Positions 1 to 64,000 of a stretch of DNA of 64,000 nt are shown one piece after another. Position numbers and translations under genes: made by a program. The DNA comes from Actinoallomurus spadix (lineage in GTDB: Bacteria; Actinomycetota; Actinomycetes; Streptosporangiales; Streptosporangiaceae). The notes below the pieces were generated by a model. That model was not told the DNA's origin, ran no database searches, and saw only the letters and a list, made by a program, of their open reading frames with translations. Each line of letters starts with the position of its first letter. The stretch's first letter is position 1. Location: NCBI RefSeq assembly GCF_024055725.1, contig NZ_JAMXMX010000015.1:1-64000 (forward strand). The letters are read 5' to 3'.

Positions 1-30
1 TCGGGGCGACCACACCATGCTAGCCCGCTC

Positions 31-59
31 CGGACACTGTCCGAACCAAGCCACTTGGT
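31..59. repeat. two adjacent short inverted repeats at the left edge
   Basis: CGGACA-C-TGTCCG at 31-43 is a perfect inverted repeat with a one-base centre, and ACCAAG-CCA-CTTGGT at 45-59 follows directly. They lie in the gene-free stretch 1-252, downstream of the LacI stop. They could be operator half-sites for a gene to the left of the window or remains of a terminator; nothing here decides. I see no gene in 1-252. Confidence 0.3.
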
Positions 60-252
60 GTGGATTTCCCCCAGGTCGGCCGCCTTCCGGCGTCCCGCTC
101 CCTCGGGGGCGAAGAGAACATTACGTCGCCCCGGAAACCCCGTCAAATCAGCGCCGCGTCGTCCCGTACGCGCCGGCCAGAAGGGTTTATTCGAGACGCC
201 AGAGACTCCACCCGCGCCGACGGGCGAGGACGCGAAATGCGATTCCAGGACG

Positions 253-1308
253 TCACCGTTCGTGGACGATCTCGCGTTCGATGCTCCCCGCTGCGGTCGG
301 TGCGGCGGTCGAGCCGCGGACGACCAGTTCCGGCATCACCTCGACGGTCGAACCGGTCCTGCCGTCGGCTCCGCTGTCGATGAACAGTTGCCAGGCCCGC
401 CGGCCGAGATCCTGTTTGTCGACCGTCACCGTGGTCAGACGAGGCGAGACCAGGCGGCTGAGCGCGATGTCGTCGAAACCGGTGAGCGAAATCTCCTCGG
501 GTACCGCGACGCCGAGCTCGTCGAAGCGGGCGAGGGCACCGAGGGCGACGTAGTCGCTGAACGCCATGACGGCCGTCGCTCCGCTCGCGAGGGCCACGTC
601 GGCGGCGCGATGTCCATCGACGCTGCTCGATCCGCACGGGATCTGGACGATCTCCAGATCGGGCCCGCCGGCCGTGCGGAGAGCCCGTTGCCGGGCGCGT
701 TCGGACCAGGCACGAGAGGGGCCGCGCAGGTACGCGACCCGGCGGTGACCGAGTTCGCGCAGGTGGCGGCAGATCGATGCGACTCCCGCCTCGAAGTCGA
801 CCGCGACCGCCGGGATCCGGCTGCCCCGGCTGCGCCGGTTGACGCAGACCAGCCGTGGTACGGCGGACGCCAGCTCGGTGAGCTCCCACTGGCTCATCCG
901 CGGCGAGCACAGGACGATGCCGTCGGCCCACCGGGAGAGTTCAAGGGCGGCGTCGCGTTCCGCCCCGGCCTTCTCCCCGGTGTCGGCGACGAGCGTACGG
1001 AAGTCGGCGTGCTGGGCCGCGTTCGTGACGCCCTTGAGCACCTCCGCGAAGTACGGGTTGCTCAGGTCCGGCACGACGACCCCGACGGCGGAGGTGGTGC
1101 CGCGAAGCAGTCCCTGCGCCGCCGGGTTCGGCCGGTAACCGAGCCGCGCGACCGCCGCACGGACGCGTTGTTCCGGCTCGGCCGAAACAGGCTTGGAACC
1201 CGTGAGGACGCGGGACACCGTGGCGGGAGAAACGCCGGCTTCCCGTGCCACGTCGATGATCGTTGCTCGGGGCGGCCGTGCCCCCGTGCCGGTCTGCGCC
1301 CTGCCCAT
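253..1308 (-). CDS. LacI-family transcriptional regulator
   Basis: DNA-binding repressor or activator of the LacI/GalR family, 351 aa, the usual family length. The N-terminus carries the helix-turn-helix and hinge (TIIDVAREAGVSPATVSRVL about residue 15, then RLGYRPNPAAQGL), followed by a periplasmic-binding-like effector domain (GVVVPDLSNPYFAEVLKG; ELVVRGST near the end). I chose the ATG at 1306-1308 because it places the helix-turn-helix at the normal distance; longer in-frame extensions are proline/arginine-rich and look non-coding. It is divergent from the GH28 gene at 1678, so control of pectin breakdown is the natural inference. An inverted repeat at 1409-1422 lies between the two genes. 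The effector is unknown. Confidence 0.9.
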   Translation of the reverse strand: MGRAQTGTGARPPRATIIDVAREAGVSPATVSRVLTGSKPVSAEPEQRVRAAVARLGYRPNPAAQGLLRGTTSAVGVVVPDLSNPYFAEVLKGVTNAAQHADFRTLVADTGEKAGAERDAALELSRWADGIVLCSPRMSQWELTELASAVPRLVCVNRRSRGSRIPAVAVDFEAGVASICRHLRELGHRRVAYLRGPSRAWSERARQRALRTAGGPDLEIVQIPCGSSSVDGHRAADVALASGATAVMAFSDYVALGALARFDELGVAVPEEISLTGFDDIALSRLVSPRLTTVTVDKQDLGRRAWQLFIDSGADGRTGSTVEVMPELVVRGSTAAPTAAGSIEREIVHER

Positions 1309-1408
1309 GGCGGCATTGCACCACACGTTCCGCCCGTCCGGGGCGGGGGATCCGCCGCGAAAGACGGTGGAACCGGGGTTGACGTTCCCCGGAGCCCGTG
1401 CGACCTTC

Positions 1409-1422
1409 GGAAAAGGTTTTCC
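1409..1422. promoter_or_regulatory. candidate LacI-type operator between lacI-like gene and GH28 gene
   Basis: GGAAAA-GG-TTTTCC is a perfect 6-bp inverted repeat around a 2-bp centre, lying 101 bp upstream of the LacI-family start and about 255 bp upstream of the GH28 start. LacI-family operators are commonly palindromes of this size, though usually with a central CG. Its place in the divergent intergenic region supports autoregulation and control of the GH28 gene. Confidence 0.4.
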
Positions 1423-1677
1423 CTGGGTCCTCACCGACGCGGTGGCGGCACCCGGTCGGCGGTGGCGTGACCGGCGCACCGCGGCCGGAGAAGGTCACCC
1501 GATGCAGCAGGGAGGCGGGCATGCGCGGAACACCGCCGCCGAGGCGGCCTGGTGGAGCGCCCCGGCGCACGTCCTTGGCGGCCGGCGACCTCGATGACGT
1601 CTTGCCGCCGAGCCCCGGACCGGCGAGAACGCCGGCGCGAACGTGACGATCCGATGACCGACCCCCTGGAGGGATCA

Positions 1678-3117
1678 ATGAGCGGATCATGGCCTCGGCG
1701 GCGTTTCCTCGGCGCGAGCGGCGCCGTCGTCGGTGGCGGGCTGCTGGCGTCCGCCCTCGGCGGGCCCGCCCTCGCCGACGCGGCGGGTGCCGGCGCCGAC
1801 CCGTGGCGGACCGCCGACCGGATCCGCCGGCGGGTGCGCGCGCCGCGCTTCCCGCACCACCGGTTCCGGATCACCGACTTCGGCGCGAAGGGCGACGGCA
1901 CGACCGACTGCACGCGCGCGTTCGAGGCGGCGATCAGCGCCTGCGCGCGCCGCGGCGGCGACCGGGTCGTCGTCCCGCCCGGCCGCTACGCGACCGGGCC
2001 GATCAGGCTCCGCAGCCACGTCGACCTGCACGTGAGTGAAGGGGCGACGATCCTGTTCAGCACCGACGCGGCTCGGTACCTGCCCGCCGTCTACACCCGC
2101 TGGCAGGGCGTCGAGTGCTTCAACTACTCGCCCTTCATCTACGCGTACGGCGCCCGGAACATCGCGATCACCGGCGCCGGCACGCTCGACGGGCAGGCGA
2201 GCATCACGGCCTGGTGGCCGTGGAAGGGCAAGCCGGAGTACGGCTGGAAGCCCGGTGATCCGCAGGAGGGCCCGGACTGGACGCTCCTGCAGCAGTGGGC
2301 CGACCAGGGCGTGCCCGTACGGGACCGGGTCCTGGGCGCCGGGCACTGCCTGCGGCCGAACTTCATCCAGCCGTACCGCTGTGAGAACGTCCTCGTCGAG
2401 GGCGTGACGATCGTGAACTCGCCGATGTGGGAGATCCACCCGGTCCTGTCGCGGAACGTCCTCGTCCGCGACGTCACCGTGATCAGCCACGGCCCGAACA
2501 ACGACGGGTGCGACCCCGAGTCCTCCACCGACGTCGTGATCACCGGCTGCACCTTCGACACCGGCGACGACTGCATCGCGATCAAGGCGGGTCGCAACGC
2601 CGACGGCCGCCGCGTGAACGTGCCGAGCCGGAACGTCCTCGTCGAGAACTGTGAGTTCCGCGACGGCCACGGCGGCGTGACGATCGGCAGCGAGATGACC
2701 GGCGGCGTGTCCGGGGTCTTCGCCCGGAACCTGCGGATGACCAGCCCGAACCTGAACAGCTGCCTGCGGCTGAAGAGCAACTCGATGCGGGGCGGCCACA
2801 TCCACGACGTCCACCTGAAGGACGTCGAGGTCGGCCGGTTGTCCATCGCCGCGATCCAGGTCGACTTCTACTACGACGAGGGGCCCGGCCACCCGTACAA
2901 CCCGGACGTAGGCGGCATTCACGTCGAGAATCTGCACGCCGGCACGACCCAGTACGTGCTGGACATGCGCGGCTATCCCGACGCCCCGATCAAGGACGTC
3001 ACGCTCACGCACTGCCGGTTCGACGAGGCCACGGCGGCGGACATCGTGGAGAACGTGGAGGGCCTCGTCCTCACCGACGTCACCGTGAACGGCGCCCCGG
3101 CCGGCGCGCCCGCCTGA
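1678..3117 (+). CDS. secreted glycoside hydrolase family 28 (polygalacturonase-type)
   Basis: Predicted exported GH28 pectin-degrading hydrolase, 479 aa. The start ATG at 1678 has GGAGGG five bases upstream and gives an N-terminus with a twin-arginine motif (RRRFLG), a hydrophobic Ala/Gly stretch and an ALADA cleavage site. A pectate-lyase-type beta-helix follows, beginning with FGAKGDGTTDCT. The GH28 active-site signatures are visible: NNDGCD at 274-279, DTGDD at 294-298 (paired catalytic acids), GHG at 330-332 and RLK at 364-366. Family knowledge: hydrolysis of alpha-1,4-galacturonosyl or related bonds; exo/endo mode cannot be read. Divergent from a LacI regulator. The hexuronate operon at 23.5-31.9 kb could catabolise its products, although it is 20 kb away. 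Confidence 0.9.
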   Translation: MSGSWPRRRFLGASGAVVGGGLLASALGGPALADAAGAGADPWRTADRIRRRVRAPRFPHHRFRITDFGAKGDGTTDCTRAFEAAISACARRGGDRVVVPPGRYATGPIRLRSHVDLHVSEGATILFSTDAARYLPAVYTRWQGVECFNYSPFIYAYGARNIAITGAGTLDGQASITAWWPWKGKPEYGWKPGDPQEGPDWTLLQQWADQGVPVRDRVLGAGHCLRPNFIQPYRCENVLVEGVTIVNSPMWEIHPVLSRNVLVRDVTVISHGPNNDGCDPESSTDVVITGCTFDTGDDCIAIKAGRNADGRRVNVPSRNVLVENCEFRDGHGGVTIGSEMTGGVSGVFARNLRMTSPNLNSCLRLKSNSMRGGHIHDVHLKDVEVGRLSIAAIQVDFYYDEGPGHPYNPDVGGIHVENLHAGTTQYVLDMRGYPDAPIKDVTLTHCRFDEATAADIVENVEGLVLTDVTVNGAPAGAPA

Positions 3118-3163
3118 GCGGGTTCCCGGCGGGGGCCGGTGACCCGGGCGCTCCGCGCCGCGG

Positions 3164-3523
3164 CTACCCGCCGAGCCTGTTCAGGAGATGGTCGCGCAGG
3201 ACGACGGCCTGGTTGTGCTCGGTGTCGCGGGCGGAGTACAGCAGCGTCACGGGCCCTTTCCGGGCGGCCTCCAGCAGCAGGCGTACGGCCTCGGGGTGTT
3301 CGTCGAGCTCCCGGCGGTAGCGCTCGGCGAACGCGCCGAACCGCTCGGGCCGGTGCCCGAACCAGCGGCGCAGTTCCGTCGACGGGGCCACGTCGCGCAG
3401 CCAGCCGTCCAGCGCGAGGTCCTCTTTGCGGACCCCGCGCGGCCATACCCGGTCGACCAGGAAGACCGCGCCCTCGGCGCCCTTCCCGTCGTCGTACACC
3501 CGGCGGACCGCTATCGACGCCAC
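3164..3523 (-). CDS. DUF488 family protein (YeaO-like)
   Basis: Small soluble protein of 119 aa. The features typical of DUF488 are present: FLVDRVWPRGVRKEDLALDGW near the start, APSTELRRWFGH in the middle, and a C-terminal GPVTLLYSARDTEHNQAVVL block. The family is widespread and its biochemical role is not established; the conserved Cys seen in some members is absent here. It is read toward the GH28 gene and 29 bp downstream of the methyltransferase gene, with which it may be co-transcribed. Confidence 0.85.
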   Translation of the reverse strand: MASIAVRRVYDDGKGAEGAVFLVDRVWPRGVRKEDLALDGWLRDVAPSTELRRWFGHRPERFGAFAERYRRELDEHPEAVRLLLEAARKGPVTLLYSARDTEHNQAVVLRDHLLNRLGG

Positions 3524-3552
3524 GAGTCCGTCCTACCCCGCCCGGCGGGCTC

Positions 3553-4386
3553 TCACCGCGCGAAGCGGACGGCCATGACGGGCAGGCCGGTGACGCCGAG
3601 CTCGCGGATCGGGCGGAGGCGGTTCAGCAGCGGGAACAGCGCGCCGTACAGCGGCCCGCGGCCCCGCGGCGGACGCAGGTCGCGCAGCCCGGCGATGTTC
3701 GGGATGGCCCGGATGCGGTCCTTCTCCGCGGCGTCCACGGCCCAGGGCATCGGCGGCGCCTGGTAGCCCTGGGTGGTCCTCATGCGGCCCTCGGCCGTGC
3801 GGCGGCTGAACCACGGCGGCACCCCGTCGAGGATCATCGTGGCGCCGGGGAACCGCTGCGCGCACGTGGCGAGGAGCCGGTGGACCTGGTCGGGCTCGAA
3901 GTACATCAGCAGACCCTGGGCCGACAGGAGCAGGCCGTTCGCGGGGTCGGCTTGCCGGAGCCACTCCTCGTCCAGCGCCGAGCCGGCGAGGGTCCGCCGC
4001 CGGGGCGGATCGTCGGGCAGCAGGCGCGTGCGCAGCTCGACCGTCTCCGGGAGGTCGACCGTGAGCCAGCGGACCCGGCCGTTGTCGACCCGCCAGAACT
4101 GGGTCTCCAGACCCTCGCCGAGCGCGACCACCTGGCCGTCGGGATGATCGCCGAGGAACCGCCGGATCTCCTCGTCGAAGCAGCGGGCGCGCAGGGCCTG
4201 CCACTGCCCCAGCGCCGCCGCGCCGAACCGCTCCGCGAACGGGTAGTCGAGGGCGTCGACCAGCTCGACGGCCTTGGGGTCGCGCAGGACCGCGTCCGGT
4301 CGCCTGGCCTCGGTCGCGCGCTGGTAGAGGTTCCAGAGCAGCGTCTCCGGAACTCCGTCGAGCGCGACCCTCGTGCGATCCGGCAT
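3553..4386 (-). CDS. class I SAM-dependent methyltransferase, LCMT/TcmP type
   Basis: Predicted O- or carboxyl-methyltransferase of the leucine carboxyl methyltransferase/TcmP (PPM) family, 277 aa. The start ATG at 4384-4386 is preceded by GGAGGAAG. Visible features are ETLLWNLYQRATEARRPDAV at the N-terminus, the SAM-binding region GQVVALGEGLETQFWR (a variant of the family's LGAGLDTR motif), WLTVDLPETVELR as the acidic-loop region, and GLLMYFEP, the family's post-motif signature. The aromatic substrate of related polyketide enzymes (TcmP) is only a precedent; the substrate here is unknown. Neighbouring genes are not biosynthetic. Confidence 0.82.
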   Translation of the reverse strand: MPDRTRVALDGVPETLLWNLYQRATEARRPDAVLRDPKAVELVDALDYPFAERFGAAALGQWQALRARCFDEEIRRFLGDHPDGQVVALGEGLETQFWRVDNGRVRWLTVDLPETVELRTRLLPDDPPRRRTLAGSALDEEWLRQADPANGLLLSAQGLLMYFEPDQVHRLLATCAQRFPGATMILDGVPPWFSRRTAEGRMRTTQGYQAPPMPWAVDAAEKDRIRAIPNIAGLRDLRPPRGRGPLYGALFPLLNRLRPIRELGVTGLPVMAVRFAR

Positions 4387-4482
4387 CCGCGCTTCCTCCC
4401 GTACGGCGGGCGAGATCTGATTGGGAACCGGCAATGAGACGGCGCCGTGCGCCCGGTGGTTCCCGACGCGAATACCCACATG

Positions 4483-4518
4483 AAAAAGAGGCCCGGAGAG
4501 TCGGACTCTCCGGGCCTC
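4483..4518 (-). terminator. intrinsic terminator downstream of tRNA-fMet
   Basis: Positions 4488-4518 form a 13-bp perfect stem (GAGGCCCGGAGAG / CTCTCCGGGCCTC) with a 5-base loop. On the minus strand this hairpin is followed by TTTTT (AAAAA at 4483-4487 on the plus strand). It starts three bases after the 3' end of the tRNA, so it is a textbook rho-independent terminator for that gene. Confidence 0.92.
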
Positions 4519-4520
4519 AC

Positions 4521-4597
4521 TGGTAGCGGGGGCAGGATTTGAACCTGCGACCTCTGGGTTATGAGCCCAGCGAGCTACCGAGCTGCTCCACCCCGCG
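4521..4597 (-). tRNA. tRNA-fMet (CAT), initiator
   Basis: A 77-nt cloverleaf with the CCA end encoded (TGG at 4521-4523 on the plus strand). The anticodon CAT is at 4561-4563. Initiator hallmarks are visible: the 5' C1 opposite A72 is unpaired (CGCGGGG... against CCCCGCTA), and the anticodon stem ends in three G-C pairs (GGG-CTCATAA-CCC). The T arm GGTTCAAATCC is intact. It is transcribed from the minus strand as a single gene and ends at a strong hairpin terminator. Confidence 0.96.
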
Positions 4598-4648
4598 TCG
4601 ATGGCTCAACTCTATGGGGCACACGGGGCGCGTGCAAATCGGCGGCGC

Positions 4649-7582
4649 TCACCGGGTCGGTGTCGGGGTCGGGGCCGCCGGCGGGCTCGCGGCCGCCGGC
4701 GGGCTCGCGGCCGCCGGCGGCGCCGATGCCGGGGGCGTCGCGGGCCCGGTCGGCGACGGCCGCGCGGCGCTCTGCTTCCGCAGCCTGGCCAGCTCGTCCA
4801 GTGCCGACTTCAGCCGCTTCTGCGCCTCGCCGTACGCGGCCCAGTCGTTGTTCTTCAGGGCCGTCTGGGCGTCGCCGTAGGCGCGGTTCGCCGCGTCGAT
4901 CGCCGCGCGGATGTCCTCGCCCACCTGCAGCGGCGGGCCGCCGGTCGCCGTCGCGCCGCCGCCGAGCACCTGGCCCAGCGCGTCCTGAAGGGTGGCGCCG
5001 AAGCCGATGTCGTTGCCGTATGAGACCAGGACCCGCTTCAGCAGCGGATACGAGCCGCCTCCGGAGTTGGCCTGCAGGTAGATCGGCTCGACGTACAGGA
5101 ATCCGCCGCCGAAGGGCAACGTGAGCAGGTTGCCGCTGACCGTCCGGGACCCGGGGCCGCGGAGCAGGGTGAGCTGCTGGGACACGGTCGGGTTGTTCTC
5201 GAAGGTGTTCTGCACCTGCTCCGGTCCCGGCGTCACCTGGCTGCGCGGCACCTGGAGGACGCGGATCCGGCCGTACGTCGGGCTCGTCGGCACGCTGTCC
5301 ACGGCCATGAAGGCGGTCAGGTTCGTGACCTTGCCCTTCGGCGTGAACGTCGAGGTCAGTGAGAAGCCCGGGGCGCTCTGGCCCGGCATCTTGACGCTCA
5401 GGTAGTACGGCGGCTCGACCGTGCCCTCGCCGGTCGGGTCGTCGGGGATCTGCCAGAAGTCACCGCCGCCGTAGAAGGCCTGCGGGTTCTCGACGTGGTA
5501 GCGGGCGAGGATGCGGCGCTGCACCTTGAACAGGTCCTCCGGGTACCGCAGGTGCGCCAGAAGGTCGTTCGGGATCGCCGACCGCGGGCGTACGGTGCCG
5601 GGAAACGCCTTCGTCCAGGTCTTCAGCACCGGATCGTTCTCGTCCCAGGCGTAGAGGGTGACGGTGCCGTCGTAGGCGTCGACCGTCGCCTTCACCGAGT
5701 TGCGCATGTAGTTGATGCGGTCCCCGGCCTGGGCCGCGACCGACACCCGGCTCTCGGTGTTGGTGTCCCGCGTGGCGTCGGCCAGGCTCGTGCCCTCGGA
5801 GTAGGGGTAGTTCGCGGCGGTGGTGTAGCCGTCGACGATCCACACGATCCGGTGGTCGACGACCGCCGGATAGGAGTTGCCGTCGACCTTCAGCCAGGGA
5901 GCGGCCTTTTGCACGCGCTCGCGCGGGGTCCGGTCGTACAGGATCCGCGAGCGTGAATTGATCGCCCCGGACAGCAGCAGGTTCTTCTCCTTGAACCGCA
6001 GGGCGTACAGCGTCCGGGTGAACAGCGAGCCGATCGGGACGCCGCCCTTGCCGTCGTAGGCGGTGTTGGCCTGCCCGCTGGGGCTCTTGTCGTCGGGGTA
6101 GTCGACCTCCCGCCGATCGGTGCCCCCGACGATGGAGTAACCGGGCGAGCGTTCACCGAAGTAGACGCGCGGCTCGGTGATGTTCAGCGACCCGGTCGGA
6201 GGGATGTCCTTCTCGGTGAAGACCGGCGCGCCCTGGGCGTCGACCTGATTGCCCGGGGCGGCGACGAAGCCGTACCCGTGCGTGTAGACGAGATGGCTGT
6301 TGATCCAGTTGCCCTGGCCGGGCGGCGGGCCCGCCATCTCCCGTACGGCGACGACGGTGTCGCGCAGCGTGCCGCCGTCGGCGGGGTACCGGTCGATGTC
6401 CAGCGGATTGGGGAATTTGTACCACCCCTTGATCTGCTGGAGCTGCTGGTACGTCGGCGAGACGACGGCGGGGTCGAGCAGGCGCACGTTGGGGAGCGTG
6501 GCGGTCTCCTGCTTGGCCTGCTCCGGCGACAGCTTGGTGTTGGGCACGTAGTCGGTGACCTGGGTGCCCGCCACGCCGTACGCCTGGCGGGTGGCCGCGA
6601 TGGTGCGGCCGATGTACCGGGCCTCCTTGTCGACCTCGTTCGGCTTGACCTGGAAGGTCTGGATCAGCAGCGGGTAGACGCCGCCGATGAGGATGGCCGA
6701 CAGCACCAGCAGGCCGAACGCCATGCCGGGCAGCATCGCGCCGCGCCGTACGAGCGTGGCGAAGAACATCAGCGCGCAGATCAGCGCGATCACCGCGAGG
6801 ATCGTCTTGGCGGGCAGCACGGCGTTGACGTCGGTGTACGACGGGCCGGTGACGACCCCGCGGTGAGAGTCGGCCAGGCCCCACCGGTCGAACCAGTACG
6901 CGACCGCCTTCAGGAGCACGAAGACGCCGAACAGCACGGACAGATGCGCGCGCGCCGCCGGCCCGACCCGCTCCCCCGGTCCCTGGAGCCGGATCCCGCC
7001 GTACAGGTAGTGCACGACCAGCGCGGCGAGGAAGGACAGGATGACCGCCGCGAACAGGAACCCGAGCACCAGCCGCAGCAGGGGGTACGTGAAGACGAAG
7101 AACGAGATGTCCTTGTGGAACTGCGGGTCCTTGACGTGGAACGGCTGCCGGTTCACAAACGCGAGCCAGGTGCGCCACCGCCCGGCCGCCGAGGACCCGG
7201 CCAGCAGGCCCGCCAGCGTCAGCACCCCGGCGACCAGCAGCCGGCGGTGCGGGTCCAACGCGGCGCGGTAGCGGTCCAGCCCCTGCTGCTCGACCGAGGA
7301 CGGCCGGTACGGCGGGCGCAGGCGGTAGGCGACGACGAGGTTGACGCCGAGGACGAGGACCATCAGGAGACCGGCGCACAGGAACAACGTCGCGCGCGTG
7401 GTGAGCTGCCTGGTGTAGACCGAGGAGAACCCGGCGGAGCGGTACCACAGCACGTCGGTCCAGATGGCGGTGAACGCGAAGAAGAGCGCCACCAGGACGG
7501 CCAGGATCACGATGACGCGCGCCAGCAGCCGTGATCGGCCCACGCGGATCCGGCCGAAAGAGCCGGGGCTTCGGAAGGACAC
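4649..7582 (-). CDS. UPF0182 family integral membrane protein
   Basis: Large membrane protein of about 977 aa, within the size range of UPF0182. The N-terminal third has about seven hydrophobic segments (for example VIVILAVLVALFFAFTAIW and LFLCAGLLMVLVLGVNLVVAY). A long extracytoplasmic part follows with family-typical stretches such as YVPNTKLSPEQ and TGSLNITEPRVYFGE. The tail is a low-complexity Ala/Pro/Ser region encoded by 18-bp repeats. I prefer the GTG at 7580-7582 because the AAGGGGAG site sits 5 bases upstream; an in-frame GTG at 7588 is too close to it. Function is unknown. It is divergent from the PPA1309-family gene, a pairing I recall from other actinobacteria. Confidence 0.92.
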   Translation of the reverse strand: MSFRSPGSFGRIRVGRSRLLARVIVILAVLVALFFAFTAIWTDVLWYRSAGFSSVYTRQLTTRATLFLCAGLLMVLVLGVNLVVAYRLRPPYRPSSVEQQGLDRYRAALDPHRRLLVAGVLTLAGLLAGSSAAGRWRTWLAFVNRQPFHVKDPQFHKDISFFVFTYPLLRLVLGFLFAAVILSFLAALVVHYLYGGIRLQGPGERVGPAARAHLSVLFGVFVLLKAVAYWFDRWGLADSHRGVVTGPSYTDVNAVLPAKTILAVIALICALMFFATLVRRGAMLPGMAFGLLVLSAILIGGVYPLLIQTFQVKPNEVDKEARYIGRTIAATRQAYGVAGTQVTDYVPNTKLSPEQAKQETATLPNVRLLDPAVVSPTYQQLQQIKGWYKFPNPLDIDRYPADGGTLRDTVVAVREMAGPPPGQGNWINSHLVYTHGYGFVAAPGNQVDAQGAPVFTEKDIPPTGSLNITEPRVYFGERSPGYSIVGGTDRREVDYPDDKSPSGQANTAYDGKGGVPIGSLFTRTLYALRFKEKNLLLSGAINSRSRILYDRTPRERVQKAAPWLKVDGNSYPAVVDHRIVWIVDGYTTAANYPYSEGTSLADATRDTNTESRVSVAAQAGDRINYMRNSVKATVDAYDGTVTLYAWDENDPVLKTWTKAFPGTVRPRSAIPNDLLAHLRYPEDLFKVQRRILARYHVENPQAFYGGGDFWQIPDDPTGEGTVEPPYYLSVKMPGQSAPGFSLTSTFTPKGKVTNLTAFMAVDSVPTSPTYGRIRVLQVPRSQVTPGPEQVQNTFENNPTVSQQLTLLRGPGSRTVSGNLLTLPFGGGFLYVEPIYLQANSGGGSYPLLKRVLVSYGNDIGFGATLQDALGQVLGGGATATGGPPLQVGEDIRAAIDAANRAYGDAQTALKNNDWAAYGEAQKRLKSALDELARLRKQSAARPSPTGPATPPASAPPAAASPPAAASPPAAPTPTPTR
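4673..4720. repeat. 18-bp tandem repeat in the UPF0182 tail
   Basis: The unit GGCCGCCGGCGGGCTCGC occurs at 4673-4690 and 4691-4708, with 12 further bases at 4709-4720. It encodes the repeated AASPPA segments at the C-terminus of the UPF0182 protein. Because it is in frame and a multiple of three, copy-number change would only alter tail length. Confidence 0.8.
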
Positions 7583-7700
7583 GGCCACTCCCCTTCGCCG
7601 GGTTTCTCTGAGGGCAACTTACCGACCTTCGCCCGGGTTCCCGAGAGCGCCCGGACACCTGTGGCGTGATGGTGTCCGGCGACGATGAAAAGATGAGCGA

Positions 7701-8201
7701 ATGACCCGATTGGAAGAGGTCGTGCGCGACCTCGAGCGTCACGCGGCCGCCGCCGGCTGGGACGCCCCGCCCCGGCTGTACGCCCTGGTGGAGGCCCCGG
7801 AGCTGAACCGCACCGAGCCGGAGCTCGCCCGGCAGCTCGGCGTGCCGGACGAGCCCGACGGCATCGCCGCCCTCGAACAGCCCGACCTGCCCCTCGACCG
7901 GCCGATCGAGGACGTTCTGCACGGCATCGAGTGGCCCGGCCAGGTCACCGGCTGCGCGCTGATCCTCGAACGGATCCTGCTGCCGGAGGGCGCCGAGGAC
8001 GACGCGCCGGACGAGGACCCGGCGGGCTGGGCGGCCCGGCATCCCGAGCGGGAGGACGTTCGCCTCGTCGTGGGCGTGCTGCGCGACGGTTCCCGCTACT
8101 CCGCCATGCGGCTGCGCGGCCACGACAACGACGACGAGGTGCTCACCGGGGCCGAGCTGGTCCCGCACCTGACCGACGCGCTGGCCTCGACGCTCGGTTA
8201 G
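7701..8201 (+). CDS. PPA1309 family protein
   Basis: Acidic soluble protein of 166 aa matching the actinobacterial PPA1309 family: RLEEVVRDLERHAAAAGWD at the start, RLYALVEAPEL, then PLDRPIEDVLHGIEWP and GCALILERILLP in the middle, and RDGSRYSAMRLRGHDNDDEVLTG near the end. No catalytic motif is recognisable and the family function is not known to me. It is flanked by the divergent UPF0182 gene and the convergent Lon-like PDZ gene, which stops 7 bases away. That neighbourhood is conserved in actinobacteria as far as I recall. Confidence 0.85.
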   Translation: MTRLEEVVRDLERHAAAAGWDAPPRLYALVEAPELNRTEPELARQLGVPDEPDGIAALEQPDLPLDRPIEDVLHGIEWPGQVTGCALILERILLPEGAEDDAPDEDPAGWAARHPEREDVRLVVGVLRDGSRYSAMRLRGHDNDDEVLTGAELVPHLTDALASTLG

Positions 8202-8208
8202 AAGGTGT

Positions 8209-9273
8209 TCAGGCGGCGGGGCAGGCGGGGACGCCGCCCTGACCGGTCCGGATGGCGGTCAGGGCCTGCAGGGCGCCGTGCATGGTGTCGACACGGACCA
8301 GCCGCAGGCCCTTGGGCTTGGCGGCGACGGCGTCGGCGCAGTTCTGCGCGGGGGTGAGGAAGATCGTGGCCCCGGCCTTCCGCGCGGCGACCATCTTCTG
8401 CTGGATGCCGCCGATGGGGCCGACCTGGCCCTCCGGTGTGATCGTCCCGGTGCCCGCGATGAACCGGCCGCCCGTGACGTCCTCCGGCGTCAGCTTGTCG
8501 TAGATCCCAAGGGAGAACATCAGCCCGGCGCTGGGGCCGCCGATGTCACCGACGCTGATCTTGACGGTGACGGGGAACTGGTACTTCTCCTTGAGGATCA
8601 CGCCGACGATCGCCTTGCCGGCCTTGCCGCCGGTCTTGTCCGGCGAGACGACCGTCTTCACCGGCACCTGGGTCTCCTTGCCGTCCCGCTTGACGGTGAA
8701 GGTGACCGTGTCGCCGGGCTTGTGCGCGCCGACGCCCGCGGTGACGCCGGAGATGTCCTTGATCGGCTTGCCGTCGATCGCGGTGATCTGGTCGCCGGGC
8801 CGCAGTTTGCCGTCCGACGGCAGGCCCTTCTGGACGGAGTCGACCAGCACCGCGACGGTGACCGGCCTGTGCAGCTCGTTCATCGCGGCGGCGGTGGCGG
8901 ACTCCTGGGAGTCCGACATCTCCTGGGTGTTCTCCTGCTCCACCTTCTTGGTGGAGACGTTCTTCGGGAAGATCGTCTCTTCGGGGACGATCGCGACATC
9001 CGGATCGAGCCAGCCGCGCAGCGCGGTGAACAGGTCGATCCGGTTCCCCGGACCGCCCTGGTAGGCCACCGTGACGAAGTTGAGATGCCCGTCGGTCGGG
9101 TAGGTCGGCGCGCCGGTGATCTGAATCAGCGGGGCCTTGCCCAATTTGCCCAGCGTGTCCGACGTCGGACCAGGCCGGAGCGCGACGTACGGCACGGGCA
9201 TGAGCGCCGCGGCCAAGCCCAGCAGGAGGATCAGGCAGCTCGCGACGACCAGGGTGGCAGCACGGCGGGACAT
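8209..9273 (-). CDS. PDZ domain-containing Lon-like serine protease (YlbL type)
   Basis: Membrane-anchored protease of the S16 (Lon proteolytic domain) family, 354 aa. A single N-terminal transmembrane segment (ATLVVASCLILLLGLAAALM) is followed by a PDZ domain (KGLPSDGKLRPGDQITAIDGKPI) and a C-terminal Lon-like domain. The Ser-Lys dyad appears as Ser248 in GGPSAGLMF and Lys293 in GGIQQKMVAA, 45 residues apart as expected for Lon. The ATG at 9271-9273 is chosen because the membrane segment then starts within ten residues. Family knowledge: YlbL-type proteins act at the outer face of the membrane. The downstream end meets the PPA1309-family gene. Confidence 0.92.
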   Translation of the reverse strand: MSRRAATLVVASCLILLLGLAAALMPVPYVALRPGPTSDTLGKLGKAPLIQITGAPTYPTDGHLNFVTVAYQGGPGNRIDLFTALRGWLDPDVAIVPEETIFPKNVSTKKVEQENTQEMSDSQESATAAAMNELHRPVTVAVLVDSVQKGLPSDGKLRPGDQITAIDGKPIKDISGVTAGVGAHKPGDTVTFTVKRDGKETQVPVKTVVSPDKTGGKAGKAIVGVILKEKYQFPVTVKISVGDIGGPSAGLMFSLGIYDKLTPEDVTGGRFIAGTGTITPEGQVGPIGGIQQKMVAARKAGATIFLTPAQNCADAVAAKPKGLRLVRVDTMHGALQALTAIRTGQGGVPACPAA

Positions 9274-9283
9274 GCCCGGAAGC

Positions 9284-9475
9284 CTACGCGGTCGAGCGCG
9301 GCCGCCGTCCCCGGGTCTTGCGACGTGGCCGCTCCAGGGCGGCACGGAATCGCTGGAAGTGCTCGACCTCCTCGAACGACCCCCGCACTCGCGGCCTGCG
9401 TCCCCGCAGGGTCATCAGGGCCCCCGTCAGCAGAGCCACGGCCACCGGGATGGCCCACCACGCCAGGATGGACAT
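9284..9475 (-). CDS. small membrane protein, hypothetical
   Basis: A 63-aa protein with one hydrophobic helix at the N-terminus (ILAWWAIPVAVALLTGALM) and a basic cytoplasmic tail (GRRPRVRGSFEEVEHFQRFRAAL). The ATG at 9473-9475 has GAGGTGA five bases upstream, better than the GTG at 9484. It ends 10 bp before the Lon-like protease gene on the same strand, so the two are probably co-transcribed. I do not recognise a named family; the gene is short but has good coding character and a good ribosome site. Confidence 0.7.
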   Translation of the reverse strand: MSILAWWAIPVAVALLTGALMTLRGRRPRVRGSFEEVEHFQRFRAALERPRRKTRGRRPRSTA

Positions 9476-9533
9476 GCGCGTCACCTCGGTACGAAGCGTT
9501 ACACCCAGGGTAACCTGTGCGCTCCTCCGCAGG

Positions 9534-9956
9534 TCAGTTCGCGCCCACCCATTCTTCGTCCCCGTCCGTGAAGCGCTGGTGCTTCCAGATGGGAACCTGG
9601 GCCTTCAGGTCGTCGATCAGCGTCCGGCAGGCGGCGAACGCCTCCGCGCGGTGCGGGCAGGCGGCGGCCACGACGACGGCGAGATCGCCGATCTCCAGGT
9701 CGCCGACGCGGTGCACCGCCGCGATCGCGCGCACGGGGAACTCCGCGGCGACCTTCTCCAGGACCGTGCGCAGCGTCTCGACGGCGGTCGGATGCGCGGA
9801 GTACGACAGCCGTGTCACCGCGCGCCGGTGATCCTCGTCGCGCACGGTGCCGACGAACAGCGCCGTACCGCCCGCCCCGGGATCGGCGACGGCGGCGAGC
9901 ACCTCGTCCACCGAGAGCGCGGTCTCACGGATTTCGGCCAGCCGGATCACGTCCAC
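9534..9956 (-). CDS. moaE: molybdopterin synthase catalytic subunit MoaE
   Basis: MoaE is the large subunit of molybdopterin synthase, which with MoaD thiolates cyclic pyranopterin monophosphate during molybdenum cofactor synthesis. The 140-aa product has the family landmarks: GGTALFVGTVRDEDHRRAVTRLSYSAH near residue 30, IAAVHRVGDLEIGDLAVVVAAACPHRAEAF, and the terminal VPIWKHQRFTDGDEEWVG block with the conserved PIWK lysine. The GTG at 9954-9956 fits MoaE length; no strong ribosome site is visible and a GTG two codons later is also possible. No other moa gene is in the window. Confidence 0.9.
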   Translation of the reverse strand: MDVIRLAEIRETALSVDEVLAAVADPGAGGTALFVGTVRDEDHRRAVTRLSYSAHPTAVETLRTVLEKVAAEFPVRAIAAVHRVGDLEIGDLAVVVAAACPHRAEAFAACRTLIDDLKAQVPIWKHQRFTDGDEEWVGAN

Positions 9957-10083
9957 GGACGAACGGTACCCGCTGGCAGGACGGCCCCTCCGGCCGGTAC
10001 GAGCCGAGAATGAGAGGCGTACACGGCCCTGCGGGTCGCATCCGCGAGGGCAGGCCGCTTTGAACCTCGCACGTACGGAGGCG

Positions 10084-10155
10084 GGAAGCGTTCCCGCCCG
10101 CACCCGGACCCGGACCCGGTCAAGCCTGGCGGAAGCGTTCCCGCCCGCACCCGGA
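10084..10155. repeat. 25-bp direct repeat in the moaE-epimerase intergenic space
   Basis: A 25-bp sequence beginning GGAAGCGTTCCCGCCCG occurs at 10084-10108 and again at 10131-10155, 47 bp apart. A related GAAACGTTCCGG lies at about 10171-10182. Each contains a GGAA-GCG-TTCC-like inverted core. The repeats sit between the epimerase stop (10212) and moaE, upstream of moaE, so they could be regulatory sites or simple duplication. Confidence 0.6.
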
Positions 10156-10211
10156 TCACGCCGAGCATGGCTGAAACGTTCCGGACCGCGCCGGGGCGGC
10201 CGGACCCGGGC

Positions 10212-11297
10212 CTAACTGCGGCGCTTGCGCCGGGCGCGCCGTACGATCGCGGCGGTGCCGATGACGGCGACGGTCGCGCCTGCGGCCGTGGCCATCGTGG
10301 CCTCCTTCCGGGCCAGCCTGCGGCCGACCACGGCGTGCCGCCCGGAGACCTCCTCCAGCAGCGCGGCCAGCGCCTCGGCGTTGTCGTGCGCCGGTTTCCA
10401 GCCCACCTGGCGCAGCGTCGCGCAGTCGGCGACCCAGGGATAGACCACATAGTGCAGGTCGGTGGCCGGCGCCGGCGTCACGCCGATGCGGTGTAGCCGC
10501 TGCGCGGTGCCGAACGTGATCACGGCCGGCAGCTCGAAGCGCCGCCGTCCCGTGATCTGCTCGACCTCGTCCTGCTCGAGCCAGCCCTCGCTGCCGACCG
10601 CGACGCGGCCGGAGATCTCCCCGGTGACCGCCAGTTCGAGTGCGCTGACCAGGTCGTCGATGTGGCAGAACTGCCAGCGCGGCTCGCAGCCCTTCACCGT
10701 GAGCAGCCGCGGCGCCTCGAAGTGACGGGTCACCACGGTGTCGATCCCGGGACCGACCAGCGCGGCGGGCCGCAGCACGGTCACGGTCATGCCGGGATGC
10801 GCCACCGGCGCCATCGCCGCCAGTTCCTCGATCTCCAGGAAGTCGCCCACGATGCCGTCGTCGGGCTCGGCCGCGAGCGGGGCGTCCTCCGGGAGGGGCA
10901 CCGGGTTGTCCGCCTGCGCGCCGTACACCATCGCGCTGGTCATGACGATCACCCGGCGGACGCGGACCGCCGCCGCGGCGGTGATCACGGTCTGCGCGCC
11001 GCGGACGTTGTACGCGCGCCGCTCCCGGTGATCGGTGTCCGGGGACAGGTCCATGTCGAGGTGGACGATCACGTCCACGTCGGAGATGCGGTTGGTGAGC
11101 TGCGGGTCGCGGACGTCGACCACGCGCCAGGTGATCCCCGACACGTCCCCGCGATGGTCGTCGAGGCCGACGACCTTCTTGATGTCCCCCGAGTCCGCCA
11201 GCCGGGCGACCAGGGCACGTCCGATGCCGTCCGCCGCCCCCGTGACGGCGACGACCGGCCCCGTGCTACGCCGTGGGCGAACCTCTCGTGTACTCAA
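10212..11297 (-). CDS. NAD-dependent epimerase/dehydratase (extended SDR)
   Basis: 361-aa extended short-chain dehydrogenase. A Rossmann nucleotide-binding motif is present early (VVAVTGAADGIGRALVARL), followed by VDVIVHLDMD and VIVMTSAMVYGAQ; the Y-x3-K signature is altered. The last 40 residues contain a hydrophobic stretch (ATAAGATVAVIGTAAIV) followed by basic residues, suggesting C-terminal membrane attachment. The start is TTG at 11295-11297 with GGAGGA about 10 bases upstream; no better start is in reach. The sugar or lipid substrate cannot be deduced. It is divergent from the DUF2342 gene with an 89-bp spacer. Confidence 0.82.
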   Translation of the reverse strand: MSTREVRPRRSTGPVVAVTGAADGIGRALVARLADSGDIKKVVGLDDHRGDVSGITWRVVDVRDPQLTNRISDVDVIVHLDMDLSPDTDHRERRAYNVRGAQTVITAAAAVRVRRVIVMTSAMVYGAQADNPVPLPEDAPLAAEPDDGIVGDFLEIEELAAMAPVAHPGMTVTVLRPAALVGPGIDTVVTRHFEAPRLLTVKGCEPRWQFCHIDDLVSALELAVTGEISGRVAVGSEGWLEQDEVEQITGRRRFELPAVITFGTAQRLHRIGVTPAPATDLHYVVYPWVADCATLRQVGWKPAHDNAEALAALLEEVSGRHAVVGRRLARKEATMATAAGATVAVIGTAAIVRRARRKRRS

Positions 11298-11386
11298 GTC
11301 GAGTGAGTCCTCCTAACGCACGCCCCCGGCCGTCGACCGGCTAACGTGAAGGTTGTGACCTATTCATCCTGCCTGAGGTCGAGCCT

Positions 11387-12694
11387 GTGAGCGACATCCC
11401 CTTCGGGTTCAACCGCCCGGACGAGCCCGGTGACGAGAACAAGCCCGGTGACGAGAACCCCTTCGGGCCGGGCGGCATGCAGGATTTCGCCGCCATGCTG
11501 CACCAGTTCGCCGACATGCTGGCCGGCCAGTCCGCGAGCTCCGGCCCGCTGAACTGGGATCTGGCCAAGGACATCGCCCGGCACACCGTGGTCGAGCGCG
11601 GCGACCCCTCGGTGGTCGACGCCGAGCGCCGGGCGGTCGTCGAGGCGCTGCGGCTGGCCGATCTGTGGCTGGACGAGGCGACGACGCTCCCCGCGGGGAT
11701 CCGCAGCCCGCAGGCGTGGAGCCGGTCGGAGTGGATCGAGAACACCCTGCCGGTCTGGTCAAAGGTGTGCGACCCGATCGCCGCGCGGATGGTCGACTCC
11801 ATGGGTGAGGCGATGCCCGAGGAGATGAAGGCCGTCGCCGGCCCGCTCGTCGGGATGATGCGGCAGATGTCGGGCGCCATGGTCGGCGGGCAGGCCGGGC
11901 AGGCGCTGGGCACGCTGGCGCTCGAGGTCGTCGGCTCCGCCGATGTCGGGCTGCCGCTGGCCCCTGAGGGCGTCGGCGCGCTGCTGCCCGCCGGGGTCGC
12001 CGCGTTCGGCGAGGGCCTGGAGGTCGGCGCCGATGAGGTGCGCGTCTACCTTGCGCTGCGCGAGGCCGCCCATCAGCGGCTGTTCGGGCACGTCCCGTGG
12101 CTGCGCGCCCACCTGCTCGGTGCGGTCGAGGACTACGCGCGCGGCATCACCGTGGACCTGTCGAAGATCGAAGAGGCCATCTCCGGAGCGGACCTGACCA
12201 ACCCGGCGGCCCTGCAGGAGGTCCTCGGCGGCGAGATCTCACTCACTCCGGAGGAGACCCCGCAGCAGAAGGCCGCGCTGGCCCGGCTCGAGACCGCGCT
12301 GGCCCTGGTCGAGGGCTGGGTCGGCACCGTCGTCGCGGCCGCCGCCGAGGGACGGCTGCCGTCCGCGGGCAAGCTCGGGGAGGCCGTGCGCCGCCGCCGT
12401 GCCACCGGGGGTCCCGCCGAGCGCACCTTTGCCACGCTCGTCGGCCTCGAACTTCGGCCCCGGCGGCTGCGGGAGGCCGCCGCCCTGTGGTCCGCCCTGG
12501 GCGAGGCGCGCGGCAACGAGGGGCGCGACGCGCTCTGGGCGCACCCGGACCTCCTGCCCACCGCCGACGACCTGGACCACCCCCAGGCGTTCGTCGAGGG
12601 CAAGGCCGACGACCTGGACATCTCCCAGTTCACCGAGCCGGAGGACGAGTCCGGCGACGGTGGGTCCGGCGGTGAGCCGGGCCCCCGCGACTGA
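11387..12694 (+). CDS. zinc-dependent metalloprotease-like protein (DUF2342)
   Basis: 435-aa protein of the actinobacterial DUF2342/hydrolase family. It has a Gly/Glu/Asp-rich N-terminus (GFNRPDEPGDENKPGDENPF), a long helical central part with MVGGQAGQALGTLALEVVGSADVGLPL, and the helix LREAAHQRLFGHVPWLRAHL, whose EAAH...H residues are the likely metal site of the family. The last 50 residues hold the conserved WAHPDLLPTADDLDHPQAFV block. Protease activity is a family annotation and not proven. It is followed after 54 bp by a Nudix gene on the same strand, probably one operon. Confidence 0.85.
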   Translation: MSDIPFGFNRPDEPGDENKPGDENPFGPGGMQDFAAMLHQFADMLAGQSASSGPLNWDLAKDIARHTVVERGDPSVVDAERRAVVEALRLADLWLDEATTLPAGIRSPQAWSRSEWIENTLPVWSKVCDPIAARMVDSMGEAMPEEMKAVAGPLVGMMRQMSGAMVGGQAGQALGTLALEVVGSADVGLPLAPEGVGALLPAGVAAFGEGLEVGADEVRVYLALREAAHQRLFGHVPWLRAHLLGAVEDYARGITVDLSKIEEAISGADLTNPAALQEVLGGEISLTPEETPQQKAALARLETALALVEGWVGTVVAAAAEGRLPSAGKLGEAVRRRRATGGPAERTFATLVGLELRPRRLREAAALWSALGEARGNEGRDALWAHPDLLPTADDLDHPQAFVEGKADDLDISQFTEPEDESGDGGSGGEPGPRD

Positions 12695-12748
12695 CGCTCC
12701 CCTCTCTGAACGAGACGGCGCCGGCCCGGCCGCGCCCGTGAGGTGACC

Positions 12749-13291
12749 ATGACGCTGCACGCCGACGCCGTACGGGCGCTGTCGGACTGGACGGCGCCCG
12801 ACGCCGAGCAGGACCTGCTGCGCCGCGACTTCCTCGCGCACCTGTCGGCGCACGAGAACGCCATGTTGCGCGAATGCGTGCCCGGCCACCTGACGGCCAG
12901 CGCGGTCGTCCTCGACTCCGCCGGGGAACGGGTGCTCCTCACGCTGCATCCGAAGGCGGGGATGTGGCTGCAGCTCGGCGGTCACTGCGAACCGCACGAC
13001 GCCACGCTCGCGGGCGCGGCGCTGCGCGAGGCGACCGAGGAGTCCGGCATCGACGGCCTGCGCCTGCTGCCCGGGCCGCTCCACCTCGACCGGCACCGCG
13101 TCTGGTGCCACGGCGGTTCGTACCACCTGGACGTCCAGTACGTCGCCGTCGCCCCGGCCGGCGCCCGGGAGCGGCTCAGTGAGGAGTCCGCCGACCTGCG
13201 CTGGTTCCCCGCCGACGGCCTCCCCGAGGACACCGACGAGGTCGTGCGCCGCCTGGTCGATCGCGCCCGCCGGCTCGAGACCGGTTCCTGA
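12749..13291 (+). CDS. Nudix hydrolase
   Basis: 180-aa Nudix-fold pyrophosphohydrolase. The catalytic loop is recognisable as GGHCEPHDATLAGAALREA followed by TEESGI, a slightly lengthened Nudix box with the REXXEE core intact. Metal-dependent hydrolysis of a nucleoside-diphosphate-X compound is the family reaction; the substrate is not readable. The ATG at 12749 overlaps a GAGGTGA sequence at 12740-12746; a GTG at 12743 is an alternative start two codons earlier. It lies directly downstream of the DUF2342 gene. Confidence 0.88.
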   Translation: MTLHADAVRALSDWTAPDAEQDLLRRDFLAHLSAHENAMLRECVPGHLTASAVVLDSAGERVLLTLHPKAGMWLQLGGHCEPHDATLAGAALREATEESGIDGLRLLPGPLHLDRHRVWCHGGSYHLDVQYVAVAPAGARERLSEESADLRWFPADGLPEDTDEVVRRLVDRARRLETGS

Positions 13292-13420
13292 GCCGGTCGT
13301 ACCGCCGGGCGTGCGTCCCCGTACGTGCCCGGCCCGTCGAGCCGGAGTCCAGCGGCTCTCGACCCGCCGGAGAGGACGTCGCGGAACGATCCGGTGCGGG
13401 ATCGTGACCGGAGGGCCCGC

Positions 13421-13666
13421 ATGCGAGAAGACGACGTCCAGAGTTCGCTGCTGCGGAGGCTGCTGCGCTCCCTCCAGCACTGCCTGATCTACGCGGGGGC
13501 CGGCACGTGGTCATCCCCCGAGATCTTCGACGCCCTGTGGCCGAACGAGGCCCGGCGCCAGGGGCTGTCACCCGAGCGGATCACCGCCTATGAGCATCTG
13601 CCGGACCACGAGCGCCGCCTCCTCATGCGGCTCGACGACGAGTTCAGGCGCGAGAACGAGAGGTAG
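13421..13666 (+). CDS. hypothetical small protein upstream of P-loop ATPase
   Basis: 81-aa, highly charged protein beginning MREDDVQSSLLRRLLRSLQ and containing AGTWSSPEIFDALWPNEARRQGL and a C-terminal HERRLLMRLDDEF segment. GGAGGG lies 6 bases before the ATG. I do not recognise the family. The gene ends 65 bp before the Sll1717-type ATPase gene on the same strand and may be its partner. Confidence 0.65.
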   Translation: MREDDVQSSLLRRLLRSLQHCLIYAGAGTWSSPEIFDALWPNEARRQGLSPERITAYEHLPDHERRLLMRLDDEFRRENER

Positions 13667-13731
13667 ATCACCCACAGCGCGGCCGACCGTGACAGGATCT
13701 CTGATGATCCCCCTCGGGTGGTGGAGGAGTC

Positions 13732-15240
13732 ATGGCGCGGTTGATCCTGTCCTCCAAGATCCTCGATGGTCTCGACTTCGGCGCGCCGTCCGCCGAGCGT
13801 GACATCGGGCGCGGCCTGGAGAAGTGCTTCGTCGAGTCGGCGACCTACAACCGCGTCCACTCGGGCGCCAAGACAGTGCTCCTCGGCAACCGCGGATCCG
13901 GCAAGAGCGCCATCTTCCAGGTGCTCGCCAAACGCGAGCGCACCGCCGGGAACCGCGTGATCGAGCTGTCCCCGGAGGACTACTCGTACGAGCTGCTCAG
14001 CTCCACGATGGCCGCCGAGAACGCCGGGGCCTGGGCGAAGCACGGCGCGTACGCCGCCGCCTGGAAGTACCTGCTCTACGTCTTGGTCATGAAGGAGGTC
14101 GCCCGGAAGGGCATGCGGCTCGCGAAGGGCGCGGGCGCCGACATCAACGCGTACCTCCGCAAGAACCACGCCAACGTGCAGATGGGCCGGATCTCCCTCC
14201 TCATCTCGTACCTCAAGCGGCTGGAGAACATCAAGCTCGGCCCGATCGAGGCGGGCGCGAAGACGCGGGAGCTCGACCGGCTCTACAACCTGGAGGAGAT
14301 CCACTCCCTGCTGCCCGCCCTCCAGAAGGTCCTCGACCGGCAGCGCGTCACGATCGTCGTGGACGAGCTCGACCGGGGCTGGGACTCCTCCGAGGACGCC
14401 AAGGCGTTCGTGGCCGGGCTGTTCCAGGCCTGCGTGTCCGTCAACAACCTGCACCCGAACCTGACCGTGTGCGTCTCCCTGCGGCGGGAGCTGTACGACG
14501 ACATCCCCGCGCTGTACGAGGACGCGCAGAAGTACCGGGACCTGCTGGAGACGATCCGGTGGAGCGAGGACTCCCTCCTCGAACTCATCGCCAAGCGCAT
14601 CCGGTACTCCGCGCGCGAGATGGGCTACGACGCCCAGGTCCTCGACCGCGCCGACGACCTGACGTGCTGGAACGCCGTGTTCGCCCCGGTTCCCGGCGGG
14701 CCCGTGGACGGGTCGTTCCGCTACGTCGCCGACCGCACCCTCTACCGGCCGCGCGAGATCATCGAGTTCTGCACGACCGTGCTGGAGGTCGCGCGGGACC
14801 GTGCACCGGCCCTTCCGCTGCCGTTCGAGATGCTCCGGCCGGCCGAGCGCGGCTACTCGGAGGAGCGGACGAAGGACATCGCCGCGGAGTACCGCTTCCA
14901 GTACCCCGGCCTGCTCGGCGTGTTCGAGGTGTTCCGCGGCCGGGACCACACGTTCGACCGGGAGGACCTCCAGCTGCTCTGCCTGGAGCTGGTCCTCGGC
15001 GACGTTCCGACGAACGGCACGTCCTCGTGGCTGCCCGCCCGCGACCCGGACGGCCTGATCGAGGTCCTCTGGCAGACGGGCTTCCTCACCGCCCGGCCCG
15101 TCGGGGACGCGGCCCCGGCGGGCGACGGCCGGGAGGGGTTCATCGGCGTCCACCAGGTGCAGCACCTGAACCTCGCGGCGGTGCAGCGCTTCCAGGTGCA
15201 CCCGATGTTCCGCGCCTACCTCGGCATGCGAATCGGTTAG
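13732..15240 (+). CDS. P-loop ATPase, Sll1717 family
   Basis: 502-aa ATPase. Walker A is GNRGSGKS at 52-59 and Walker B is VTIVVDELDR with Asp211-Glu212. After the nucleotide domain come helices rich in charged residues, then RTLYRPREIIEFCTTVLEVA, which resembles the sensor/arginine-finger region of KAP/STAND-type ATPases, and a winged-helix-like C-terminus ending in QRFQVHPMFRAYLGM. GGAGGAG precedes the ATG. Members of this type are described as P-loop ATPases of the Sll1717 family with no settled role; homologous architectures occur near defence genes. The only neighbour on the same strand is the 81-aa gene upstream. No nuclease domain is visible. Confidence 0.75.
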   Translation: MARLILSSKILDGLDFGAPSAERDIGRGLEKCFVESATYNRVHSGAKTVLLGNRGSGKSAIFQVLAKRERTAGNRVIELSPEDYSYELLSSTMAAENAGAWAKHGAYAAAWKYLLYVLVMKEVARKGMRLAKGAGADINAYLRKNHANVQMGRISLLISYLKRLENIKLGPIEAGAKTRELDRLYNLEEIHSLLPALQKVLDRQRVTIVVDELDRGWDSSEDAKAFVAGLFQACVSVNNLHPNLTVCVSLRRELYDDIPALYEDAQKYRDLLETIRWSEDSLLELIAKRIRYSAREMGYDAQVLDRADDLTCWNAVFAPVPGGPVDGSFRYVADRTLYRPREIIEFCTTVLEVARDRAPALPLPFEMLRPAERGYSEERTKDIAAEYRFQYPGLLGVFEVFRGRDHTFDREDLQLLCLELVLGDVPTNGTSSWLPARDPDGLIEVLWQTGFLTARPVGDAAPAGDGREGFIGVHQVQHLNLAAVQRFQVHPMFRAYLGMRIG

Positions 15241-15266
15241 GAGGACGATGGACTCGCCGACCTCCG

Positions 15267-15947
15267 CTACTGAGCCCCGAGGCGCTCCCCGCCGTGGGAG
15301 GAGCGCGCCGCGCCGGCCTGGCCGTGGCGGTGGAGGAAGGCGTCGACGAGCCTGTCGGTGAAATCGTGACCGACGGGCTCGCCGGTGACGAGCACGCGAT
15401 AGTAGAGGGGGCCCACCAACTGGTCCGTCTCGGCCGCCAGGTCGAGGTCGGCCGGGAGTCGCCCTCGTTCCACGGCGCGTTCCAGGGGCATGCGGTCGCG
15501 GCGGCGTTGCGCGTCGAGGTACCTGGAGCGGAACTCCTGGGCGAACGCGGGATCCTGTTGTGCCTGGGCGAGCAGAGCCCGGAGGACGGCGCCGGGGTCG
15601 GACGCGCTGAGGAACCAGGCCAGCCGGCGCAGATGGTCCCGCAGGTCGACGGCGAGATCCCCGGAATCGGGCGGCGTCAGGTCCTCGGACGCGTCTTCGA
15701 GCAGGGCGTCCATGAGGACGTCGGTCTTGGTCCTCCACCAGCGGTAGATGGTCTGCTTGGCGACGCCGGCTCTCGCGGCGATGCCCTCCATGGTGACACC
15801 GGCGAAGCCCTTCTCGACGAGCAGGTCGTCGGCCGCGTGCAAGATCGCCTGCCGGGCCTGTTCGCTCCGGCCATGCCGGTTGCCGTGGTGACGCCGCTCC
15901 GATCCCAGGGTGCCGCGGTCATCCGCCGCTCGTGTCGCCGCTGCCAT
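15267..15947 (-). CDS. TetR-family transcriptional regulator
   Basis: 226-aa TetR repressor. The helix-turn-helix (VTMEGIAARAGVAKQTIYRWWRTKTDVLMDAL) is preceded by an unusually long, basic N-terminal arm of about 40 residues. The C-terminal ligand domain is of the TetR_C_11-like kind. The ATG at 15945-15947 has GGGAGGCGAG just upstream. It is divergent from the O-methyltransferase gene, and a palindrome at 15989-16006 in the 71-bp spacer is a likely shared operator, so the methyltransferase is its probable target. Confidence 0.9.
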   Translation of the reverse strand: MAAATRAADDRGTLGSERRHHGNRHGRSEQARQAILHAADDLLVEKGFAGVTMEGIAARAGVAKQTIYRWWRTKTDVLMDALLEDASEDLTPPDSGDLAVDLRDHLRRLAWFLSASDPGAVLRALLAQAQQDPAFAQEFRSRYLDAQRRRDRMPLERAVERGRLPADLDLAAETDQLVGPLYYRVLVTGEPVGHDFTDRLVDAFLHRHGQAGAARSSHGGERLGAQ

Positions 15948-15988
15948 CTCGCCTCCCTCGGTCAGACTAATGCACATCGACGTAGACG

Positions 15989-16006
15989 AGACACAACGTT
16001 GCGTCT
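15989..16006. promoter_or_regulatory. candidate TetR operator
   Basis: AGACACAACGTTGCGTCT is an 18-bp palindrome with a single mismatched pair, centred at 15997/15998. It lies between the divergent TetR gene (start 15947) and O-methyltransferase gene (start 16019), ending 12 bp before the latter's start, so a bound regulator would block that gene. Confidence 0.6.
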
Positions 16007-16018
16007 ACTCTAGCGGTC

Positions 16019-16669
16019 ATGGCATTCACCAACACGCTGGCCGATCCCCGCGTCGATGCGGCCCTCAAGCTGATGTTCGGGCGAGCCGAGCAGGACGAGG
16101 CCGCACTCGCCCGTCTCGGCGCGGGCTTCGCGTCGCTGTCACCCCAGGAGCAGGCGGACGCCGCCGCGGAGATCTACATCCCGATCTCGGCCGCGGGCGG
16201 GACGTTGCTCTACAACCTGGTCCGGGCCGTCCGGCCGGCCACGGTCGTCGAGTTCGGCATGTCCTTCGGGATCTCCACGCTCTACCTGGCCGCCGCCGTA
16301 CGGGACAACGGCACGGGAAGGGTCTTCACCACGGAGCTCAGCAAGGACAAGATCGCCGCAGCACGCCGCACCTTCGCCGACGCGGGCCTGGACGACCTGA
16401 TCACGGTGCTGGAGGGAGACGCCCGCGAGACCCTCCCCAAGGTCGACGGCGACCCGGAGTTCGTCCTGCTGGACGGGTGGAAGGACCTGTGCCTGCCGGT
16501 GCTGCGGCTCCTCGAGCCCCGCCTGCGGCCGGGCACGCTCGTCGTCGCCGACGACATCACCATGAGCGACCTGCGCCCCTACCTCGACTACGTCCGTGAC
16601 CCGGCGAACGGCTACCAGAGCGTCTCCTTCCCGATCGAAGACGGCATGGAGATCAGCTGCCGCCTCTGA
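16019..16669 (+). CDS. SAM-dependent O-methyltransferase (OMT_3 type)
   Basis: 216-aa class I methyltransferase of the catechol/caffeoyl-CoA O-methyltransferase fold. Visible features: EIYIPISAAGGTLLYNLVRA before the SAM site, TVVEFGMSFGISTLYLAAA as motif I, VFTTELSKDKIAAARR with the acidic ribose contact, and FVLLDGWKDLCLPVLRLLEPRL with the metal-region Asp. VVADDITMSDLRPY follows. The substrate is probably a small phenolic compound, inferred from the fold. It is likely controlled by the divergent TetR. Confidence 0.88.
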   Translation: MAFTNTLADPRVDAALKLMFGRAEQDEAALARLGAGFASLSPQEQADAAAEIYIPISAAGGTLLYNLVRAVRPATVVEFGMSFGISTLYLAAAVRDNGTGRVFTTELSKDKIAAARRTFADAGLDDLITVLEGDARETLPKVDGDPEFVLLDGWKDLCLPVLRLLEPRLRPGTLVVADDITMSDLRPYLDYVRDPANGYQSVSFPIEDGMEISCRL

Positions 16670-16864
16670 GAAGGCGGCACGGAGCAACCAGGGTGCGAGG
16701 GCGGGCGGGATGACCTGTTCAGGGTTCCGCCCGCTCTCGGCGACCTCCGGACGCCGGGTCGATGAGCCACCATGACGCCGGCCGTGACGTCACACTCCCG
16801 GCGAACCGGTCATCGTTCGTCACCATCGACGGCAACGAGTCCACGGCGACGATCGGTCGCCGGG

Positions 16865-18025
16865 TCAGGTCGGGAGGCGGGAAATCCAGGCCAGTAGGCG
16901 CGGCAGGTCGTCGTCATCGGGCGGGCGGGACGCGGCTCCGCCGCCGACGGAGCCGGTGGGTGATGGTCTCGCGCTGGTCATGCGGGCGCTGGCGGCGATG
17001 TTGGCGTTCGTTCGCGGCCGTCGTAGCCGTTCGTACGCCTCCAGCGCCGCCTCGATGGTGTCCGTATCGCGTAGCGCCTTGGCCAGGACGACCGCGTCCT
17101 CCATCGCCATCGAGGCACCCTGGCCCGTCGCAGGGGACGCGGCATGTGCGGCGTCGCCGATGATCAGCATTCTGCTGGTGTGCCAGCGGGGGACGGCCGG
17201 CAGGTCGTGGGCGTTGGTGGCCATGAGCCGGTCACCGGTCGCCGCGACGATGTCCGCCGCCGGAGTGGCGTCCCGGCGGAGCAGCGGGAGGAGTCCCGCC
17301 TTCCATCGCGCAGCCGTCCCCGCCGCGATCTCCTCGGTGGACAGCTCGTCATCCGCGACCCGTGCGAACCAGAAGGTCGATCCGGTGGGCGACACCGCGT
17401 AGCCGAACGCGGTCGCGCTCCCCCGTACCATCTCGAAGGTCCCCGGACGCTCCGGGCGCGGCCCCTCGGCGGTGTATCCGTAGAAGACGCGCTGACCGGC
17501 GTAGCGGGGTGGGGCGGCGACCGGGTCGATCAGCGTCCGCAGGGTGGAGTTCAGCCCGTCCGCGCCGATGAGCAGGTCGCGGCGGGCGGTGCCGCCGTCG
17601 CCGAACCGGGCCGTGACGCCGGTGGCGTCCTCGGCCGCGGCGACCAGTCGTTTCCCGTGACGGATGCGGATGCCCCGGCGCAGCGCCTCCTCCCGCAGGA
17701 CCGCGCAGAGCTCCGCGCGGAGCAGGCAGCGGTACCGGGTCAGCGGGTCGCCGTGGTCGCCCATCGGCCGGACGGCGATCTCGGCTCCCGTGGCGTCGGT
17801 CAGGCGCAACGTCGTGAGCGGGAACCCGGCCTCGGCCACCGGGCGGGCGGCGTCGAGCTGGGCCAGCGCGAGCATCCCGTTGCGGGCCAGGGTGAGGAAC
17901 GCGCCGATGTCCGCGTCGGCGACCGGGTGCGCCTCGTACACGGCCACCTCGAATCCGGCCTTGTGCAGGGCCAGTGCCGCCGTCAGTCCGCCGACGCCTC
18001 CGCCGGCGATCAGAACCGATGTCAT
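16865..18025 (-). CDS. FAD-dependent monooxygenase (group A type)
   Basis: 386-aa flavoprotein monooxygenase. The dinucleotide motif GGGVGGLTAALALHKAGF is at residues 8-25, RRDLLIGADGLNSTLRTLI supplies the DG motif, and LIIGDAAHAASPATGQGASMAMEDAVVLAKAL is the second FAD motif. Family enzymes (PHBH/salicylate-hydroxylase-like) hydroxylate aromatic rings using NAD(P)H and O2. The C-terminus is Gly/Pro-rich and poorly conserved. It converges on the O-methyltransferase gene; the 195-bp gap holds nothing I can name apart from a GTGACGTCAC palindrome at 16784-16793. Confidence 0.9.
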   Translation of the reverse strand: MTSVLIAGGGVGGLTAALALHKAGFEVAVYEAHPVADADIGAFLTLARNGMLALAQLDAARPVAEAGFPLTTLRLTDATGAEIAVRPMGDHGDPLTRYRCLLRAELCAVLREEALRRGIRIRHGKRLVAAAEDATGVTARFGDGGTARRDLLIGADGLNSTLRTLIDPVAAPPRYAGQRVFYGYTAEGPRPERPGTFEMVRGSATAFGYAVSPTGSTFWFARVADDELSTEEIAAGTAARWKAGLLPLLRRDATPAADIVAATGDRLMATNAHDLPAVPRWHTSRMLIIGDAAHAASPATGQGASMAMEDAVVLAKALRDTDTIEAALEAYERLRRPRTNANIAASARMTSARPSPTGSVGGGAASRPPDDDDLPRLLAWISRLPT

Positions 18026-18303
18026 CCCGTGTCTCCGTCCCCGCCCGACTGATCCGTACCGGACTGTCAGTAGCTCAGGTCATCCTTTGCGCAGACGAGG
18101 GATCGAGCAAGAGGCGTCATGGAAGAGCCATGCGAACTGGCCGTTGATCGTCACCGCGCTCGACGATCGCGGGGCTCCTGCTGGTCACTGGGGCCGTAGT
18201 CCCATCAAGCCGTAGTGACGACACTGCCTAGGACCAACGAATGAAGGGATCTCGGCACCTGGACCGATGATCGCGAGTCGGCGCGTGGTTAGCGTCAGGT
18301 CAC

Positions 18304-19230
18304 ATGGACATCGATGGCACGCTCGATGAGGCCTACGAACGGCTGCATCGGACCGGACCGGAGTTCGAAGGCTGGCTGAGCAATCACGGCCCCATGGCGG
18401 TGGAATCCATGATCAGGCGCGGACACGCGCGCCAGGTTCACCGTTGGCTGGACGGCTACATGCGTCGGCTCGATGAGCTGCCCCGCGGCACCTCGCCCAT
18501 CACCTCCGACGACTGGCGCACGGCGCTGGGGGACCCCCACCGTCTCGGTGATTGGCTGGCATTCTTCGCACGTGAGATGACCGAGCGACCCTGGCGGGTC
18601 GTGCTGGGAACGTGGTGGCCACGGCTGCTGCCGGGCATCGCGGCCGGCGCCACCCACGGGGTGATCCGCACCGGCCACGCGGTTCACGCCCTGCTGGATC
18701 AGGAGGACGGGCCGCGCCTGGCCGAGCTCGGCCAAGCCCTCGGTTACTGGGCCGCACGCTGGCAGCAGGTCCCGTTCACCGCGCCTTCGGGGACCGCCGA
18801 CCCGGCGTCCGCTCTCGCCGCCGTCTCGCGCGTTCCCGACCAGAGCGCGGGCATCAACCATCGGCTCGACCAGCTCACCGGCCTCGGCGGCTGGCCGACC
18901 GCGCTCACCGCGCTGAGACCCGCCACCGACGCGGCACAGGCACGGAACCTCCTGGCCGATCTGACAGCCGCCGCGGCCACGCACTATCTGCCGAACGCGC
19001 ACGGGTCGGCCGTGATGCTGGTGCACGCCGCGACCGCACCGATGGCCGTTCTGCGCACCCTGCCCGCCGCCCCAGACTCACCGGACGAGGTGTTCGCCCG
19101 TGCCGTCCGCCACGGGGACGAACACGTCATCAAGCTCGCCGACACCTGTCTCGACGTCCACGGACGCACGGGCGACCCCGACGCGCTCGCCGCGGTGATC
19201 CGCGCAACCGGCCTGATCGACGAACTCTGA
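18304..19230 (+). CDS. questin oxidase family protein (DUF4243)
   Basis: 308-aa protein resembling the questin oxidase/AflY-like family, which in fungi carries out oxidative (Baeyer-Villiger-like) ring cleavage of anthraquinones. Family-type segments are LSNHGPMAVESMIRRGH at the N-terminus, GATHGVIRTGHAVHALL with conserved His residues, and AELGQALGYWAARW. The second half has AVMLVHAATAPMAVLRTLP and VRHGDEHVIKLADTC. No cofactor motif is visible, as is usual for the family. The FAD monooxygenase is divergent across a 278-bp gap in which I see no gene. The substrate is unknown. Confidence 0.8.
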   Translation: MDIDGTLDEAYERLHRTGPEFEGWLSNHGPMAVESMIRRGHARQVHRWLDGYMRRLDELPRGTSPITSDDWRTALGDPHRLGDWLAFFAREMTERPWRVVLGTWWPRLLPGIAAGATHGVIRTGHAVHALLDQEDGPRLAELGQALGYWAARWQQVPFTAPSGTADPASALAAVSRVPDQSAGINHRLDQLTGLGGWPTALTALRPATDAAQARNLLADLTAAAATHYLPNAHGSAVMLVHAATAPMAVLRTLPAAPDSPDEVFARAVRHGDEHVIKLADTCLDVHGRTGDPDALAAVIRATGLIDEL

Positions 19231-19275
19231 CGACATCCGGCACCACAGCTGTTGCGAAGACGGGCTCGGTCGTCG

Positions 19276-20328
19276 TCAGACGACCAGGCCGCGGCCGCTG
19301 ATCAACGGCAGGTCGAGGGCGGTGAGCAGGCCCGGGGCGGCCTGGACGACGGTCGGGACGGCGTTCACCAGGCGCATCGCCGTGGCCTTGAGACCGGCGG
19401 TGTTGTGGTCGCCGTCGGTGCCGAGGAGCTGCAGGTCCACGGTGTAGTTCGGCTCGCCGCGCACCTCGACGCGGTAGCAGCCCTGGCCGACCGGTCGCGG
19501 CCAGTCGGGGGCGAGGTCGTCGCGCAGCCGGGTGACGTGTTCGAGCACGACGACCGGGCGGCCGTCGCGCATGCCGCGCAGTTCGAAGCGCAGCGCGGCG
19601 GCAGTGCCCTTCTCGATCCGGCCGGCCTTCACGTCGAACGTGTCGGGGGCGGGCAGGCGGGTGTGCCACTCCTCCAGGCCGTCGAGTTCGACGTCGAGCC
19701 CGGCGGCGAGCTGGCGGACGACGCTGCCCCAGGCGAGGGACAGCACGCCCGGCTGGAGCAGCATCGGCACGTCGTCGATGGGGCGGCCGAAGCCCATGAT
19801 GTCGAACAGCACGGTGCCCTGGTCGTACGTCGCGTAGTTGAGGATCTCCAGGCAGCGGACCTCGGTGATGCGCTCGCTGATGCTCGTGACGGTCAGCGGC
19901 AGCCAGTCGTTGGCGAAGCCGGGGTCGACGCCGTTCACCCAGATCGAGACGCCGCCGTCGAGGGCGGCCTGCCGGATCGGCGAGCCCATCGCCTCGTCGG
20001 GGAACTGCAGGAAGACGGGGCTGGAGGAGACGACGTTGACGCCCGCGCGCAGGATCCGCTGCAGGTCCTCCAGGGCCTCGCCGAGGCGTACGTCGGCCAT
20101 GGAGGTGTAGACGACGCAGTCGGGGCGGAGCCCGAGGACGGCGTCGGCGTCGTTCACGGCGGTCACGCCGAGCGGGCCGATCCCGGCGAGCTCGCCGGCG
20201 TCCTTGCCCACTTTGGCGGGGTTGGAGACCCAGACGCCGGCGAGTTCGAGGTCGGGACGCGCGGTGATGCCGATCAGCGCGTTGCGGCCGACGTTCCCGG
20301 TTCCCCACAGCACCACGCGATACGTCAT
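19276..20328 (-). CDS. NAD(P)H-dependent amine dehydrogenase / dihydrodipicolinate reductase-like protein
   Basis: 350-aa Rossmann-fold oxidoreductase. The nucleotide motif VVLWGTGNVGRNALIGI is at the very start, then DLELAGVWVSNPAKVGKDAGEL and RPDCVVYTSMADVRLGEALEDL in the style of dihydrodipicolinate reductase N-domains. VNGVDPGFANDWLPL and DQGTVLFDIMGFGRPI are typical of the 2,4-diaminopentanoate-dehydrogenase-like family common in mycobacteria. The ATG at 20326-20328 places the GxGxxG correctly. It lies 94 bp downstream of an SDR gene on the same strand, so they are likely co-transcribed. The substrate is unknown. Confidence 0.82.
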   Translation of the reverse strand: MTYRVVLWGTGNVGRNALIGITARPDLELAGVWVSNPAKVGKDAGELAGIGPLGVTAVNDADAVLGLRPDCVVYTSMADVRLGEALEDLQRILRAGVNVVSSSPVFLQFPDEAMGSPIRQAALDGGVSIWVNGVDPGFANDWLPLTVTSISERITEVRCLEILNYATYDQGTVLFDIMGFGRPIDDVPMLLQPGVLSLAWGSVVRQLAAGLDVELDGLEEWHTRLPAPDTFDVKAGRIEKGTAAALRFELRGMRDGRPVVVLEHVTRLRDDLAPDWPRPVGQGCYRVEVRGEPNYTVDLQLLGTDGDHNTAGLKATAMRLVNAVPTVVQAAPGLLTALDLPLISGRGLVV

Positions 20329-20422
20329 GCGGGCCTCTCTCGTCGAAGGCGGACCGGAGGCAAACAAGATCGTAAGCAGCGCTGGAACGAGTGAGCAAGA
20401 GCGACGCACCGGCGCAGGCGGG

Positions 20423-21202
20423 TCACACGTCGGGCAGGCCGAGGTCCAGGGTGGGCTGGTCGGTGCCGCCGTCGACCTCGAGGACGCGGCCGGTGACGAA
20501 CGCGCCCGCGGGCGAGGCGAGGTAGATCACGGCCGCGGCGATGTCCTCGGGGTCACCGATGCGGCGGAGCGGGGTGTTGTCCTCCACGGCCGTCCGCAGC
20601 TCGTCGTCGCCGGTCACGATCTCCAGCGCGGACGTGGCGACCGCGCCGGCGGCGATGGCGTTGACGCGGATCCGGGGTGCGAGGTCACGGGCCGCCATGC
20701 GGGTGTAGTGCGCCAGTGCCGCCTTGGTCGTGCCGTACGCGAGGAAGCCGCGGCCGGTGACGCGGCCCATGACCGAGGAGATGTTGACGACGGCGCCGCG
20801 GGTCATGTGGGGCACGGCCGCGCGGGTCAGGGCGTGCGCGATCCCCACGTTGAAGTGGAAGGCCTCGGCCAGGAACTCGTCGGTCGTGTCGAGGAACGCC
20901 CGCGGTAACGTGCCACCGACGTTGTTGACCACCACGTCGATCCGGCCGAAGGTCTCCGCCGCCGCGGCGGCCAGCCCGGCGGCGGCCGTCAGGTCGGTCA
21001 GGTCGGCGGGCACGACGACCGCCCGCCGCCCGGCGCCCTCGATCTCGCGGGCGACCTTGCCGAGCTGGTCCTCGCTGCGAGCGGAGACGAGCACGTCGGC
21101 GCCCGCCTGGGCGAGGGCGACCGCGGTGGCCGCCCCGATCCCGCGCCCGGCGCCGGTCACGATCGCGGCCCGGTCGGTCAGTCGGAAACGATCGAGGATC
21201 AT
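20423..21202 (-). CDS. short-chain dehydrogenase/reductase (classical SDR)
   Basis: 259-aa classical SDR. Cofactor motif TGAGRGIG, structural NNVGG (a variant of NNAG), catalytic Ser in VVNISSVMG and Y-x3-K as YGTTK are all visible. The C-terminal [15 protein letters not shown] block is standard. The ATG at 21200-21202 is 98 bp from the divergent TetR gene; in-frame upstream Met codons would extend into the operator region. NAD(P)-dependent oxidation of a secondary alcohol is the family reaction. Confidence 0.9.
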
Positions 21203-21245
21203 GCAGCGAGCGTAAGCAGAAACGAGAACGCGTTTCAATGCTTAA

Positions 21246-21285
21246 AATCTTGCTGGATCGGCATCTTTTCTTTTCTGGCAAGATT
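21246..21285. promoter_or_regulatory. inverted repeat in the SDR-TetR divergent promoter region
   Basis: AATCTTGC at 21246-21253 is mirrored by GCAAGATT at 21278-21285 across 24 bp. A second inverted repeat GAAACG...CGTTTC lies at 21219-21236. Both are in the 98-bp AT-richer spacer between the divergent SDR and TetR genes, the expected place for the TetR binding sites. Confidence 0.4.
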
Positions 21286-21300
21286 GGATACGGTTGTGTC

Positions 21301-21927
21301 ATGGTCGATGGCGAAGAGGCTCCCCTGGGCCTGCGCGAGAGGAAAAAGCGGGAGACCCGCACGGCACTGAGCTGGGCGACGATCCGCCTGAGCGTCGAGC
21401 GCGGGTGGGACGCCGTGACGGTCGAGGACATCGCCGCCGAGGCGAACGTCTCCGTCCGCACGTTCCGCAACTACTTCTCCAGCAAGGCGGAGGCCGTCGT
21501 CGCCCGCCACCTCGACCGGATGCTCGGCGCCGCGGACGACCTGCGGGCCCGCCCGGCGGACGAGCCCCTGCGGGAGGCGATCGCCCAGGTCGTCGCGGCG
21601 CGGTTCGCTCCGGAGAGCGCCGGAGGCGGGCGGCCGCCCCGCCGGGAGTGGGTCGACGGAGTCCGTCTCATGCTCACCGAGCCCGACGTCCAGGGCGAGT
21701 TCCTCAAGGCGAACATGATCGCCCAGCGGGAGCTGGCCAAGGCCATCGCCGAGCGGACCGGGACGGACGTGACCCGCGACGTCTACCCGACCCTCGTCGC
21801 CGCGGTGACCGGCACGGCCGCCACGGTCGCCATCGACCACTGGATGCGCACCGACGGGTCCGCTCCCGTCCGCCGGTTGCTGAGCGAGGTGTTCGACCGG
21901 CTCTGGGCCGGCCTGCCCGTTCCCTGA
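21301..21927 (+). CDS. TetR-family transcriptional regulator
   Basis: 208-aa TetR protein. The DNA-binding domain VTVEDIAAEANVSVRTFRNYFSSKAEAVV is complete, with an N-terminal GLRERKKRETRTAL arm typical of actinobacterial TetR/AcrR regulators. The ligand-binding half includes VAAVTGTAATVAIDHWMRTDGSAP. It sits between the divergent SDR gene and a co-directional FAD monooxygenase gene 87 bp downstream, so it probably regulates one or both. Confidence 0.9.
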   Translation: MVDGEEAPLGLRERKKRETRTALSWATIRLSVERGWDAVTVEDIAAEANVSVRTFRNYFSSKAEAVVARHLDRMLGAADDLRARPADEPLREAIAQVVAARFAPESAGGGRPPRREWVDGVRLMLTEPDVQGEFLKANMIAQRELAKAIAERTGTDVTRDVYPTLVAAVTGTAATVAIDHWMRTDGSAPVRRLLSEVFDRLWAGLPVP

Positions 21928-22014
21928 TCCCCGCCATTCGACAGCCCGCGCCGCCCGTGAGACACCGGTGGCCGCCGGGCCGTCCCGTCATGCCCTCTCA
22001 CCCTAGGAGATCCA

Positions 22015-23547
22015 ATGATCGACGATGTCGTCATCGCCGGCGCCGGCCCGAACGGCCTGATGCTGGCCTGCGAGCTCGGCCTCGCCGGGCTGCGCCCGAT
22101 CGTGCTGGAGCGGCTGCCGGAGCCGAGCACGGAACCCCGCGCGAACGGCCTGGTCGGGCGAGTCGTGCGGATGCTCGACCGCCGCGGCCTGTACGAGCGC
22201 CTCAGCGGCAGCAAGGACCCGCCGGCGCCGGTCCCCCAGTACATCTTCGGCGGGATGTCCCTGGACCTGACCACGCTGGAGGACAACCCGATCTACACGC
22301 TGCCGGCCCCCCAGGCCCGCATCGCGCGGGTCCTGGCGGAGCGCGCGGTCGAACTCGGCGCGCAGATCCGGTACGGCCACGGACTGACCGGCCTCGACCA
22401 GGACGACGAGGCCGTGACCGTCACCGTCGAAGGGCCGGACGGCACCTACCCGATCCGCGCCCGCTACCTGGTGGGCGCGGATGGCGGACGCAGCGTGACG
22501 CGGAAGCTGTCCGGGATCGGGTTCCCCGGAGTGAGCCGGGACGACAGCGTCGCGCGCACCGTGAACGCCTACCCGCCCGCCGCGTGGGTGGACCCGGCGA
22601 CCGGGAACCTGGACATCCCCGGCTACGGCGCCGTCCCGGCGTTCTCGTACCACCGGACCGAGCGCGGGGTCTTCGTCTTCGCGCCGTTCCCGGGCCGGGA
22701 GCCGCTGGTCACCACCTTCGAGTGGGAGCCGCCCGGCGACGAGACGATCCCGATGACGCTGGAGGAGATACGAGCGAGCATCTACCGGGTGCTCGGGGTC
22801 GACATGCCGCTCGACCCGCCGAAGGGTGACGGACCCCACCTGCTGCGCCGGTTGGTCGGCGGGAACACCCGCGTGGCCGAGCGGTTCCGCGACCGGCGGG
22901 TCCTCCTCCTCGGCGACGCCGCGCACGTCCACTCCGCGATCGGCGCCCCGGGCCTCAACCTCGGCCTGCAGGACGCCGTGAACCTCGGCTGGAAGCTCGC
23001 CGCCGAGCTCCACGGGCGGGCCCCGGCCGGACTGCTCGACACGTACGAGACCGAGCGGCGGCCCGCCGCCGAGCGGGTCGTGATGCACACCAAGGCGCAG
23101 AACGCGCTGATCAGCCCCGGCAGCGAGGTCACCGGGCTGCGGGAGCTGTTCGCCGAGCTGCTGCGCGACCCGGCGAACATGCAGCGCATCGCGGACCTGA
23201 TGTCCGGCGCCGACGTCCGCTATGACATGGGGGTACGGGACGCGCACCCCCTCGTCGGGCGGTGGGCTCCGGACCTGACCGTGCGCACGGAGACGGGGAC
23301 GGTCCGGCTCGCCGAGGCGGCCCGGTCCGGACGGCCCCTGCTGCTGGATCTGACCGCGGACGCCTCCCTCGGGCGGGCCGTGCCCGCCGGCCGGGTCGAC
23401 GTTATCACCGGGGGTTCTCACGATGCCCCGGCCACCGCCCTGCTGCTGCGGCCGGACTCCCACGTCGCCTGGGCCTCGGCCGCCGCCCGCCCGGACGAGG
23501 CCGAGCTGGACGGCCTGCGCGCGGCCGTACGCCGCTGGTTCGGCTGA
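22015..23547 (+). CDS. FAD-dependent aromatic hydroxylase (PHBH family, with C-terminal thioredoxin-like tail)
   Basis: 510-aa group A flavin monooxygenase similar in layout to polyketide and rifampicin hydroxylases. Motifs: VIAGAGPNGLMLACELGLAG at the N-terminus, ARYLVGADGGRSVTRKL (DG motif), and LLGDAAHVHSAIGAPGLNLG (second FAD motif). The last 100 residues form the thioredoxin-like domain common to this subgroup. GGAG lies 7 bases before the ATG. It is co-directional with the TetR gene. Its TGA and the stop of the convergent mannitol-dehydrogenase-type gene abut at 23545-23550, leaving no room for a terminator. Confidence 0.9.
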   Translation: MIDDVVIAGAGPNGLMLACELGLAGLRPIVLERLPEPSTEPRANGLVGRVVRMLDRRGLYERLSGSKDPPAPVPQYIFGGMSLDLTTLEDNPIYTLPAPQARIARVLAERAVELGAQIRYGHGLTGLDQDDEAVTVTVEGPDGTYPIRARYLVGADGGRSVTRKLSGIGFPGVSRDDSVARTVNAYPPAAWVDPATGNLDIPGYGAVPAFSYHRTERGVFVFAPFPGREPLVTTFEWEPPGDETIPMTLEEIRASIYRVLGVDMPLDPPKGDGPHLLRRLVGGNTRVAERFRDRRVLLLGDAAHVHSAIGAPGLNLGLQDAVNLGWKLAAELHGRAPAGLLDTYETERRPAAERVVMHTKAQNALISPGSEVTGLRELFAELLRDPANMQRIADLMSGADVRYDMGVRDAHPLVGRWAPDLTVRTETGTVRLAEAARSGRPLLLDLTADASLGRAVPAGRVDVITGGSHDAPATALLLRPDSHVAWASAAARPDEAELDGLRAAVRRWFG

Positions 23548-24882
23548 TCAGTACCGGGAGCCGCCGGAGGTCAGCTCGGTCAGGTGCTCCACGAGCAGGT
23601 CACGGAAGACGCGGGACTCGCGCAGGTCCGGCCCGAACACCTCGGTGACCGCCAGGAGCACGTCGACCACCGCGTCCGGCCGGTCCGCGCGGGAGACAGC
23701 CTCCCGCAGCGGGCCGGCGAGCGGGTCGTCGAGCTCCCCGGCGGTCTGGACGTGCCGCATCCACGCCGCGACGGCCAGCGCCGCCCAGCGGGGCTCGGCG
23801 CCGGCCGCGAGGCGGTCGCGGACGACGCCGAGCAGCCGCTGCGGGAGCTTCTGCGAGCCGTCCATCGCGATCTGCGCGGTACGGTGCCGCAGCGCGGGGT
23901 TGGCGAACCGGGTCAGCAGCGACGCCTTGTACTCCTCCAGGTCGAACCCGTCCGGCACGGTCAGGGTCGGGCCGGCGTCCTCGTCCATGTAGCGGCGCAC
24001 GGCGTCGCCCAGCACGTCGACCGCCTCGGCGACGTACGTGAACCGCGAGCCGAGGTAGGCCAGCATCGAGTGGGAGCCGTTGAGCAGCCGCAGCTTCATC
24101 AGCTCGTACGGGGCGACGTCGCCGGTGAGGATCGCGCCGGCCTCGTCCCAGGCGGGGCGGCCCGCCGCGAAGGAGTCCTCGATCACCCACTGGGTGAACG
24201 GCTCGGTCACGACGACGCCGTGGTCACGGACGCCGAGCAGGCGTTCGGCCTCGTCCAGGTCGGCCGCCGTGGTCGCGGGCACGATCCGGTCCACCATCGT
24301 CGAGGGGAACGCCGTCTCGCAGGTGATCTTCACGCCCGCGCGCTCGGCGTACTCCTCGACCAGGCCGCGCAGCGTCGCCCCGTTGGCGGACAGGTTGTCG
24401 CAGCACAGGATCGTCACCGGTGCCTCACGCCGGGACAGGCCACGGGCGAGCCGGCCGATGACCGTGCGGGGCTCACGGCCGGTGAGGTCCAGGCGGATCT
24501 CCGGGTCGTCGATCCGCAGCCGCCCGGTGGCGGGGTCGTGCCGGTAGCCCTTCTCCGTCACGGTCAGCGAGACGATCCGCACGGCCGGATCGGCGACGCG
24601 GCCGGCGGTCGCGTCGCCGGTGAGCACCTCCCGCACCGCCCCGATGATCCTCGCCGACGCGCCCTCGGGGCCGCGTTCGAGCACGCTGTACAGCCCGTCC
24701 TGCGGGCCGAGTTGCTCGACGACGGTCGCGCTGCGCTGGGTGATCCCGCAGATCCCCCAGCCGTCGCCGGCGTCCTCGGTGTAGACCGCCTGGTGCGCCC
24801 GGTGGAACGCGCCGATGCCCAGGTGCACGATCCCCACCGACGACGGCACCGGCCGGGGCCGGCTCGTCAGTGACAGCCGCAT
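23548..24882 (-). CDS. mannitol dehydrogenase-family oxidoreductase (fructuronate/tagaturonate reductase type)
   Basis: 444-aa polyol-specific long-chain dehydrogenase. NAD-binding region GIVHLGIGAFHRAHQAVYTED at the N-terminus, then SLTVTEKGYRHD and the central ILCCDNLSANGATLRGLVEEYA, which are hallmarks of UxuB/MtlD proteins; the catalytic Lys lies in LMKLRLLNGSHSMLAYLG. I chose the ATG at 24880-24882, which has GGAAGGA 5 bases upstream, over the GTG at 24906. Last gene of an operon with UxaA-like and IolB-like proteins and an ABC transporter, so reduction of a keto-hexuronate to the aldonate (fructuronate to mannonate or tagaturonate to altronate) is inferred. Confidence 0.85.
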   Translation of the reverse strand: MRLSLTSRPRPVPSSVGIVHLGIGAFHRAHQAVYTEDAGDGWGICGITQRSATVVEQLGPQDGLYSVLERGPEGASARIIGAVREVLTGDATAGRVADPAVRIVSLTVTEKGYRHDPATGRLRIDDPEIRLDLTGREPRTVIGRLARGLSRREAPVTILCCDNLSANGATLRGLVEEYAERAGVKITCETAFPSTMVDRIVPATTAADLDEAERLLGVRDHGVVVTEPFTQWVIEDSFAAGRPAWDEAGAILTGDVAPYELMKLRLLNGSHSMLAYLGSRFTYVAEAVDVLGDAVRRYMDEDAGPTLTVPDGFDLEEYKASLLTRFANPALRHRTAQIAMDGSQKLPQRLLGVVRDRLAAGAEPRWAALAVAAWMRHVQTAGELDDPLAGPLREAVSRADRPDAVVDVLLAVTEVFGPDLRESRVFRDLLVEHLTELTSGGSRY

Positions 24883-24902
24883 GGTGTCCTTCCGTTCGGT
24901 GT

Positions 24903-26045
24903 TCACATGACCGCCCCGGTCTGCCAGGGCGCGAAGTCGCCGTCACCGGCGCCGAACTCCTCGCCGGCCGTCCGGCGGCCCGAGGCGACCTCCAGGACCA
25001 GCCGGAACAGCCCCTCACCCGAGGCACGGGACAGGTCGAGGTCCAGGTCCTCGGGCATCGCCCGGTACGCCTCGCCCGTCGCGGCGAGGTTCAGGCCGGG
25101 CACCGGGCGGCAGCCGCCGGCGGGCCCGTCCCCGGTCGTGAAGCACATGACGGTCGCGCCGCCCGCCACCTGCCCGGTCGCGGAGACCTCGGCCCGCCCC
25201 GGCGTGTCCATGAAGACGAGCCCGCGCTCGGTCACCGGCTCGGCGTACTCGTGGACCGCGGTCAGCGGCGACGTGCCGCCCCTGGCGACCGCCCGCTCCG
25301 GCGCGTCCGGGGCCGGCCGGGCGTACCCCTCCCACCAGCGGACCCGCTCGGCCAGCCGCCCGGCGACCTCCGGGGAGACGGCGCGGCGCGCGAGGAGGTG
25401 CTCCGCGCCGTACACCTGCGGTGTCCCGGCCAGGATCACGGTGCCGCCGTGCCGGACGAGCAGGTCGGCCGCCGCGCCGAGCGCGGCGTTCCCGGGCCCG
25501 CCCGTGCCGGTGCCGGCCAGGCCGAGGACGAGCTCCGACGCCGGGACCGGCACCCGCTCGGCGCGGTCCGCCTCGGGCAGCAGGTCGCGGATCAGTTCGA
25601 CGCCCCGGCGTACGGTCGCCGCCGTGCCGCCCAGCTCCTGGATCGTCATCGTCGGCGTGCCCTCCGGCAGGTCGAATCCGGTGAGCTGCGCCACCTCACA
25701 GCCGAGGCCGACGACGAGCAGGGCCGCGAAGTTCGGGTGCCGGGCGTAGCCGTTCAGGGTCCGCCGCAGCAGCCGGATGCCGTCGCCGTCGGCGGCCATC
25801 CCGCACCCGGTGTCGTGCGTGAGCGCGACGACGCCGTCCACGTTGGGGAACTCCTCCGCGAGGGCCGCCGACCGGCTCGCGATCATCTTCGCGACCGTCG
25901 CGGAGCAGTTCACCGACGTGAGGATGCCGAGGTGGTTCCGGGTGCCGACCCGCCCGTCCGGGCGGACGATGCCCTGGAAGAACGCGCCGTCCGCCGGCTC
26001 CGCGCCGGCCGGCGCCGCCGTCGCGTCCGCACGCCGAGCCTCCAT
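24903..26045 (-). CDS. UxaA/GarD-family hydrolyase without SAF domain
   Basis: 380-aa protein matching the large domain of altronate/galactarate dehydratases: GIVRPDGRVGTRNHLGILTSVNCSATVAKMIA at the start, VALTHDTGCGM, and HPNFAALLVVGLGCEV, which carry conserved cysteines. Two oddities: it begins right where the large domain begins, so the N-terminal SAF domain (about 90-100 aa) of full-length UxaA is missing and no separate SAF gene is nearby; and the usual CGGSD-type segment reads GLAGTGTGGPGN. The C-terminal half is family-like (GLVFMDTPGRAEVSATGQVAGG). Dehydration of an aldonate to 2-keto-3-deoxy sugar acid is the family reaction; activity here is uncertain. Confidence 0.75.
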   Translation of the reverse strand: MEARRADATAAPAGAEPADGAFFQGIVRPDGRVGTRNHLGILTSVNCSATVAKMIASRSAALAEEFPNVDGVVALTHDTGCGMAADGDGIRLLRRTLNGYARHPNFAALLVVGLGCEVAQLTGFDLPEGTPTMTIQELGGTAATVRRGVELIRDLLPEADRAERVPVPASELVLGLAGTGTGGPGNAALGAAADLLVRHGGTVILAGTPQVYGAEHLLARRAVSPEVAGRLAERVRWWEGYARPAPDAPERAVARGGTSPLTAVHEYAEPVTERGLVFMDTPGRAEVSATGQVAGGATVMCFTTGDGPAGGCRPVPGLNLAATGEAYRAMPEDLDLDLSRASGEGLFRLVLEVASGRRTAGEEFGAGDGDFAPWQTGAVM

Positions 26046-26049
26046 CCCG

Positions 26050-26790
26050 TCAGCCGTTCTGCACCCAGGCGTGCTCGGGGTCGAGGTACGGGATCATCTG
26101 CCGGCCCTCACCCGCCATCACCCACAGGTAGCAGAGCTTGTACCCCGGCGCGGCGACGACCGGGTGGTATCCGGCCGGGATCGCCGCCACGTCGCCGTCG
26201 CGGACGGTGAAGCACTCCTCGCCCTCGCCGTCGTACCGGATCTGCACGCCGAAGCCGTTCTCCGGGTCCAGCTTGAACAGGTAGACCTCTTCCAGCCTCA
26301 CCTCGCGGGGCGGCTCGTGGGTGTCGTGCTTGTGCGGCGGGTAGCTCGACCAGTTCCCCGGCGGGTTGATCGTCTCGCCGAGCAGCAGCCGGCCGGCGCT
26401 GTCACCGGGGCCGAGGATCGTCCGGACCGTACGGGACCAGTTGCCCTCACCGCGCTCGGCGATCTCCTGGTCGTCCGGCCCGATGATCCGCGCCTCGCCG
26501 GGCGTGCCGTCGCCGAGCGGGGCGGTCGCGATGACGATCTGCGCCGGTCCGCCGGTCGCCCGGAACGTCAGCGGGTGGCCCGGCGGGGCGTACACCGTGT
26601 GGCCCGGTCCGTCGAACACACCGCTACGGCCGCCGGCCGTGCCCAGCCCGTCGACGTCGACGACGCCCGAGAGGACCACCGCGGCGACCTCCTCGTCGCG
26701 GTTCAGCTCCAGGGTCTCGCCCTCGGCCAGGTCGGCCAGGTCGAGGCCGATCAGCTCGGTGTCCTTGCCCGGGGTCAGCAGGGTCTTCAA
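26050..26790 (-). CDS. iolB: 5-deoxy-glucuronate isomerase / KduI-IolB family isomerase
   Basis: 246-aa double-cupin isomerase. Metal-ligand cupin motifs appear as YPPHKHDTHEPP...EEVYLF and GYHPVVAAPGYKLCYLWVMAGEGRQ, matching IolB more than KduI. IolB converts 5-deoxy-glucuronate to 5-keto-2-deoxygluconate in inositol catabolism; relatives isomerise uronate derivatives. No other iol gene is present, and the hexuronate-type operon around it suggests a uronate substrate instead. The start is TTG at 26788-26790 overlapping the TGA of the upstream permease gene, with AGGAGAG 7 bases upstream, so it is translationally coupled. Confidence 0.82.
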   Translation of the reverse strand: MKTLLTPGKDTELIGLDLADLAEGETLELNRDEEVAAVVLSGVVDVDGLGTAGGRSGVFDGPGHTVYAPPGHPLTFRATGGPAQIVIATAPLGDGTPGEARIIGPDDQEIAERGEGNWSRTVRTILGPGDSAGRLLLGETINPPGNWSSYPPHKHDTHEPPREVRLEEVYLFKLDPENGFGVQIRYDGEGEECFTVRDGDVAAIPAGYHPVVAAPGYKLCYLWVMAGEGRQMIPYLDPEHAWVQNG

Positions 26791-27659
26791 TCTCTCTCCT
26801 TGATCTGGGTGACCAGCTGGGTGGGGTTGACGAAGCGCAGTGCCGCGACGAGCAGCACCAGCATGGACAGGGTGTAGATGACCGCCATCGCGTCGGTCTC
26901 CTGCTGCGCCCGGATGCCCGAGGCGGAGACCGAGTAGTACAGCGCGACGACGAGGGTCTGGCTGTCCGCCCCCGCGGTGAGGAACGTCAGCTCGAACATT
27001 CCCACCGTACGCACGAGCACGAGGATCGCGGCGGCCAGCATGCCGGGGAGCAGCAGCGGACCGAGGATCCGCGTGAAGATCACCCGCGTCCTGGCGCCGC
27101 ACATGCGGGCCGCCGCCTCGATCTTCGGGTCGATCTGCTCGATGAACGGCGTCATGACGAGGATGACGAACGGCACCGCCGGCACGAGGTTGGCCAGGAT
27201 CACGCCGCTGAGCCTCCCGGCCAGGTGGAACTTGTACAGCACGGTCGCCAGCGGCACGCCGTACGTGATCGGCGGGATGAGGATCGGCAGCAGGAACGCC
27301 ACCATCAGCACCCGCTTGCCGGGGAAGTTCCGGCGGGCCAGCGCGTACGCGGCCGGGACACCGACCAGGACGGAGACCACGACGACGGCGAGCGCGACCT
27401 CCAGCGTCACGGTGAGGACGCCGCCGAGGTCGAACTCCTTCCATGTCGCGCCGTACCAGTGGGTGGTCCAGCCCTTCGGCAGCCAGCCGCCGAACCACTT
27501 GCGGCCGAAGGAGTTCACGACGACCGAGCTGACCACGCCGAGCAGGATGAGCAGGAAGAAGGCCACGGAACCCCAGACGATCCAGGCCCCGGGTCGCATG
27601 GCGACCCGCCTCGGCGTCTTCTCCTCCGCGGTGGGAGGCGCTTCCATGACGGCGGTCAT
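26787..27659 (-). CDS. ABC transporter permease
   Basis: 290-aa inner-membrane permease of a binding-protein-dependent importer (PotC/ThiP-like). About six hydrophobic segments are visible, including VAFFLLILLGVVSSVVVNSF and VLMVAFLLPILIPPITYG. The cytoplasmic EAA loop that contacts the ATPase reads EAAARMCGARTRVIFTRILG. It overlaps the preceding permease gene by 4 bp (ATGA) and is followed by the coupled isomerase gene. It belongs to the uptake system of the LacI-headed operon. Confidence 0.9.
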   Translation of the reverse strand: MTAVMEAPPTAEEKTPRRVAMRPGAWIVWGSVAFFLLILLGVVSSVVVNSFGRKWFGGWLPKGWTTHWYGATWKEFDLGGVLTVTLEVALAVVVVSVLVGVPAAYALARRNFPGKRVLMVAFLLPILIPPITYGVPLATVLYKFHLAGRLSGVILANLVPAVPFVILVMTPFIEQIDPKIEAAARMCGARTRVIFTRILGPLLLPGMLAAAILVLVRTVGMFELTFLTAGADSQTLVVALYYSVSASGIRAQQETDAMAVIYTLSMLVLLVAALRFVNPTQLVTQIKERD

Positions 27660-28585
27660 CCCTTGCCCCCTGTCGCTCCCTTGTAGAGGCGGGCGCGCCA
27701 GGCGAGGACGAGGCCGATGACGACCAGCTCGACGGCACCCATGATCATCGCGATGGCCGAGGCCATGGAGTAGTCGTACTGCTCGAACGCGGCGTGGAAC
27801 GCGGCGATCGAGATCACCCGCGTCTGCCGGGCGGGCTCACCGACCATGATCGCCGAGGGGAACACCGAGAACGCCAGCACGAACGACAGGCAGAACGTGA
27901 TGGCCAGGCCCGGCGCCAGCAGCGGCAGCGTGATGTGCCGGAACCGCTGCCACCAGCCCGCCCCGAGCGTCGAGGCCGCCCGTTCCAGCGTCGGGTCGAT
28001 CCCGGTCAGGTACGACAGGGTCAGCAGGAACGCGAATGGAAACCCGGTGATGGTCAGCGAGAAGACGACGCCCCAGTAGTTGTGCGTGAGCCGCACCGGG
28101 TGGTCGACGATCCCGACGTCCAGCAGGATCCGGTTGAGCCAGCCCGTCGGCCCCATGAAGGCCAGCAGGCCCTCGGCGGTGAGCACCGTGCCCAGCGTGA
28201 TCGGCACGACGAGGATCGTGGTGACGGCCCGCTTGCCGCGGAACCTGCCGCGCATCCGGTACGCGATCGGCACCGAGGCGAGCACGTTGAACAACGCGGC
28301 CGGCAGTCCGATCTTCAACGTCGTCCAGATCGTGTTCCGCAGGTACGGGTCGGCGAAGAACAGCCGGTAGGTCGCGAACGGCCCGGTGCCGTACTTGTTC
28401 GCGGCGTCCGAGCCCGCCTGCGGCTGGAAGGACAGCTGCAGGCCGTACACGAACGGGTAGATGAACAACGCGACGACGAAGACGACCGCGGGCAGCAGGA
28501 GCAGCAGCGTGCGGTCGATGCCGCGCTCGGCGAGGCGGTGCCGCAGCGAGATGCGTGGCCGGGCGACGGCCGGAGCCGCCGCCAT
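27656..28585 (-). CDS. ABC transporter permease
   Basis: 309-aa permease, partner of the one encoded immediately downstream. Hydrophobic helices include LLLLPAVVFVVALFIYPFVY, a typical first segment of sugar and spermidine-type permeases, and the EAA-like loop is LERAASTLGAGWWQRFRHITLP. Its ATG directly abuts the stop of the ATPase gene. The two permeases, ATPase and lipoprotein form one complete importer. Confidence 0.9.
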   Translation of the reverse strand: MAAAPAVARPRISLRHRLAERGIDRTLLLLLPAVVFVVALFIYPFVYGLQLSFQPQAGSDAANKYGTGPFATYRLFFADPYLRNTIWTTLKIGLPAALFNVLASVPIAYRMRGRFRGKRAVTTILVVPITLGTVLTAEGLLAFMGPTGWLNRILLDVGIVDHPVRLTHNYWGVVFSLTITGFPFAFLLTLSYLTGIDPTLERAASTLGAGWWQRFRHITLPLLAPGLAITFCLSFVLAFSVFPSAIMVGEPARQTRVISIAAFHAAFEQYDYSMASAIAMIMGAVELVVIGLVLAWRARLYKGATGGKG

Positions 28586-29674
28586 CTAGGCCACCTCCTC
28601 GGGTGCGGCCGGGCTCTCCGCGGCGAACACCAGCACCCGCTCCGGCGGCACCGACACCGTCACCCGGTCGCCGGGCGCGAGCCGCGCGTCGGCGCGCAGG
28701 TGCAGGTCGACGCCGTCGCCGGTACGGCCCTGGATGGCCTGCTCGCGGCCCTGGTACTCGACGACCTCGACGGTGATCTCCGTTGCGTTCGGGCCGTCGC
28801 CGACGGTGAAGTCCTCGGGCCGGATCGCCGCGACCACCCGCTCGCCGAGGTCGTCGCGCCGGACGCCGGTGAGCCCGCCGCCGAGTCCGTCGAGCACGAC
28901 CGTCTTCTCGTTGACCTGGGAGACGGGCAGTTCGATTTCGTTGCGGTAGCCCATGAAGCCGGCGACGAACCGGTTGGCCGGCTCGGTGTAGACCTCCTCC
29001 GGCGAGCCGATCTGCTGGACCCGGCCCTGGCGGAGCAGGACGAGGCGGTCGGCGAGGGAGAGGGCCTCCTCCTGGTCGTGGGTGACGTAGATGGTGGTCA
29101 GCCCGAGCGTCTGGTGGATGCGCTTGATCTCGGTGCGCATCTCCAGCCGCAGTTTGGCGTCGAGGTTCGACAGCGGCTCGTCCATCAGGACCAGCGGGGG
29201 TTCGAGGACGATGGCACGGGCGATCGCGACGCGCTGCTGCTGGCCGCCGGACAGCTGGCCCGGGAACTTGTCCGCGTGCTCCTCCAGCTGAACCAGCCTG
29301 ATCGCCTCGTCGACCCGGCGGCGCGCGTCGGCCTTGGGGACTTTGGCCATGCGCAGGCCGAAGCCGATGTTCGAGCGCACCGACATGTGCGGGAACAGCG
29401 CGTAGTTCTGGAAGACCATGCCGAAGCCGCGCTGCTCGGGCTGCAGGGTGTCGATCCTGCGGCCGTCGAGGGTGATCGTGCCGCCGGTCAGCGGCAGCAG
29501 CCCGGCGAGGCAGTTCAGCGCGGTCGACTTCCCGCAGCCGGACGGGCCGAGCAGGGCGACGAACTCCCCGCCCGTGATCGTCAGGTCGAGTCCGTCCAGG
29601 GCCCGTACTCCCCCGAACTCGCGGGTGACGTGGTCGAGCCGCAGCTCGGAGATCTTGGTGGACGGACGGCTCAT
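28586..29674 (-). CDS. ABC transporter ATP-binding protein (UgpC/PotA-like)
   Basis: 362-aa ATPase energising the importer. Walker [11 protein letters not shown]-loop [12 protein letters not shown], signature [14 protein letters not shown], Walker [14 protein letters not shown] and switch His in [12 protein letters not shown] are intact. The C-terminal 110 residues form the OB-fold TOBE domain typical of sugar/polyamine importers ([24 protein letters not shown]). The ATG at 29672-29674 overlaps the stop of the binding-protein gene (ATGA). Confidence 0.93.
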
Positions 29675-30870
29675 TTGTGCACCTTCCCGCCGCCGACGGT
29701 CCGGTCCCACTGATCGAACGCCGTGACCTGCTCCTTGGCGGGCAGCGACGTCTCCTTCGGGAACTGGGCGATCCACTTTTCGTACTCCGGACGCCCGAAC
29801 TGCCGGATGGTCTGCTGCGACTTCGCCGGCGCCATGGAGATCGTCACGCCGTTCACGGCCGGGCCCGGGTAGAAGTAGCCGGTGTCGTACGCCTTGGCCT
29901 GCTGCTGCGGGGTGAGCATCCACTTGATCAGCTGGAGGTCCGCGGACAGGACGTCGGCGGAGACGCCGCGGGGGATGGTGGCGTACTGCGCGTCGGTCAC
30001 CCAGTGCATGCCCTTGAGGTAGGTGACCTTGTCACCGGCCGGCACCTGGCCGAGCGCCCGCGGGTTGATGTCCCAGCCGGTCGTGGTGGCGATCATGTCG
30101 ACCGACCCGTTGGCCAGGTTGCTCATCGTCTCGGAGGTCTTGGACGGGTAGTAGTCGACGTACTTGCCGAGCTCCGCCAGGTAAGTCCAGGTCTTGCTCC
30201 ACCCCGAGCCCGGGTCCTTGGGGTTCGAGTCGCCGAGGAGGTACGGCAGGCCCATGAGGAACGTACGGCCGGGGCCGGAGTTGGCGGGCCGGGCGTACTG
30301 GAACTTCTTCGGGTGCGCCTTCGCCCAGGCGAGCAGCTCGTCCGTGGTCGTCGGCGGGTTGGGCACCGTCTTGGGGTTGTACTCCAGGAGCGGACCGGAC
30401 GGGTAGTACACGAGCTCGACGCCGCGGCCTTGCGCCAGCTCCTGCATCTTCGCGGCCGGTTCGAGGTAGTTCGCGCTTCCGATGCGGCTGTTGTAGTCGT
30501 CGGTCTTGACCCACAGGTTCTGGTCGACGCCCGCGGACAGGCCGTCGGTGCCGGTGAGGACCATGCCGATCTGCACCTGGCCGGCGCTCTGCTGCGCCTT
30601 GATCTTCCCGGGCAGCTCCGGCGCGGTGGCCTTCGTGTAGGTGACCTTCTTGATCACCTTCGGGTGCGTCTTGACGAACTCGTCGATCATCCCCTGGGTG
30701 AGCTGCAGGTTGCCCGCCACGTCGATGATGTTGAGGGTCACCGGGTTCTTCGGCGTGTCGGGGACCTTGTCCGGCGTCACGTCCTTGGCCCCGCCCCCCG
30801 AGTTCGGTGAACCGCACGCGCTCACCGCGAGAGCGAACGCCGCCGCGAGGCACCAGGTCTCAACGCGCAT
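29671..30870 (-). CDS. extracellular solute-binding lipoprotein
   Basis: 399-aa periplasmic-type binding protein anchored as a lipoprotein: the signal peptide ends in AVSACGSP with the lipidated Cys19, followed by a Ser/Gly-rich linker. The mature part shows a family 1-type fold (VTLNIIDVAGNLQLTQGMIDEFVKTHP; YYPSGPLLEYNPKTVP; GSVDMIATTTGWD). It resembles spermidine/putrescine-type and ABC sugar-acid receptors; the ligand cannot be fixed from sequence, but operon context points to a hexuronate or its oligomer. It is 18 bp downstream of the LacI gene, so the regulator and transporter share a transcript. Confidence 0.9.
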   Translation of the reverse strand: MRVETWCLAAAFALAVSACGSPNSGGGAKDVTPDKVPDTPKNPVTLNIIDVAGNLQLTQGMIDEFVKTHPKVIKKVTYTKATAPELPGKIKAQQSAGQVQIGMVLTGTDGLSAGVDQNLWVKTDDYNSRIGSANYLEPAAKMQELAQGRGVELVYYPSGPLLEYNPKTVPNPPTTTDELLAWAKAHPKKFQYARPANSGPGRTFLMGLPYLLGDSNPKDPGSGWSKTWTYLAELGKYVDYYPSKTSETMSNLANGSVDMIATTTGWDINPRALGQVPAGDKVTYLKGMHWVTDAQYATIPRGVSADVLSADLQLIKWMLTPQQQAKAYDTGYFYPGPAVNGVTISMAPAKSQQTIRQFGRPEYEKWIAQFPKETSLPAKEQVTAFDQWDRTVGGGKVHK

Positions 30871-30888
30871 CAGGGATCTTCCTTCCGG

Positions 30889-31878
30889 TCACGATCGGGC
30901 GGGGACCGTGGTCGAGGCCCGCACGATCAGCTGACATTCGAGGTCCCGGCGGAGATCCCCCGCGTCGGCGCCGGAGACGGTCAGGAGGTTCACGAGCAGG
31001 TCGACGGCCGCGCGACCGGCGCGTTCGTTCTGCATGGCGACGGTGGTCAGCGGCGGAGTGGCCATGCCCGCCATCGGGATGTCGTCGAAGCCGACGACGC
31101 TCATCTCCTCGGGCACCGCGACGCCCCGGTCGGCCAGCCGGGACATCACCCCCAGCGCCAGGAGGTCGTTGAAGGCGATGATCGCGGTGACGCCCTCGGC
31201 GATCACCAGGTCGGCGGCGTGCGGCCCCGCCTCGAAGCGCGGGGCGAAGGGCCCCAGCTCCACGATCTCCATGTCGTGCCGGGCGGCCTGGCGCAGGCCG
31301 CGCCTGCGCTCCCGGTTGGACCACGACGTCTTCGGACCGTTCAGGTACGCGACCCGGCGGTGGCCGAGCGCGGCGAGGTGGTCGATGGCCTGGCGCATCC
31401 CGCCCGCGGGCCCCATCAGGACCGCCGGGCTGTCGCGCACCTGGCGGTTGATGAAGACCAGCGAGGTCGTCCCCACCACCCGGTCGAGTTGGCTCGGGGT
31501 CATCCGCGACGAGCAGAGGATGACGCCGTCGACCTGCTTGGCCATGGCCTGGACGAGGGCCATCTCCTCGGCGGGATTCTCGTCGCAGTCCGCGAGGAAG
31601 ACGGCGTAGTCCGCCTCGCGTGCCCTGGCCTGCACGCCCTTCAGCACGGTGGGGAAGAACGGGTTGGACAGGTCGGGAACGATCACGCCGAAGTTTCCGG
31701 TCTTGCCGGTGATCAGTCCCCGGGCGGCGCGGTTCGGGCGGTAGCCGAGCCGTTCCGCGGTCTGGAGCACGTGCTGCCGGGTCTCCTCCTTGACCAGGTC
31801 AGGAACGGTGAACGCCCGGGACACGGTCGATACCGACACTCCCGCCTCACGGGCGACGTCCTGGATGGTCACCGGCAC
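30889..31878 (-). CDS. LacI-family regulator of the uronate operon
   Basis: 329-aa LacI/GalR protein beginning with the helix-turn-helix TIQDVAREAGVSVSTVSRAF, hinge RLGYRPNRAARGL, then the effector domain (NFGVIVPDLSNPFFPTVLKG; VVGFDDIPMAGMATPPLTTV). GTG start at 31876-31878 with GAGGAGT upstream. It is the first gene of the eight-gene operon ending at 23548, and a perfect operator palindrome lies 39 bp upstream of its start, so autoregulation together with control of the whole operon is likely, presumably relieved by a pathway intermediate. Confidence 0.92.
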   Translation of the reverse strand: MPVTIQDVAREAGVSVSTVSRAFTVPDLVKEETRQHVLQTAERLGYRPNRAARGLITGKTGNFGVIVPDLSNPFFPTVLKGVQARAREADYAVFLADCDENPAEEMALVQAMAKQVDGVILCSSRMTPSQLDRVVGTTSLVFINRQVRDSPAVLMGPAGGMRQAIDHLAALGHRRVAYLNGPKTSWSNRERRRGLRQAARHDMEIVELGPFAPRFEAGPHAADLVIAEGVTAIIAFNDLLALGVMSRLADRGVAVPEEMSVVGFDDIPMAGMATPPLTTVAMQNERAGRAAVDLLVNLLTVSGADAGDLRRDLECQLIVRASTTVPARS

Positions 31879-31916
31879 CGCGACTCCTCAAGGGTCGGTT
31901 CGGATGCATGAAACTA

Positions 31917-31930
31917 TGCAAACGTTTGCA
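31917..31930. promoter_or_regulatory. LacI-family operator, perfect palindrome
   Basis: TGCAAACGTTTGCA is a perfect 14-bp palindrome with the central CG that LacI/GalR proteins recognise, flanked by AT-rich sequence. It lies just upstream of the LacI gene that heads the uronate operon. Confidence 0.8.
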
Positions 31931-31998
31931 GAGCCGGTCAATGTAACGTGCCGGGCATAAAGGTGTAACCAGCGCCCCGGGTCCCCGCGGTCGTCCGC

Positions 31999-32589
31999 TC
32001 AGTGGCCGGCGAGCAGGACCCGGGTGTTGTCCCAGCCCTCCAGGCCGGGATCCAGAAGAGAGACGTCGGCGGGCGCGCGCAGCCGGTGCCACCCCGGCGC
32101 GGAGCGTACGGCGCCCTGGACGCCGGCGGCCCGGCGCAGCCGGGCGGGGGCGTCGGCCGTGTCCAGGTCGACCCCGGCCAGCCAGGCGGGCGCGGGGAGC
32201 CGGGCCGCGAGCGCGACCAGCCCGCCGCCGGCCGCCGGGCAGACGGCCACCTGCCCGCTCCCGAGGGCGCGGAAGAGCTTGCCGAGGAGCAGGGCCGGCA
32301 GGTCCGGCGCGTCGGGCGCGACGACGGCCGCGTGTTCGGCGCCCAGCTCGTGAAGGGCGTGCAGCAGCGCGCCGAGGCCGGCGACCCGCAGGACGGGCGT
32401 GCCCGGCCAGGTGACGGCCTCGGCGTCGGGGTCGGGGCCGGGCAGCGCGAGCACCGGGGTGACGAGCTCCAGCCCCGCCACCACCTCATAGGTGTCCTCG
32501 AGCAGGGCGAGCCGGTACTCGTCGGGATCGATGCCCGGCGGCGCCGCCGTCGCCGCCCCCGCCAGGACGGCCGCGAACCGGCGCGTCAC
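31999..32589 (-). CDS. DUF2064/glycosyltransferase-A-like protein, hypothetical
   Basis: 196-aa protein with the outline of a small nucleotidyltransferase/GT-A fold: LEDTYEVVAGLELVTPVLALPG, then AAVVAPDAPDLPALLLGKLFRAL, where the DAPDLP segment matches the metal/NTP region of DUF2064 proteins, and QVAVCPAAGGGLVALAARLP. The diagnostic motifs are weak, so no reaction is proposed. Its GTG start overlaps the stop of the upstream metallopeptidase gene (GTGA), so the two are translationally coupled. Confidence 0.65.
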   Translation of the reverse strand: MTRRFAAVLAGAATAAPPGIDPDEYRLALLEDTYEVVAGLELVTPVLALPGPDPDAEAVTWPGTPVLRVAGLGALLHALHELGAEHAAVVAPDAPDLPALLLGKLFRALGSGQVAVCPAAGGGLVALAARLPAPAWLAGVDLDTADAPARLRRAAGVQGAVRSAPGWHRLRAPADVSLLDPGLEGWDNTRVLLAGH

Positions 32590-33269
32590 CTCGCGGAGTC
32601 CCCGCCCAGCAGCGGGTCCTCGTCGCGGGACGGGTCGCCGTCCAGCAGCGGGTCCTCCTCCCGGCGCGGGTCTCCGTCGAGCAGCGGTGCCCCGCCCCGG
32701 CCCGGCAGGTCGCCCGCGCCGGTGGCCCGCTCGCGCGGCCGATCACCGTCCGTCAGCGGCAGCCCGGCGGTCGCGGCCACGCCCTCCAGGTAGCCGCGGG
32801 CCCGCTCGGTCCGCGGATAACGGTTGACCAGATCCCAGAACAGCGGCCCGTGACCGGGCACGAGCAGATGGGTGAGCTCGTGCATGAGGACGTAGTCGAC
32901 GACCCAGCCCGGCATCCCCCGCAACTGCGTGGACAGCCGGATCGTGCCGTCGTCGGGAGTGCACGAGCCCCAGCGGCTGCGCTGGTTGGTCACCCACCGG
33001 ACACTGGCCGGGGCGGCACGGCCGTCGAGGTATCGCCGCGACAGCTCCCGCGCGCGGTCGTAGAGCGCGTCGTCGCTCGGGCGTCGGCGCCGCTCGCGAG
33101 CGGCCAGCCGCTTGAGGACCGTGTCGATCCACTCGCGCTCTTCGGCCGCGCTCAGCCCGGCGGGCACCATCACCACCGTCTTGTCGCCGTCGCGGCGGGC
33201 GGTGATCGTCCGCCGACGCCGGGAGCTGCGACGCACCTCTATCTCGCCTGTGGGGGGCACGGTAAGCAC
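32586..33269 (-). CDS. YgjP-like (M48/DUF45) metallopeptidase
   Basis: 227-aa zinc metallopeptidase-like protein. Zinc motif HELTH followed by HGPLFW (third ligand region); upstream NQRSRWGSC is the conserved DUF45 segment. The GTG at 33267-33269 is preferred to a longer ATG-initiated form whose first residues are unlike the family; no clear ribosome site is seen and a GTG three codons later is possible. The last 50 residues are an Asp/Gly/Glu-rich tail with imperfect repeats of DPLLDGDP-x-R-x-E, encoded by 33-bp DNA repeats at about 32600-32695 and not part of the known fold. Confidence 0.85.
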   Translation of the reverse strand: MLTVPPTGEIEVRRSSRRRRTITARRDGDKTVVMVPAGLSAAEEREWIDTVLKRLAARERRRRPSDDALYDRARELSRRYLDGRAAPASVRWVTNQRSRWGSCTPDDGTIRLSTQLRGMPGWVVDYVLMHELTHLLVPGHGPLFWDLVNRYPRTERARGYLEGVAATAGLPLTDGDRPRERATGAGDLPGRGGAPLLDGDPRREEDPLLDGDPSRDEDPLLGGDSAR

Positions 33270-33287
33270 CGTACCGAAAACTTCGGT

Positions 33288-33383
33288 TTCTCCACAGGGG
33301 GTGAGTCGCGTCTTCGCTGGTAGAGACGGCGCTATTTCGCACGTCCCCAAGACTGTCCACATGCTTTGCGCAGGTTATCCACA
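33288..33383 (+). promoter_or_regulatory. three co-oriented DnaA-box-like sites
   Basis: TTCTCCACA (33288-33296), CTGTCCACA (33353-33361) and TTATCCACA (33375-33383) lie on the plus strand within 96 bp upstream of the metallopeptidase gene. The last is a perfect match to the bacterial DnaA-box consensus and the others are one- or two-base variants of the actinobacterial TTGTCCACA. No dnaA or dnaN is nearby, so this is not a chromosomal origin; DnaA titration or local regulation is possible. Positions 33384-33657 hold no convincing gene. Confidence 0.4.
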
Positions 33384-33657
33384 GGACCGGAGTGGCCCGG
33401 CAGGTAGCCTGTTGCCCCAGACGCCCGGCGTTCAGGAGGCGGGCCACGGCCGCAGCCGACGTGAGAAGCACACACTCACCCGCTTACGTTGGTCACTACC
33501 CCCTTGCGGATGTGGCGCGGCAGGTCGCGCCAGACGCTCCACCGGGCCGTGTGGCACCCGCGGCGTGCCTCACCGAGAATAGGGTGACGTGCGGAACCGG
33601 CAGGCACGCCGCCTCGCGGATGATGTTGTGCTGGCTGCTGCTGAGAGCAGGTACTCA

Positions 33658-33975
33658 TTGACTTCTCCCCCAGCCGAAGCAGGGGGATTCAACCCTCGCA
33701 GGTTGAGCTTTCTGCTTCACAGCCCGTTGCCGACCCGGCTAACCGGCGAGGGACGGATTGCCGCCCATCGGTCTTACACAAGCTCCACAGACGTGACTTC
33801 CCGCCAGCCCGGCGGTAGGCCCGGCGAGCTTGGTTATCGCCCACCGGAAGAGTCAAACTACCATCTGTCATCGAAGGTGCGCACAGGGATACGGGAACCC
33901 GTCGAGGTGGTTCTCCCACCTTCGCCCTGCTACGTAGGAGCCCGATCCTCCCCGCCTAAAAGCGGGGGTCTCCTC
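33658..33975 (-). mobile_element. IS200/IS605-like miniature element without tnpB (possible omega-RNA remnant)
   Basis: A gene-free stretch of about 320 bp bounded by hairpins. On the minus strand the proximal end has CCCCGC-loop-GCGGGG (33950-33967), and the distal end has CAACC-loop-GGTTG followed by CCCCC-T-GC-TTCG-GC-T-GGGGG (33667-33686 on the plus strand), then GAGAAGTCAA. Paired subterminal hairpins and a GGGGGAGAAGTCAA-type right end are, from memory, characteristic of actinobacterial IS605-group elements, whose right end doubles as the TnpB guide RNA scaffold. No TnpA or TnpB reading frame is present. Exact ends are uncertain by about 15 bp. The left end reaches the ribosome site of aarF. 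Confidence 0.5.
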
Positions 33976-33986
33976 GGAGGTATCTG

Positions 33987-35387
33987 ATGAGCGATCTCCC
34001 CCGCCGCGCTGTGACGCGGACCGCCAAGCTGGCCTCCCTCCCCATCGGCTTCGCCGGACGCACCGCCCTCGGTGTCGGGAAGCGCACCTTCGGCAGGCCC
34101 GCCGAACTCGTCGCCACCGAGATCCAGCAGCGCACCGCCGAGCAGCTGTTCAAGGTGCTCGGCGAGCTGAAGGGCGGCGCGATGAAGGTCGGCCAGATGC
34201 TGTCGATCTTCGAGGCGGCGCTGCCGCCCGAGGTCGCCGGCCCGTACCGCGCCACGCTCACCCGGCTGCAGGAGGCCGCCCCGCCGCTGCCCGCCGCGAC
34301 GGTGCACAAGGTGCTGGCCGAGGGCCTGGGCGCCGACTGGCGCGACCACTTCGCCGAGTTCGACGACCGGCCGGCGGCCGCGGCCTCGATCGGCCAGGTG
34401 CACAAGGCCGTCTGGCACGACGGCCGCCCCGTGGCCGTCAAGGTCCAGTACCCCGGCGCCGGCAAGGCGCTGCTGAGCGACTTCAACCAGATGGCCCGGC
34501 TCGGCAAGCTGTTCGCGGTCCTCGCCCCGGGCCTGGACGTCAAGACGATGCTGGCCGAGCTGCGGCGCCGGATCGCCGAGGAGCTCGACTACACGATCGA
34601 GGCCGAGTCCCAGGCGACCTTCGCCGAGGCGTACGCCGACGACCCCGACTTCGTCATCCCCGACGTCGTCGCCCAGTCCGGGCACGTGCTCGTCACCGAA
34701 TGGATCGACGGCACCCCGCTGTCGGCGATCATCAGCGACGGCACCCAGGAGGAACGCGACCACGCGGGGCTGCTGTACTGCCGGTTCCTGTTCTCCGGGC
34801 CCGCGCGGTGCGGCCTGCTGCACGCCGACCCGCACCCCGGCAACTTCCGGCTGCTCGACGACGGCCGGCTCGGCGTCATCGACTTCGGCGCCGTCGACCG
34901 CCTGCCCGGCGGCTTCCACCGGCGCATCGGCGTCCTCATGCGGATCGGCACGATGGGCGACATCGACCAGATCATGAAGGCGCTGCGCGAGGAGGACTTC
35001 ATCCGCGAGGGCGTCGAGGTCGACCCCGACTCGCTGCACGCCTTCATCGGCCCGATCGCCGAGCCGCTCGTCGAGGAGACCTTCAAGTTCAGCCGGGAGT
35101 GGCTGCGCCAAGAGGCCGCCCGGGTGACCGACCTGCGCCCGACGAACGTCGTCCGGCAGCTCAACCTGCCGCCGTCGTACGTGCTGATCCACCGCGTCGT
35201 GGCCGCCGGCACCGGCGTGCTGTGCCAGCTCGAGGCCGAGGGCCGGTTCCGCGACGAGGCGCTGACCTGGGTCCCCGGCTTCGCCGACGACGACCCTGAG
35301 TTCGACGACTTCAACGATTTCGACGACCACACGGACGACCTCGCCGAGGACGAGACGCCCGGCGAGGACGAAGAGATCGCGAGCTGA
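33987..35387 (+). CDS. AarF/ABC1/UbiB-family atypical kinase
   Basis: 466-aa protein of the UbiB/ADCK-like kinase family. Family signatures in order: the KxGQ motif (GGAMKVGQMLSIFE), the Ala-rich nucleotide loop (AAAASIGQVHKAVW), VKVQYPG with the VAVK-type lysine, the catalytic loop HADPHPGNF and the metal motif VIDFGAVDR. The tail is strongly acidic (DPEFDDFNDFDDHTDDL). GGAGG precedes the ATG. In bacteria relatives support quinone synthesis or lipid homeostasis; the actinobacterial role is unclear. Its promoter must lie in or beyond the IS605-like element, and it faces the accessory operon ending at 35443. Confidence 0.92.
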   Translation: MSDLPRRAVTRTAKLASLPIGFAGRTALGVGKRTFGRPAELVATEIQQRTAEQLFKVLGELKGGAMKVGQMLSIFEAALPPEVAGPYRATLTRLQEAAPPLPAATVHKVLAEGLGADWRDHFAEFDDRPAAAASIGQVHKAVWHDGRPVAVKVQYPGAGKALLSDFNQMARLGKLFAVLAPGLDVKTMLAELRRRIAEELDYTIEAESQATFAEAYADDPDFVIPDVVAQSGHVLVTEWIDGTPLSAIISDGTQEERDHAGLLYCRFLFSGPARCGLLHADPHPGNFRLLDDGRLGVIDFGAVDRLPGGFHRRIGVLMRIGTMGDIDQIMKALREEDFIREGVEVDPDSLHAFIGPIAEPLVEETFKFSREWLRQEAARVTDLRPTNVVRQLNLPPSYVLIHRVVAAGTGVLCQLEAEGRFRDEALTWVPGFADDDPEFDDFNDFDDHTDDLAEDETPGEDEEIAS

Positions 35388-35415
35388 CCGCCGCCCACGG
35401 GCACCCCAGCCGGGA

Positions 35416-35445
35416 TGAGATCGCGCACTGTTCGAGGCGATCTCA
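35416..35445. terminator. hairpin between convergent aarF and KS-like operon
   Basis: TGAGATCGC (35416-35424) pairs with GCGATCTCA (35437-35445) across 12 bases. It lies between the aarF stop and the final stop of the minus-strand operon, overlapping the latter's TGA. No T-run follows on either side beyond AATT, so termination is probable but not certain. Confidence 0.5.
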
Positions 35446-36429
35446 ATTCGCAGGCTCGACCTTTCCCTCGACCACTGCGGCGGTCGCGGTAAGTCCGGCG
35501 CCGACACTGATGAGCAGATGGAACTGGCCCGGGCGGGGAAGCTCGAACTCGGCCAGATTGGCGAGGAGGTCGCCCGCACCGAGATGTCCGGTCTCCTCGC
35601 CGGGCACGACGACCTTGCTGCGGAGCGGCCGAGGCAGCGCCGCGGTGAGCAGGTGCCGGACCGTTGTCCTACCGACTCGGGAGGAGCGGACCAGGGCGAT
35701 GCGGGAATCGTCCGGGGCCAGGTTCGCCTGCGAGAGCACGCGGGTGACCACATCGGCAACGCACTGTCGGATTCCACGAGTCACGGACGCGTCACCCCAA
35801 GCGGTCGTCGTGCCGTCCTCGGGAGACAGCGGTGCGAACGGGTCGCGTCCGGGATAGCGCAGCTCCAGCCCAGGATCACCCACCGACGTGATCGCACGAA
35901 GCACGCACGGTCCGGAGCCGCGGGTGAGCACCACCGAGGCTGCGCCGTCGCCCAAAGGCGGCGTGCTGAGCCACCGATCATAGGGAAGCTCACGGAAACT
36001 GTCGGATGTGACTGCTACCGCTGTGCGCACTGCGGGATCGGTGACCAGACTCCGCGCCACCAGTTCCAGGGCCGCCGCGCCGCCGTTGGACATCTGCCGA
36101 ACGCCGAACGCGGCACCGGACCGCACCCCCACCAGTTGCGCCAACCGATTCGGCGCAAGGCGCTCGTCCCGCTCGAACAGCCAGCCGTAGGCCAGCAGAT
36201 CTACACTGGACGGGTCGACCTTCGCCCGGGCGAGCGCCGAAGTGATGGTTCTGGCGGCGAGTTCCGACGACGTCTCATCCGGCGCACACACCCGCAGGGC
36301 CTGAATGCCCTCGGCCCGTACTACGGCCGGTGTGACCGAACCGCGGGCGAGCGCCTGTTCGGCGGAGTCCCGTTCGAGCGGCAGGCACAGCGCACTTCCC
36401 GCGATCGCGACCGGTTCGACCAACCTCAT
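35443..36429 (-). CDS. FabH-like (KAS III fold) protein with altered active site
   Basis: 328-aa thiolase-fold protein of the ketoacyl-ACP synthase III type (start VEPVAIAGSALCLP; GDGAASVVLTRG near residue 165; GLTATAAVVEG at the end). The nucleophile region reads FGVRQMSNGGAAALEL: by alignment the catalytic Cys is Ser114. The HQAN-type His region reads ALVRSSRVG and the GNTSA-type Asn region reads TGHLGAG, so His and Asn also appear replaced. Ser-for-Cys occurs in DpsC and related acyl-transferring KAS III proteins. Start overlaps the P450 stop (ATGA). Last gene of the accessory operon; an acyl transfer, gatekeeping or structural role is inferred. Confidence 0.78.
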   Translation of the reverse strand: MRLVEPVAIAGSALCLPLERDSAEQALARGSVTPAVVRAEGIQALRVCAPDETSSELAARTITSALARAKVDPSSVDLLAYGWLFERDERLAPNRLAQLVGVRSGAAFGVRQMSNGGAAALELVARSLVTDPAVRTAVAVTSDSFRELPYDRWLSTPPLGDGAASVVLTRGSGPCVLRAITSVGDPGLELRYPGRDPFAPLSPEDGTTTAWGDASVTRGIRQCVADVVTRVLSQANLAPDDSRIALVRSSRVGRTTVRHLLTAALPRPLRSKVVVPGEETGHLGAGDLLANLAEFELPRPGQFHLLISVGAGLTATAAVVEGKVEPAN

Positions 36430-37652
36430 CGCAGCGCGACCTCCACGCTTACGGGGCGCCGGTCGCCCAGCACACCCTCCCAGACCGTCTCCTCCAGCGG
36501 TCGCACCAGCCGAGCCGTGGGAAAGCGGTCGAGGAACGCGGGCACTGCGACCTGTGCCTGGAGTCGTGCCACGGCGGCGCCCATGCAGTAGTGCGGTCCC
36601 TGACCGAAACTGAGGTGGCCGGCCGGCCCGGAGCGGTCCGGGACGATTCGGTCACCTCCGGCGAACACGCGGGGATCGCGGTTGGCCGCGGCGAGCAGCA
36701 CCATCACCGCGTCGCCCCGGTCGATGCGGGTTCCCGCGATCTCCAGGGGTTCACGCGCGAACCGCCAACTGCTGAAGGAGACCGGAGGTTGATAACGCAA
36801 TGCCTCCTCCACGGCGCACTCCACCGAGCCTGACGCGACGGTAAAGCGAAAGTCCTGGTCACACAGCGCCAACGCACAGGCCACCGCGATCAGTGTCACG
36901 GGTGGACTCGATGCGCCGAGCAGGACCGATCCCACCATGGACACCGCCTCCCGGCGCCGGATCCGCCGCGCACGCAGCGCGCCGACGATCACGGACAACA
37001 GGTCGTCGTCCCCGGCATCCTCGTGCTCGCGGACGCTGACGAACTCCGCGAGCGCTTCGCTCATCTCCAGGTACGCGCTCCGCATCTCCGGCTCCTCCGG
37101 GTGACGAGGGCCGAGCAGCAGCCGGCAGCAGGCCATGGCCGCCGCGCAGGCGTCCTCCGCGACACCGAGCAGACGAGCGATCACGACGGTGTTGAGCGGC
37201 TCGGCGAAGTCGGTGACCAGGTCGATGTGTTCTTCGTCGGCAAGCCTGTCCAGCAGCACCTTCACCGCGGCGGTGACCATAGGCCTCTTGTCCATGAGCG
37301 CACGGGTGGCCAGGTGCGGTCCGAGCACGCCGCGCAGCCGGGCGTGCGTCTCGCCATCGGTGTTGAGCAGTTGGCGGCCCGAGACCAGCGTCACGTCCTC
37401 CGGCCACCGAGTACGACCCAGTCCCGCCGCGGTTCCCGGCAGATTGAAAGGATCTTTGACCAGGCGTTCATCGGACAGTGCCGCTCGTCCCTCCGCATGG
37501 CCCGTGATCACCCATAGCGGAATGTCACCCGGCGCGAGAACCTGTCGCACCGGGCCGGATCGCGAGAGTTCGCGGAAGCGATCCGGATATGGACGGGCGT
37601 GGTAATTCGCGTCGACGAGCGGGGCAGGTGCGCCCGGGTGCTCAGCCGTCAT
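36426..37652 (-). CDS. cytochrome P450 with atypical I-helix
   Basis: 408-aa bacterial class I P450. The heme-binding loop is LSFGQGPHYCMGAAVARL with Cys356; ExxR is Glu283-Arg286 (EEALR). The I-helix oxygen-activation segment, normally AGxD/E-T, reads LGASSPPVT (245-253), so the acid-alcohol pair is absent and two prolines interrupt the helix. Similar departures occur in P450s acting on carrier-protein-bound substrates or doing non-hydroxylating chemistry. No ferredoxin is nearby. Its start overlaps the ACP gene by 11 bp and its end overlaps the KS-like gene, so all three are coupled; the substrate is likely an acyl group on the ACP. Confidence 0.9.
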   Translation of the reverse strand: MTAEHPGAPAPLVDANYHARPYPDRFRELSRSGPVRQVLAPGDIPLWVITGHAEGRAALSDERLVKDPFNLPGTAAGLGRTRWPEDVTLVSGRQLLNTDGETHARLRGVLGPHLATRALMDKRPMVTAAVKVLLDRLADEEHIDLVTDFAEPLNTVVIARLLGVAEDACAAAMACCRLLLGPRHPEEPEMRSAYLEMSEALAEFVSVREHEDAGDDDLLSVIVGALRARRIRRREAVSMVGSVLLGASSPPVTLIAVACALALCDQDFRFTVASGSVECAVEEALRYQPPVSFSSWRFAREPLEIAGTRIDRGDAVMVLLAAANRDPRVFAGGDRIVPDRSGPAGHLSFGQGPHYCMGAAVARLQAQVAVPAFLDRFPTARLVRPLEETVWEGVLGDRRPVSVEVALR

Positions 37653-37905
37653 TGCCGGCCCCTTTCAGCTTGCCGGCGACAACGGCGCAGACGTCACCGA
37701 CGGTGCGGACCCGGAAGATCGCCTCGTCGTCCAGTTCGACTCCGAGGCGGTCTTCGATGTCGACGAGCGCCCTGACCATTGCGATCGAAGCGGCCCCGGG
37801 CAGCTCCAGCAATTCGGACTCAGGAGTGATCACGTGAGTGTCGGAATCGAGGCCCAGCGCCGAGCACAGGGAGTCCCGGACGGCGGCGAACACGGTGGGG
37901 GACAC
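37642..37905 (-). CDS. acyl carrier protein
   Basis: 87-aa four-helix carrier protein. The phosphopantetheine site is Ser40 in LPGAASIAMVRALVDIEDRLG; the usual Asp-Ser-Leu is Ala-Ser-Ile, a departure seen in some stand-alone carrier proteins. C-terminal helix FRVRTVGDVCAVVAGKL is typical. GTG start at 37903-37905 with ACGGAG six bases upstream. It lies between the second KS-like gene and the P450 gene and is the probable acceptor for the acyl-AMP ligase of the same operon. Confidence 0.87.
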   Translation of the reverse strand: MSPTVFAAVRDSLCSALGLDSDTHVITPESELLELPGAASIAMVRALVDIEDRLGVELDDEAIFRVRTVGDVCAVVAGKLKGAGNDG

Positions 37906-37931
37906 GGGGAACTCCGTTCTTCGGTGATTCT

Positions 37932-38888
37932 TCAGTGGCCCGAGACCACTACGGCGGCGACGGTCCCCCCGGCGGCCACGCTGACCAGCAGGTGATGCTC
38001 GCCGGGACCTGGCGGCGGCTCCTCGGCGAGGTCGGCCAGCAGGCCGCCCGCACCGAGGTACCCGGCCGAGGCCCGGGTGGATCTCACCCGGTCTCGGAGG
38101 CCGTCGAGCAGACCGCTGCACACCATGCCGCGTAGGGCGCTGTCCCCGGCACCGGGCACCAGGACCGCGCTGAGCCTGGGATCCCGGTCCGTCAGGCTCG
38201 CTTCACCCAGTGCCTGGGCGACCGCCGAGCAGACGGCAGCGCGGACTTCTCGCGTGGCTTCCGGGCGGGCAGCCGAATCCTGCCGTCCTTCGCGGAGCGT
38301 CATGACGGAGTCGCGGTCGAGGTGAGACGACTCCGGGCAGGGGGCGGCGACGGAAACGATCGAGGCGATGGTGCGCCGTCCGGGCCCACGGGTAACTACG
38401 ATCGCGGTACCACCACCAGCCGGTGGGGAGTGGCCTTGGCACGGGTCATGAGGTCGGAGGCCATCGCCGGTCGCGGCCACCGTGGTCGTCCAGTCCGGTT
38501 CCGTGACCAGCCAGAGCACCGACTCGCGCAATGCGGCCACGCCGCTGTTGGCCATCTGCTGTACACCCAACGCGACACAGCGGTTCGCGCCCAACAGCCG
38601 TGCCACCCGGTGCGGTGGGGTCCATACGTGCTCCCCCTGGTGGGACACCCAGCCGTACGCCAAACCGTCCACTTCGGCCGGAGAGCGCCTCGCGTCGGCC
38701 AGAGCACCGACGGCGGCGTACACCGCCATCTCAGGTCCCGTGAGGTCACCGGACGCGGTCGACGATCCGACGCCCGCGACCTCGGGGCCACTCAGCACAC
38801 CACGCGAAGAGGCGTTCTCGCTTCTGCCGACCGTCGGTGGCCGCCAGACCCTGGCGCCGGCGATGGCGATGGGAACATCGATTCGCAT
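37932..38888 (-). CDS. FabH-like (KAS III fold) protein lacking nucleophile
   Basis: 318-aa paralogue-like partner of the 35.4-kb protein, with VPIAIAGARVWRPP at the start, VDGLAYGW, and a matching nucleophile region LGVQQMANSGVAALRE in which the Cys position is Ala113. The His region reads LVPGAGDSA and the Asn region SAGYLGAG, so no residue of the Cys-His-Asn triad can be recognised. ATG at 38886-38888. It may pair with the other KS-like protein as a non-catalytic partner, as the chain length factor does in type II polyketide synthases; that comparison is inference. Confidence 0.75.
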   Translation of the reverse strand: MRIDVPIAIAGARVWRPPTVGRSENASSRGVLSGPEVAGVGSSTASGDLTGPEMAVYAAVGALADARRSPAEVDGLAYGWVSHQGEHVWTPPHRVARLLGANRCVALGVQQMANSGVAALRESVLWLVTEPDWTTTVAATGDGLRPHDPCQGHSPPAGGGTAIVVTRGPGRRTIASIVSVAAPCPESSHLDRDSVMTLREGRQDSAARPEATREVRAAVCSAVAQALGEASLTDRDPRLSAVLVPGAGDSALRGMVCSGLLDGLRDRVRSTRASAGYLGAGGLLADLAEEPPPGPGEHHLLVSVAAGGTVAAVVVSGH

Positions 38889-38929
38889 GTCTCTCCATCG
38901 GTTTCGAGATACCGCGGCACCGCACCGAT

Positions 38930-40600
38930 TCACGGCTTCACCAGTTCGCGGAGGTAGCGGGCAGTGAGGGCGCGTTGCCACTTGCCGCTGGTGGTGCGAG
39001 GCAGGGTGTTGCGCGGCACGACGTGGACATCGACGGCACCGAGGTCGAGCCGCGAGGACACCAGGGCCCGCAGCCGGACGGACAGATCGGCCGCCGTGGC
39101 GAGATCGTCCGTTTCCGCCACCACGACCACTCGTTCGCGGTCGTGGTCGGCTACTGCGACACAACGGCCGTGGCCTCCGGGCATGCCCGCCCTGACCACG
39201 TCCTCGACATCCTCGGCGAAGAAGTTCCGACCGGCCACGATGACCATGTCCTTGGCGCGGCCCGCGATGTAAAGTTCGCCGTCCAGCCGGACACCCAGGT
39301 CGCCGGTATGCAGCCAGCCGCCACGCAGCAGCGGCCCGGCGGGGCTGCCCGGCGTGTCGAAGTAGCCGTCAGCCAGCGACGGTCCGCGCAATACGATCTC
39401 GCCGACTTCGCCGTCCAGTACGTCACGCCCGTGCTCGTCGCGAAGTCGAAGTTCCATGTCGGGGACGGCATGACCGACGCAGACCAGCCCGGTGCCGTGG
39501 TCCGTGCCTTCTGGCACAACGACGGCACGGCGATGCTGGGCCAGCGATTCCCGGTCCAGCCACGCTACCTTAGGAGGTGTACCCGGTTGGGGGCAGGCGA
39601 CGGACATGACGGCCTCCGCCATCCCGTAGACCGGCAGCATTGCCGTGGCCGCCAGGCCGGCAGGCCCCAGCGCTCGGGCGATGTCATTCACCGTCCCCGG
39701 TTTCACCGGCTCGCCACCGTTGAGGGCCAATCGCCACGAGCTCAGATCGAGCCCACCCAGCAGGCTGTTGTCGGAGTAAGCGGCAGCGATCCTGTCGTAG
39801 GCGAAGTTGGGGCCGCCGAAGACGGTTGCCCGGCAGGCACTGACGTGCTCGATGACCTCCCGTGGACGACGGATGAAGCGCCACGCACTGAACAAGTGGT
39901 GCTCGTAGCCCTGCCATATGCCGAACAACAGGGTAATCAGCCCAAAGTCGTGGAAAAGCGGTACCCAGGAGACGACGATGTCGTCCGGATTCACCGTGCT
40001 CGCCACCGCTGTCGCGGCGAAGCAGGCGAGCACCGCCCGATGGGAGAGCACCACGCCTTTGGGGCGGGCAGTGCTGCCGGAGGTGAACTGCACGATCGCC
40101 GGCGATGTCGGCCGCACCACCGACGAAGCCGGTCGGACGGCGGCCGGTGCGCAGTCGCGAACGGCCAGGACAGCGAGGTCCGGTCGCAACGCGTGAAGCT
40201 CCCGCGCGATCTCCTCGTATGCCTCGGCCACGAGCAAGTGGCGCACACCGTCGAGCATCGGAGCCAGGCCGGCCGCCACGGCACTCGGGGCCGCGGGCAC
40301 CGGCGGCACGGGAATCACGGTGACCGCACCACCTGCCGCCCACACGCCGAACGCGGCGGGAAGAAATTCCGGTACCGAGCCGATGAGCAGACCGACAAGT
40401 ACTCCGTCGGCCACCCCCAAGCGTCCGAGCGAGTCTGCGACGCCCCACGCTCGTTCGGGAATCTCGCGGTGCAGCAGGCGCTCACCGGTCTCGGGGAACA
40501 CCAGTTGCGTGCCCCCACGATCGTCATCGAGGTGGTCGATCAGCTCAGCGAGGGTTCGCACCGTTGACCGACCAGGATGCACTGAGTTGCTACCACCCAC
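38930..40600 (-). CDS. fatty acyl-AMP ligase-like adenylating enzyme
   Basis: 556-aa ANL-superfamily enzyme resembling fatty-acyl-AMP ligases that load acyl-carrier proteins. Core motifs: FTSGSTARPKG (172-182), WVPLFHDFGLITLLFG (FAAL-like), LPVYGMAEAV, WLHTGDLG, GRAKDMVIVAGRNFFAEDVE, and TTSGKWQR with the catalytic Lys. The PLFHDFGL and GRNFFAEDVE forms are typical of FAAL proteins. GTG start at 40598-40600 with GGAAGG about 10 bases upstream. First gene of the operon; it should activate a carboxylic acid and transfer it to the downstream ACP. Confidence 0.85.
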   Translation of the reverse strand: MGGSNSVHPGRSTVRTLAELIDHLDDDRGGTQLVFPETGERLLHREIPERAWGVADSLGRLGVADGVLVGLLIGSVPEFLPAAFGVWAAGGAVTVIPVPPVPAAPSAVAAGLAPMLDGVRHLLVAEAYEEIARELHALRPDLAVLAVRDCAPAAVRPASSVVRPTSPAIVQFTSGSTARPKGVVLSHRAVLACFAATAVASTVNPDDIVVSWVPLFHDFGLITLLFGIWQGYEHHLFSAWRFIRRPREVIEHVSACRATVFGGPNFAYDRIAAAYSDNSLLGGLDLSSWRLALNGGEPVKPGTVNDIARALGPAGLAATAMLPVYGMAEAVMSVACPQPGTPPKVAWLDRESLAQHRRAVVVPEGTDHGTGLVCVGHAVPDMELRLRDEHGRDVLDGEVGEIVLRGPSLADGYFDTPGSPAGPLLRGGWLHTGDLGVRLDGELYIAGRAKDMVIVAGRNFFAEDVEDVVRAGMPGGHGRCVAVADHDRERVVVVAETDDLATAADLSVRLRALVSSRLDLGAVDVHVVPRNTLPRTTSGKWQRALTARYLRELVKP

Positions 40601-41251
40601 GCTGAATCACCTTCCACCGCCAGAGCGCAACGCGAAGAATGGAGACTCATGCATAGCAGGTTTTGCGCGTGACCTCATCTCAGATTTTGGACAACCAGTT
40701 ATGCGACTTGTGGCAGCATCGCCGATGTCCAGCTCAGACCATCCCCACAAGCGGCCGGAGATGGCCGCCTGAACCATGAAAGATGACGCCGGCCATGGAC
40801 CCGCAGCACCGGGACGTTCGGCCGGTCGGCCGCCCGCACTGCTACGGCGACCGAAAACCGACCGATCCAGCCGCCGGCTTCGTCGGGGGGGCGATCCGCG
40901 GAACGCGGGAGCCGGCACCACTTCCCTGATACAGCGAAAATAGGTACAGTCCGTAACGCGCAGTGTCAGCCCGGAGCCGGAACCTTCACGGGCTCACCGA
41001 CCACTACGTGCACAGCTTCATTCGAGGTGCCGTGTGGGTGGCTGAATTCGACGCGACGCGTGACGCGCGCACCGCTATCCTCCTGGCGACGTTGCAGAAC
41101 CCCGGGCTGCGCACCCAATCAGCGGTTCGAAATTCCTTCCCGTCACCGAGTGAGGCCGGTAGGTGACGGTCGCACCTCGATCATGTCCGTGGCCGCAGCC
41201 TGTCGGTGCAGCCACGGGTACATGCACGGAGCCATCCTGCGAGGCAGCCGC
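40601..41251. other. intergenic region without convincing genes
   Basis: About 650 bp upstream of the acyl-AMP ligase gene. Reading frames here lack ribosome sites, family motifs and the expected third-position GC bias. The stretch 40650-40700 is AT-richer and is the likely promoter zone for the operon at 40600, but I cannot pick firm -35/-10 boxes. A short open stretch at 40963-41166 on the plus strand encodes no recognisable protein. Confidence 0.5.
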
Positions 41252-41404
41252 CTACCAGTAGACGGGATCCAGTCGGCCCTCGATGGACCGGATGTTCTCC
41301 CGGCTGCAGCGATCGCACAGGTAGACCGGGCCCCGCTCGGTGAGCTCGGTCATCCAGCCCAGCGGCGCCTCAGCAGTTGCTCCACACGACGAACAGCTGA
41401 CCAT
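41252..41404 (-). CDS. small zinc-ribbon protein
   Basis: 50-aa protein with two CxxC pairs (CSSC at 4-7 and CDRC at 30-33) and the conserved ending NIRSIEGRLDPVYW. Short actinobacterial proteins with CxxC...CxxC and RSIEGRL...W are common; their function is not known to me. The ATG at 41402-41404 has a GGAGGGG run just upstream; longer forms extend into sequence that does not look coding. Confidence 0.75.
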   Translation of the reverse strand: MVSCSSCGATAEAPLGWMTELTERGPVYLCDRCSRENIRSIEGRLDPVYW

Positions 41405-41715
41405 CCCCGCCCCCCTCCATCCGACTTCCCCCCAGCATCCCTGATCCCCAGGACACGCGGAAGCCGAACGCGCCATGGGAGAGCCACGCCACACAATCCG
41501 CTTCGCGGCGCGCAACTGCGGCAGCGCACCCTGCTCCGCCGGCCGGGTGAGCAGCAGGCCGCCCCAGGCCATGAACCTCCCGAACCGGCCACGATGCTCC
41601 CAGGCACGCGGCGTCAGAGGTCATGCTGGTGTTCACCACCGAGCCGGGCGGCATCGACGCCGACCGGCAGCAGCTCCTGGCGTCCTTGCACGCGACCCGC
41701 TCGGCGCGCGCCTGC

Positions 41716-41783
41716 GAGCACCCTTCCCAGCACGCGTGGAACGCCCGGCCGGATGGATCCGGCCGGGCGTTCCACGGGTGCTC
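41716..41783. repeat. long near-perfect palindrome
   Basis: Two perfect 20-bp arms (41735-41754 and 41757-41776) start CGTGGAACGCCCGG and are separated by only GG. Outside them GAGCACCC (41716-41723) pairs with GGGTGCTC (41776-41783). It lies downstream of the whiB7 operon on the minus strand. It could serve as a terminator, but has no T-run; it would extrude as a cruciform. The rest of 41405-41891 shows no convincing gene. Confidence 0.75.
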
Positions 41784-41816
41784 CCAGCTCAAGCCGGTTG
41801 AGCATCGAGTCGCGAC

Positions 41817-41846
41817 GGCCCCCGCATCCGTCGTGATGCGGGGGCC
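41817..41846 (-). terminator. hairpin terminator downstream of the whiB7 operon
   Basis: GGCCCCCGCATC (41817-41828) pairs perfectly with GATGCGGGGGCC (41835-41846) across a 6-base loop. It sits 45 bp past the stop of the last minus-strand gene (41892). No T-run follows on the minus strand, so it is a strong stem of the GC-rich actinobacterial kind. Confidence 0.65.
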
Positions 41847-41891
41847 CGTCTTCTCGTAGGGCGCGTCGGCGGTTCGCGTCGGCGGTTCGCG

Positions 41892-42101
41892 TCAGCGCGT
41901 GGTCAGGAGGCGCCGGAGGCGGACCGCGGTCACCTCGGCGTCGCGCCGGGCCCGCCGCATGGCGCGGACCTGGGCGGCGTCGCGGCGGCGCGTGGCCACC
42001 CGCTCGGCGTCCCGTATTCGTTCCTGGGACAGTTCGATGCTGAGCAAGCTCATCTCTCGCTCTTTCTCCATGTCGATGCGAAGTTCCGGGCGGTGCGTCA
42101 T
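41892..42101 (-). CDS. small basic protein coupled to whiB7
   Basis: 69-aa, Arg-rich, apparently all-helical protein (ELSQERIRDAERVATRRRD; AMRRARRDAEVTAVRLRRLL). Its ATG at 42099-42101 overlaps the whiB7 stop (ATGA), so it is translationally coupled. I do not know the family; the amphipathic, charged helix suggests a coiled coil or nucleic-acid contact. An internal ATG at 42071 is an alternative start. Confidence 0.65.
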   Translation of the reverse strand: MTHRPELRIDMEKEREMSLLSIELSQERIRDAERVATRRRDAAQVRAMRRARRDAEVTAVRLRRLLTTR

Positions 42102-42379
42102 GCCGCCACCACGTCGGCGTTCTTGCGGGGACGACCCCGCGGCCGCTTCCGGGGTACGACGACGCCCCTTACGAACAGCTCCCCGCCCCAGACGCCCCAG
42201 GGCTCCCGGCGCTCCTTGGCCCCGGCGAGGCAGGACCGCCGGACCGGGCACTCGGCGCACAGCGCCTTGGCCAGCTCGACGTCCTGCGGCGACTCGGCGA
42301 AGAAAAGCTCAGGCTCGGTCCGGCAGGGAAGATCCAGGTTCTCGCTGATCGCGGTCAGCGCGAGTCCCACGGTCTCCAC
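42098..42379 (-). CDS. whiB7: WhiB-family iron-sulfur regulator WhiB7 (WblC type)
   Basis: 93-aa WhiB protein. Four Cys ligands for the [4Fe-4S] cluster: Cys19, Cys41, Cys44 and Cys50 (CAECPVRRSC). The sigma-factor-binding GVWGGE turn is at 62-67, and an AT-hook RGRPRK is at 81-86, which marks the WhiB7/WblC subgroup. Family knowledge: WhiB7 activates intrinsic resistance genes after ribosome-targeting antibiotics and binds AT-rich DNA next to -35 boxes of SigA promoters. Its leader contains an intrinsic terminator and an upstream ORF, as in the antibiotic-sensing leaders of other whiB7 genes. Confidence 0.93.
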   Translation of the reverse strand: METVGLALTAISENLDLPCRTEPELFFAESPQDVELAKALCAECPVRRSCLAGAKERREPWGVWGGELFVRGVVVPRKRPRGRPRKNADVVAA

Positions 42380-42420
42380 CCCTTTCTTGATGTGGTCTCG
42401 TTGGCTCGGACGGTCTGGCC

Positions 42421-42460
42421 AAACAAAAAGGCCGCGGTTCCCGGGTCGGGATCCGCGGCC
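42421..42460 (-). terminator. intrinsic terminator in the whiB7 leader (attenuator)
   Basis: GGCCGCGG (42430-42437) pairs with CCGCGGCC (42453-42460), extended inward by TCCC/GGGA around a 5-base loop. On the minus strand the hairpin is followed by TTTTTGTTT. It ends 41 bases before the whiB7 start codon, so transcription would stop before whiB7 unless the hairpin is prevented. A competing GGCC-TCCA-GGCC pairing at 42457-42468 uses the first arm of the terminator, and a further hairpin CGGAGC...GCTCCG at 42473-42488 lies just upstream. Confidence 0.82.
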
Positions 42461-42477
42461 TGGAGGCCTGCTCGGAG

Positions 42478-42573
42478 CTATTGCTCCGGTGGTCTCCAGG
42501 GGTACGGACCCACTCCGGCGCGCTTCTCAGCAGCGCCCTTGACCTGGGCATTCGTCTGGGTAGCCGGGAACAT
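42478..42573 (-). CDS. whiB7 leader uORF (putative)
   Basis: 31-codon reading frame starting at the ATG 42571-42573 and encoding MFPATQTNAQVKGAAEK then RAGVGPYPWRPPEQ. It ends in TAG at 42478-42480, inside the CGGAGC/GCTCCG hairpin and 17 bases before the terminator stem. The same frame is open back to an ATG at 42777 (99 codons), which is an alternative. No strong ribosome site is visible for either start. A ribosome stalled near the end would disturb the leader folding, which matches the known logic of whiB7 induction. Confidence 0.45.
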   Translation of the reverse strand: MFPATQTNAQVKGAAEKRAGVGPYPWRPPEQ

Positions 42574-42845
42574 CCCAAGGACATGCCACGTCTGCAGATC
42601 GGCGCCGCCGGGTCGCACACGTCCGCCTTCGACGGACGCATACCGGGACTCGAGGCTCGACAGGGACGTGGCCACAACGGTGGAGCCGCTGGCGGACACC
42701 ATCGCCGGACGCGCGCAGGCGGCCGCCCAGGTCGTGGGAATCAGCGTGTTCCTCACCGGACTGCCACCTCCACTCATCCGATCGAGGCTCCGCGGAGCGG
42801 AGCCGTTCAAGTGCTCGCGAGAAGCGTACGTTCGCCCGCAGGATC

Positions 42846-42886
42846 GGGGCAACGTATTTTCTACCTGCGACTTCTTATTTTTCTCG
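42846..42886 (-). promoter_or_regulatory. AT-rich candidate whiB7 promoter/autoregulatory site
   Basis: On the minus strand this segment reads GAGAAAAATAAGAAG followed by TCGCAGG and TAGAAAATACG, an AT-rich island in very GC-rich DNA at the end of the trmH-like gene. WhiB7-dependent promoters have an AT-rich block immediately upstream of a -35 element. I cannot assign -35/-10 boxes with certainty. Confidence 0.35.
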
Positions 42887-43678
42887 TGCCGTCTTCGCCG
42901 CCACTCCGCGTTGCCGGGCGGCCTCGTAGAGGAAGATCGTCGCCGCGGACGCGGCGTTGAGCGAACTCGCCGCCCCGACGATCGGGATTCGGACGACCTC
43001 GTCACAGGCCGCCGTCCAGGCGCCGCTCATCCCGCGGGTCTCGTTGCCGATGACGAGCAGCGCCGGGCCGCGCAGGTCGCTGTCGCCGACGTCCACGGTG
43101 CCGGTCTCGTCCGTTCCGACGATCCGCAGGGCCTTCTCCCGCGCCCAGTCGATCACCGTACGGGGCGCCGGCACCCGTACGACCGGCACGGCGAACAGCG
43201 ACCCCGTGCTGGCGCGCACGGACTTGGGATCGTACGGGTCGGCGGCGTGCCCGGTCACGATGACCCCCGAGGCCCCGAATGCGTCGGCGGATCGGACGAC
43301 CGTGCCGATGTTGCCCGGCTCGGCGGCCCGGTCGAAGACGACGACGGGCCCGTCCGGCGTGATGCGCGCCAGGTCGTCCGGCGGCAGCTCCGCGACGGCC
43401 ACCAGCTCGGCGTCCTCCTTGCCGGCCAGCTCGTCCAGCAGCTCCGGCGCCATCGCGACCCGCTCGGCCGCCGTCTCGTCCAGCACGCCCTGCGCCCAGG
43501 ACGACAGCCGCCGCCCGTGCGCGTACAGCAGGGCGCGGATCGGGCGGCCGTGCGCGATGGCGAGCGTGATCGGCCGCACCCCCTGCACGACGAACTCTCC
43601 CGACCGCTGCCGTTTGGTCCGGTTGGTGAGCAGCGCCGCCCACTGCTGGAAGCGCGCGTTCCGCGTAGTGATCCGCAT
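42875..43678 (-). CDS. TrmH/SpoU-family RNA 2'-O-methyltransferase
   Basis: 267-aa SPOUT methyltransferase. The N-terminal substrate-binding domain (RFQQWAALLTNRTKRQRSGEF; FVVQGVRPITLAI) is followed by motif 1 VVVFDRAAEPGNIGTVVRSA, motif 2 ALLVIGNETRGMS and motif 3 VRIPIVGAASSLNAASAA, which form the knotted SAM site. Family enzymes methylate a ribose in rRNA or tRNA; some confer resistance to ribosome-binding antibiotics (thiostrepton-resistance type). Its end overlaps the promoter region of whiB7, which reads in the same direction. ATG at 43676-43678. Confidence 0.9.
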   Translation of the reverse strand: MRITTRNARFQQWAALLTNRTKRQRSGEFVVQGVRPITLAIAHGRPIRALLYAHGRRLSSWAQGVLDETAAERVAMAPELLDELAGKEDAELVAVAELPPDDLARITPDGPVVVFDRAAEPGNIGTVVRSADAFGASGVIVTGHAADPYDPKSVRASTGSLFAVPVVRVPAPRTVIDWAREKALRIVGTDETGTVDVGDSDLRGPALLVIGNETRGMSGAWTAACDEVVRIPIVGAASSLNAASAATIFLYEAARQRGVAAKTAREK

Positions 43679-44057
43679 CAGTCGGTCACCGTACAGCCAC
43701 GGCGGCGCCGAGCCCGCCCCACCGCCACGGGCAGGAGACGACCCAGCCGACCTGAAACCAGACAAATCTTGACATTATTGGACATTTCCTCCTCTCCGCG
43801 CCAGACACCCTGACAGAACCTCACCCGCTGTCGCCGCCCAACCGAACAACATTCTTCTGCTGGGAGTCTGGACAAAAATCGCTATTGCGGACGACCATGT
43901 ACCCGTCCGATGTATCGAGCAGGATTCGGCCTCCGCACCAATGCGGCCTCCTGACCTCCTCGCGCTTTCGGCTCCGAAGGGCCATGCCCCAGCCACTCGA
44001 GGGGACCGGCGGGAAACAGGGCGTCAGCCGGCCTGATCGGCATCCGCCTGCACAGAG
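43679..44057. other. AT-richer intergenic region between trmH-like and WS/DGAT-like genes
   Basis: Divergent promoter region of about 380 bp. TTGACA at about 43769-43774 and neighbouring AT-rich sequence are candidate promoter elements. A minus-strand frame at 43821-43985 would encode a 54-aa protein (start MALRSRKREEV) but has no ribosome site and low third-position GC, so I leave it uncalled. Confidence 0.4.
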
Positions 44058-45365
44058 ATGGTCACGCACAGAACAATGACCGGCCGAAGCCCGAACCCCT
44101 CCGCTCCCGTCGGAGTCAACTACTGGACCGAGAGCTTCCTCTCGATGGACGCCGTGGCCCCTCAGGCCGCCGACCCGTATTTCGGATTCCTGCTCCGGGG
44201 CACCGGCCGCGCGCCGGACCTGGAGGACCTCCGTGAGCGGATCGCGCGCAGCCTGCCGGCCCTACCCGCGCTGACGCACCGTCCGAGCACGACGGAAGGC
44301 CGCCTCCGCTGGACCTCCGACGAGGCCTTCGACATCCGACGCCATGTGCGGACCTGCCCCCGGCTCGACGAAGACCTGAGTCCGGCGCAGCAACTGATCC
44401 CCGCCACGGAGCCGGAGCGGCCGCTTTGGGGCATCTGGCTCGACCCGGGCCTCCACGACGGACGGTGGGAGCTCTACTTCCTGACCCACCACGCGGTTCA
44501 AGACGCCACCGGCGTCCTGCGCACGCTGCGGATACTCCTCTGCGAAGATCCGGCCGACCTGCCTGGCCAACCCCCTGAGCCCGGCGCGCGCCCCTCCCTT
44601 CTCCACGCCGTGCGGGCGATGGCCGTCCTGGCTCCGCAGGTCCTCTCCAGCTACCTTCCCACCGCCGGGTGGGACCCCATCGACCAGGTCAAGGGACGGC
44701 GACGACGATTCGCGTATGCGCAGGTGCCCACCGCAACGCTGCGCACCGTGGCCGACCGGTACGGCGCCAGCGTCACCCAGGTCCATCTCGCCGCCATGAC
44801 GTCGGCGCTCCGGGCCCTGGACGCCCAGGCGGGCTCGTCCTCGACGCGACACCGCCCGTTGCACGTCTGCCTTCCCCTGGACACCCGGCAGCCGGGCCGG
44901 CGGGAAGACGCCGTCGGCAACCACCTCGGACTGGACCGCATCCCCCTCCCCTGGGACCGGTCCTCACCGGCCCAGCAGCTCAGAGCGATCACCCGCACCG
45001 TCGGCAGATCGAAGATCCGGCGGCACAAGCGAGCCTGGGAGGACGTGGTGGCCGCCGGTCCTCACTCGCTCCTCGGTCGCCTGCACATGCGGGTCGCCCA
45101 CCCGGCCCGCACCAGGCTCACCATCTCCGGAGTGAACGTCCCGGACGCGCTCACCTGCCTCGGCGCGCCGGTGACCGAGCTCATCCCGCTGCCATGGATG
45201 CCTCCCGGCCACGCATGCTTCACGCTCATGGCGACCTATGACGGGAGGACCACGCTCTCCGTGCTGACAGACGAGGACGCGATCGCTCCCGAAATCCTCA
45301 CGGCGCGATGGCTCCAGGCCGTCGACGAACTGCACGCGGCGCCGCTCAGTGACTCTCGCTTCTGA
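44058..45365 (+). CDS. WS/DGAT-like O-acyltransferase
   Basis: 435-aa protein of the wax ester synthase/diacylglycerol acyltransferase type. The catalytic HHxxxD motif is THHAVQDATG (His144, His145, Asp149). The C-terminal half matches the DUF1298-like domain (VGNHLGLDRIPLP; RLTISGVNVPDALTCLGAPVTEL; FTLMATYDGRTTLSVLTDE). The N-terminal LSMDAVAPQAADP segment resembles the family's MSPxDA start region. Family reaction: acyl transfer from acyl-CoA to a hydroxyl group. An alternative start is the ATG at 44076; neither has a strong ribosome site. It precedes the phenylpropanoid-type operon by 225 bp on the same strand, suggesting esterification of that pathway's alcohol. Confidence 0.82.
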   Translation: MVTHRTMTGRSPNPSAPVGVNYWTESFLSMDAVAPQAADPYFGFLLRGTGRAPDLEDLRERIARSLPALPALTHRPSTTEGRLRWTSDEAFDIRRHVRTCPRLDEDLSPAQQLIPATEPERPLWGIWLDPGLHDGRWELYFLTHHAVQDATGVLRTLRILLCEDPADLPGQPPEPGARPSLLHAVRAMAVLAPQVLSSYLPTAGWDPIDQVKGRRRRFAYAQVPTATLRTVADRYGASVTQVHLAAMTSALRALDAQAGSSSTRHRPLHVCLPLDTRQPGRREDAVGNHLGLDRIPLPWDRSSPAQQLRAITRTVGRSKIRRHKRAWEDVVAAGPHSLLGRLHMRVAHPARTRLTISGVNVPDALTCLGAPVTELIPLPWMPPGHACFTLMATYDGRTTLSVLTDEDAIAPEILTARWLQAVDELHAAPLSDSRF

Positions 45366-45539
45366 GAACCCGGCCTGGCGGGTGGACGACTGGCATCGAA
45401 TCCTAGAAACGGATTGCCGATGACGGTTCAGAACACGACGTCGCAGGCGAATGCCGAGTTGTCATCGAACGTCGCAAACCTTATCGGCAATTGCATACAG
45501 CGAACTTCACCGCCAATTAATTGAATGTTTACTCAGATA

Positions 45540-45569
45540 TTGACTGTTTTGGCCCTAAAGGCAGATACT
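45540..45569 (+). promoter_or_regulatory. promoter of the phenylpropanoid-type operon
   Basis: TTGACT at 45540-45545 and GATACT at 45564-45569 are separated by 18 bp in the AT-rich spacer upstream of the lyase gene. Predicted transcription start is near 45576, about 15 bases before the first ATG and 39 before the next in-frame ATG. Confidence 0.5.
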
Positions 45570-45590
45570 TCATGTCCGTAACCCCGCCCC

Positions 45591-47117
45591 ATGGCTGAGA
45601 GAAGCGGGAAGTACATGAACGCCTTCGTCCCCATCCTCCACTCCAAATCCGCTCTCACCCCTGTTGACCTCGAGTCGGCCTCCGGTCCAGTCGACGTAGT
45701 CCTCTCCGAGGAGGCGCTGGCCGCGGTCAAGCACGGTCACGCGTTCGTCGCCGCCAGCCTGCGCGACGAACGGCCGGTGTACGGCTCGACAACCGGCTTC
45801 GGGCCACTCGTCGTGTTCGATGGCCGGGAATCCGCGGCCGAGCAGTGCGAGAACGTGCTGCAGCATCTCACCGTCGGACAAGGTCCCGATCTGCCGCCCG
45901 AGGTCGCGCGCGCCGCAGTGCTGGCACGCCTGTGGTCCTTGTCCCGCGGAGTCTCCGGCGTCTCCGACACCGTCGTGCACGCACTACGCCGGATGCTTCA
46001 GGCCCCCTTCGCACCCGCCGTTCCCACGCTCGGCTCCGTCGGCGCCAGCGGGGATCTCGTACCACTCGCCCACGTCGTACAGGCGTTGCGCGGCGTCGGC
46101 CACGCCTACGTGGACGGCGTGCGGATGCCCGCGGACGAGGCACTCGCCCGCGCCGGCCTCGACCCCTTGCGCCTGGACGGCCGCGACGCGCTCGGACTGG
46201 TCAACGGCACGTCGGTCACCAGCGCGCTGGCCGGGCTGGCCACGGCGTCGTTGCAGAGGTCGCAGCACGTCGCCGTCGGGCTCGTGGCGCTGCTGGCCGA
46301 CCTGCTCGGGGCGGCACCGGCCTTCCTCGCGCCCCCGCTGCTCGCGGCCTTCGGACATCCGGAGGTCGTGACTGTAGGTGCGGAGCTGTCCTCGTGGTTG
46401 GCCGGCATCGATCCGTCACCGGACCGTCCACTGCAGGAGCCGTACAGCATCCGGTGCACCCCGCAGCTCCTCGGCGCGGCCAGGTCCGCCATCGCCTGGT
46501 CGTCGGAGGTCATCACCCGCGACCTCAACGGAGTGAGCGACAACCCGCTCTTCTTCCCCGAAGAGGACCTCGTCGCGCACGGCGGCAACTTCTTCGGGCA
46601 GCCCGCGGCGTTCGCGTCCGACCTGCTGTCCATCGTGGCGACGCAAATCGGGAACCTCGCCGAACGCCAGGTCGACCTGCTGGTCGACCCGCACCGCAAC
46701 GGCGGCAGGCCGCCGATGCTCTCGACGAGCCCGGGACGGCAGCACGCGATCCAGGGCATGCAGGTGCTGGCCACGTCCACGGTCGTGGCGATGCGCCGGT
46801 GCTGCACACCGGCCGCGATGCAGAGCGTGCCCACGAACCTGCACAACCAGGACATCGTGCCGTTCGGAACGCAAGGGGCGCTCACGGCCTTCGAACAGGC
46901 GCGATCACTCCGTCTCCTGCACGGCTGTCTCGGCGTCGCGCTGCGCCAGGCGATCCACACCGGATCCCGGAGGCCGACGGCCCGCCGGTGCGCCGACCTG
47001 GCGGCCGCCCTCGCGGACCAGATCGCGCCCATCGAGCAGGATCGGCCGCTCGACGAGGACATCCGCACGGCCGCCGACGTACTCGACCGCCACGTCGCGG
47101 AGACGGCGACCGCATGA
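45591..47117 (+). CDS. MIO-type aromatic amino acid ammonia-lyase/aminomutase, tyrosine-type residues
   Basis: 508-aa member of the HAL/PAL/TAL family. The MIO prosthetic group forms from Ala152-Ser153-Gly154 (GSVGASGDLVPLAH). YGSTTGFG carries the catalytic Tyr64. The ring-selectivity pair aligns with His92-Leu93 (NVLQHLTVG), the His-Leu pair of tyrosine ammonia-lyases, whereas histidine lyases have Ser-His. NGTSVTSALAGLA and NNPLFF-like DNPLFFPEEDLVAHGGNF segments are intact. Product would be p-coumarate (or caffeate from DOPA), or beta-tyrosine if it is an aminomutase. An ATG at 45615 with GGGAAG upstream is an alternative start. No hut genes are nearby. It overlaps the next gene (ATGA). 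Confidence 0.88.
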   Translation: MAERSGKYMNAFVPILHSKSALTPVDLESASGPVDVVLSEEALAAVKHGHAFVAASLRDERPVYGSTTGFGPLVVFDGRESAAEQCENVLQHLTVGQGPDLPPEVARAAVLARLWSLSRGVSGVSDTVVHALRRMLQAPFAPAVPTLGSVGASGDLVPLAHVVQALRGVGHAYVDGVRMPADEALARAGLDPLRLDGRDALGLVNGTSVTSALAGLATASLQRSQHVAVGLVALLADLLGAAPAFLAPPLLAAFGHPEVVTVGAELSSWLAGIDPSPDRPLQEPYSIRCTPQLLGAARSAIAWSSEVITRDLNGVSDNPLFFPEEDLVAHGGNFFGQPAAFASDLLSIVATQIGNLAERQVDLLVDPHRNGGRPPMLSTSPGRQHAIQGMQVLATSTVVAMRRCCTPAAMQSVPTNLHNQDIVPFGTQGALTAFEQARSLRLLHGCLGVALRQAIHTGSRRPTARRCADLAAALADQIAPIEQDRPLDEDIRTAADVLDRHVAETATA

Positions 47118-47941
47118 CCGCGACGCTCGACCATCCGGCCTTCGGCCCGGTCCAGAAGGTCGACCTCGGCCTGCTGGTGCTTCCGCTGCCTGATCAGCCC
47201 TTCGCCGCCTGCGACGGCCCGACGCACCACCGAGTGAGCGCGCACGAGACCCTTATCGACGCGGACGAGAACACGCGCGGCTGGTACCGCTGGCTCCTTG
47301 GCCACCATGTGACGTTCTGCATCTGGCGCCTGATGTCGGAATCCCTGGGGGCCGTCCTGGCCGGCCGTGCCGAGGCTGCCGACACCGTGGCCCGGCTCTA
47401 CGACGCGTACTCCGCGCTGCTCCTGTACGCGGGAAGCTGCACGCCGGCGGTCTACGACAGCGTGATCCGGTCGCGGATGAGGGCCCGTCACCCCGCGTTC
47501 AGCGGGACGTGGGCCAGGGACTACCGGGAAGTGCTGGTACGCCTGGCCGCGGTGGCGCCCGCCCCGGGCACGCCGCTGAAGGAGTCCCTGAAGCTCAACC
47601 GGCTGGCGCACATGAGCATGGCGGCGCGCCTCGTCCCCTCCGGAGGCTCGCTACTACGGGACGCGGGGCGTGACGCGCACCAGGCCCCGACCGTGGAGGA
47701 GAGCGACCTCCTCGACTCATTCTTCCTCACCGGCCGGCGGTCGGTCTGTTCCCGTGAATTCGTCGAGCAACTTCACCACCGGACCCGTGCGGTGCTCACG
47801 GACCTCGAGCACCAACCGCTCGAAGTCCGTTACGACCGTGCCGCGCTCGACGACCTACAGGCCCGCATTACGACCCATATCGCCTTCCCCGCGCAGGCCG
47901 CTGAAGCCATCCTCACCGAAGGGACGGACAACCGTGGATGA
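47114..47941 (+). CDS. heme-dependent aromatic (tyrosine 3-) hydroxylase-like protein
   Basis: 275-aa protein resembling the LmbB2/SfmD/TyrH group of histidine-ligated heme aromatic oxygenases. The key feature is GWYRWLLGHHVTFCIWRLM, where His65-x3-Cys69 forms the HxxxC heme-attachment motif described for SfmD. Further helices (YSALLLYAGSCTPAVYDSVIRSRM; HPAFSGTWARDY) fit the mostly helical, indoleamine-dioxygenase-like fold. Family reaction: hydroxylation of L-tyrosine or 3-methyl-tyrosine next to the phenol using peroxide. ATG at 47114 overlaps the lyase stop. With the lyase, DOPA or caffeate would result. The family call is by motif and size only. Confidence 0.62.
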   Translation: MTATLDHPAFGPVQKVDLGLLVLPLPDQPFAACDGPTHHRVSAHETLIDADENTRGWYRWLLGHHVTFCIWRLMSESLGAVLAGRAEAADTVARLYDAYSALLLYAGSCTPAVYDSVIRSRMRARHPAFSGTWARDYREVLVRLAAVAPAPGTPLKESLKLNRLAHMSMAARLVPSGGSLLRDAGRDAHQAPTVEESDLLDSFFLTGRRSVCSREFVEQLHHRTRAVLTDLEHQPLEVRYDRAALDDLQARITTHIAFPAQAAEAILTEGTDNRG

Positions 47942-48614
47942 CCTGACCGAAATGCAGCCGTACGTCGAGAAGACGATGCCGATGACACCCGAGCTGATGC
48001 GGTACGTGCGTGCGCAGGCCGGACCCCTGACCGCCGCCCAGCGCTCACTGATGGACGCCACGCTCGCGCTCGGCGGTGTCGCCGAGATGCAGATTCCCCC
48101 CGAGCAGGGGGTCCTACTCACCCTGCTCGCGCGGCTGATCTCCGCCCGCACGGTCGTCGAGGTCGGCACCTTCACGGGGTACTCGACGATGGCGCTCGCC
48201 GAAGGCGTCGACACCGACGGCACAGTGATCACCCTTGACATCACCGATGAGTGGTCGGCGATCGCGACCGAGGCCTGGCGCGCGGCCGGGGTGGCTGAGC
48301 GGATCCGCCAGGTGCACGGGCCGGCGGCGGAGTCGCTCCGGACGCTGCCGGACGAGCCGTTCGTGGACCTCGTCTTCATCGACGCGGACAAGGTCGGCTA
48401 CGTGGACTACTGGGAACTGCTCGTGCCCCGGGTCCGTCCCGGCGGCCTGCTGATCGCCGACAACGTCCTGTACGCGGGTGAGGCGGTGTCCCCGGACGCG
48501 ACGGGCAACGCGCAGGCCATCCGCGACTTCAACGCCCATGTACTCGCCGACGACCGGGTCGAATCCGTCCTGCTCACCGTGGCCGACGGGCTCACCCTCG
48601 CCCGCAAGAAGTAA
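47934..48614 (+). CDS. caffeoyl-CoA/catechol O-methyltransferase-like protein
   Basis: 226-aa class I metal-dependent O-methyltransferase (CCoAOMT, SafC/SfmM3-like). Motif I is TVVEVGTFTGYSTMALAEG; VITLDITDEW holds the ribose-binding acid; LVFIDADKVGYVDYWELLVP contains the metal ligand Asp of the IDADK signature; LLIADNVLYAGEAV supplies the second metal Asp-Asn. The GTG at 47934-47936 overlaps the hydroxylase stop by 8 bp and has GGGACGGA upstream; an ATG at 47952 is possible. Methylation of the new catechol hydroxyl (caffeoyl to feruloyl type) is inferred from fold and context. Confidence 0.88.
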   Translation: MDDLTEMQPYVEKTMPMTPELMRYVRAQAGPLTAAQRSLMDATLALGGVAEMQIPPEQGVLLTLLARLISARTVVEVGTFTGYSTMALAEGVDTDGTVITLDITDEWSAIATEAWRAAGVAERIRQVHGPAAESLRTLPDEPFVDLVFIDADKVGYVDYWELLVPRVRPGGLLIADNVLYAGEAVSPDATGNAQAIRDFNAHVLADDRVESVLLTVADGLTLARKK

Positions 48615-48652
48615 GCCCCGCAGACGATGCAAGCGAATGTGGAAGTGGACCA

Positions 48653-49678
48653 ATGAAGGCGGCGTTGCTCAACAGGCCCGGTGAGATCATCACCGGGGAG
48701 GTGCCCGACGCGGTGATCGAGCTCCCGACCGACGCGGTCGTCCGTGTCGTGGCGGCGGGCGTCTGCGGCACGGACGTGCGGGCCTACCGGGGACTCCCCG
48801 GCCCGGTCTCGGGGCCGTGGTGCGGACACGAGTTCGTAGGCGTGGTTGAGGACGTGGGCACGGCCGTAGAGACGGTCCGCGTGGGTGATCTCGTCGTGGC
48901 CCCGTTCATGTTCTCCGACGGGACGTGCGCCCGGTGTGCCCGCGGGGTTCCCACCTCCTGCATGGCCGGCGGCATGTGGAGCGTTCAGGCAGGTGGAGCG
49001 CAGGCCGAGGCGATACGCGTGCCGCTCGCCGACGGGACGCTCGTCCACGTCCCGATGGACGAGCACGACGAGCGCGTACCGGCAGTGCTGACGCTCGCCG
49101 ACGTCATGCCCACCGGGTACCACGCGGTCCGGACGGCCGGGCCTGTCGCCGGAGCCACCGTCGCCGTCGTCGGGGACGGCGCGGTGGGGCTGTGCGCGGT
49201 GCTGGCGGCCCGCCGGGCCGGCGCGGAGCGGGTACTCCTCCTCGGGCACCACGAGGGCAGACTGCGCATCGGGAAGGGCTTCGGCGCGACCGAGGTCGTC
49301 ACCGCTAGGGGTCCGGAGGGACACGCCCAGGTTCTCGACGCCACCGGAGGAATCGGCGCTGACCTCGTGGTCGAGGCCGTCGGCGAGCAGGGAGCGCTGG
49401 ACACCGCCATGGCGGTGTGTGCCGACGGCGGCGTGATCAGCCTGGTCGGCGGCCCGCACGGCGCGATCGACATGGCGGCGTGCTTCCTGCGCAACGTGCG
49501 GCTCACCGGTGGGCTCGCACCGGCCCGCGCCTATCTTCCGGAGCTCCTCGCCGACGTCGTCGCGGGCGAACTCGATCCGAGTCCGGTGTTCGAGCTGACC
49601 GTGCCGCTGGACGCCGCGGACGGTGGTTACCGCGCGATGGTCGATCGGCAGGCCACGAAGGTCCTGGTCGAACCGTGA
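48653..49678 (+). CDS. zinc-dependent medium-chain alcohol dehydrogenase (CAD-like role possible)
   Basis: 341-aa MDR alcohol dehydrogenase. Catalytic zinc: Cys38 in GVCGTDVRAY and His-Glu in WCGHEFVGVV. The structural-zinc lobe DGTCARCARGVPTSC has only three of the usual four cysteines, so that zinc may be weak or absent. Rossmann motif VAVVGDGAVGLCAVLAARRAG. The position between an O-methyltransferase and a ligase-reductase fusion suggests reduction of a cinnamaldehyde-type product or oxidation of an alcohol intermediate; direction is not readable. Confidence 0.85.
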   Translation: MKAALLNRPGEIITGEVPDAVIELPTDAVVRVVAAGVCGTDVRAYRGLPGPVSGPWCGHEFVGVVEDVGTAVETVRVGDLVVAPFMFSDGTCARCARGVPTSCMAGGMWSVQAGGAQAEAIRVPLADGTLVHVPMDEHDERVPAVLTLADVMPTGYHAVRTAGPVAGATVAVVGDGAVGLCAVLAARRAGAERVLLLGHHEGRLRIGKGFGATEVVTARGPEGHAQVLDATGGIGADLVVEAVGEQGALDTAMAVCADGGVISLVGGPHGAIDMAACFLRNVRLTGGLAPARAYLPELLADVVAGELDPSPVFELTVPLDAADGGYRAMVDRQATKVLVEP

Positions 49679-49686
49679 GGGTGAAC

Positions 49687-51933
49687 GTGAGAACGTACGA
49701 GGATCCCGGGGAGATCGCGGTCAGCGGGTACGTTCTGGACTCGCCGGCGGACGGCGACCGGATCGCCGTGGTCGATCACTCGCGCGGTGCGCCGCGCGAG
49801 TGGACGTACGGTGACCTCACCCGGGCGATCAGCGGGCTCGCCGGGTGCCTGCGCAGCCTCAGGCTGGGCGAGGACGCCGTCGTTGCCGTGCTGACGGAGA
49901 ACAGCGCGGAGTTCGTCATCGCGTACCACGGGACACTGACCGCAGGGTGCACGGTCCTGCCGCTCGACCCGCGCGACCCGGCGCGATGGGCCGCCGCGAT
50001 CGCCGAGACCGGCGCGGAGGCGCTCATCGTCGAGACCGCCCTCGGGATCCCCGAGTCATCGATTCCGGCCACGCACACGATCGTGATCGGGGACGGGCCA
50101 CCCGGATGCGTCGCCTGGGCGGAGGCGCTGCGCGCGGCGCCGGATCCGCAGCCCGTCCGCGGCGGAGAGCGGCCCGCGGTCCTGATGTCCTCCAGCGGCA
50201 CGCTGCGCGGACCGAAGCGGATCGCGGTGACCCACCATAACCTGGTGGCCAACCTCGCCCAGATCGCCGCGTTGCACGAGATCCGCAGCGGGGACGTCGT
50301 CCTATCCGTCCCCCCGCTGCGGCACATCTACGGGATGCAGATGGCCATGAACCCGGTACTGCGCGCTGGGGCGACCCTGGTCATCGTCGCCACTCCCTTC
50401 TCGGTGCCGCACTTCCTCGGCCTGCTCCGGGACCACCAGGTCGCGGTGGCGTACGTGGTGCCGAGCGTGCTCGCCGAACTGGCGGCGATGCCGTCGATGC
50501 AACGGGCCTGGCCGGACCTGCGACTGGCCGTGTCCGGAGGGGCGCCGCTGCCCACGTCCGTGGCCGTCCGGTCCGCCGAGTCGCTGGGGGTACCGGTGGT
50601 GCAGGGCTTCGGTATGACCGAGGCGGGCTGCGTCTGCTTCAGCCCCGACGGCCGGGCGGTGCCGATCGGCTCGGTGGGCGTCCCGCTGCCCGGCACGGAG
50701 GTGCGGTTCGTCGATCCGGAGACTGGTACGGACGTCGCACCGGGCCGGCCGGGCGAACTGTGGGTACGCGGCCCGCAGGTGGTGCCGGCCGGCGCCGACC
50801 CGTCGATGCCGCGCGCCGAGGGCGGCTGGCTGCGCACCGGCGACCTGGCAGCCCAGGACGACGAGGGATTCGTCCGGATCACCGGCCGGATCAAGTCGCT
50901 CATCAAGTACAAGGGGTACCAGGTCTCACCGGCCGAGCTCGAGGACGTCCTGGCCACGCACCCCGCCGTCGCCGAGGCCCTCGTCGCGGGCCTGCCCGAT
51001 CCCGTGGCGGGCGAGGTGCCGAAGGCCTACGTCGTGCTCAACGACCGGGTGCCCCTGTCCGAGATCACGCGACACGTCGCCGACCGGGTCGCGCCGTACA
51101 AGCGCGTGCGGGCCATCGAGCGCGTACAGGCCATCCCCCGTTCCTCCACCGGCAAACCGACCCGGCCGCCGGCCCTCCGGGCCCTCGTGACCGGCGGTGG
51201 CCGGGGTCTGGGCCGGGCGTTCGCCGAGGGCCTCGCGGCGGCGGGCGCGTCCGTACTCGTCACCGGACGCGACGAGGCCGGCCTCCTCGAGACGGCCAAG
51301 GGCATCCGGGAGCGCGGCGGCATCGGGGAGTACGCGGTCGCCGACCTCACCGATCCGCAAGCCTGGGCACGCGTCCTCGGTCACCTGGACGACACGCTCG
51401 GCGGCGTCGACGTGCTGGTCAACAACGCCGGTGCCCCAGGACCGATCGGTCCTCTGTGGGAGGTCGACGAGGACGCGTGGTGGCACGCGATGGAGGTCAA
51501 CGTCCGAGGAAGTGCGCTCGTCACCCGAGCCATACTGCCCCGGCTGCTCGACCAGGGCGGCGGTCGTGTCGTCACCGTCGTCAGCCGGGCCGGCCGGAAG
51601 CGATGGCCGCACGCCGGCGCGTACTCGATCTCGAAGGCCGCGTTGATCTCCCTGACCGCGAACCTCGACGGCGAGGTCCACGGCACCGGGATCACCGCTG
51701 TCGCCTTCGATCCCGGCCTTCTCGACATCGGCATTACCAGGGCACATCTCGACCGTGGGCACACCGGAGACCGCTGGGCCGACGAGATCCTGGACTGGAC
51801 CCTGGCCGCACGCGACGCCGGACGGTTCACTCCTGTCGAGACGGCCGTACGTGCGCTGGTCGCCGTGGCCACGGGTGCAGCCGACCACCTGGCCGGCCGA
51901 TACGTGACAATCGAGGACCTGTCGCTGGATTAA
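49687..51933 (+). CDS. 4CL-like acyl-AMP/CoA ligase fused to a short-chain dehydrogenase
   Basis: 748-aa bifunctional protein. Residues 1 to about 495 are an ANL adenylating enzyme (MSSSGTLRGPKR at 167-178, VVQGFGMTEAGCV, WLRTGDLAAQDD, GRIKSLIKYKGYQVSPAELE as in 4-coumarate:CoA ligases, and PRSSTGKP with the catalytic Lys). From about residue 498 a classical SDR starts with no linker or carrier domain: ALVTGGGRGLGRAF, VNNAGAPG, and Tyr646-x3-Lys650 in AYSISK. Start GTG at 49687 has GAGG six bases upstream; GTG 49681 is an alternative. Carboxylic acid reductases are A-carrier-R; the missing carrier makes this arrangement unusual. CoA thioester formation followed by ketone or acyl reduction is inferred. 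Confidence 0.85.
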   Translation: MRTYEDPGEIAVSGYVLDSPADGDRIAVVDHSRGAPREWTYGDLTRAISGLAGCLRSLRLGEDAVVAVLTENSAEFVIAYHGTLTAGCTVLPLDPRDPARWAAAIAETGAEALIVETALGIPESSIPATHTIVIGDGPPGCVAWAEALRAAPDPQPVRGGERPAVLMSSSGTLRGPKRIAVTHHNLVANLAQIAALHEIRSGDVVLSVPPLRHIYGMQMAMNPVLRAGATLVIVATPFSVPHFLGLLRDHQVAVAYVVPSVLAELAAMPSMQRAWPDLRLAVSGGAPLPTSVAVRSAESLGVPVVQGFGMTEAGCVCFSPDGRAVPIGSVGVPLPGTEVRFVDPETGTDVAPGRPGELWVRGPQVVPAGADPSMPRAEGGWLRTGDLAAQDDEGFVRITGRIKSLIKYKGYQVSPAELEDVLATHPAVAEALVAGLPDPVAGEVPKAYVVLNDRVPLSEITRHVADRVAPYKRVRAIERVQAIPRSSTGKPTRPPALRALVTGGGRGLGRAFAEGLAAAGASVLVTGRDEAGLLETAKGIRERGGIGEYAVADLTDPQAWARVLGHLDDTLGGVDVLVNNAGAPGPIGPLWEVDEDAWWHAMEVNVRGSALVTRAILPRLLDQGGGRVVTVVSRAGRKRWPHAGAYSISKAALISLTANLDGEVHGTGITAVAFDPGLLDIGITRAHLDRGHTGDRWADEILDWTLAARDAGRFTPVETAVRALVAVATGAADHLAGRYVTIEDLSLD

Positions 51934-51941
51934 GGCGTCGT

Positions 51942-51994
51942 GGTGATCCCTGGCGAATGCTGCCGATAGGACGCAGTAGCCACCAGGGATCACC
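51942..51994. terminator. bidirectional hairpin between ligase-SDR and tesB
   Basis: GGTGATCCCTGG (51942-51953) pairs perfectly with CCAGGGATCACC (51983-51994); the 29-base loop can fold further (GCTGC...GCAGTAGC). TTT follows on the plus strand. It lies between convergent genes. Confidence 0.7.
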
Positions 51995-52015
51995 TTTCGA
52001 GCCGGGGCGCCGGGG

Positions 52016-52876
52016 TCAGGAGCCGGTGACGCGGATGAGACCTTCCTGGACGACCGAGACGACGAGCTCGCCGGTGCGGGTGAACACCTGGCCGCGGGCG
52101 AGACCGCGGGCACCGGAGGCGTTCGGGGTGTCCTGGGCGTACAGCAGCCACTCGTCGGCGCGGAACGGCCGGTGGAACCACATCGCGTGGTCGAGGCTGG
52201 CGCCCATCGTCTTACGGTCGCCCCAGGCGAGACCGTGGTTGAGCAGGACGGTGTCCAGCAGGGTCATGTCCGAGGCGTACGTCATCAGGCAGACGTGCAG
52301 CAGCGGGTCGTCGGGCAGCTCCCCCGCCACGCGCAGCCAGACCAGCGACTCCGGCCCGACCAGCTCCGGGTCGCGGGCGGCCTCCCAGGTCAGCGGCGTG
52401 ACGTGCCGCAGGTCGATCGGCCGGTTGCGCATGAACTCGTTGTCCAGCTTGCCGAAGAGCCGCTCCATCCGCTCCTGGAACGTCGGCAGCTCCTCCGGAC
52501 CCGGCACCTCGGGCATCGGCGCCTGGTGCGACGGGCCGTCCTCGGCGATCTGGAACGACGCCGACAGGGTGAAGATCACCTTGCCGTGCTGGATGGCGGA
52601 GACCCGCCGCGTGGTGAACGACCGGCCGTCACGGACCCGGTCGACGGTGTACACGAGCGGCACGCTCGGGTCGCCCGGGCGGATGAAGTACGCGTGCAGC
52701 GAGTGCACCCTGCGGTCGTCGGGGACGGTACGCCCGGCGGCGACCAGCGCCTGGCCGGCGACCTGCCCGCCGAACACGCGCTGCTGGCGCTCCTCCGGGC
52801 TTCGCCCCCGGAAGATGTCGGCCTCGATCTGCTCCAGGTCGAGCAGTTCGAGCAGCTCCTTCAGCGCGGCGTTCAT
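52016..52876 (-). CDS. tesB: acyl-CoA thioesterase II (TesB)
   Basis: 286-aa double-hotdog thioesterase. N-terminal hotdog: RVFGGQVAGQALVAAGRTV and VHSLHAYFIRPGDPSVPLVY. C-terminal hotdog: MGASLDHAMWFHRPFRADEWLLY with the conserved Asp, and ARGQVFTRTGELVVSVVQEGLIR with the conserved Gln. Full family length. It hydrolyses acyl-CoA to free acid and CoA. ATG at 52874-52876, 20 bp downstream of uvrD2 on the same strand. Confidence 0.93.
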   Translation of the reverse strand: MNAALKELLELLDLEQIEADIFRGRSPEERQQRVFGGQVAGQALVAAGRTVPDDRRVHSLHAYFIRPGDPSVPLVYTVDRVRDGRSFTTRRVSAIQHGKVIFTLSASFQIAEDGPSHQAPMPEVPGPEELPTFQERMERLFGKLDNEFMRNRPIDLRHVTPLTWEAARDPELVGPESLVWLRVAGELPDDPLLHVCLMTYASDMTLLDTVLLNHGLAWGDRKTMGASLDHAMWFHRPFRADEWLLYAQDTPNASGARGLARGQVFTRTGELVVSVVQEGLIRVTGS

Positions 52877-52896
52877 CGCTCCATGACTCCTCAGGC

Positions 52897-54966
52897 TTAC
52901 GGCGTCTCGCCCCGGCAGAGTGCGAGCACGGCCGAACCGTACCGCTCCAGCTTGACGGCGCCGACACCGGGGATCGCGGCCAGCTCCGCCTCCGTGGCGG
53001 GAGCGCGCTCGGCGATGGCCTGCAGGGTGGCGTCGGTGAAGACGACGTAGGCGGGGACCTTCTGCTCCTTGGACGCCGCCGCCCGCCACTCCTTCATCCG
53101 GGCCAGCAGGTCCTCGTCGTAGTCGGCGGGGCAGGTCTCGCAGCGGCCCAGCTTGCGCTCGATCGCGGCGGTCAGCGGCCGCCCGCAGACCCGGCACGGC
53201 TGCGGCCCCGTGGCGACGGCCCGGCGCTTGGACCGGTCGACGCGCGGCGGACCCGAGCTCTGCGGGGCCAGACCGTCGAGGAACCGCGACCGCCGGCGGC
53301 CCTTACGGCCGCCCGGCGAGCGGGCGAGCGCCCAGGACAGGGCCAGGTGCTCACGGGCCCGCGTCACGCCGACGTACAGCAGCCGGCGCTCCTCCTCGAT
53401 CTGCTCCGGGCTCTTCTCCGCGTAAATGATCGGCAGCGTGCCCTCGACCAGGCCGGCGAGGAACACCGCGTCCCACTCCAGACCCTTCGCGGTGTGCAGC
53501 GTGGCGAGCGTCACGCCCTCCAGCGCGGGCGCGTGCTGGGCGTTCGCGCGCTCCTCCAGCTCGGTGACGAAGTCGCGCAGGCCGGCGCCCGGCCGGTCCG
53601 CGGCGACGTCCTCGGCGAGCTGCGCCAGGGCGGCCAGGGACTCCCAGCGCTCCCGGGCGGCGCCGCGCCCCTCCGGCGGCCGGTCCGTCAGCCCGGCGGA
53701 GGCCAGGACGTCCCGCACGGCACGGACGAGCGGCTCACCGTCGTCGGCGGACCGGGCGGCGCCGCGCAGGAGCACGACCGCCTGGCGCACCTCCGCGCGT
53801 TCGAAGAACCGCTCCGCGCCCTTCACGACGTACGGCACGCCCGCGTCGGCGAACGCCTGCTCGTACGGCTCCGACTGCGCGTTGATGCGGAACAGCACCG
53901 CGATCTCACGGGCCGGCACGCCGTCCTCGATGAGCGCCCGCGCCCGCTTGGCGACGGCCTCGGCCTCGGCGACCTCGTCGTCGTACTCGTGGAAGGTCGG
54001 CTCGGGGCCACCGGGCCGCTGCGCGACGAGTTCGAGACGGTGGTTGCGCGCCTCCCCCCGCGCCTGCGCCAGCACGCCGTTGGCCAGGTGCACGACCTGC
54101 GGGGTCGACCGGTAGTCGCGGGTCAGCTTGACGACCTTCGCGCCGGGATGCTCGACCGTGAAGCGCAGGAGGTACGCGGGGGTGGCGCCGGTGAAGGAGT
54201 AGATCGTCTGGTTCGGGTCGCCGACCACGCAGAGCTCGTCGCGCTCGCCCAGCCAGACGTCCAGCAGCAGTTTCTGCAGCGGGTTGACGTCCTGGAACTC
54301 GTCGACGACGAAGTAGCGGTACTGGTCGCGGACCTGGTTCGCGACCTCCTGATGCTCCATGAGCATCGCGGCGGTCAGCTCCAGCATGCCCTCGAAGTCC
54401 AGCAGGTTCCGCTCGCGGCGGAGCTCTTCGTACGCCGTGTAGAGCCGCGCGACGTCGGACGCGTCGGCGGGCGGGGTGCGCCCGGCCTTGGCGGCCGACG
54501 CCGGGTAGTCCTCCGGGCGGGTCTGGGTGACCTTCGCCCACTCGATCTCGGCCGCCGTGTCGCGCAGCTCCGTACGGCCGAGGGACAGCCGGCACACGCG
54601 CGCCGCCTCCGCGACCAGGCCGAACTTCGACTCGATGAGTGTCGGCGGCTCCCCGCCGATCACCTTCGGCCAGAAGTAGGCGAGCTGCTTGAGCGCCGCG
54701 GAGTGGAAGGTGCGGGCCTGAACGCCGGGCGCGCCGAGCCGCCGGAGCCGCCCGCGCAGCTCCCCGGCGGCCCGGGTGGTGAACGTCACGGCCAGCACCC
54801 GCTGCGGGGCGATGACGCCCGTCAGCACGGCGTACGCGATCCGGTGGGTGATCGCGCGGGTCTTGCCCGTGCCCGCGCCGGCCAGCACGCACACCGGACC
54901 CCGGGTCGCCTCGGCGACCGCACGCTGGTCCGGGTCGAGCCCGGCGAGGATCTGCTCGGCGTCCAT
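52897..54966 (-). CDS. uvrD2: ATP-dependent DNA helicase UvrD2
   Basis: 689-aa superfamily 1A helicase. Motifs: I AGAGTGKTRAITHRI, Ia VLAVTFTTRAAGELRGRL, II YFVVDEFQDVNPLQ, III VVGDPNQTIYSFTGA, IV KLTRDYRSTP, V VTLATLHTAKGLEWDAVFLAG and VI RRLLYVGVTRAREHL. The C-terminus has a CxxC...CxxC element (CRVCGRPL; CETCPADY) and an HRDC domain (LQAIAERAPATEAELAAIPGVGAVKLERYG), the layout specific to actinobacterial UvrD2. ATG at 54964-54966 with GGGAGGGG upstream. It is divergent from mycoredoxin. Confidence 0.95.
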   Translation of the reverse strand: MDAEQILAGLDPDQRAVAEATRGPVCVLAGAGTGKTRAITHRIAYAVLTGVIAPQRVLAVTFTTRAAGELRGRLRRLGAPGVQARTFHSAALKQLAYFWPKVIGGEPPTLIESKFGLVAEAARVCRLSLGRTELRDTAAEIEWAKVTQTRPEDYPASAAKAGRTPPADASDVARLYTAYEELRRERNLLDFEGMLELTAAMLMEHQEVANQVRDQYRYFVVDEFQDVNPLQKLLLDVWLGERDELCVVGDPNQTIYSFTGATPAYLLRFTVEHPGAKVVKLTRDYRSTPQVVHLANGVLAQARGEARNHRLELVAQRPGGPEPTFHEYDDEVAEAEAVAKRARALIEDGVPAREIAVLFRINAQSEPYEQAFADAGVPYVVKGAERFFERAEVRQAVVLLRGAARSADDGEPLVRAVRDVLASAGLTDRPPEGRGAARERWESLAALAQLAEDVAADRPGAGLRDFVTELEERANAQHAPALEGVTLATLHTAKGLEWDAVFLAGLVEGTLPIIYAEKSPEQIEEERRLLYVGVTRAREHLALSWALARSPGGRKGRRRSRFLDGLAPQSSGPPRVDRSKRRAVATGPQPCRVCGRPLTAAIERKLGRCETCPADYDEDLLARMKEWRAAASKEQKVPAYVVFTDATLQAIAERAPATEAELAAIPGVGAVKLERYGSAVLALCRGETP

Positions 54967-55119
54967 GACCCCTCCCGTCACTTCTCTTCCATACTCCCAG
55001 GGCCGGTCGCCCACCGGGGCCCGAGTGCGGGTCCGAGCGCGGGGCCGGGGGAATGCCGGCCGGTGATCGCGCGTTTGGACAGTCGACTTCGAGCGCCCCG
55101 CCCAAGACGAAGGAGAGCC

Positions 55120-55377
55120 ATGACCGCGCCCGCGACGGGTGAGCTGACCATGTACACCACGACCTGGTGCGGCTTCTGCCGCCGGCTCAAGACCCAGCTG
55201 GCCCGCGAGGGCATTCACATGGTCGAGGTGGACATCGAGCGCGACCCCGCGGCCGCCGAGTTCGTCGAGAGCGTCAACGGCGGCAACCAGACTGTACCGA
55301 CCGTGGTCTTCCCGGACGGAACCGCCGTCACCAACCCGTCGGCCAAGGAGGTCAAGGCGCGTCTCGCGGCGCTCTGA
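55120..55377 (+). CDS. mrx1: mycoredoxin (glutaredoxin-like)
   Basis: 85-aa thioredoxin-fold protein with the redox motif WCGFC (Cys17, Cys20) and the cis-Pro loop QTVPTVVFPDG. Mycoredoxins reduce mycothiol mixed disulfides in actinobacteria. AAGGAGAG precedes the ATG. It is divergent from uvrD2, the usual partner gene, and its stop lies 4 bp from the end of the convergent MDR gene. Confidence 0.92.
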   Translation: MTAPATGELTMYTTTWCGFCRRLKTQLAREGIHMVEVDIERDPAAAEFVESVNGGNQTVPTVVFPDGTAVTNPSAKEVKARLAAL

Positions 55378-55381
55378 TCGG

Positions 55382-56383
55382 TCAGCGGGTGGAGGACAGG
55401 CCGGTGATGACGACCTTCCCGACGGGGCGGTCCTCCACCAGGTGACGTAGCGCCTCTCCCACGGCCTCCAGCGGGTAGATCGCGTCGATGACCGGGCTGA
55501 TCCGGCCCGCCGCGAGCAGGCCGGTGATCTCGGTCCACGCCGCCTTCGCGTCGGCGGCCGGCGCGGCGTGCAGCGAGAAGCCGTGGAGGGTGGTGCGGCG
55601 TCCGATGACCTCGTGCAGTGGCAGGCAGGTGCTGCGGCCTCCTGAGCAGCCGACCAGGACGATGCGCCCGGCCACCGCCATGGCGGCCGCGATCTGCGCG
55701 GTCACCGGTCCGCCGACGCCGTCGACGGCCAGGTCGATGCCGGCCGGGAAGCCGTCACCGAGCCCGTCGGGCAACCGATGTGATTCGAGGTCGACGACCT
55801 CGATGCCACGGGCCCAGGGCGCGGCCCGGATGGCCTCCGCCTTCGCCGTGGACCCCACGCCGCCCGCGACGGCCGCCGCGCCGAGGGCGCGCGCCAGCTG
55901 GACGGTCGCGTTGCCCACGCTGCCGCCGATACCCGGCGCGAAGACGCACCTGCCCGGCTTGAACGCGCCCATGCGCAGGGCGAGCAGTCCGGTGAGGTAG
56001 GCGATCGGGACGGCGGCCGCGACCTCGTCGGACACGCTGACCGGGATTTCGGCGAGGTTCCGGGAGGGGACGACGGCGTACTCGGCCATCGTCCCGTCGG
56101 CGGTGACGCCGCCGGGACCGGCGAAGAACATCACCCGCGTACCGGCCCGCCAATACGCGGCGGGGTCGGCGACGACCAGGCCGGCGCCCTCGCCGCCCAG
56201 CGTCAACGGCAGCAGCCCGGCCCGCGACGGGCCGCTCGTCGCCACGGCGTGGTCCAGTGGCGTCACGCCCGCGGCCGTGATCTGCACCAGCACCTCGCCC
56301 GGAGCGGGGACCGGCACCTCGACCTGCTCGATCCGCACATCCGTCGTATGCGCGGTGATCGGATAAGCGCGCGCCGCCTTCAC
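55382..56383 (-). CDS. zinc-independent MDR quinone oxidoreductase-like protein
   Basis: 333-aa medium-chain reductase. N-terminal GroES-like domain (VPVPAPGEVLVQITAAGVTPLDH), then VFAPGIGGSVGNATVQLARALGA as the NADPH-binding Gly-rich turn and IDLAVDGVGGPV. No zinc-ligand cysteines are present, so it belongs to the quinone oxidoreductase (QOR) group. GTG start at 56381-56383 with GGGGGA upstream. The substrate is unknown, and it is not obviously linked to its neighbours. Confidence 0.85.
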   Translation of the reverse strand: MKAARAYPITAHTTDVRIEQVEVPVPAPGEVLVQITAAGVTPLDHAVATSGPSRAGLLPLTLGGEGAGLVVADPAAYWRAGTRVMFFAGPGGVTADGTMAEYAVVPSRNLAEIPVSVSDEVAAAVPIAYLTGLLALRMGAFKPGRCVFAPGIGGSVGNATVQLARALGAAAVAGGVGSTAKAEAIRAAPWARGIEVVDLESHRLPDGLGDGFPAGIDLAVDGVGGPVTAQIAAAMAVAGRIVLVGCSGGRSTCLPLHEVIGRRTTLHGFSLHAAPAADAKAAWTEITGLLAAGRISPVIDAIYPLEAVGEALRHLVEDRPVGKVVITGLSSTR

Positions 56384-56478
56384 GTGAGTCGTCCCCCCGG
56401 GAATCCCCCATACCCGGATCGGGAGGACGGCACGCGCGGGCGGGTGCCCGAGGCCGGCTCGGGCACCCGCGCCGAGAC

Positions 56479-57750
56479 TCAGCTCGGGAGCGTCCACCTC
56501 TGGTTGTCGCTGCCGGCGCAGTCCCAGATCTGCAGGCGGGTGCCGTTGGCCGAGCTGGGGCCGGTGGCGTCGAGGCAGCGGCCGGAGTTCGGGTTGACGA
56601 GGGACCCGTTCGCGCCCTGCTGCCACTTCTGCGCGCCCGTGCCGTTGCAGTCGTACAGCTGCACCTGCGTGCCGTTGGCCGTGCCGGCCGCGGTCACGTC
56701 CATGCACTTTCCGAGGGCCCGCAGGGTCCCGTCGGAGCCGACCGTCCACTGCTGTGCCGCGGTGCCGTTGCAGTCGTACAGCTGCACGGCCGTGCCGTTG
56801 GCGCTGTTGGCCCCGGCCACGTCCACGCACTTACCGCCGTAGCCGGTGATCCGGCCCGTACGGCCGCCGGAGGAGCCGGAGGTGGTGACGTGCACGTAGT
56901 CGACGACGAGCTGCTGCGGGAACGTCGTGCTGCCGTCCGGGTCGCCGGGCCAGTAGCCGCCGACCGCGAGGTTGACGATGATGTAGAAGGGGTGGTCGTA
57001 GACCCAGCGGTTGCCGCCCAGGTCGGCCGGCGTGCGGGTCTCGTAGACGTTCCCGTCGACGGACCACTGGATGGAGTTCGGCGACCAGTCCACCGCGAAG
57101 GTGTGGAAGTCGTCGTAGAAGTGCGCGCCGCCCGGCAGGGTGTAGCCCGCGCCGATGCCGCCCGAGCCGGAGTAGCCCGGACCGTGGATGGTGCCGTGCA
57201 CGGTGCCCGGTTCGGAGCCGATGTTCTCCATGATGTCGATCTCGCCGCTGTTGGGCCAGCCGACGCTGCCGATGTCGTTGCCGAGCATCCAGAAGGCGGG
57301 CCACATGCCCTGGCCGCGCGGGATCTTCATCCGGCTCTCGAAGTGGCCGTACGCCTGGGTGAAGGTGGCCGCCGTGGACAGGCGCGCGGACGTGTACTGG
57401 CAGGTGCCGTACCAGCAGTTGTAGTTGCCGGGGTTGTCCTTTCGCGCGGTGATGACCAGGTGACCCTGGCCGTCGAGCGCGGCGTTGTGCGTGCCGTTCG
57501 TGTAGTACTACCGCTCGTGGTTGTTGACGTTGTCGCCGGTCTCCGGGCGCCACTTGCCGGCGTCGACGGCCGCGCCGGCGGGCCCGTCGAAGTCGTCGGT
57601 GAAGGTGGCGGTCGCGGCGGCCGCGGCGGGGAGGATCGTGCCGTGGGTGCCGTTGCCGGCGACCACGGTCGCGGCGCTGCCGAGGCCGGCGAGCGCGAGG
57701 GCCGCGAGGAACAGGCGGCCGGTCCTACGTCGGCGGGGTGACGTGGACAT
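56479..57750 (-). pseudogene. secreted GH16 beta-glucanase with ricin-B lectin domain, interrupted by one in-frame TAG
   Basis: 423-aa reading frame broken only at 57508-57510. Upstream of the stop: signal peptide (RLFLAALALAGLGSAATVVAG) and the GH16 start FTDDFDGPAGAAVDAGKWRPE, then NNHER-stop-YYTNGTHNA. GH16 proteins usually read NNHERQYYT here, so a CAG to TAG change is the simplest explanation. Downstream: catalytic GEIDIMENIG (two catalytic Glu), PFYIIVNLAVGG, then a Ser/Gly linker and a beta-trefoil with three QxW repeats (QQW, QKW, QRW), a carbohydrate-binding ricin-B domain. Everything else is intact, including promoter, ribosome site and catalytic residues, so the lesion is recent, a sequencing error, or read through. 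Intact enzyme would cleave beta-1,3(4)-glucan. Confidence 0.85.
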
Positions 57751-57821
57751 GCTTCTCCTTTCGGGTCACAGGTGGGAACCCCGGTGCAGAGGGTCCGCTG
57801 CTGCCTCCCCCGAAGGCTTCT

Positions 57822-57840
57822 GACAGGAAGGCTTCCTGTC
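57822..57840. promoter_or_regulatory. operator palindrome downstream of the GH16 promoter
   Basis: GACAGGAAG-G-CTTCCTGTC is a perfect inverted repeat with a one-base centre. It lies immediately downstream of the -10 box on the minus strand, covering roughly +5 to +23, an arrangement typical of a repressor site. AGGAAN-TTCCT palindromes are, from memory, common upstream of actinomycete polysaccharide hydrolase genes. Confidence 0.65.
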
Positions 57841-57850
57841 TGTAATGCGG

Positions 57851-57879
57851 ACACTATGCTTCTTAAAACAAGGTGTCAA
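57851..57879 (-). promoter_or_regulatory. promoter of the GH16 gene
   Basis: On the minus strand TTGACA (57874-57879) and TAGTGT (57851-57856) are separated by exactly 17 bp. This is a near-consensus vegetative promoter about 100 bp upstream of the GH16 start. It shows that the interrupted gene keeps an intact control region. Confidence 0.7.
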
Positions 57880-58055
57880 TGAAGTCCTCGAGTGAGGACG
57901 CCCTGGTGGGGAGGCGCCTCGACCGTTGCATCGGCCGATGGGACGGGCACCCTTATGCGCGCCTTAACCGCTCCCTAAGACCGCCTGCGCCGCCGGGCGC
58001 CCCCGCATGATCGGCTCGGCTTGACGCCCCACGCCGATGGCGGTACCACCGAGCC

Positions 58056-58817
58056 ATGTACGCCGAGGAACGCCAGCAGGAGATTCTCCAACGCACTCGC
58101 GAGGCCGGCCGGGTCGACGTCGTGACACTCGCGGAGGACTTCGGCGTCACGATGGAGACGATCCGCCGGGACCTCACCGTCCTCGAACGCGCCGGCGCGC
58201 TGCGCCGCGTGCACGGCGGCGCGATCCCGGTCGAGCGCCTGGGCTTCGAGCCCGCGCTCGCCGCCCGTGACGCGGTGCTGACCGCCGAGAAGGAGCGCAT
58301 CGCCAAGGCCGCCCTCGCCGAGCTGCCCCAGGAAGGCTCGATCATCATCGACGCGGGCTCGACGACCGGGCGTCTCGTGCAGGTCCTGCCGAGCGACCGG
58401 GAGCTGACCGTCATCACCAACTCCCCGCCCCTGGCGACCGTCCTCGCCACCCGCTCCAACCTCAACGTGATCATGCTGGGCGGCCGTGTCCGCGGGCGCA
58501 CCCTCGCCACGGTCGACGACTGGGCGATGCGGCCGCTGGACCGGCTCCGCGTCGACGTGGCGTTCATGGGGACGAACGGCTGCTCCGTCGAGGCCGGGCT
58601 CACCACGCCCGATCCGGCCGAGGCCGCGATGAAGGAGTCGATGATGAGGGCCGCGCGGCGCACGGTCGTCCTCGTCGACCACACGAAGGTCGGGAACGAC
58701 TACCTCGCCCGGTTCGCCGCGCTGTCCGAGGTCAGCCTCCTGATCACGGACACCGGGCTGAACGCCGGACTGGCGGCCGACCTCGCCGCGGAAGGCCCCG
58801 AGGTCGTCCGCGTGTGA
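58056..58817 (+). CDS. DeoR-family transcriptional regulator
   Basis: 253-aa DeoR/GlpR-type regulator. The N-terminal helix-turn-helix VDVVTLAEDFGVTMETIRRDLTVLERAG is followed by LRRVHGGAIP and the phosphosugar-sensing domain (GSIIIDAGSTTGRLVQVLP; VITNSPPLATVL; VAFMGTNGCSVEAGLTTPDP). DeoR proteins of this type respond to sugar phosphates, which fits control of the convergent hexitol PTS operon, whose intermediates are phosphorylated. They share a terminator at 58833-58867. Confidence 0.92.
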   Translation: MYAEERQQEILQRTREAGRVDVVTLAEDFGVTMETIRRDLTVLERAGALRRVHGGAIPVERLGFEPALAARDAVLTAEKERIAKAALAELPQEGSIIIDAGSTTGRLVQVLPSDRELTVITNSPPLATVLATRSNLNVIMLGGRVRGRTLATVDDWAMRPLDRLRVDVAFMGTNGCSVEAGLTTPDPAEAAMKESMMRAARRTVVLVDHTKVGNDYLARFAALSEVSLLITDTGLNAGLAADLAAEGPEVVRV

Positions 58818-58832
58818 ACCCTCGGGAAGAAC

Positions 58833-58867
58833 CGTGAACGCCCCCGCCGTCGGCGGGGGCGTTCACG
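58833..58867. terminator. bidirectional terminator between deoR-type gene and ptsI
   Basis: CGTGAACGCCCCCGCCG (58833-58849) pairs perfectly over 17 bp with 58851-58867 around a single central T. It is located between the convergent DeoR and PTS enzyme I genes, 16 bp after the first stop and 9 bp from the second. Confidence 0.85.
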
Positions 58868-58875
58868 CGGCCTGA

Positions 58876-60540
58876 TCAGGAGGAGAGCACGGCGGCGCGG
58901 GCCTCGGCGGCGTCGGCGGCGTCGAGGGCGCGCCGCGCCAGGTCCTCGCACGCGGCGCGGTCGTGCGCGGCGAGGCGGGCGCGTACGGCGGGCACGCTGC
59001 GCGCGCTCATCGACAGCTTCGTCACGCCCAGGCCCACCAGCACCGGGGCGAGGGCGGGGTCGGCGGCGGCCTCGCCGCACACCCCGACGGACCGTCCGCT
59101 GCGCCGGCCCGCCTCCGCGCAGGCGGCGATGAGCTGCAGCAGCGCCGGTTGCCACGGGTCGAGCAGGTCGGCGAGGGCGCCCGACTGCCGGTCGGCGGCG
59201 AGGGTGTACTGGCTGAGGTCGTTCGTTCCGATGCTGAGGAAGTCGGCGACCTGGAGGAGACGGTCGGCCCGCAGCGCGGCGGCCGGCACCTCCACCATCA
59301 CGCCCGCGGTGCGCAGGCCGAACGCCCGGGCCCGTTCGACGAACGCGGCGGCCTCGACGGGCGTCGAGACCATGGGCGCCATGACCCAGACGTCCGCGGT
59401 CGCCTGCTCGGCGGCCCGCGCGACGGCCTCGAGCTGGGTGTCGAGGATCTCGGGCCGGTCCCGGGCGACGCGCAGGCCGCGCACGCCGAGTGCCGGGTTC
59501 GGCTCCTCGGGGAGGCCGAGGAACGGCAGCGGCTTGTCGGCGCCGGCGTCCAGCGTCCGTACGACGACGGTGCCCTCGGGGAACAGCGCGAACGCCTCGG
59601 CGTACGCGGCGACCTGCTCGTCCAGGCCCGGCGCGTCCTTGCGGCCGAGGAACAGGAACTCGGTGCGGAACAGCCCGACCCCGGCGACCCCGTCCAGGTC
59701 CGCACCCCGCAGGTCGGCCGCGGATCCGATGTTGACCATGAGGTCGACGGGATGGCCGTCCGCCGTACGGCCTGGACCGCGCCCGGCGGTGAGCCGGCTG
59801 CGCTCCTCGGCCGCCCGCGCGCGTACGCCGGCGGCCTCGTCGTCGCCGACGCCCGCGCGGACCTGGCCGCTCGTGCCGTCCACGGCGACCACCGTGCCCT
59901 CCGGGACCTCCAGGATCCCGGCGCAGCCGACCACGGCGGGCAACCCGAGCGCCCGCGCGAGGATGGCGGTGTGGCTGGTCGGCCCGCCGCGCTCGGTGAC
60001 GAGGGCGAGGACGGTGCCCGTGTCGAGGCCGACCGTGTCGGCGGGCGCGAGGTCGTCGGCGACCAGGACGAACGGGTGCCCGGGGGACGGCAGGCCCGGC
60101 ATCGGCCGGCCCAGCGCCGCGGCGATCGCCCGGTGCGCGATGTCGTCGAGGTCCGCGGCGCGTTCGCCGAGGTACCCGCCGAGGGAGGCGAGCAGCTCAC
60201 GGTGCCGATCGAACGTGGACCGCAGGGCGTGCGCGGCGTCCTCCCCGGCCCGTACGCGCTCGGCCACCCCGTCCCGCAGGGTCGGGTCGGCGGCGATCAT
60301 CGCCTGCGCGGACAGGATGTCCCGCGCCTCCCCGTCCGCGGCCTCGGAGCGGGCCCGCAGGTCGGCCTCGGCGGCCTCCAGGGCCCGTACGGCGTCGGCG
60401 AGTTCGCGTTCGGGGTCGGTGACGGGGCGAGGGTCCGGCAGGGCCGGCGGGGCCGCCATCCGCGCCACCGCCCCGGCGGACAGGCCGGGACCGACCCCGA
60501 TGCCCTGCAGGGCCCGCGGCGGGGCGTCGAGGTCAGGCAT
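58876..60540 (-). CDS. ptsI: phosphoenolpyruvate-protein phosphotransferase (PTS enzyme I)
   Basis: 554-aa enzyme I, which passes phosphate from PEP to HPr. Active-site His190 is in GGPTSHTAILARALGLPAVV; the HPr-binding helical part precedes it. The C-terminal PEP-binding barrel shows GVGLFRTEFLFLGR, EGTVVVRTLDAGADKPLP, MAPMVSTPVEAAAF, FLSIGTNDLSQYTLAADRQ and VGVCGEAAADP with the conserved Cys. Its start overlaps the HPr gene by 8 bp. Last gene of the PTS operon. Confidence 0.94.
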   Translation of the reverse strand: MPDLDAPPRALQGIGVGPGLSAGAVARMAAPPALPDPRPVTDPERELADAVRALEAAEADLRARSEAADGEARDILSAQAMIAADPTLRDGVAERVRAGEDAAHALRSTFDRHRELLASLGGYLGERAADLDDIAHRAIAAALGRPMPGLPSPGHPFVLVADDLAPADTVGLDTGTVLALVTERGGPTSHTAILARALGLPAVVGCAGILEVPEGTVVAVDGTSGQVRAGVGDDEAAGVRARAAEERSRLTAGRGPGRTADGHPVDLMVNIGSAADLRGADLDGVAGVGLFRTEFLFLGRKDAPGLDEQVAAYAEAFALFPEGTVVVRTLDAGADKPLPFLGLPEEPNPALGVRGLRVARDRPEILDTQLEAVARAAEQATADVWVMAPMVSTPVEAAAFVERARAFGLRTAGVMVEVPAAALRADRLLQVADFLSIGTNDLSQYTLAADRQSGALADLLDPWQPALLQLIAACAEAGRRSGRSVGVCGEAAADPALAPVLVGLGVTKLSMSARSVPAVRARLAAHDRAACEDLARRALDAADAAEARAAVLSS

Positions 60541-60817
60541 CCGCCGGTTCCTCGGCGTCCAGGTCGCGGGCGAGCAGGGCGGCGAGGGCGTCGAGGGCCG
60601 CGTCGGCTCCCGGACCGTCCGCCTCGAGGGTCACCTCGGTGCCGTGCCCGACGCCGAGGGACAGTACCGCCAGCATGCTGGCGGCGGGCACGGCCGGGCC
60701 GTCGCCGACGCGGATGCGCACGGGCGTCTCCTGGTCGGCGGCGGCCTTGACGAACAGGGCCGCGGGCCTCGCGTGCAGGCCGGTGCGCGCGGCGACGGCC
60801 ACGGTACGTGTGGGCAT
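60533..60817 (-). CDS. ptsH: HPr phosphocarrier protein
   Basis: 94-aa HPr. Phosphorylation site His15 in TGLHARPAALFV and the regulatory-region Ser47 in AASMLAVLSLG. ATG at 60815-60817. It lies between the dehydrogenase gene and ptsI in the same operon, so this system carries its own general PTS components. Confidence 0.93.
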   Translation of the reverse strand: MPTRTVAVAARTGLHARPAALFVKAAADQETPVRIRVGDGPAVPAASMLAVLSLGVGHGTEVTLEADGPGADAALDALAALLARDLDAEEPADA

Positions 60818-60830
60818 GTCCACTCCCTCG

Positions 60831-61865
60831 TCAGGGCTCGATGGTGACCTTGATGGCGACGCCACGGGACACGATGTCGATGCCCTCGAGGACGTCGGCC
60901 AGCGGCAGGTGGTGGGTGATCAGATCGGCGACGGGCACCGCGCCCGAGGCGATGAGATCGAGGGCGCGGGCGTTGTGGGCCGGGCTGGACCCGTTGGCGC
61001 CCACGATCGTCAGCTCCCGGTAGTGCACGAGGTTCGAGTCGCAGGAGATCACCGGGTTGTCCTTCGGCAGCCCGCCGAAGAAGCTGATCCGGCCCTGCCG
61101 CGCGGCCATCTGCAGCGCCTGCTCCTGCGCGGCGCCGGAGGCTGCGGCGGTGATGACGACGTCCGCGCCGCGGCCGTTCGTCAGCTTCAGCACCTGGTCG
61201 ACGACGTCCGTGCCGGTGAGCGCGGCGTCGGGGTCGACTCGCTCGGCCGACATGGCCAGCCGTTCGGCGTTGAGGTCGACCAGGAAGACCCGCGCGGCGC
61301 CCCGGGAGCGGGCCAGCCGTACGTGCAGGCAGCCGATCGGCCCGGCGCCCATGACCACGACGTCGTCGCCCTCGCCCACGCGGGCGAGCTCCTGGCCGTT
61401 GAGCACGCAGGCGAGCGGCTCGGCCACGGACGCCTCGGCGAAGCCGACGCCGTCGGGGATGCGGTTCAGGCCGTCGACGGCGAGGACCTTGGCGGGCACG
61501 ATCGTGTACTCGGCGAACCCGCCGTCGTAGTGATAGCCCATCGACTCCTGGTTCGGGCAGACGGTGCGGTGGCCCCGGCGGCACTCCTCGCACTGCCCGC
61601 ACGGGATCGCCGCGATCACCTGCACCCGGTCGCCCGGGGCCCAGCCGGTCACACCCTCGCCGACCTCGGCGACCTCACCGGCGATCTCGTGCCCCATGAC
61701 ACGTGGCGGCCGGATGTGGTGGTGGCCGTGCTTGTAGATCTTGACGTCGGTGCCGCAGGTCGAGCAGTTGCGCACCCGGATCTTGACCTCTCCCGGGCCG
61801 GGGGATGGCTCGGGCGCCTCTTCGAGACGGATGTCCCCGGGCGCGTGGAAACGGGCGACCTTCAC
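60831..61865 (-). CDS. zinc-dependent polyol/hexitol-phosphate dehydrogenase-like protein
   Basis: 344-aa MDR dehydrogenase of the sorbitol/GatD type. Catalytic zinc residues Cys37 (NCSTCGTDVKIY) and GHEIAGEV; structural zinc from CGQCEECRRGHRTVC; NAD motif VVMGAGPIGCLHVRLA. Galactitol-1-phosphate dehydrogenase (GatD) is zinc-dependent and belongs to this family, whereas mannitol-1-phosphate dehydrogenase does not. In a PTS operon it probably oxidises the imported hexitol phosphate to a ketose phosphate for the PfkB kinase. Its start overlaps the EIIA stop. Confidence 0.85.
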   Translation of the reverse strand: MKVARFHAPGDIRLEEAPEPSPGPGEVKIRVRNCSTCGTDVKIYKHGHHHIRPPRVMGHEIAGEVAEVGEGVTGWAPGDRVQVIAAIPCGQCEECRRGHRTVCPNQESMGYHYDGGFAEYTIVPAKVLAVDGLNRIPDGVGFAEASVAEPLACVLNGQELARVGEGDDVVVMGAGPIGCLHVRLARSRGAARVFLVDLNAERLAMSAERVDPDAALTGTDVVDQVLKLTNGRGADVVITAAASGAAQEQALQMAARQGRISFFGGLPKDNPVISCDSNLVHYRELTIVGANGSSPAHNARALDLIASGAVPVADLITHHLPLADVLEGIDIVSRGVAIKVTIEP

Positions 61866-62308
61866 TGCGTGACCTCCTCTGCGTCCGGCTGCAACAGCCG
61901 GATGACCTCATCGACATCGGTGCTCTCCCGGAGGGCGCGGGCCTTGTCCGGGTCGAGCAGGATCTGGGCGAGCTCTGACAGCAACCGCACGTGCCCGTCG
62001 CCCTTCGCGGCGATGCCGACGCACAGGACGACGTGGTTGCCGTCCCAGTCGACTCCGCCGGGGAAGCGCAGGACGCACAGCGCGTCGTGGCGTACGGCGT
62101 CCTTGCCGGCGAGCGTGCCGTGCGGGATGGCGACGCCCTCGCCGACGTACGTCGAGATCGAGCGCTCGCGTTCCACCATGGCCTCGACGTACGTGGTGTC
62201 GACGGCGCCGACGTCGAGCAGCGTCCGCCCGCACTGGCGGATCGCGTCGTCGCGGTCGGCCGCCACCGCGTCGAGGCGTACGGCGGCGCGGTCGAGCAGG
62301 TCAGGCAC
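61862..62308 (-). CDS. PTS EIIA component, mannitol/fructose family
   Basis: 148-aa EIIA. The phosphorylated His63 lies in GEGVAIPHGTLAGKDAV, the family signature. VVLCVGIAAKGDGHVRLLSELAQIL is typical of the EIIA-Mtl/Fru domain. It takes phosphate from HPr and hands it to the EIIB encoded immediately upstream, with an 8-bp gene overlap. Confidence 0.92.
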   Translation of the reverse strand: MPDLLDRAAVRLDAVAADRDDAIRQCGRTLLDVGAVDTTYVEAMVERERSISTYVGEGVAIPHGTLAGKDAVRHDALCVLRFPGGVDWDGNHVVLCVGIAAKGDGHVRLLSELAQILLDPDKARALRESTDVDEVIRLLQPDAEEVTQ

Positions 62309-62600
62309 TGATCTCGCTCCCGTCCTTGATCGCCTTGACGAGGCGGGTCACCGCCGGGTCGCCGATGAACACCTGGAACGTGATGATCGGTTTGTCCGGC
62401 GCGCCGGCCTTCGCCCGGGCGCCGAGGCCGGCGTGGCAGACCACGACGTCGGCGTCGGCGGGGATGTTGTTGACCGGGGTGTGCTCCACCGCGACCGCGT
62501 TCTTCTTCAGCTCCTTGCGGAGCTGGCTGGCGAGCATGACGCTGCTGCCCATGCCCGCGTCGCAGGCCACGACCAGCTTCTTGACGTCCTTGCCGTTCAT
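62301..62600 (-). CDS. PTS EIIB component, mannitol type
   Basis: 99-aa EIIB. The active-site Cys13 is in LVVACDAGMGSSVMLA, the P-loop-like phosphocysteine signature of mannitol EIIB. It is encoded as a separate protein, unlike MtlA fusions of enteric bacteria. It sits 6 bp downstream of the EIIC gene. Confidence 0.92.
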   Translation of the reverse strand: MNGKDVKKLVVACDAGMGSSVMLASQLRKELKKNAVAVEHTPVNNIPADADVVVCHAGLGARAKAGAPDKPIITFQVFIGDPAVTRLVKAIKDGSEISA

Positions 62601-62606
62601 TCGTCG

Positions 62607-63752
62607 TCACGCTCCCTGGGGTTCGGGGTGGGTGGTGGGCTGCGCCGTCTCCTGCGGCGTCTCGTTCACGGCTCCGTCATCGGCCTCGGCGTCGGCCTCC
62701 TTCTCGGCGAACCGCCCGAAGCCGAGGAGCAGGGAGCCGACGGCGAACGACACGCCCGCGGCGACCAGCACGCCCGCGAAGACGCCGAACCAGCCGCCCT
62801 TCGGGGTCTCCGCCGCGTACGCGAAGATGCTGCCCGGCGACGGCGTGGCGACCAGGCCGGCGCCGGTGATCATGAACGTTCCGATGCCCGCGGCGCCGCC
62901 CGCGATCGAGGCGAGGATCATACGGGGCTTCATCAGGATGTACGGGAAGTAGATCTCGTGGATCCCGCCGAGGAACTGGATGATGATCGCGGCGGGCACG
63001 CTGGGCCGCAGCGTCTTCGGCCCGAACAGCAGGTAGGCGACGAGAACGCCCAGGCCGGGGCCGGGGTTGGACTCCAGCATGAACAGGATCGACTTGCCGT
63101 GCCGGGCCGCCTCCGCGACACCGAGCGGGCCGAGCACGCCGTGGTTGACGGCGTTGTTGAGGAACAGCACCTTCGCGGGCTCGATCAGCACGGATGCGAA
63201 GGGCAGCAGGTGGTGGTTGATCAGCCACGTGACGCCGTGGCCGGCCGCGGTGGTGACGTTCCGCACGATGGGGGCGACGCCCCAGACCCCGAACAGGGCC
63301 GCGGCGCCGCCGATGATCCCGGCGGTGAAGTTGTCCACCAGCATCTCGAAGCCGGCCTTGGTCCGCTCGGCGGTGAACTCGTCGACCTTCTTCAGGACGT
63401 ACGCCGCCAGCGGTCCGAGGATCATCGCGCCGAGGAACATCGGGATCTTGGCGCCGACGACGACGCCGACGGTCGCGACCGCGCCCACCACGGCGCCGCG
63501 CTGGCCGTGCACCATGCGCCCGCCGGTGTAACCGATGAGCACCGGGAGCAGCAGTGTGATGATCGGGTCGACGAGGGCCGCGAACTGCTTGTCCGGCAGC
63601 CAGCCGGTCGGGATGAACAGCGCGGTGATCAGGCCCCAGGCGATGAAGGCCCCGATGTTGGGCATCACCATCCCGGCCAGATATCCGCCCAGGCGCTGGA
63701 TCTGGGCCTTGACGCCGGTACCGGTGACGGTGGGGGTGTACGCAGTGGCCAT
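62607..63752 (-). CDS. PTS EIIC component, mannitol type
   Basis: 381-aa membrane permease of the MtlA EIIC kind. GGYLAGMVMPNIGAFIAWGLITALF at the N-terminus, then MVHGQRGAVVGAVATVGVVVG, VKVLFLNNAVNHGVLGPLG-type loop (AKVLFLNNAVNHG) and FLGGIHEIYFPYILMKP with the GGIHEIYFPY signature. The final 45 residues are acidic and Pro/Thr-rich. The substrate is a hexitol, probably mannitol, by EIIC similarity. ATG at 63750-63752. Confidence 0.93.
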   Translation of the reverse strand: MATAYTPTVTGTGVKAQIQRLGGYLAGMVMPNIGAFIAWGLITALFIPTGWLPDKQFAALVDPIITLLLPVLIGYTGGRMVHGQRGAVVGAVATVGVVVGAKIPMFLGAMILGPLAAYVLKKVDEFTAERTKAGFEMLVDNFTAGIIGGAAALFGVWGVAPIVRNVTTAAGHGVTWLINHHLLPFASVLIEPAKVLFLNNAVNHGVLGPLGVAEAARHGKSILFMLESNPGPGLGVLVAYLLFGPKTLRPSVPAAIIIQFLGGIHEIYFPYILMKPRMILASIAGGAAGIGTFMITGAGLVATPSPGSIFAYAAETPKGGWFGVFAGVLVAAGVSFAVGSLLLGFGRFAEKEADAEADDGAVNETPQETAQPTTHPEPQGA

Positions 63753-63781
63753 GTAGGGCCTCCTAGTGATCTGCGTGTGGA

Positions 63782-64000
63782 TCAGGCGATGAGCGACCGG
63801 CCGAGGTCCGGACGCGTGTGGATGCGGACGATGTCGCGCCGGATGTCCTCCGGGCGCGGCATCCGGCTGGCGGGCAGGCCGACCGCTGCGGCCCCCCATG
63901 CCAGCCCTTCGGCCAGTGCCGGAGCCCCCCGTGCCCCGGCGGCCAGGAAACCGGCGAGCAGTGCGTCGCCCGCGCCGACGGTGCTGCGCGGCACGGCGAC
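63782..64000 (-). CDS. PfkB-family kinase (1-phosphofructokinase type), C-terminal part
   Basis: The last 72 codons of a ribokinase-family sugar kinase; the gene continues beyond the right edge. The catalytic-base/anion-hole motif STVGAGDALLAGFLAAG is complete. Position at the head of the PTS operon (28 bp before EIIC) fits a fructose-1-phosphate or tagatose-6-phosphate kinase. Which one cannot be decided without the N-terminus. Confidence 0.85.
   Translation of the reverse strand, partial: VAVPRSTVGAGDALLAGFLAAGARGAPALAEGLAWGAAAVGLPASRMPRPEDIRRDIVRIHTRPDLGRSLIA

Follow-up and report, generated by a model that had tools for sequence, protein, structure and literature searches.

Six genes of Actinoallomurus spadix, located on the forward strand of a 64,000-nucleotide stretch of DNA (the window), may together form one pathway that converts L-tyrosine to an O-methylated hydroxycinnamyl alcohol, probably esterified, a reading to which we give about an even chance. 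The steps up to the CoA thioester are well supported by family membership, conserved residues and synteny, with each activity being predicted, while reduction to the aldehyde and alcohol and subsequent esterification would follow from the stand-alone gene set and the precedent of bacterial wax-ester synthesis. The initial annotation had claimed the conversion of tyrosine or DOPA to a methoxylated hydroxycinnamyl product; an O-methylated hydroxycinnamoyl-CoA is supported by the enzyme families, and we still infer the reduction and esterification. In the proposed sequence, a heme enzyme would convert tyrosine to L-DOPA, from which the lyase would remove ammonia to give caffeate. The methyltransferase would act on one catechol oxygen, before or after deamination or on the thioester, yielding a ferulate- or isoferulate-type acid, and a 4-coumarate:CoA ligase (4CL) domain would form the CoA thioester. 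The SDR domain fused to it would then use NADPH to reduce the thioester to the aldehyde, so that one chain would act as both ligase and reductase, as carboxylic acid reductases do, but with no carrier domain. Finally, the zinc dehydrogenase would reduce the aldehyde to the alcohol, which the WS/DGAT-like enzyme would couple with an acyl-CoA to form an ester.

All six reading frames are open at the positions given initially. Lyase, hydroxylase, O-methyltransferase, zinc dehydrogenase and ligase-SDR fusion form a five-gene run (45591-51933) in which neighboring genes overlap or almost touch, and the short spacings expected from the initial annotation were recovered as -4, -8, +38 and -4 bp. The acyltransferase gene lies 225 bp upstream of this run, and a promoter-like site, TTGACT-18-GATACT (45540-45569, forward strand), is found just before the lyase; on both grounds the acyltransferase may be a transcription unit separate from the other five genes. 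The site is a consensus match, with one found against 0.4 expected from shuffles. The cassette lies between two reverse-strand genes present in 8/8 available genomes of the genus, an RNA methyltransferase-like gene (42875-43765) and an acyl-CoA thioesterase-like (TesB-like) gene (52016-52894), both functions having been named by eye. These flanking genes are about 8.25-8.3 kb apart in the window's genome. In four of seven sister genomes the distance between the corresponding matches is 8, 122, 182 and 609 bp; in the remaining three it is 2.6, 3.1 and 17.2 kb. None of the seven sister genomes contained a match to the lyase at E 1e-120 or to the hydroxylase at E 1e-10. FAAL, KASIII-like and P450 genes near the cassette form a block of different composition at another insertion point, and the window has two KASIII-type synthases.

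To follow the gene set in relatives, we examined 23 loci found via the hydroxylase family. Lyase, hydroxylase, methyltransferase and ligase occur together in 16 of them, far above chance, so that the co-occurrence anticipated earlier is upheld. Individually, window proteins matched the hydroxylase in 22 loci, the methyltransferase in 20, the ligase in 18 and the lyase in 17. The lyase is absent from the available flanks of two Lentzea loci (L005 and L009), and both genomes carry lyases elsewhere. An SDR of at least 45% identity is found in 14 of the 23 loci, beside the ligase in 13 and apart from it in one. The dehydrogenase is present in 11 loci and was not found in the other 12, and the acyltransferase is present in 3. 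When seven of the genomes were searched whole, a dehydrogenase was detected elsewhere in six and none in that of L015 at E 1e-50; L015 represents a four-gene form lacking the dehydrogenase. The redox and ester genes travel together, since SDR and dehydrogenase form a pair of their own in L016 and dehydrogenase and acyltransferase do so in L065 and L066. Five relatives also carry a multicopper oxidase module next to the cassette.

The hydroxylase gene (47114-47941, forward strand) had no Pfam match in the Pfam scan, and in the PDB its product matched the heme-dependent L-tyrosine hydroxylase 7kqr (E 5e-30) and 8r2s (E 4e-29). Alignment to 7kqr revealed the distal RWxxxH element, described as the LmbB2 motif (PMC3851162), together with a second conserved histidine, and R59, W60, H64 and H166 are kept in all 30 aligned sequences, drawn from 54 found. 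The HxxxC element noted initially is present in the window's protein but is not conserved, with Cys in just 18 of the 30. These features point to a putative histidine-ligated tyrosine 3-hydroxylase of the LmbB2/SsTyrH kind. Because LmbB2, the characterized member of the family, is reported to act on tyrosine, ring hydroxylation probably precedes deamination, opposite to the order in plants and to the plant-like order first envisaged. The next gene (47934-48614, forward strand) encodes a class I catechol/caffeoyl-CoA-type O-methyltransferase (PF01596, 162 bits), in keeping with the caffeoyl-CoA-type enzyme named initially. Its best PDB match (5lhm/5log, 167 bits; the best chain named caffeoyl-CoA O-methyltransferase, 8gxn, scored 102 bits) is listed there as a putative O-methyltransferase and is, we assume, MxSafC of the saframycin pathway, from which the present cassette differs in pathway context. 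By analogy the methyl group may go to the para oxygen, and an isoferulate-type product would be as likely as a true monolignol because this presumed closest solved relative favors that position. With L-DOPA and caffeate as substrates, MxSafC is reported to place the methyl group mostly on the para oxygen (PMC9814250).

The last gene of the run (49675-51933, forward strand) encodes the 4CL-like ligase fused to an SDR that the initial annotation described (AMP-binding, 239 bits; adh_short, 153 bits), and plant 4CLs are the nearest solved structures. The best match for the ligase domain (residues 1-497, 49675-51165) is the Populus 4CL 3a9u at 231 bits, followed by further 4CLs at 199 bits or less, and a Foldseek search with its AlphaFold model ranked first 5bst, a 4CL structure that contains coumaroyl adenylate. 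The 4CL-like HxY element of the substrate pocket is retained (H217 in 38/38 and Y219 in 35/38 aligned sequences), while in the PDB alignment the ligase is without five residues at the 4CL PVLAM loop; the title of entry 5bsw describes a feruloyl-adenylate structure from a 4CL with V341 deleted. No carrier domain was matched between ligase and SDR in the Pfam scan. The SDR domain (51172-51933), which is predicted to reduce the ligase's thioester with NADPH, has the YxxxK motif and a basic residue following strand 2, with S637, Y650 and K654 each in 35/38 and R532 in 36/38 aligned sequences; this conservation of Arg532 suggests NADPH and hence reduction. Its Pfam matches are adh_short and adh_short_C2, with KR only at E 1e-3, and its best scores among the sequences compared were to FabG, gluconate/glucose dehydrogenase and actKR-like proteins. 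A CCR-type extended SDR of the PF01370 epimerase kind was considered and rejected given the adh_short match, and the plant-type, CCR-like reductase supposed earlier is a classical FabG/actKR-like SDR. Precomputed domain lists do include PF01370 for some relatives. Acr1 is described as an SDR that turns acyl-CoA into the aldehyde, with an aldehyde reductase and WS/DGAT acting after it, and distant haloarchaeal Acr1 homologues within the large SDR family are reported to have been judged to have other functions (PMC11948995).

The remaining two enzymes would complete the route. The zinc-dependent MDR alcohol dehydrogenase (48653-49678, forward strand), a predicted aldehyde reductase, was identified correctly at the outset (PF08240 and PF00107) and has a full set of zinc ligands, with C38, H59, E60, D150 and D89, C92, C95, C103 kept in 13/13 aligned sequences. 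As to the likeness to cinnamyl alcohol dehydrogenase (CAD) supposed earlier, no chain of that name is among the best 60 of 175 PDB matches, and it does not appear to be specially CAD-like. The WS/DGAT-like O-acyltransferase (435 aa; 44058-45365, forward strand) matches PF03007 (68 bits) and PF06974 (42 bits) above cut-off and TIGR02946 at 142 bits, under the cut-off of 310. Its HHxxxD motif (H144-H145-xxx-D149) is kept in 6/6 aligned sequences, the window's included, and is followed by Gly in three and by Ala in the window's. It is the most divergent part of the set (34-39% identity). The gene belongs with the set and lies within the additional DNA that separates the two flanks; the esterification attributed to it earlier would be its predicted role.

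The lyase (45591-47117, forward strand; the start may instead be 45615, giving 500 aa, the length in the protein database entry P0175) is an MIO enzyme with a His-Leu pair, as first described: it matches PF00221 at 410 bits, and both A152-S153-G154 and H92-L93 are kept in 16/16 aligned sequences. The best PDB chain, by single-sequence and profile search alike, is 2o6y. We consider it highly improbable that this enzyme is a histidine ammonia-lyase with unrelated neighbors. Histidine lyase models are its top NCBIfam matches, but PRK09367 (342 bits) and hutH TIGR01225 (326 bits) score under their cut-offs of 524 and 539, and the same genome has a separate, clear HutH (666 bits) that carries Ser-His where the lyase has His-Leu; together with the four-gene synteny in 16/23 loci, the sequence argues against action on histidine. 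An aminomutase role, in which the pathway would lead to an O-methyl beta-DOPA or to a beta-hydroxy acid derived from it, as in enediyne side chains, is improbable as well. The superfamily is shared, the tyrosine 2,3-aminomutase model TIGR03832 matches at 255 bits, and a catechol methyltransferase and stand-alone ligase would fit; that score is below the cut-off of 501, however, and by profile RsTAL (314 bits) scores above SgTAM (274 bits). Two positions separate RsTAL from SgTAM, and both are RsTAL-like: H92-L93 aligns with the RsTAL selectivity pair His-Leu, which we take to be residues 89-90, where SgTAM has Ser-His, and P72 occupies the SgTAM Glu71 position (Pro in 15/16, Ala in 1/16). The aminomutase alternative raised initially is weakened accordingly, the more so as the ligase is 4CL-like and the six genes include no aminotransferase or carrier protein. 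Overall, sequence evidence supports a tyrosine-lyase-like enzyme, neither a typical histidine lyase nor an SgTAM-type aminomutase, with deamination predicted.

Other rivals concern the fate of the thioester. A cassette making a shortened or fully oxidized aromatic, such as a vanillate-type acid, with the SDR acting on a hydrated thioester as in beta-oxidation, is distinctly improbable. A 4CL and an SDR could start such shortening, and a MaoC hydratase adjoins the cassette in L011, but on the opposite strand beside an FAD-binding oxidoreductase gene; the six genes include no hydratase or thiolase, and Arg532 would favor reduction. Unlikely, yet a serious contender, is a cassette that supplies O-methylated hydroxycinnamoyl-CoA as acyl donor or polyketide starter to the acyltransferase or to a ketosynthase encoded elsewhere, the SDR and dehydrogenase tailoring the extended or accepting molecule. 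Ketosynthases of the FabF/PKS kind are found in six of the 23 loci (L007, L008, L010, L012, L017 and L019), where the thioester could serve as the starter and the SDR as ketoreductase, and L006 carries a piece of an L007-type PKS. The FabG/actKR-like SDR and the four-gene form of L015 also fit, as does the arrangement of other loci: no SDR of at least 45% is fused to the ligase in L014, L017, L018 and L019 (L018 and L019 have separate SDRs at 36 and 40%), and the SDR is apart in L016. The limited spread of the acyltransferase and the missing dehydrogenases likewise count against the full route to an ester. On the other side, a search for the FabF/PKS kind found no ketosynthase in the other 17 loci, including L004, L011, L013, L015, L016, L020 and L021, and the SDR in these seven would therefore have to act on the ligase's product; the FAAL, KASIII-like and P450 genes near the window's cassette belong to the compositionally different block.

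A wider version of this route is possible, though less likely than not: actinobacteria would have independently assembled a monolignol pathway, with DOPA from a histidine-ligated heme enzyme, deamination, O-methylation and reduction by the single-chain 4CL-SDR. The alcohol would be esterified by WS/DGAT (the window, Nocardia, Umezawaea); in Lentzea and Amycolatopsis oliviviridis a Tat-type multicopper oxidase, together with a SnoaL-like partner, would instead couple it outside the cytoplasm to lignan-like dimers. Monolignol chemistry is regarded as a plant hallmark, and this would be convergent assembly, reaching the same kind of compound via another hydroxylase and another order, with a ligase-reductase fusion replacing 4CL and CCR. 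For biocatalysis, it would also mean that hydroxycinnamyl aldehydes and alcohols can be reached from tyrosine in few steps and with no carrier protein. The optional add-ons, acyltransferase and multicopper oxidase, predict each species' product, and the conserved loci are directly testable, with small genes and standard LC-MS products.

Compared with known systems, the hydroxylase is a sequence relative of the heme-dependent aromatic oxygenases LmbB2, SsTyrH and SfmD and keeps their conserved histidines. Known enzymes of this group are reported to serve the lincomycin, anthramycin and saframycin pathways (PMC11791213), whereas the partner genes here are a lyase and a 4CL. The bacterial wax-ester pathway (FadD, Acr1, aldehyde reductase, WS/DGAT) has equivalent kinds of enzyme in the same chemical order; the cassette differs in its predicted aromatic hydroxycinnamoyl substrate and in having ligase and SDR on one chain. 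The caffeic acid route of Saccharothrix espanaensis, whose lyase is presumably sam8, likewise yields caffeate from an actinobacterial gene cluster; the window differs in its predicted heme hydroxylase of tyrosine, its methyltransferase and the ligase-SDR fusion. In that organism the sam5 product is reported to hydroxylate p-coumarate without esterification in saccharomicin biosynthesis (PMC8773403). Provided that the thioester is the SDR's substrate, the fusion would, like a carboxylic acid reductase, combine adenylation and NAD(P)H-dependent reduction on a single polypeptide. Carboxylic acid reductases are built as adenylation, carrier and reductase domains; the fusion is without a matched carrier domain, its adenylation domain is 4CL-like and its SDR is classical, not extended. 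The plant monolignol pathway comprises PAL/TAL, C3H, CCoAOMT, 4CL, CCR and CAD, and the cassette shares with it the families of lyase, CCoAOMT-type methyltransferase and 4CL, with a redox pair beside the ligase. That homologous enzymes carry out all six plant steps was considered and rejected, since the hydroxylase and reductase come from families other than those we take plants to use. The cassette differs in its heme hydroxylase, acting probably before deamination, in a ligase-fused reductase of the classical SDR type where plant CCR is an extended SDR, in a dehydrogenase that does not look specially CAD-like, and in the addition of a WS/DGAT-like acyltransferase.

The window lies on contig G000:C6 of a genome of 8.0 Mb in 71 contigs and has a G+C content of 69-73% in 4-kb steps. 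On its plus strand six genes occupy positions 44058-51933, comprising a WS/DGAT-like acyltransferase (ACYLTRANSFERASE) and a five-gene run, with 225 bp and a promoter-like site between them. The run encodes, in order, an MIO lyase, a heme tyrosine hydroxylase, a class I O-methyltransferase (METHYLTRANSFERASE), a zinc MDR dehydrogenase and a ligase-SDR fusion, at spacings of -4, -8, +38 and -4 bp. The fusion is a 752-aa protein that joins a 4CL-like ligase (about residues 1-497) to a classical SDR (about 500-752). Open frames and family matches in the window bear out the coordinates and family calls that the initial annotation had given these six genes.

Solved relatives of the hydroxylase are limited to two heme-dependent tyrosine hydroxylases, 7kqr and 8r2s. 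R59, W60, H64 and H166 are kept in all 30 of the aligned hydroxylases (30 of 54 found); HxxxC, proposed earlier as a heme signature, is not conserved, its Cys being present in 18 of the 30. LmbB2, a member of the same family, is described as converting tyrosine to DOPA and as carrying an R-W-x3-H motif (PMC3851162). Because of this kinship with heme-dependent tyrosine hydroxylases, LmbB2 among them, conversion of tyrosine to DOPA is likely to come first, ahead of deamination.

For the lyase, readings as a histidine lyase or as an aminomutase of the SgTAM (tyrosine aminomutase) type have to be weighed against a tyrosine lyase. A 16-row profile, made of the window protein and 15 of the 17 lyases found (those of loci L007 and L015, whose starts are uncertain, were omitted), ranked PDB entry 2o6y highest at 314 bits, followed by the histidine lyase 7tqr (285), SgTAM (274) and plant PAL (215). 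We take 2o6y, listed as a putative histidine lyase, to be the R. sphaeroides tyrosine lyase (RsTAL). A histidine lyase was rejected on the NCBIfam cut-offs, none of which the window lyase clears, and because of the genome's own HutH, another gene that passes that model at 666 bits. The aminomutase reading is weakened by residues: in profile alignments the His-Leu and Pro of RsTAL stand opposite Ser-His and Glu (71) of SgTAM, and the window lyase resembles RsTAL, with H92-L93 in 16/16 and P72 in 15/16 aligned sequences. The His at the H92-type position is a selectivity switch, and Glu71 is a mark of SgTAM. Given the profile ranking, these residues, the unmet cut-offs and the separate HutH, the lyase is, as judged from its sequence, tyrosine-lyase-like, and neither a plain histidine lyase nor an SgTAM-type mutase. 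A third MIO-family protein of the window genome (locus L003, G000:C8:36590-37885) also passes no NCBIfam cut-off.

For the methyltransferase the best PDB match is 5lhm/5log (167 bits), which we take to be MxSafC, and chains named caffeoyl-CoA O-methyltransferase are farther away (at most 102 bits). When given L-DOPA or caffeate, MxSafC reportedly methylates mostly at the para oxygen (PMC9814250), so that isoferulate-type products must be considered among the possible ones. The ligase domain is nearest to Populus 4CL (231 bits), with the feruloyl-CoA synthetase of Amycolatopsis thermoflava behind (154 bits), and the best fold match of the AlphaFold model (pLDDT 89.4) is the 4CL 5bst. For three relatives of the ligase (P0097, P0100 and P0132) the precomputed domains include a cytochrome P450 but lack an SDR. 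Within the SDR, the catalytic Ser, Tyr and Lys are each found in 35 of 38 aligned sequences and Arg532 in 36, the latter suggesting use of NADPH. The domain matches FabG/actKR-like SDRs and, at E 1e-3, gives no match to the extended CCR kind; PF01370 is nonetheless among the precomputed domains of some relatives. A full set of zinc ligands is present in 13/13 aligned dehydrogenases, and HHxxxD in 6/6 acyltransferases.

Scanning 84,980 species genomes with a hydroxylase alignment of 30 rows yielded 66 pattern stretches and 23 loci, and every locus was compared with the window proteins by tblastn. The resulting counts are conditional, since the loci were chosen through the hydroxylase: the window hydroxylase finds its counterpart in 22, the methyltransferase in 20, the ligase in 18, the lyase in 17, the SDR (at least 45% identity) in 14, the dehydrogenase in 11 and the acyltransferase in 3. 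Lyase, hydroxylase, methyltransferase and ligase occur together in 16 of the 23, which answers positively the initial annotation's call for a search for gene co-occurrence in other genomes. The scan was not exhaustive, as two Lentzea loci (L069 and L072) surfaced later, in which lyase, methyltransferase and ligase accompany a 38% hydroxylase. All six genes are present in Nocardia higoensis (L004), with the acyltransferase on the other strand, in N. macrotermitis (L011), in the gene order of the window, and in Umezawaea beigongshangensis (L020), where the acyltransferase separates methyltransferase from dehydrogenase. In Amycolatopsis bartoniae (L021) a group of five lies beside glyoxylate-cycle-like and glycan genes, and in A. 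pithecellobii (L015) a group of four precedes dus-like and glmS-like genes; all these neighbours were identified by eye from their N-terminal residues. The hydroxylase gene of L016, L020 and L021 escaped a codon-usage gene caller, as did many genes in L078-L081, a region left out of the interpretation. Reduced forms were also found: lyase, hydroxylase and methyltransferase in L025, hydroxylase and methyltransferase in L022, the hydroxylase alone in L023 and L024, and none of the six in L026. The lyase is missing at L005 and L009, whose genomes carry four and three lyase genes elsewhere, respectively. At three loci of the window's taxonomic order (L075, L076 and L077), hydroxylase and methyltransferase lie side by side, and the window's lyase and ligase found no match within 19.5 kb except a 37% FAAL match in L076.

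In L016 the SDR and dehydrogenase genes sit as a pair of their own, and dehydrogenase and WS/DGAT-like genes adjoin away from the lyase at L065:6934-9471 and L066:8517-10798, the former on the same contig as L014. When seven genomes were searched whole for the dehydrogenase (E 1e-50) it was present in six, with none in that of L015. In N. alni the in-operon match is short (L013:11660-12070; 171 aa, 50%) and a full one (62%) lies elsewhere in the genome. A ketosynthase of the FabF/PKS kind is present in 6 of the 23 loci (L007, L008, L010, L012, L017 and L019) and was not found in the other 17 by a search independent of the gene caller. Because forms that lack a nearby ketosynthase also lack a hydratase in the conserved set, the SDR would most simply act on the thioester from the ligase fused to it. 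In Lentzea xinjiangensis a 1734-aa KS-AT-DH-KR-ACP polyketide synthase (L007:976-6180) is found upstream of the cassette, and L006 ends in a piece of this type of synthase. Near the Saccharothrix cassette, a 460-aa protein on the minus strand (L012:15827-17209) looks by eye like a tryptophanase or tyrosine phenol-lyase.

In five loci a second finishing module adjoins the cassette: a SnoaL-like protein whose N-terminus resembles a signal, a short protein of membrane type, and a multicopper oxidase with a twin-arginine-like start, the signals being judged by eye. Since four of these loci (L005, L006, L007 and L009) belong to one genus, Lentzea, and the fifth (L016) to A. oliviviridis, the module represents at least two lineages. 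Among solved relatives of the oxidase the best carry the names bilirubin oxidase and copper oxidase, and CotA laccase ranks lower. Its family occurs in 30 of 394 genomes of the class and has no match in the window genome (both at E 1e-80). The SnoaL-like and membrane-type partners were absent from the 20 oxidase-family loci examined (of 31 matches; flanks about 1.5 kb) and from every other cassette locus searched. Oxidative coupling of a phenolic product by this oxidase is speculation.

The genes flanking the cassette, RNA methyltransferase-like on the left and thioesterase-like on the right, share a contig in 7/7 other genomes of the genus examined. The gap between them, taken between the ends of the best left and right matches, is 8.25 kb in the window, 8, 122, 182 and 609 bp in four sisters and 2.6, 3.1 and 17.2 kb in the other three (G006, G009 and G012). 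The cassette lyase is absent from 40 relatives searched at E 1e-120, seven of the genus included, and the hydroxylase occurs in 11 of 345 genomes of the order, counting the window's own, with no match in another genus member (E 1e-10). Taken together, the gaps and these absences indicate that the six genes occupy a site which some sisters fill with other DNA. The junction (window 43766-52015; G006, G009 and G012) may be an insertion hot spot. GC3 is 0.86-0.91 for the six cassette genes and 0.93-0.97 for the thioesterase-like, UvrD-like and ABC1-kinase genes; since the RNA methyltransferase-like, WhiB-like and YgjP-like genes reach only 0.91, 0.88 and 0.87, composition on its own is weak evidence. 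A plasmid origin was considered and rejected, as the hydroxylase had no match in the plasmid collection. A separate block on the minus strand (35443-40600), with a FAAL-like ligase, two KASIII-like proteins, a small carrier-protein-like ORF and a P450, was set aside as part of the pathway because of its lower GC3 (0.77-0.80 for four genes, the ACP left out), its position in a separate extra stretch and its near-absence from relatives, where only the P450 was matched (about 30% identity, in L016 and L018). The ABC1-kinase and RNA methyltransferase-like genes that enclose this block are 7.5 kb apart in the window and 1.3-1.6 kb apart in 7/7 sisters.

Overall we consider a route to an O-methylated hydroxycinnamoyl-CoA probable, and give the full route to an alcohol and ester an even chance. 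Literature describing this gene set was not found among open-access papers, a scope that makes its absence weak evidence. The cassette differs in its likely order from the plant pathway, in which hydroxylation is not the first step at tyrosine. It differs likewise from Saccharothrix espanaensis, where p-coumarate is described as the compound hydroxylated (PMC8773403), the cassette probably acting on tyrosine. A close template is the bacterial wax-ester route, described as combining an acyl-CoA ligase with Acr1, an SDR that reduces acyl-CoA to the aldehyde, and with an aldehyde reductase and WS/DGAT (PMC11948995, PMC5806253), to which the ligase, SDR, alcohol-forming enzyme and WS/DGAT of the cassette would correspond; SDR homology alone does not prove function (PMC11948995). 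The parts are known; what appears to be new, as a variant of bacterial phenylpropanoid biosynthesis, is the way they are combined, the likely place of hydroxylation in the order of steps and the fusion of ligase and SDR.
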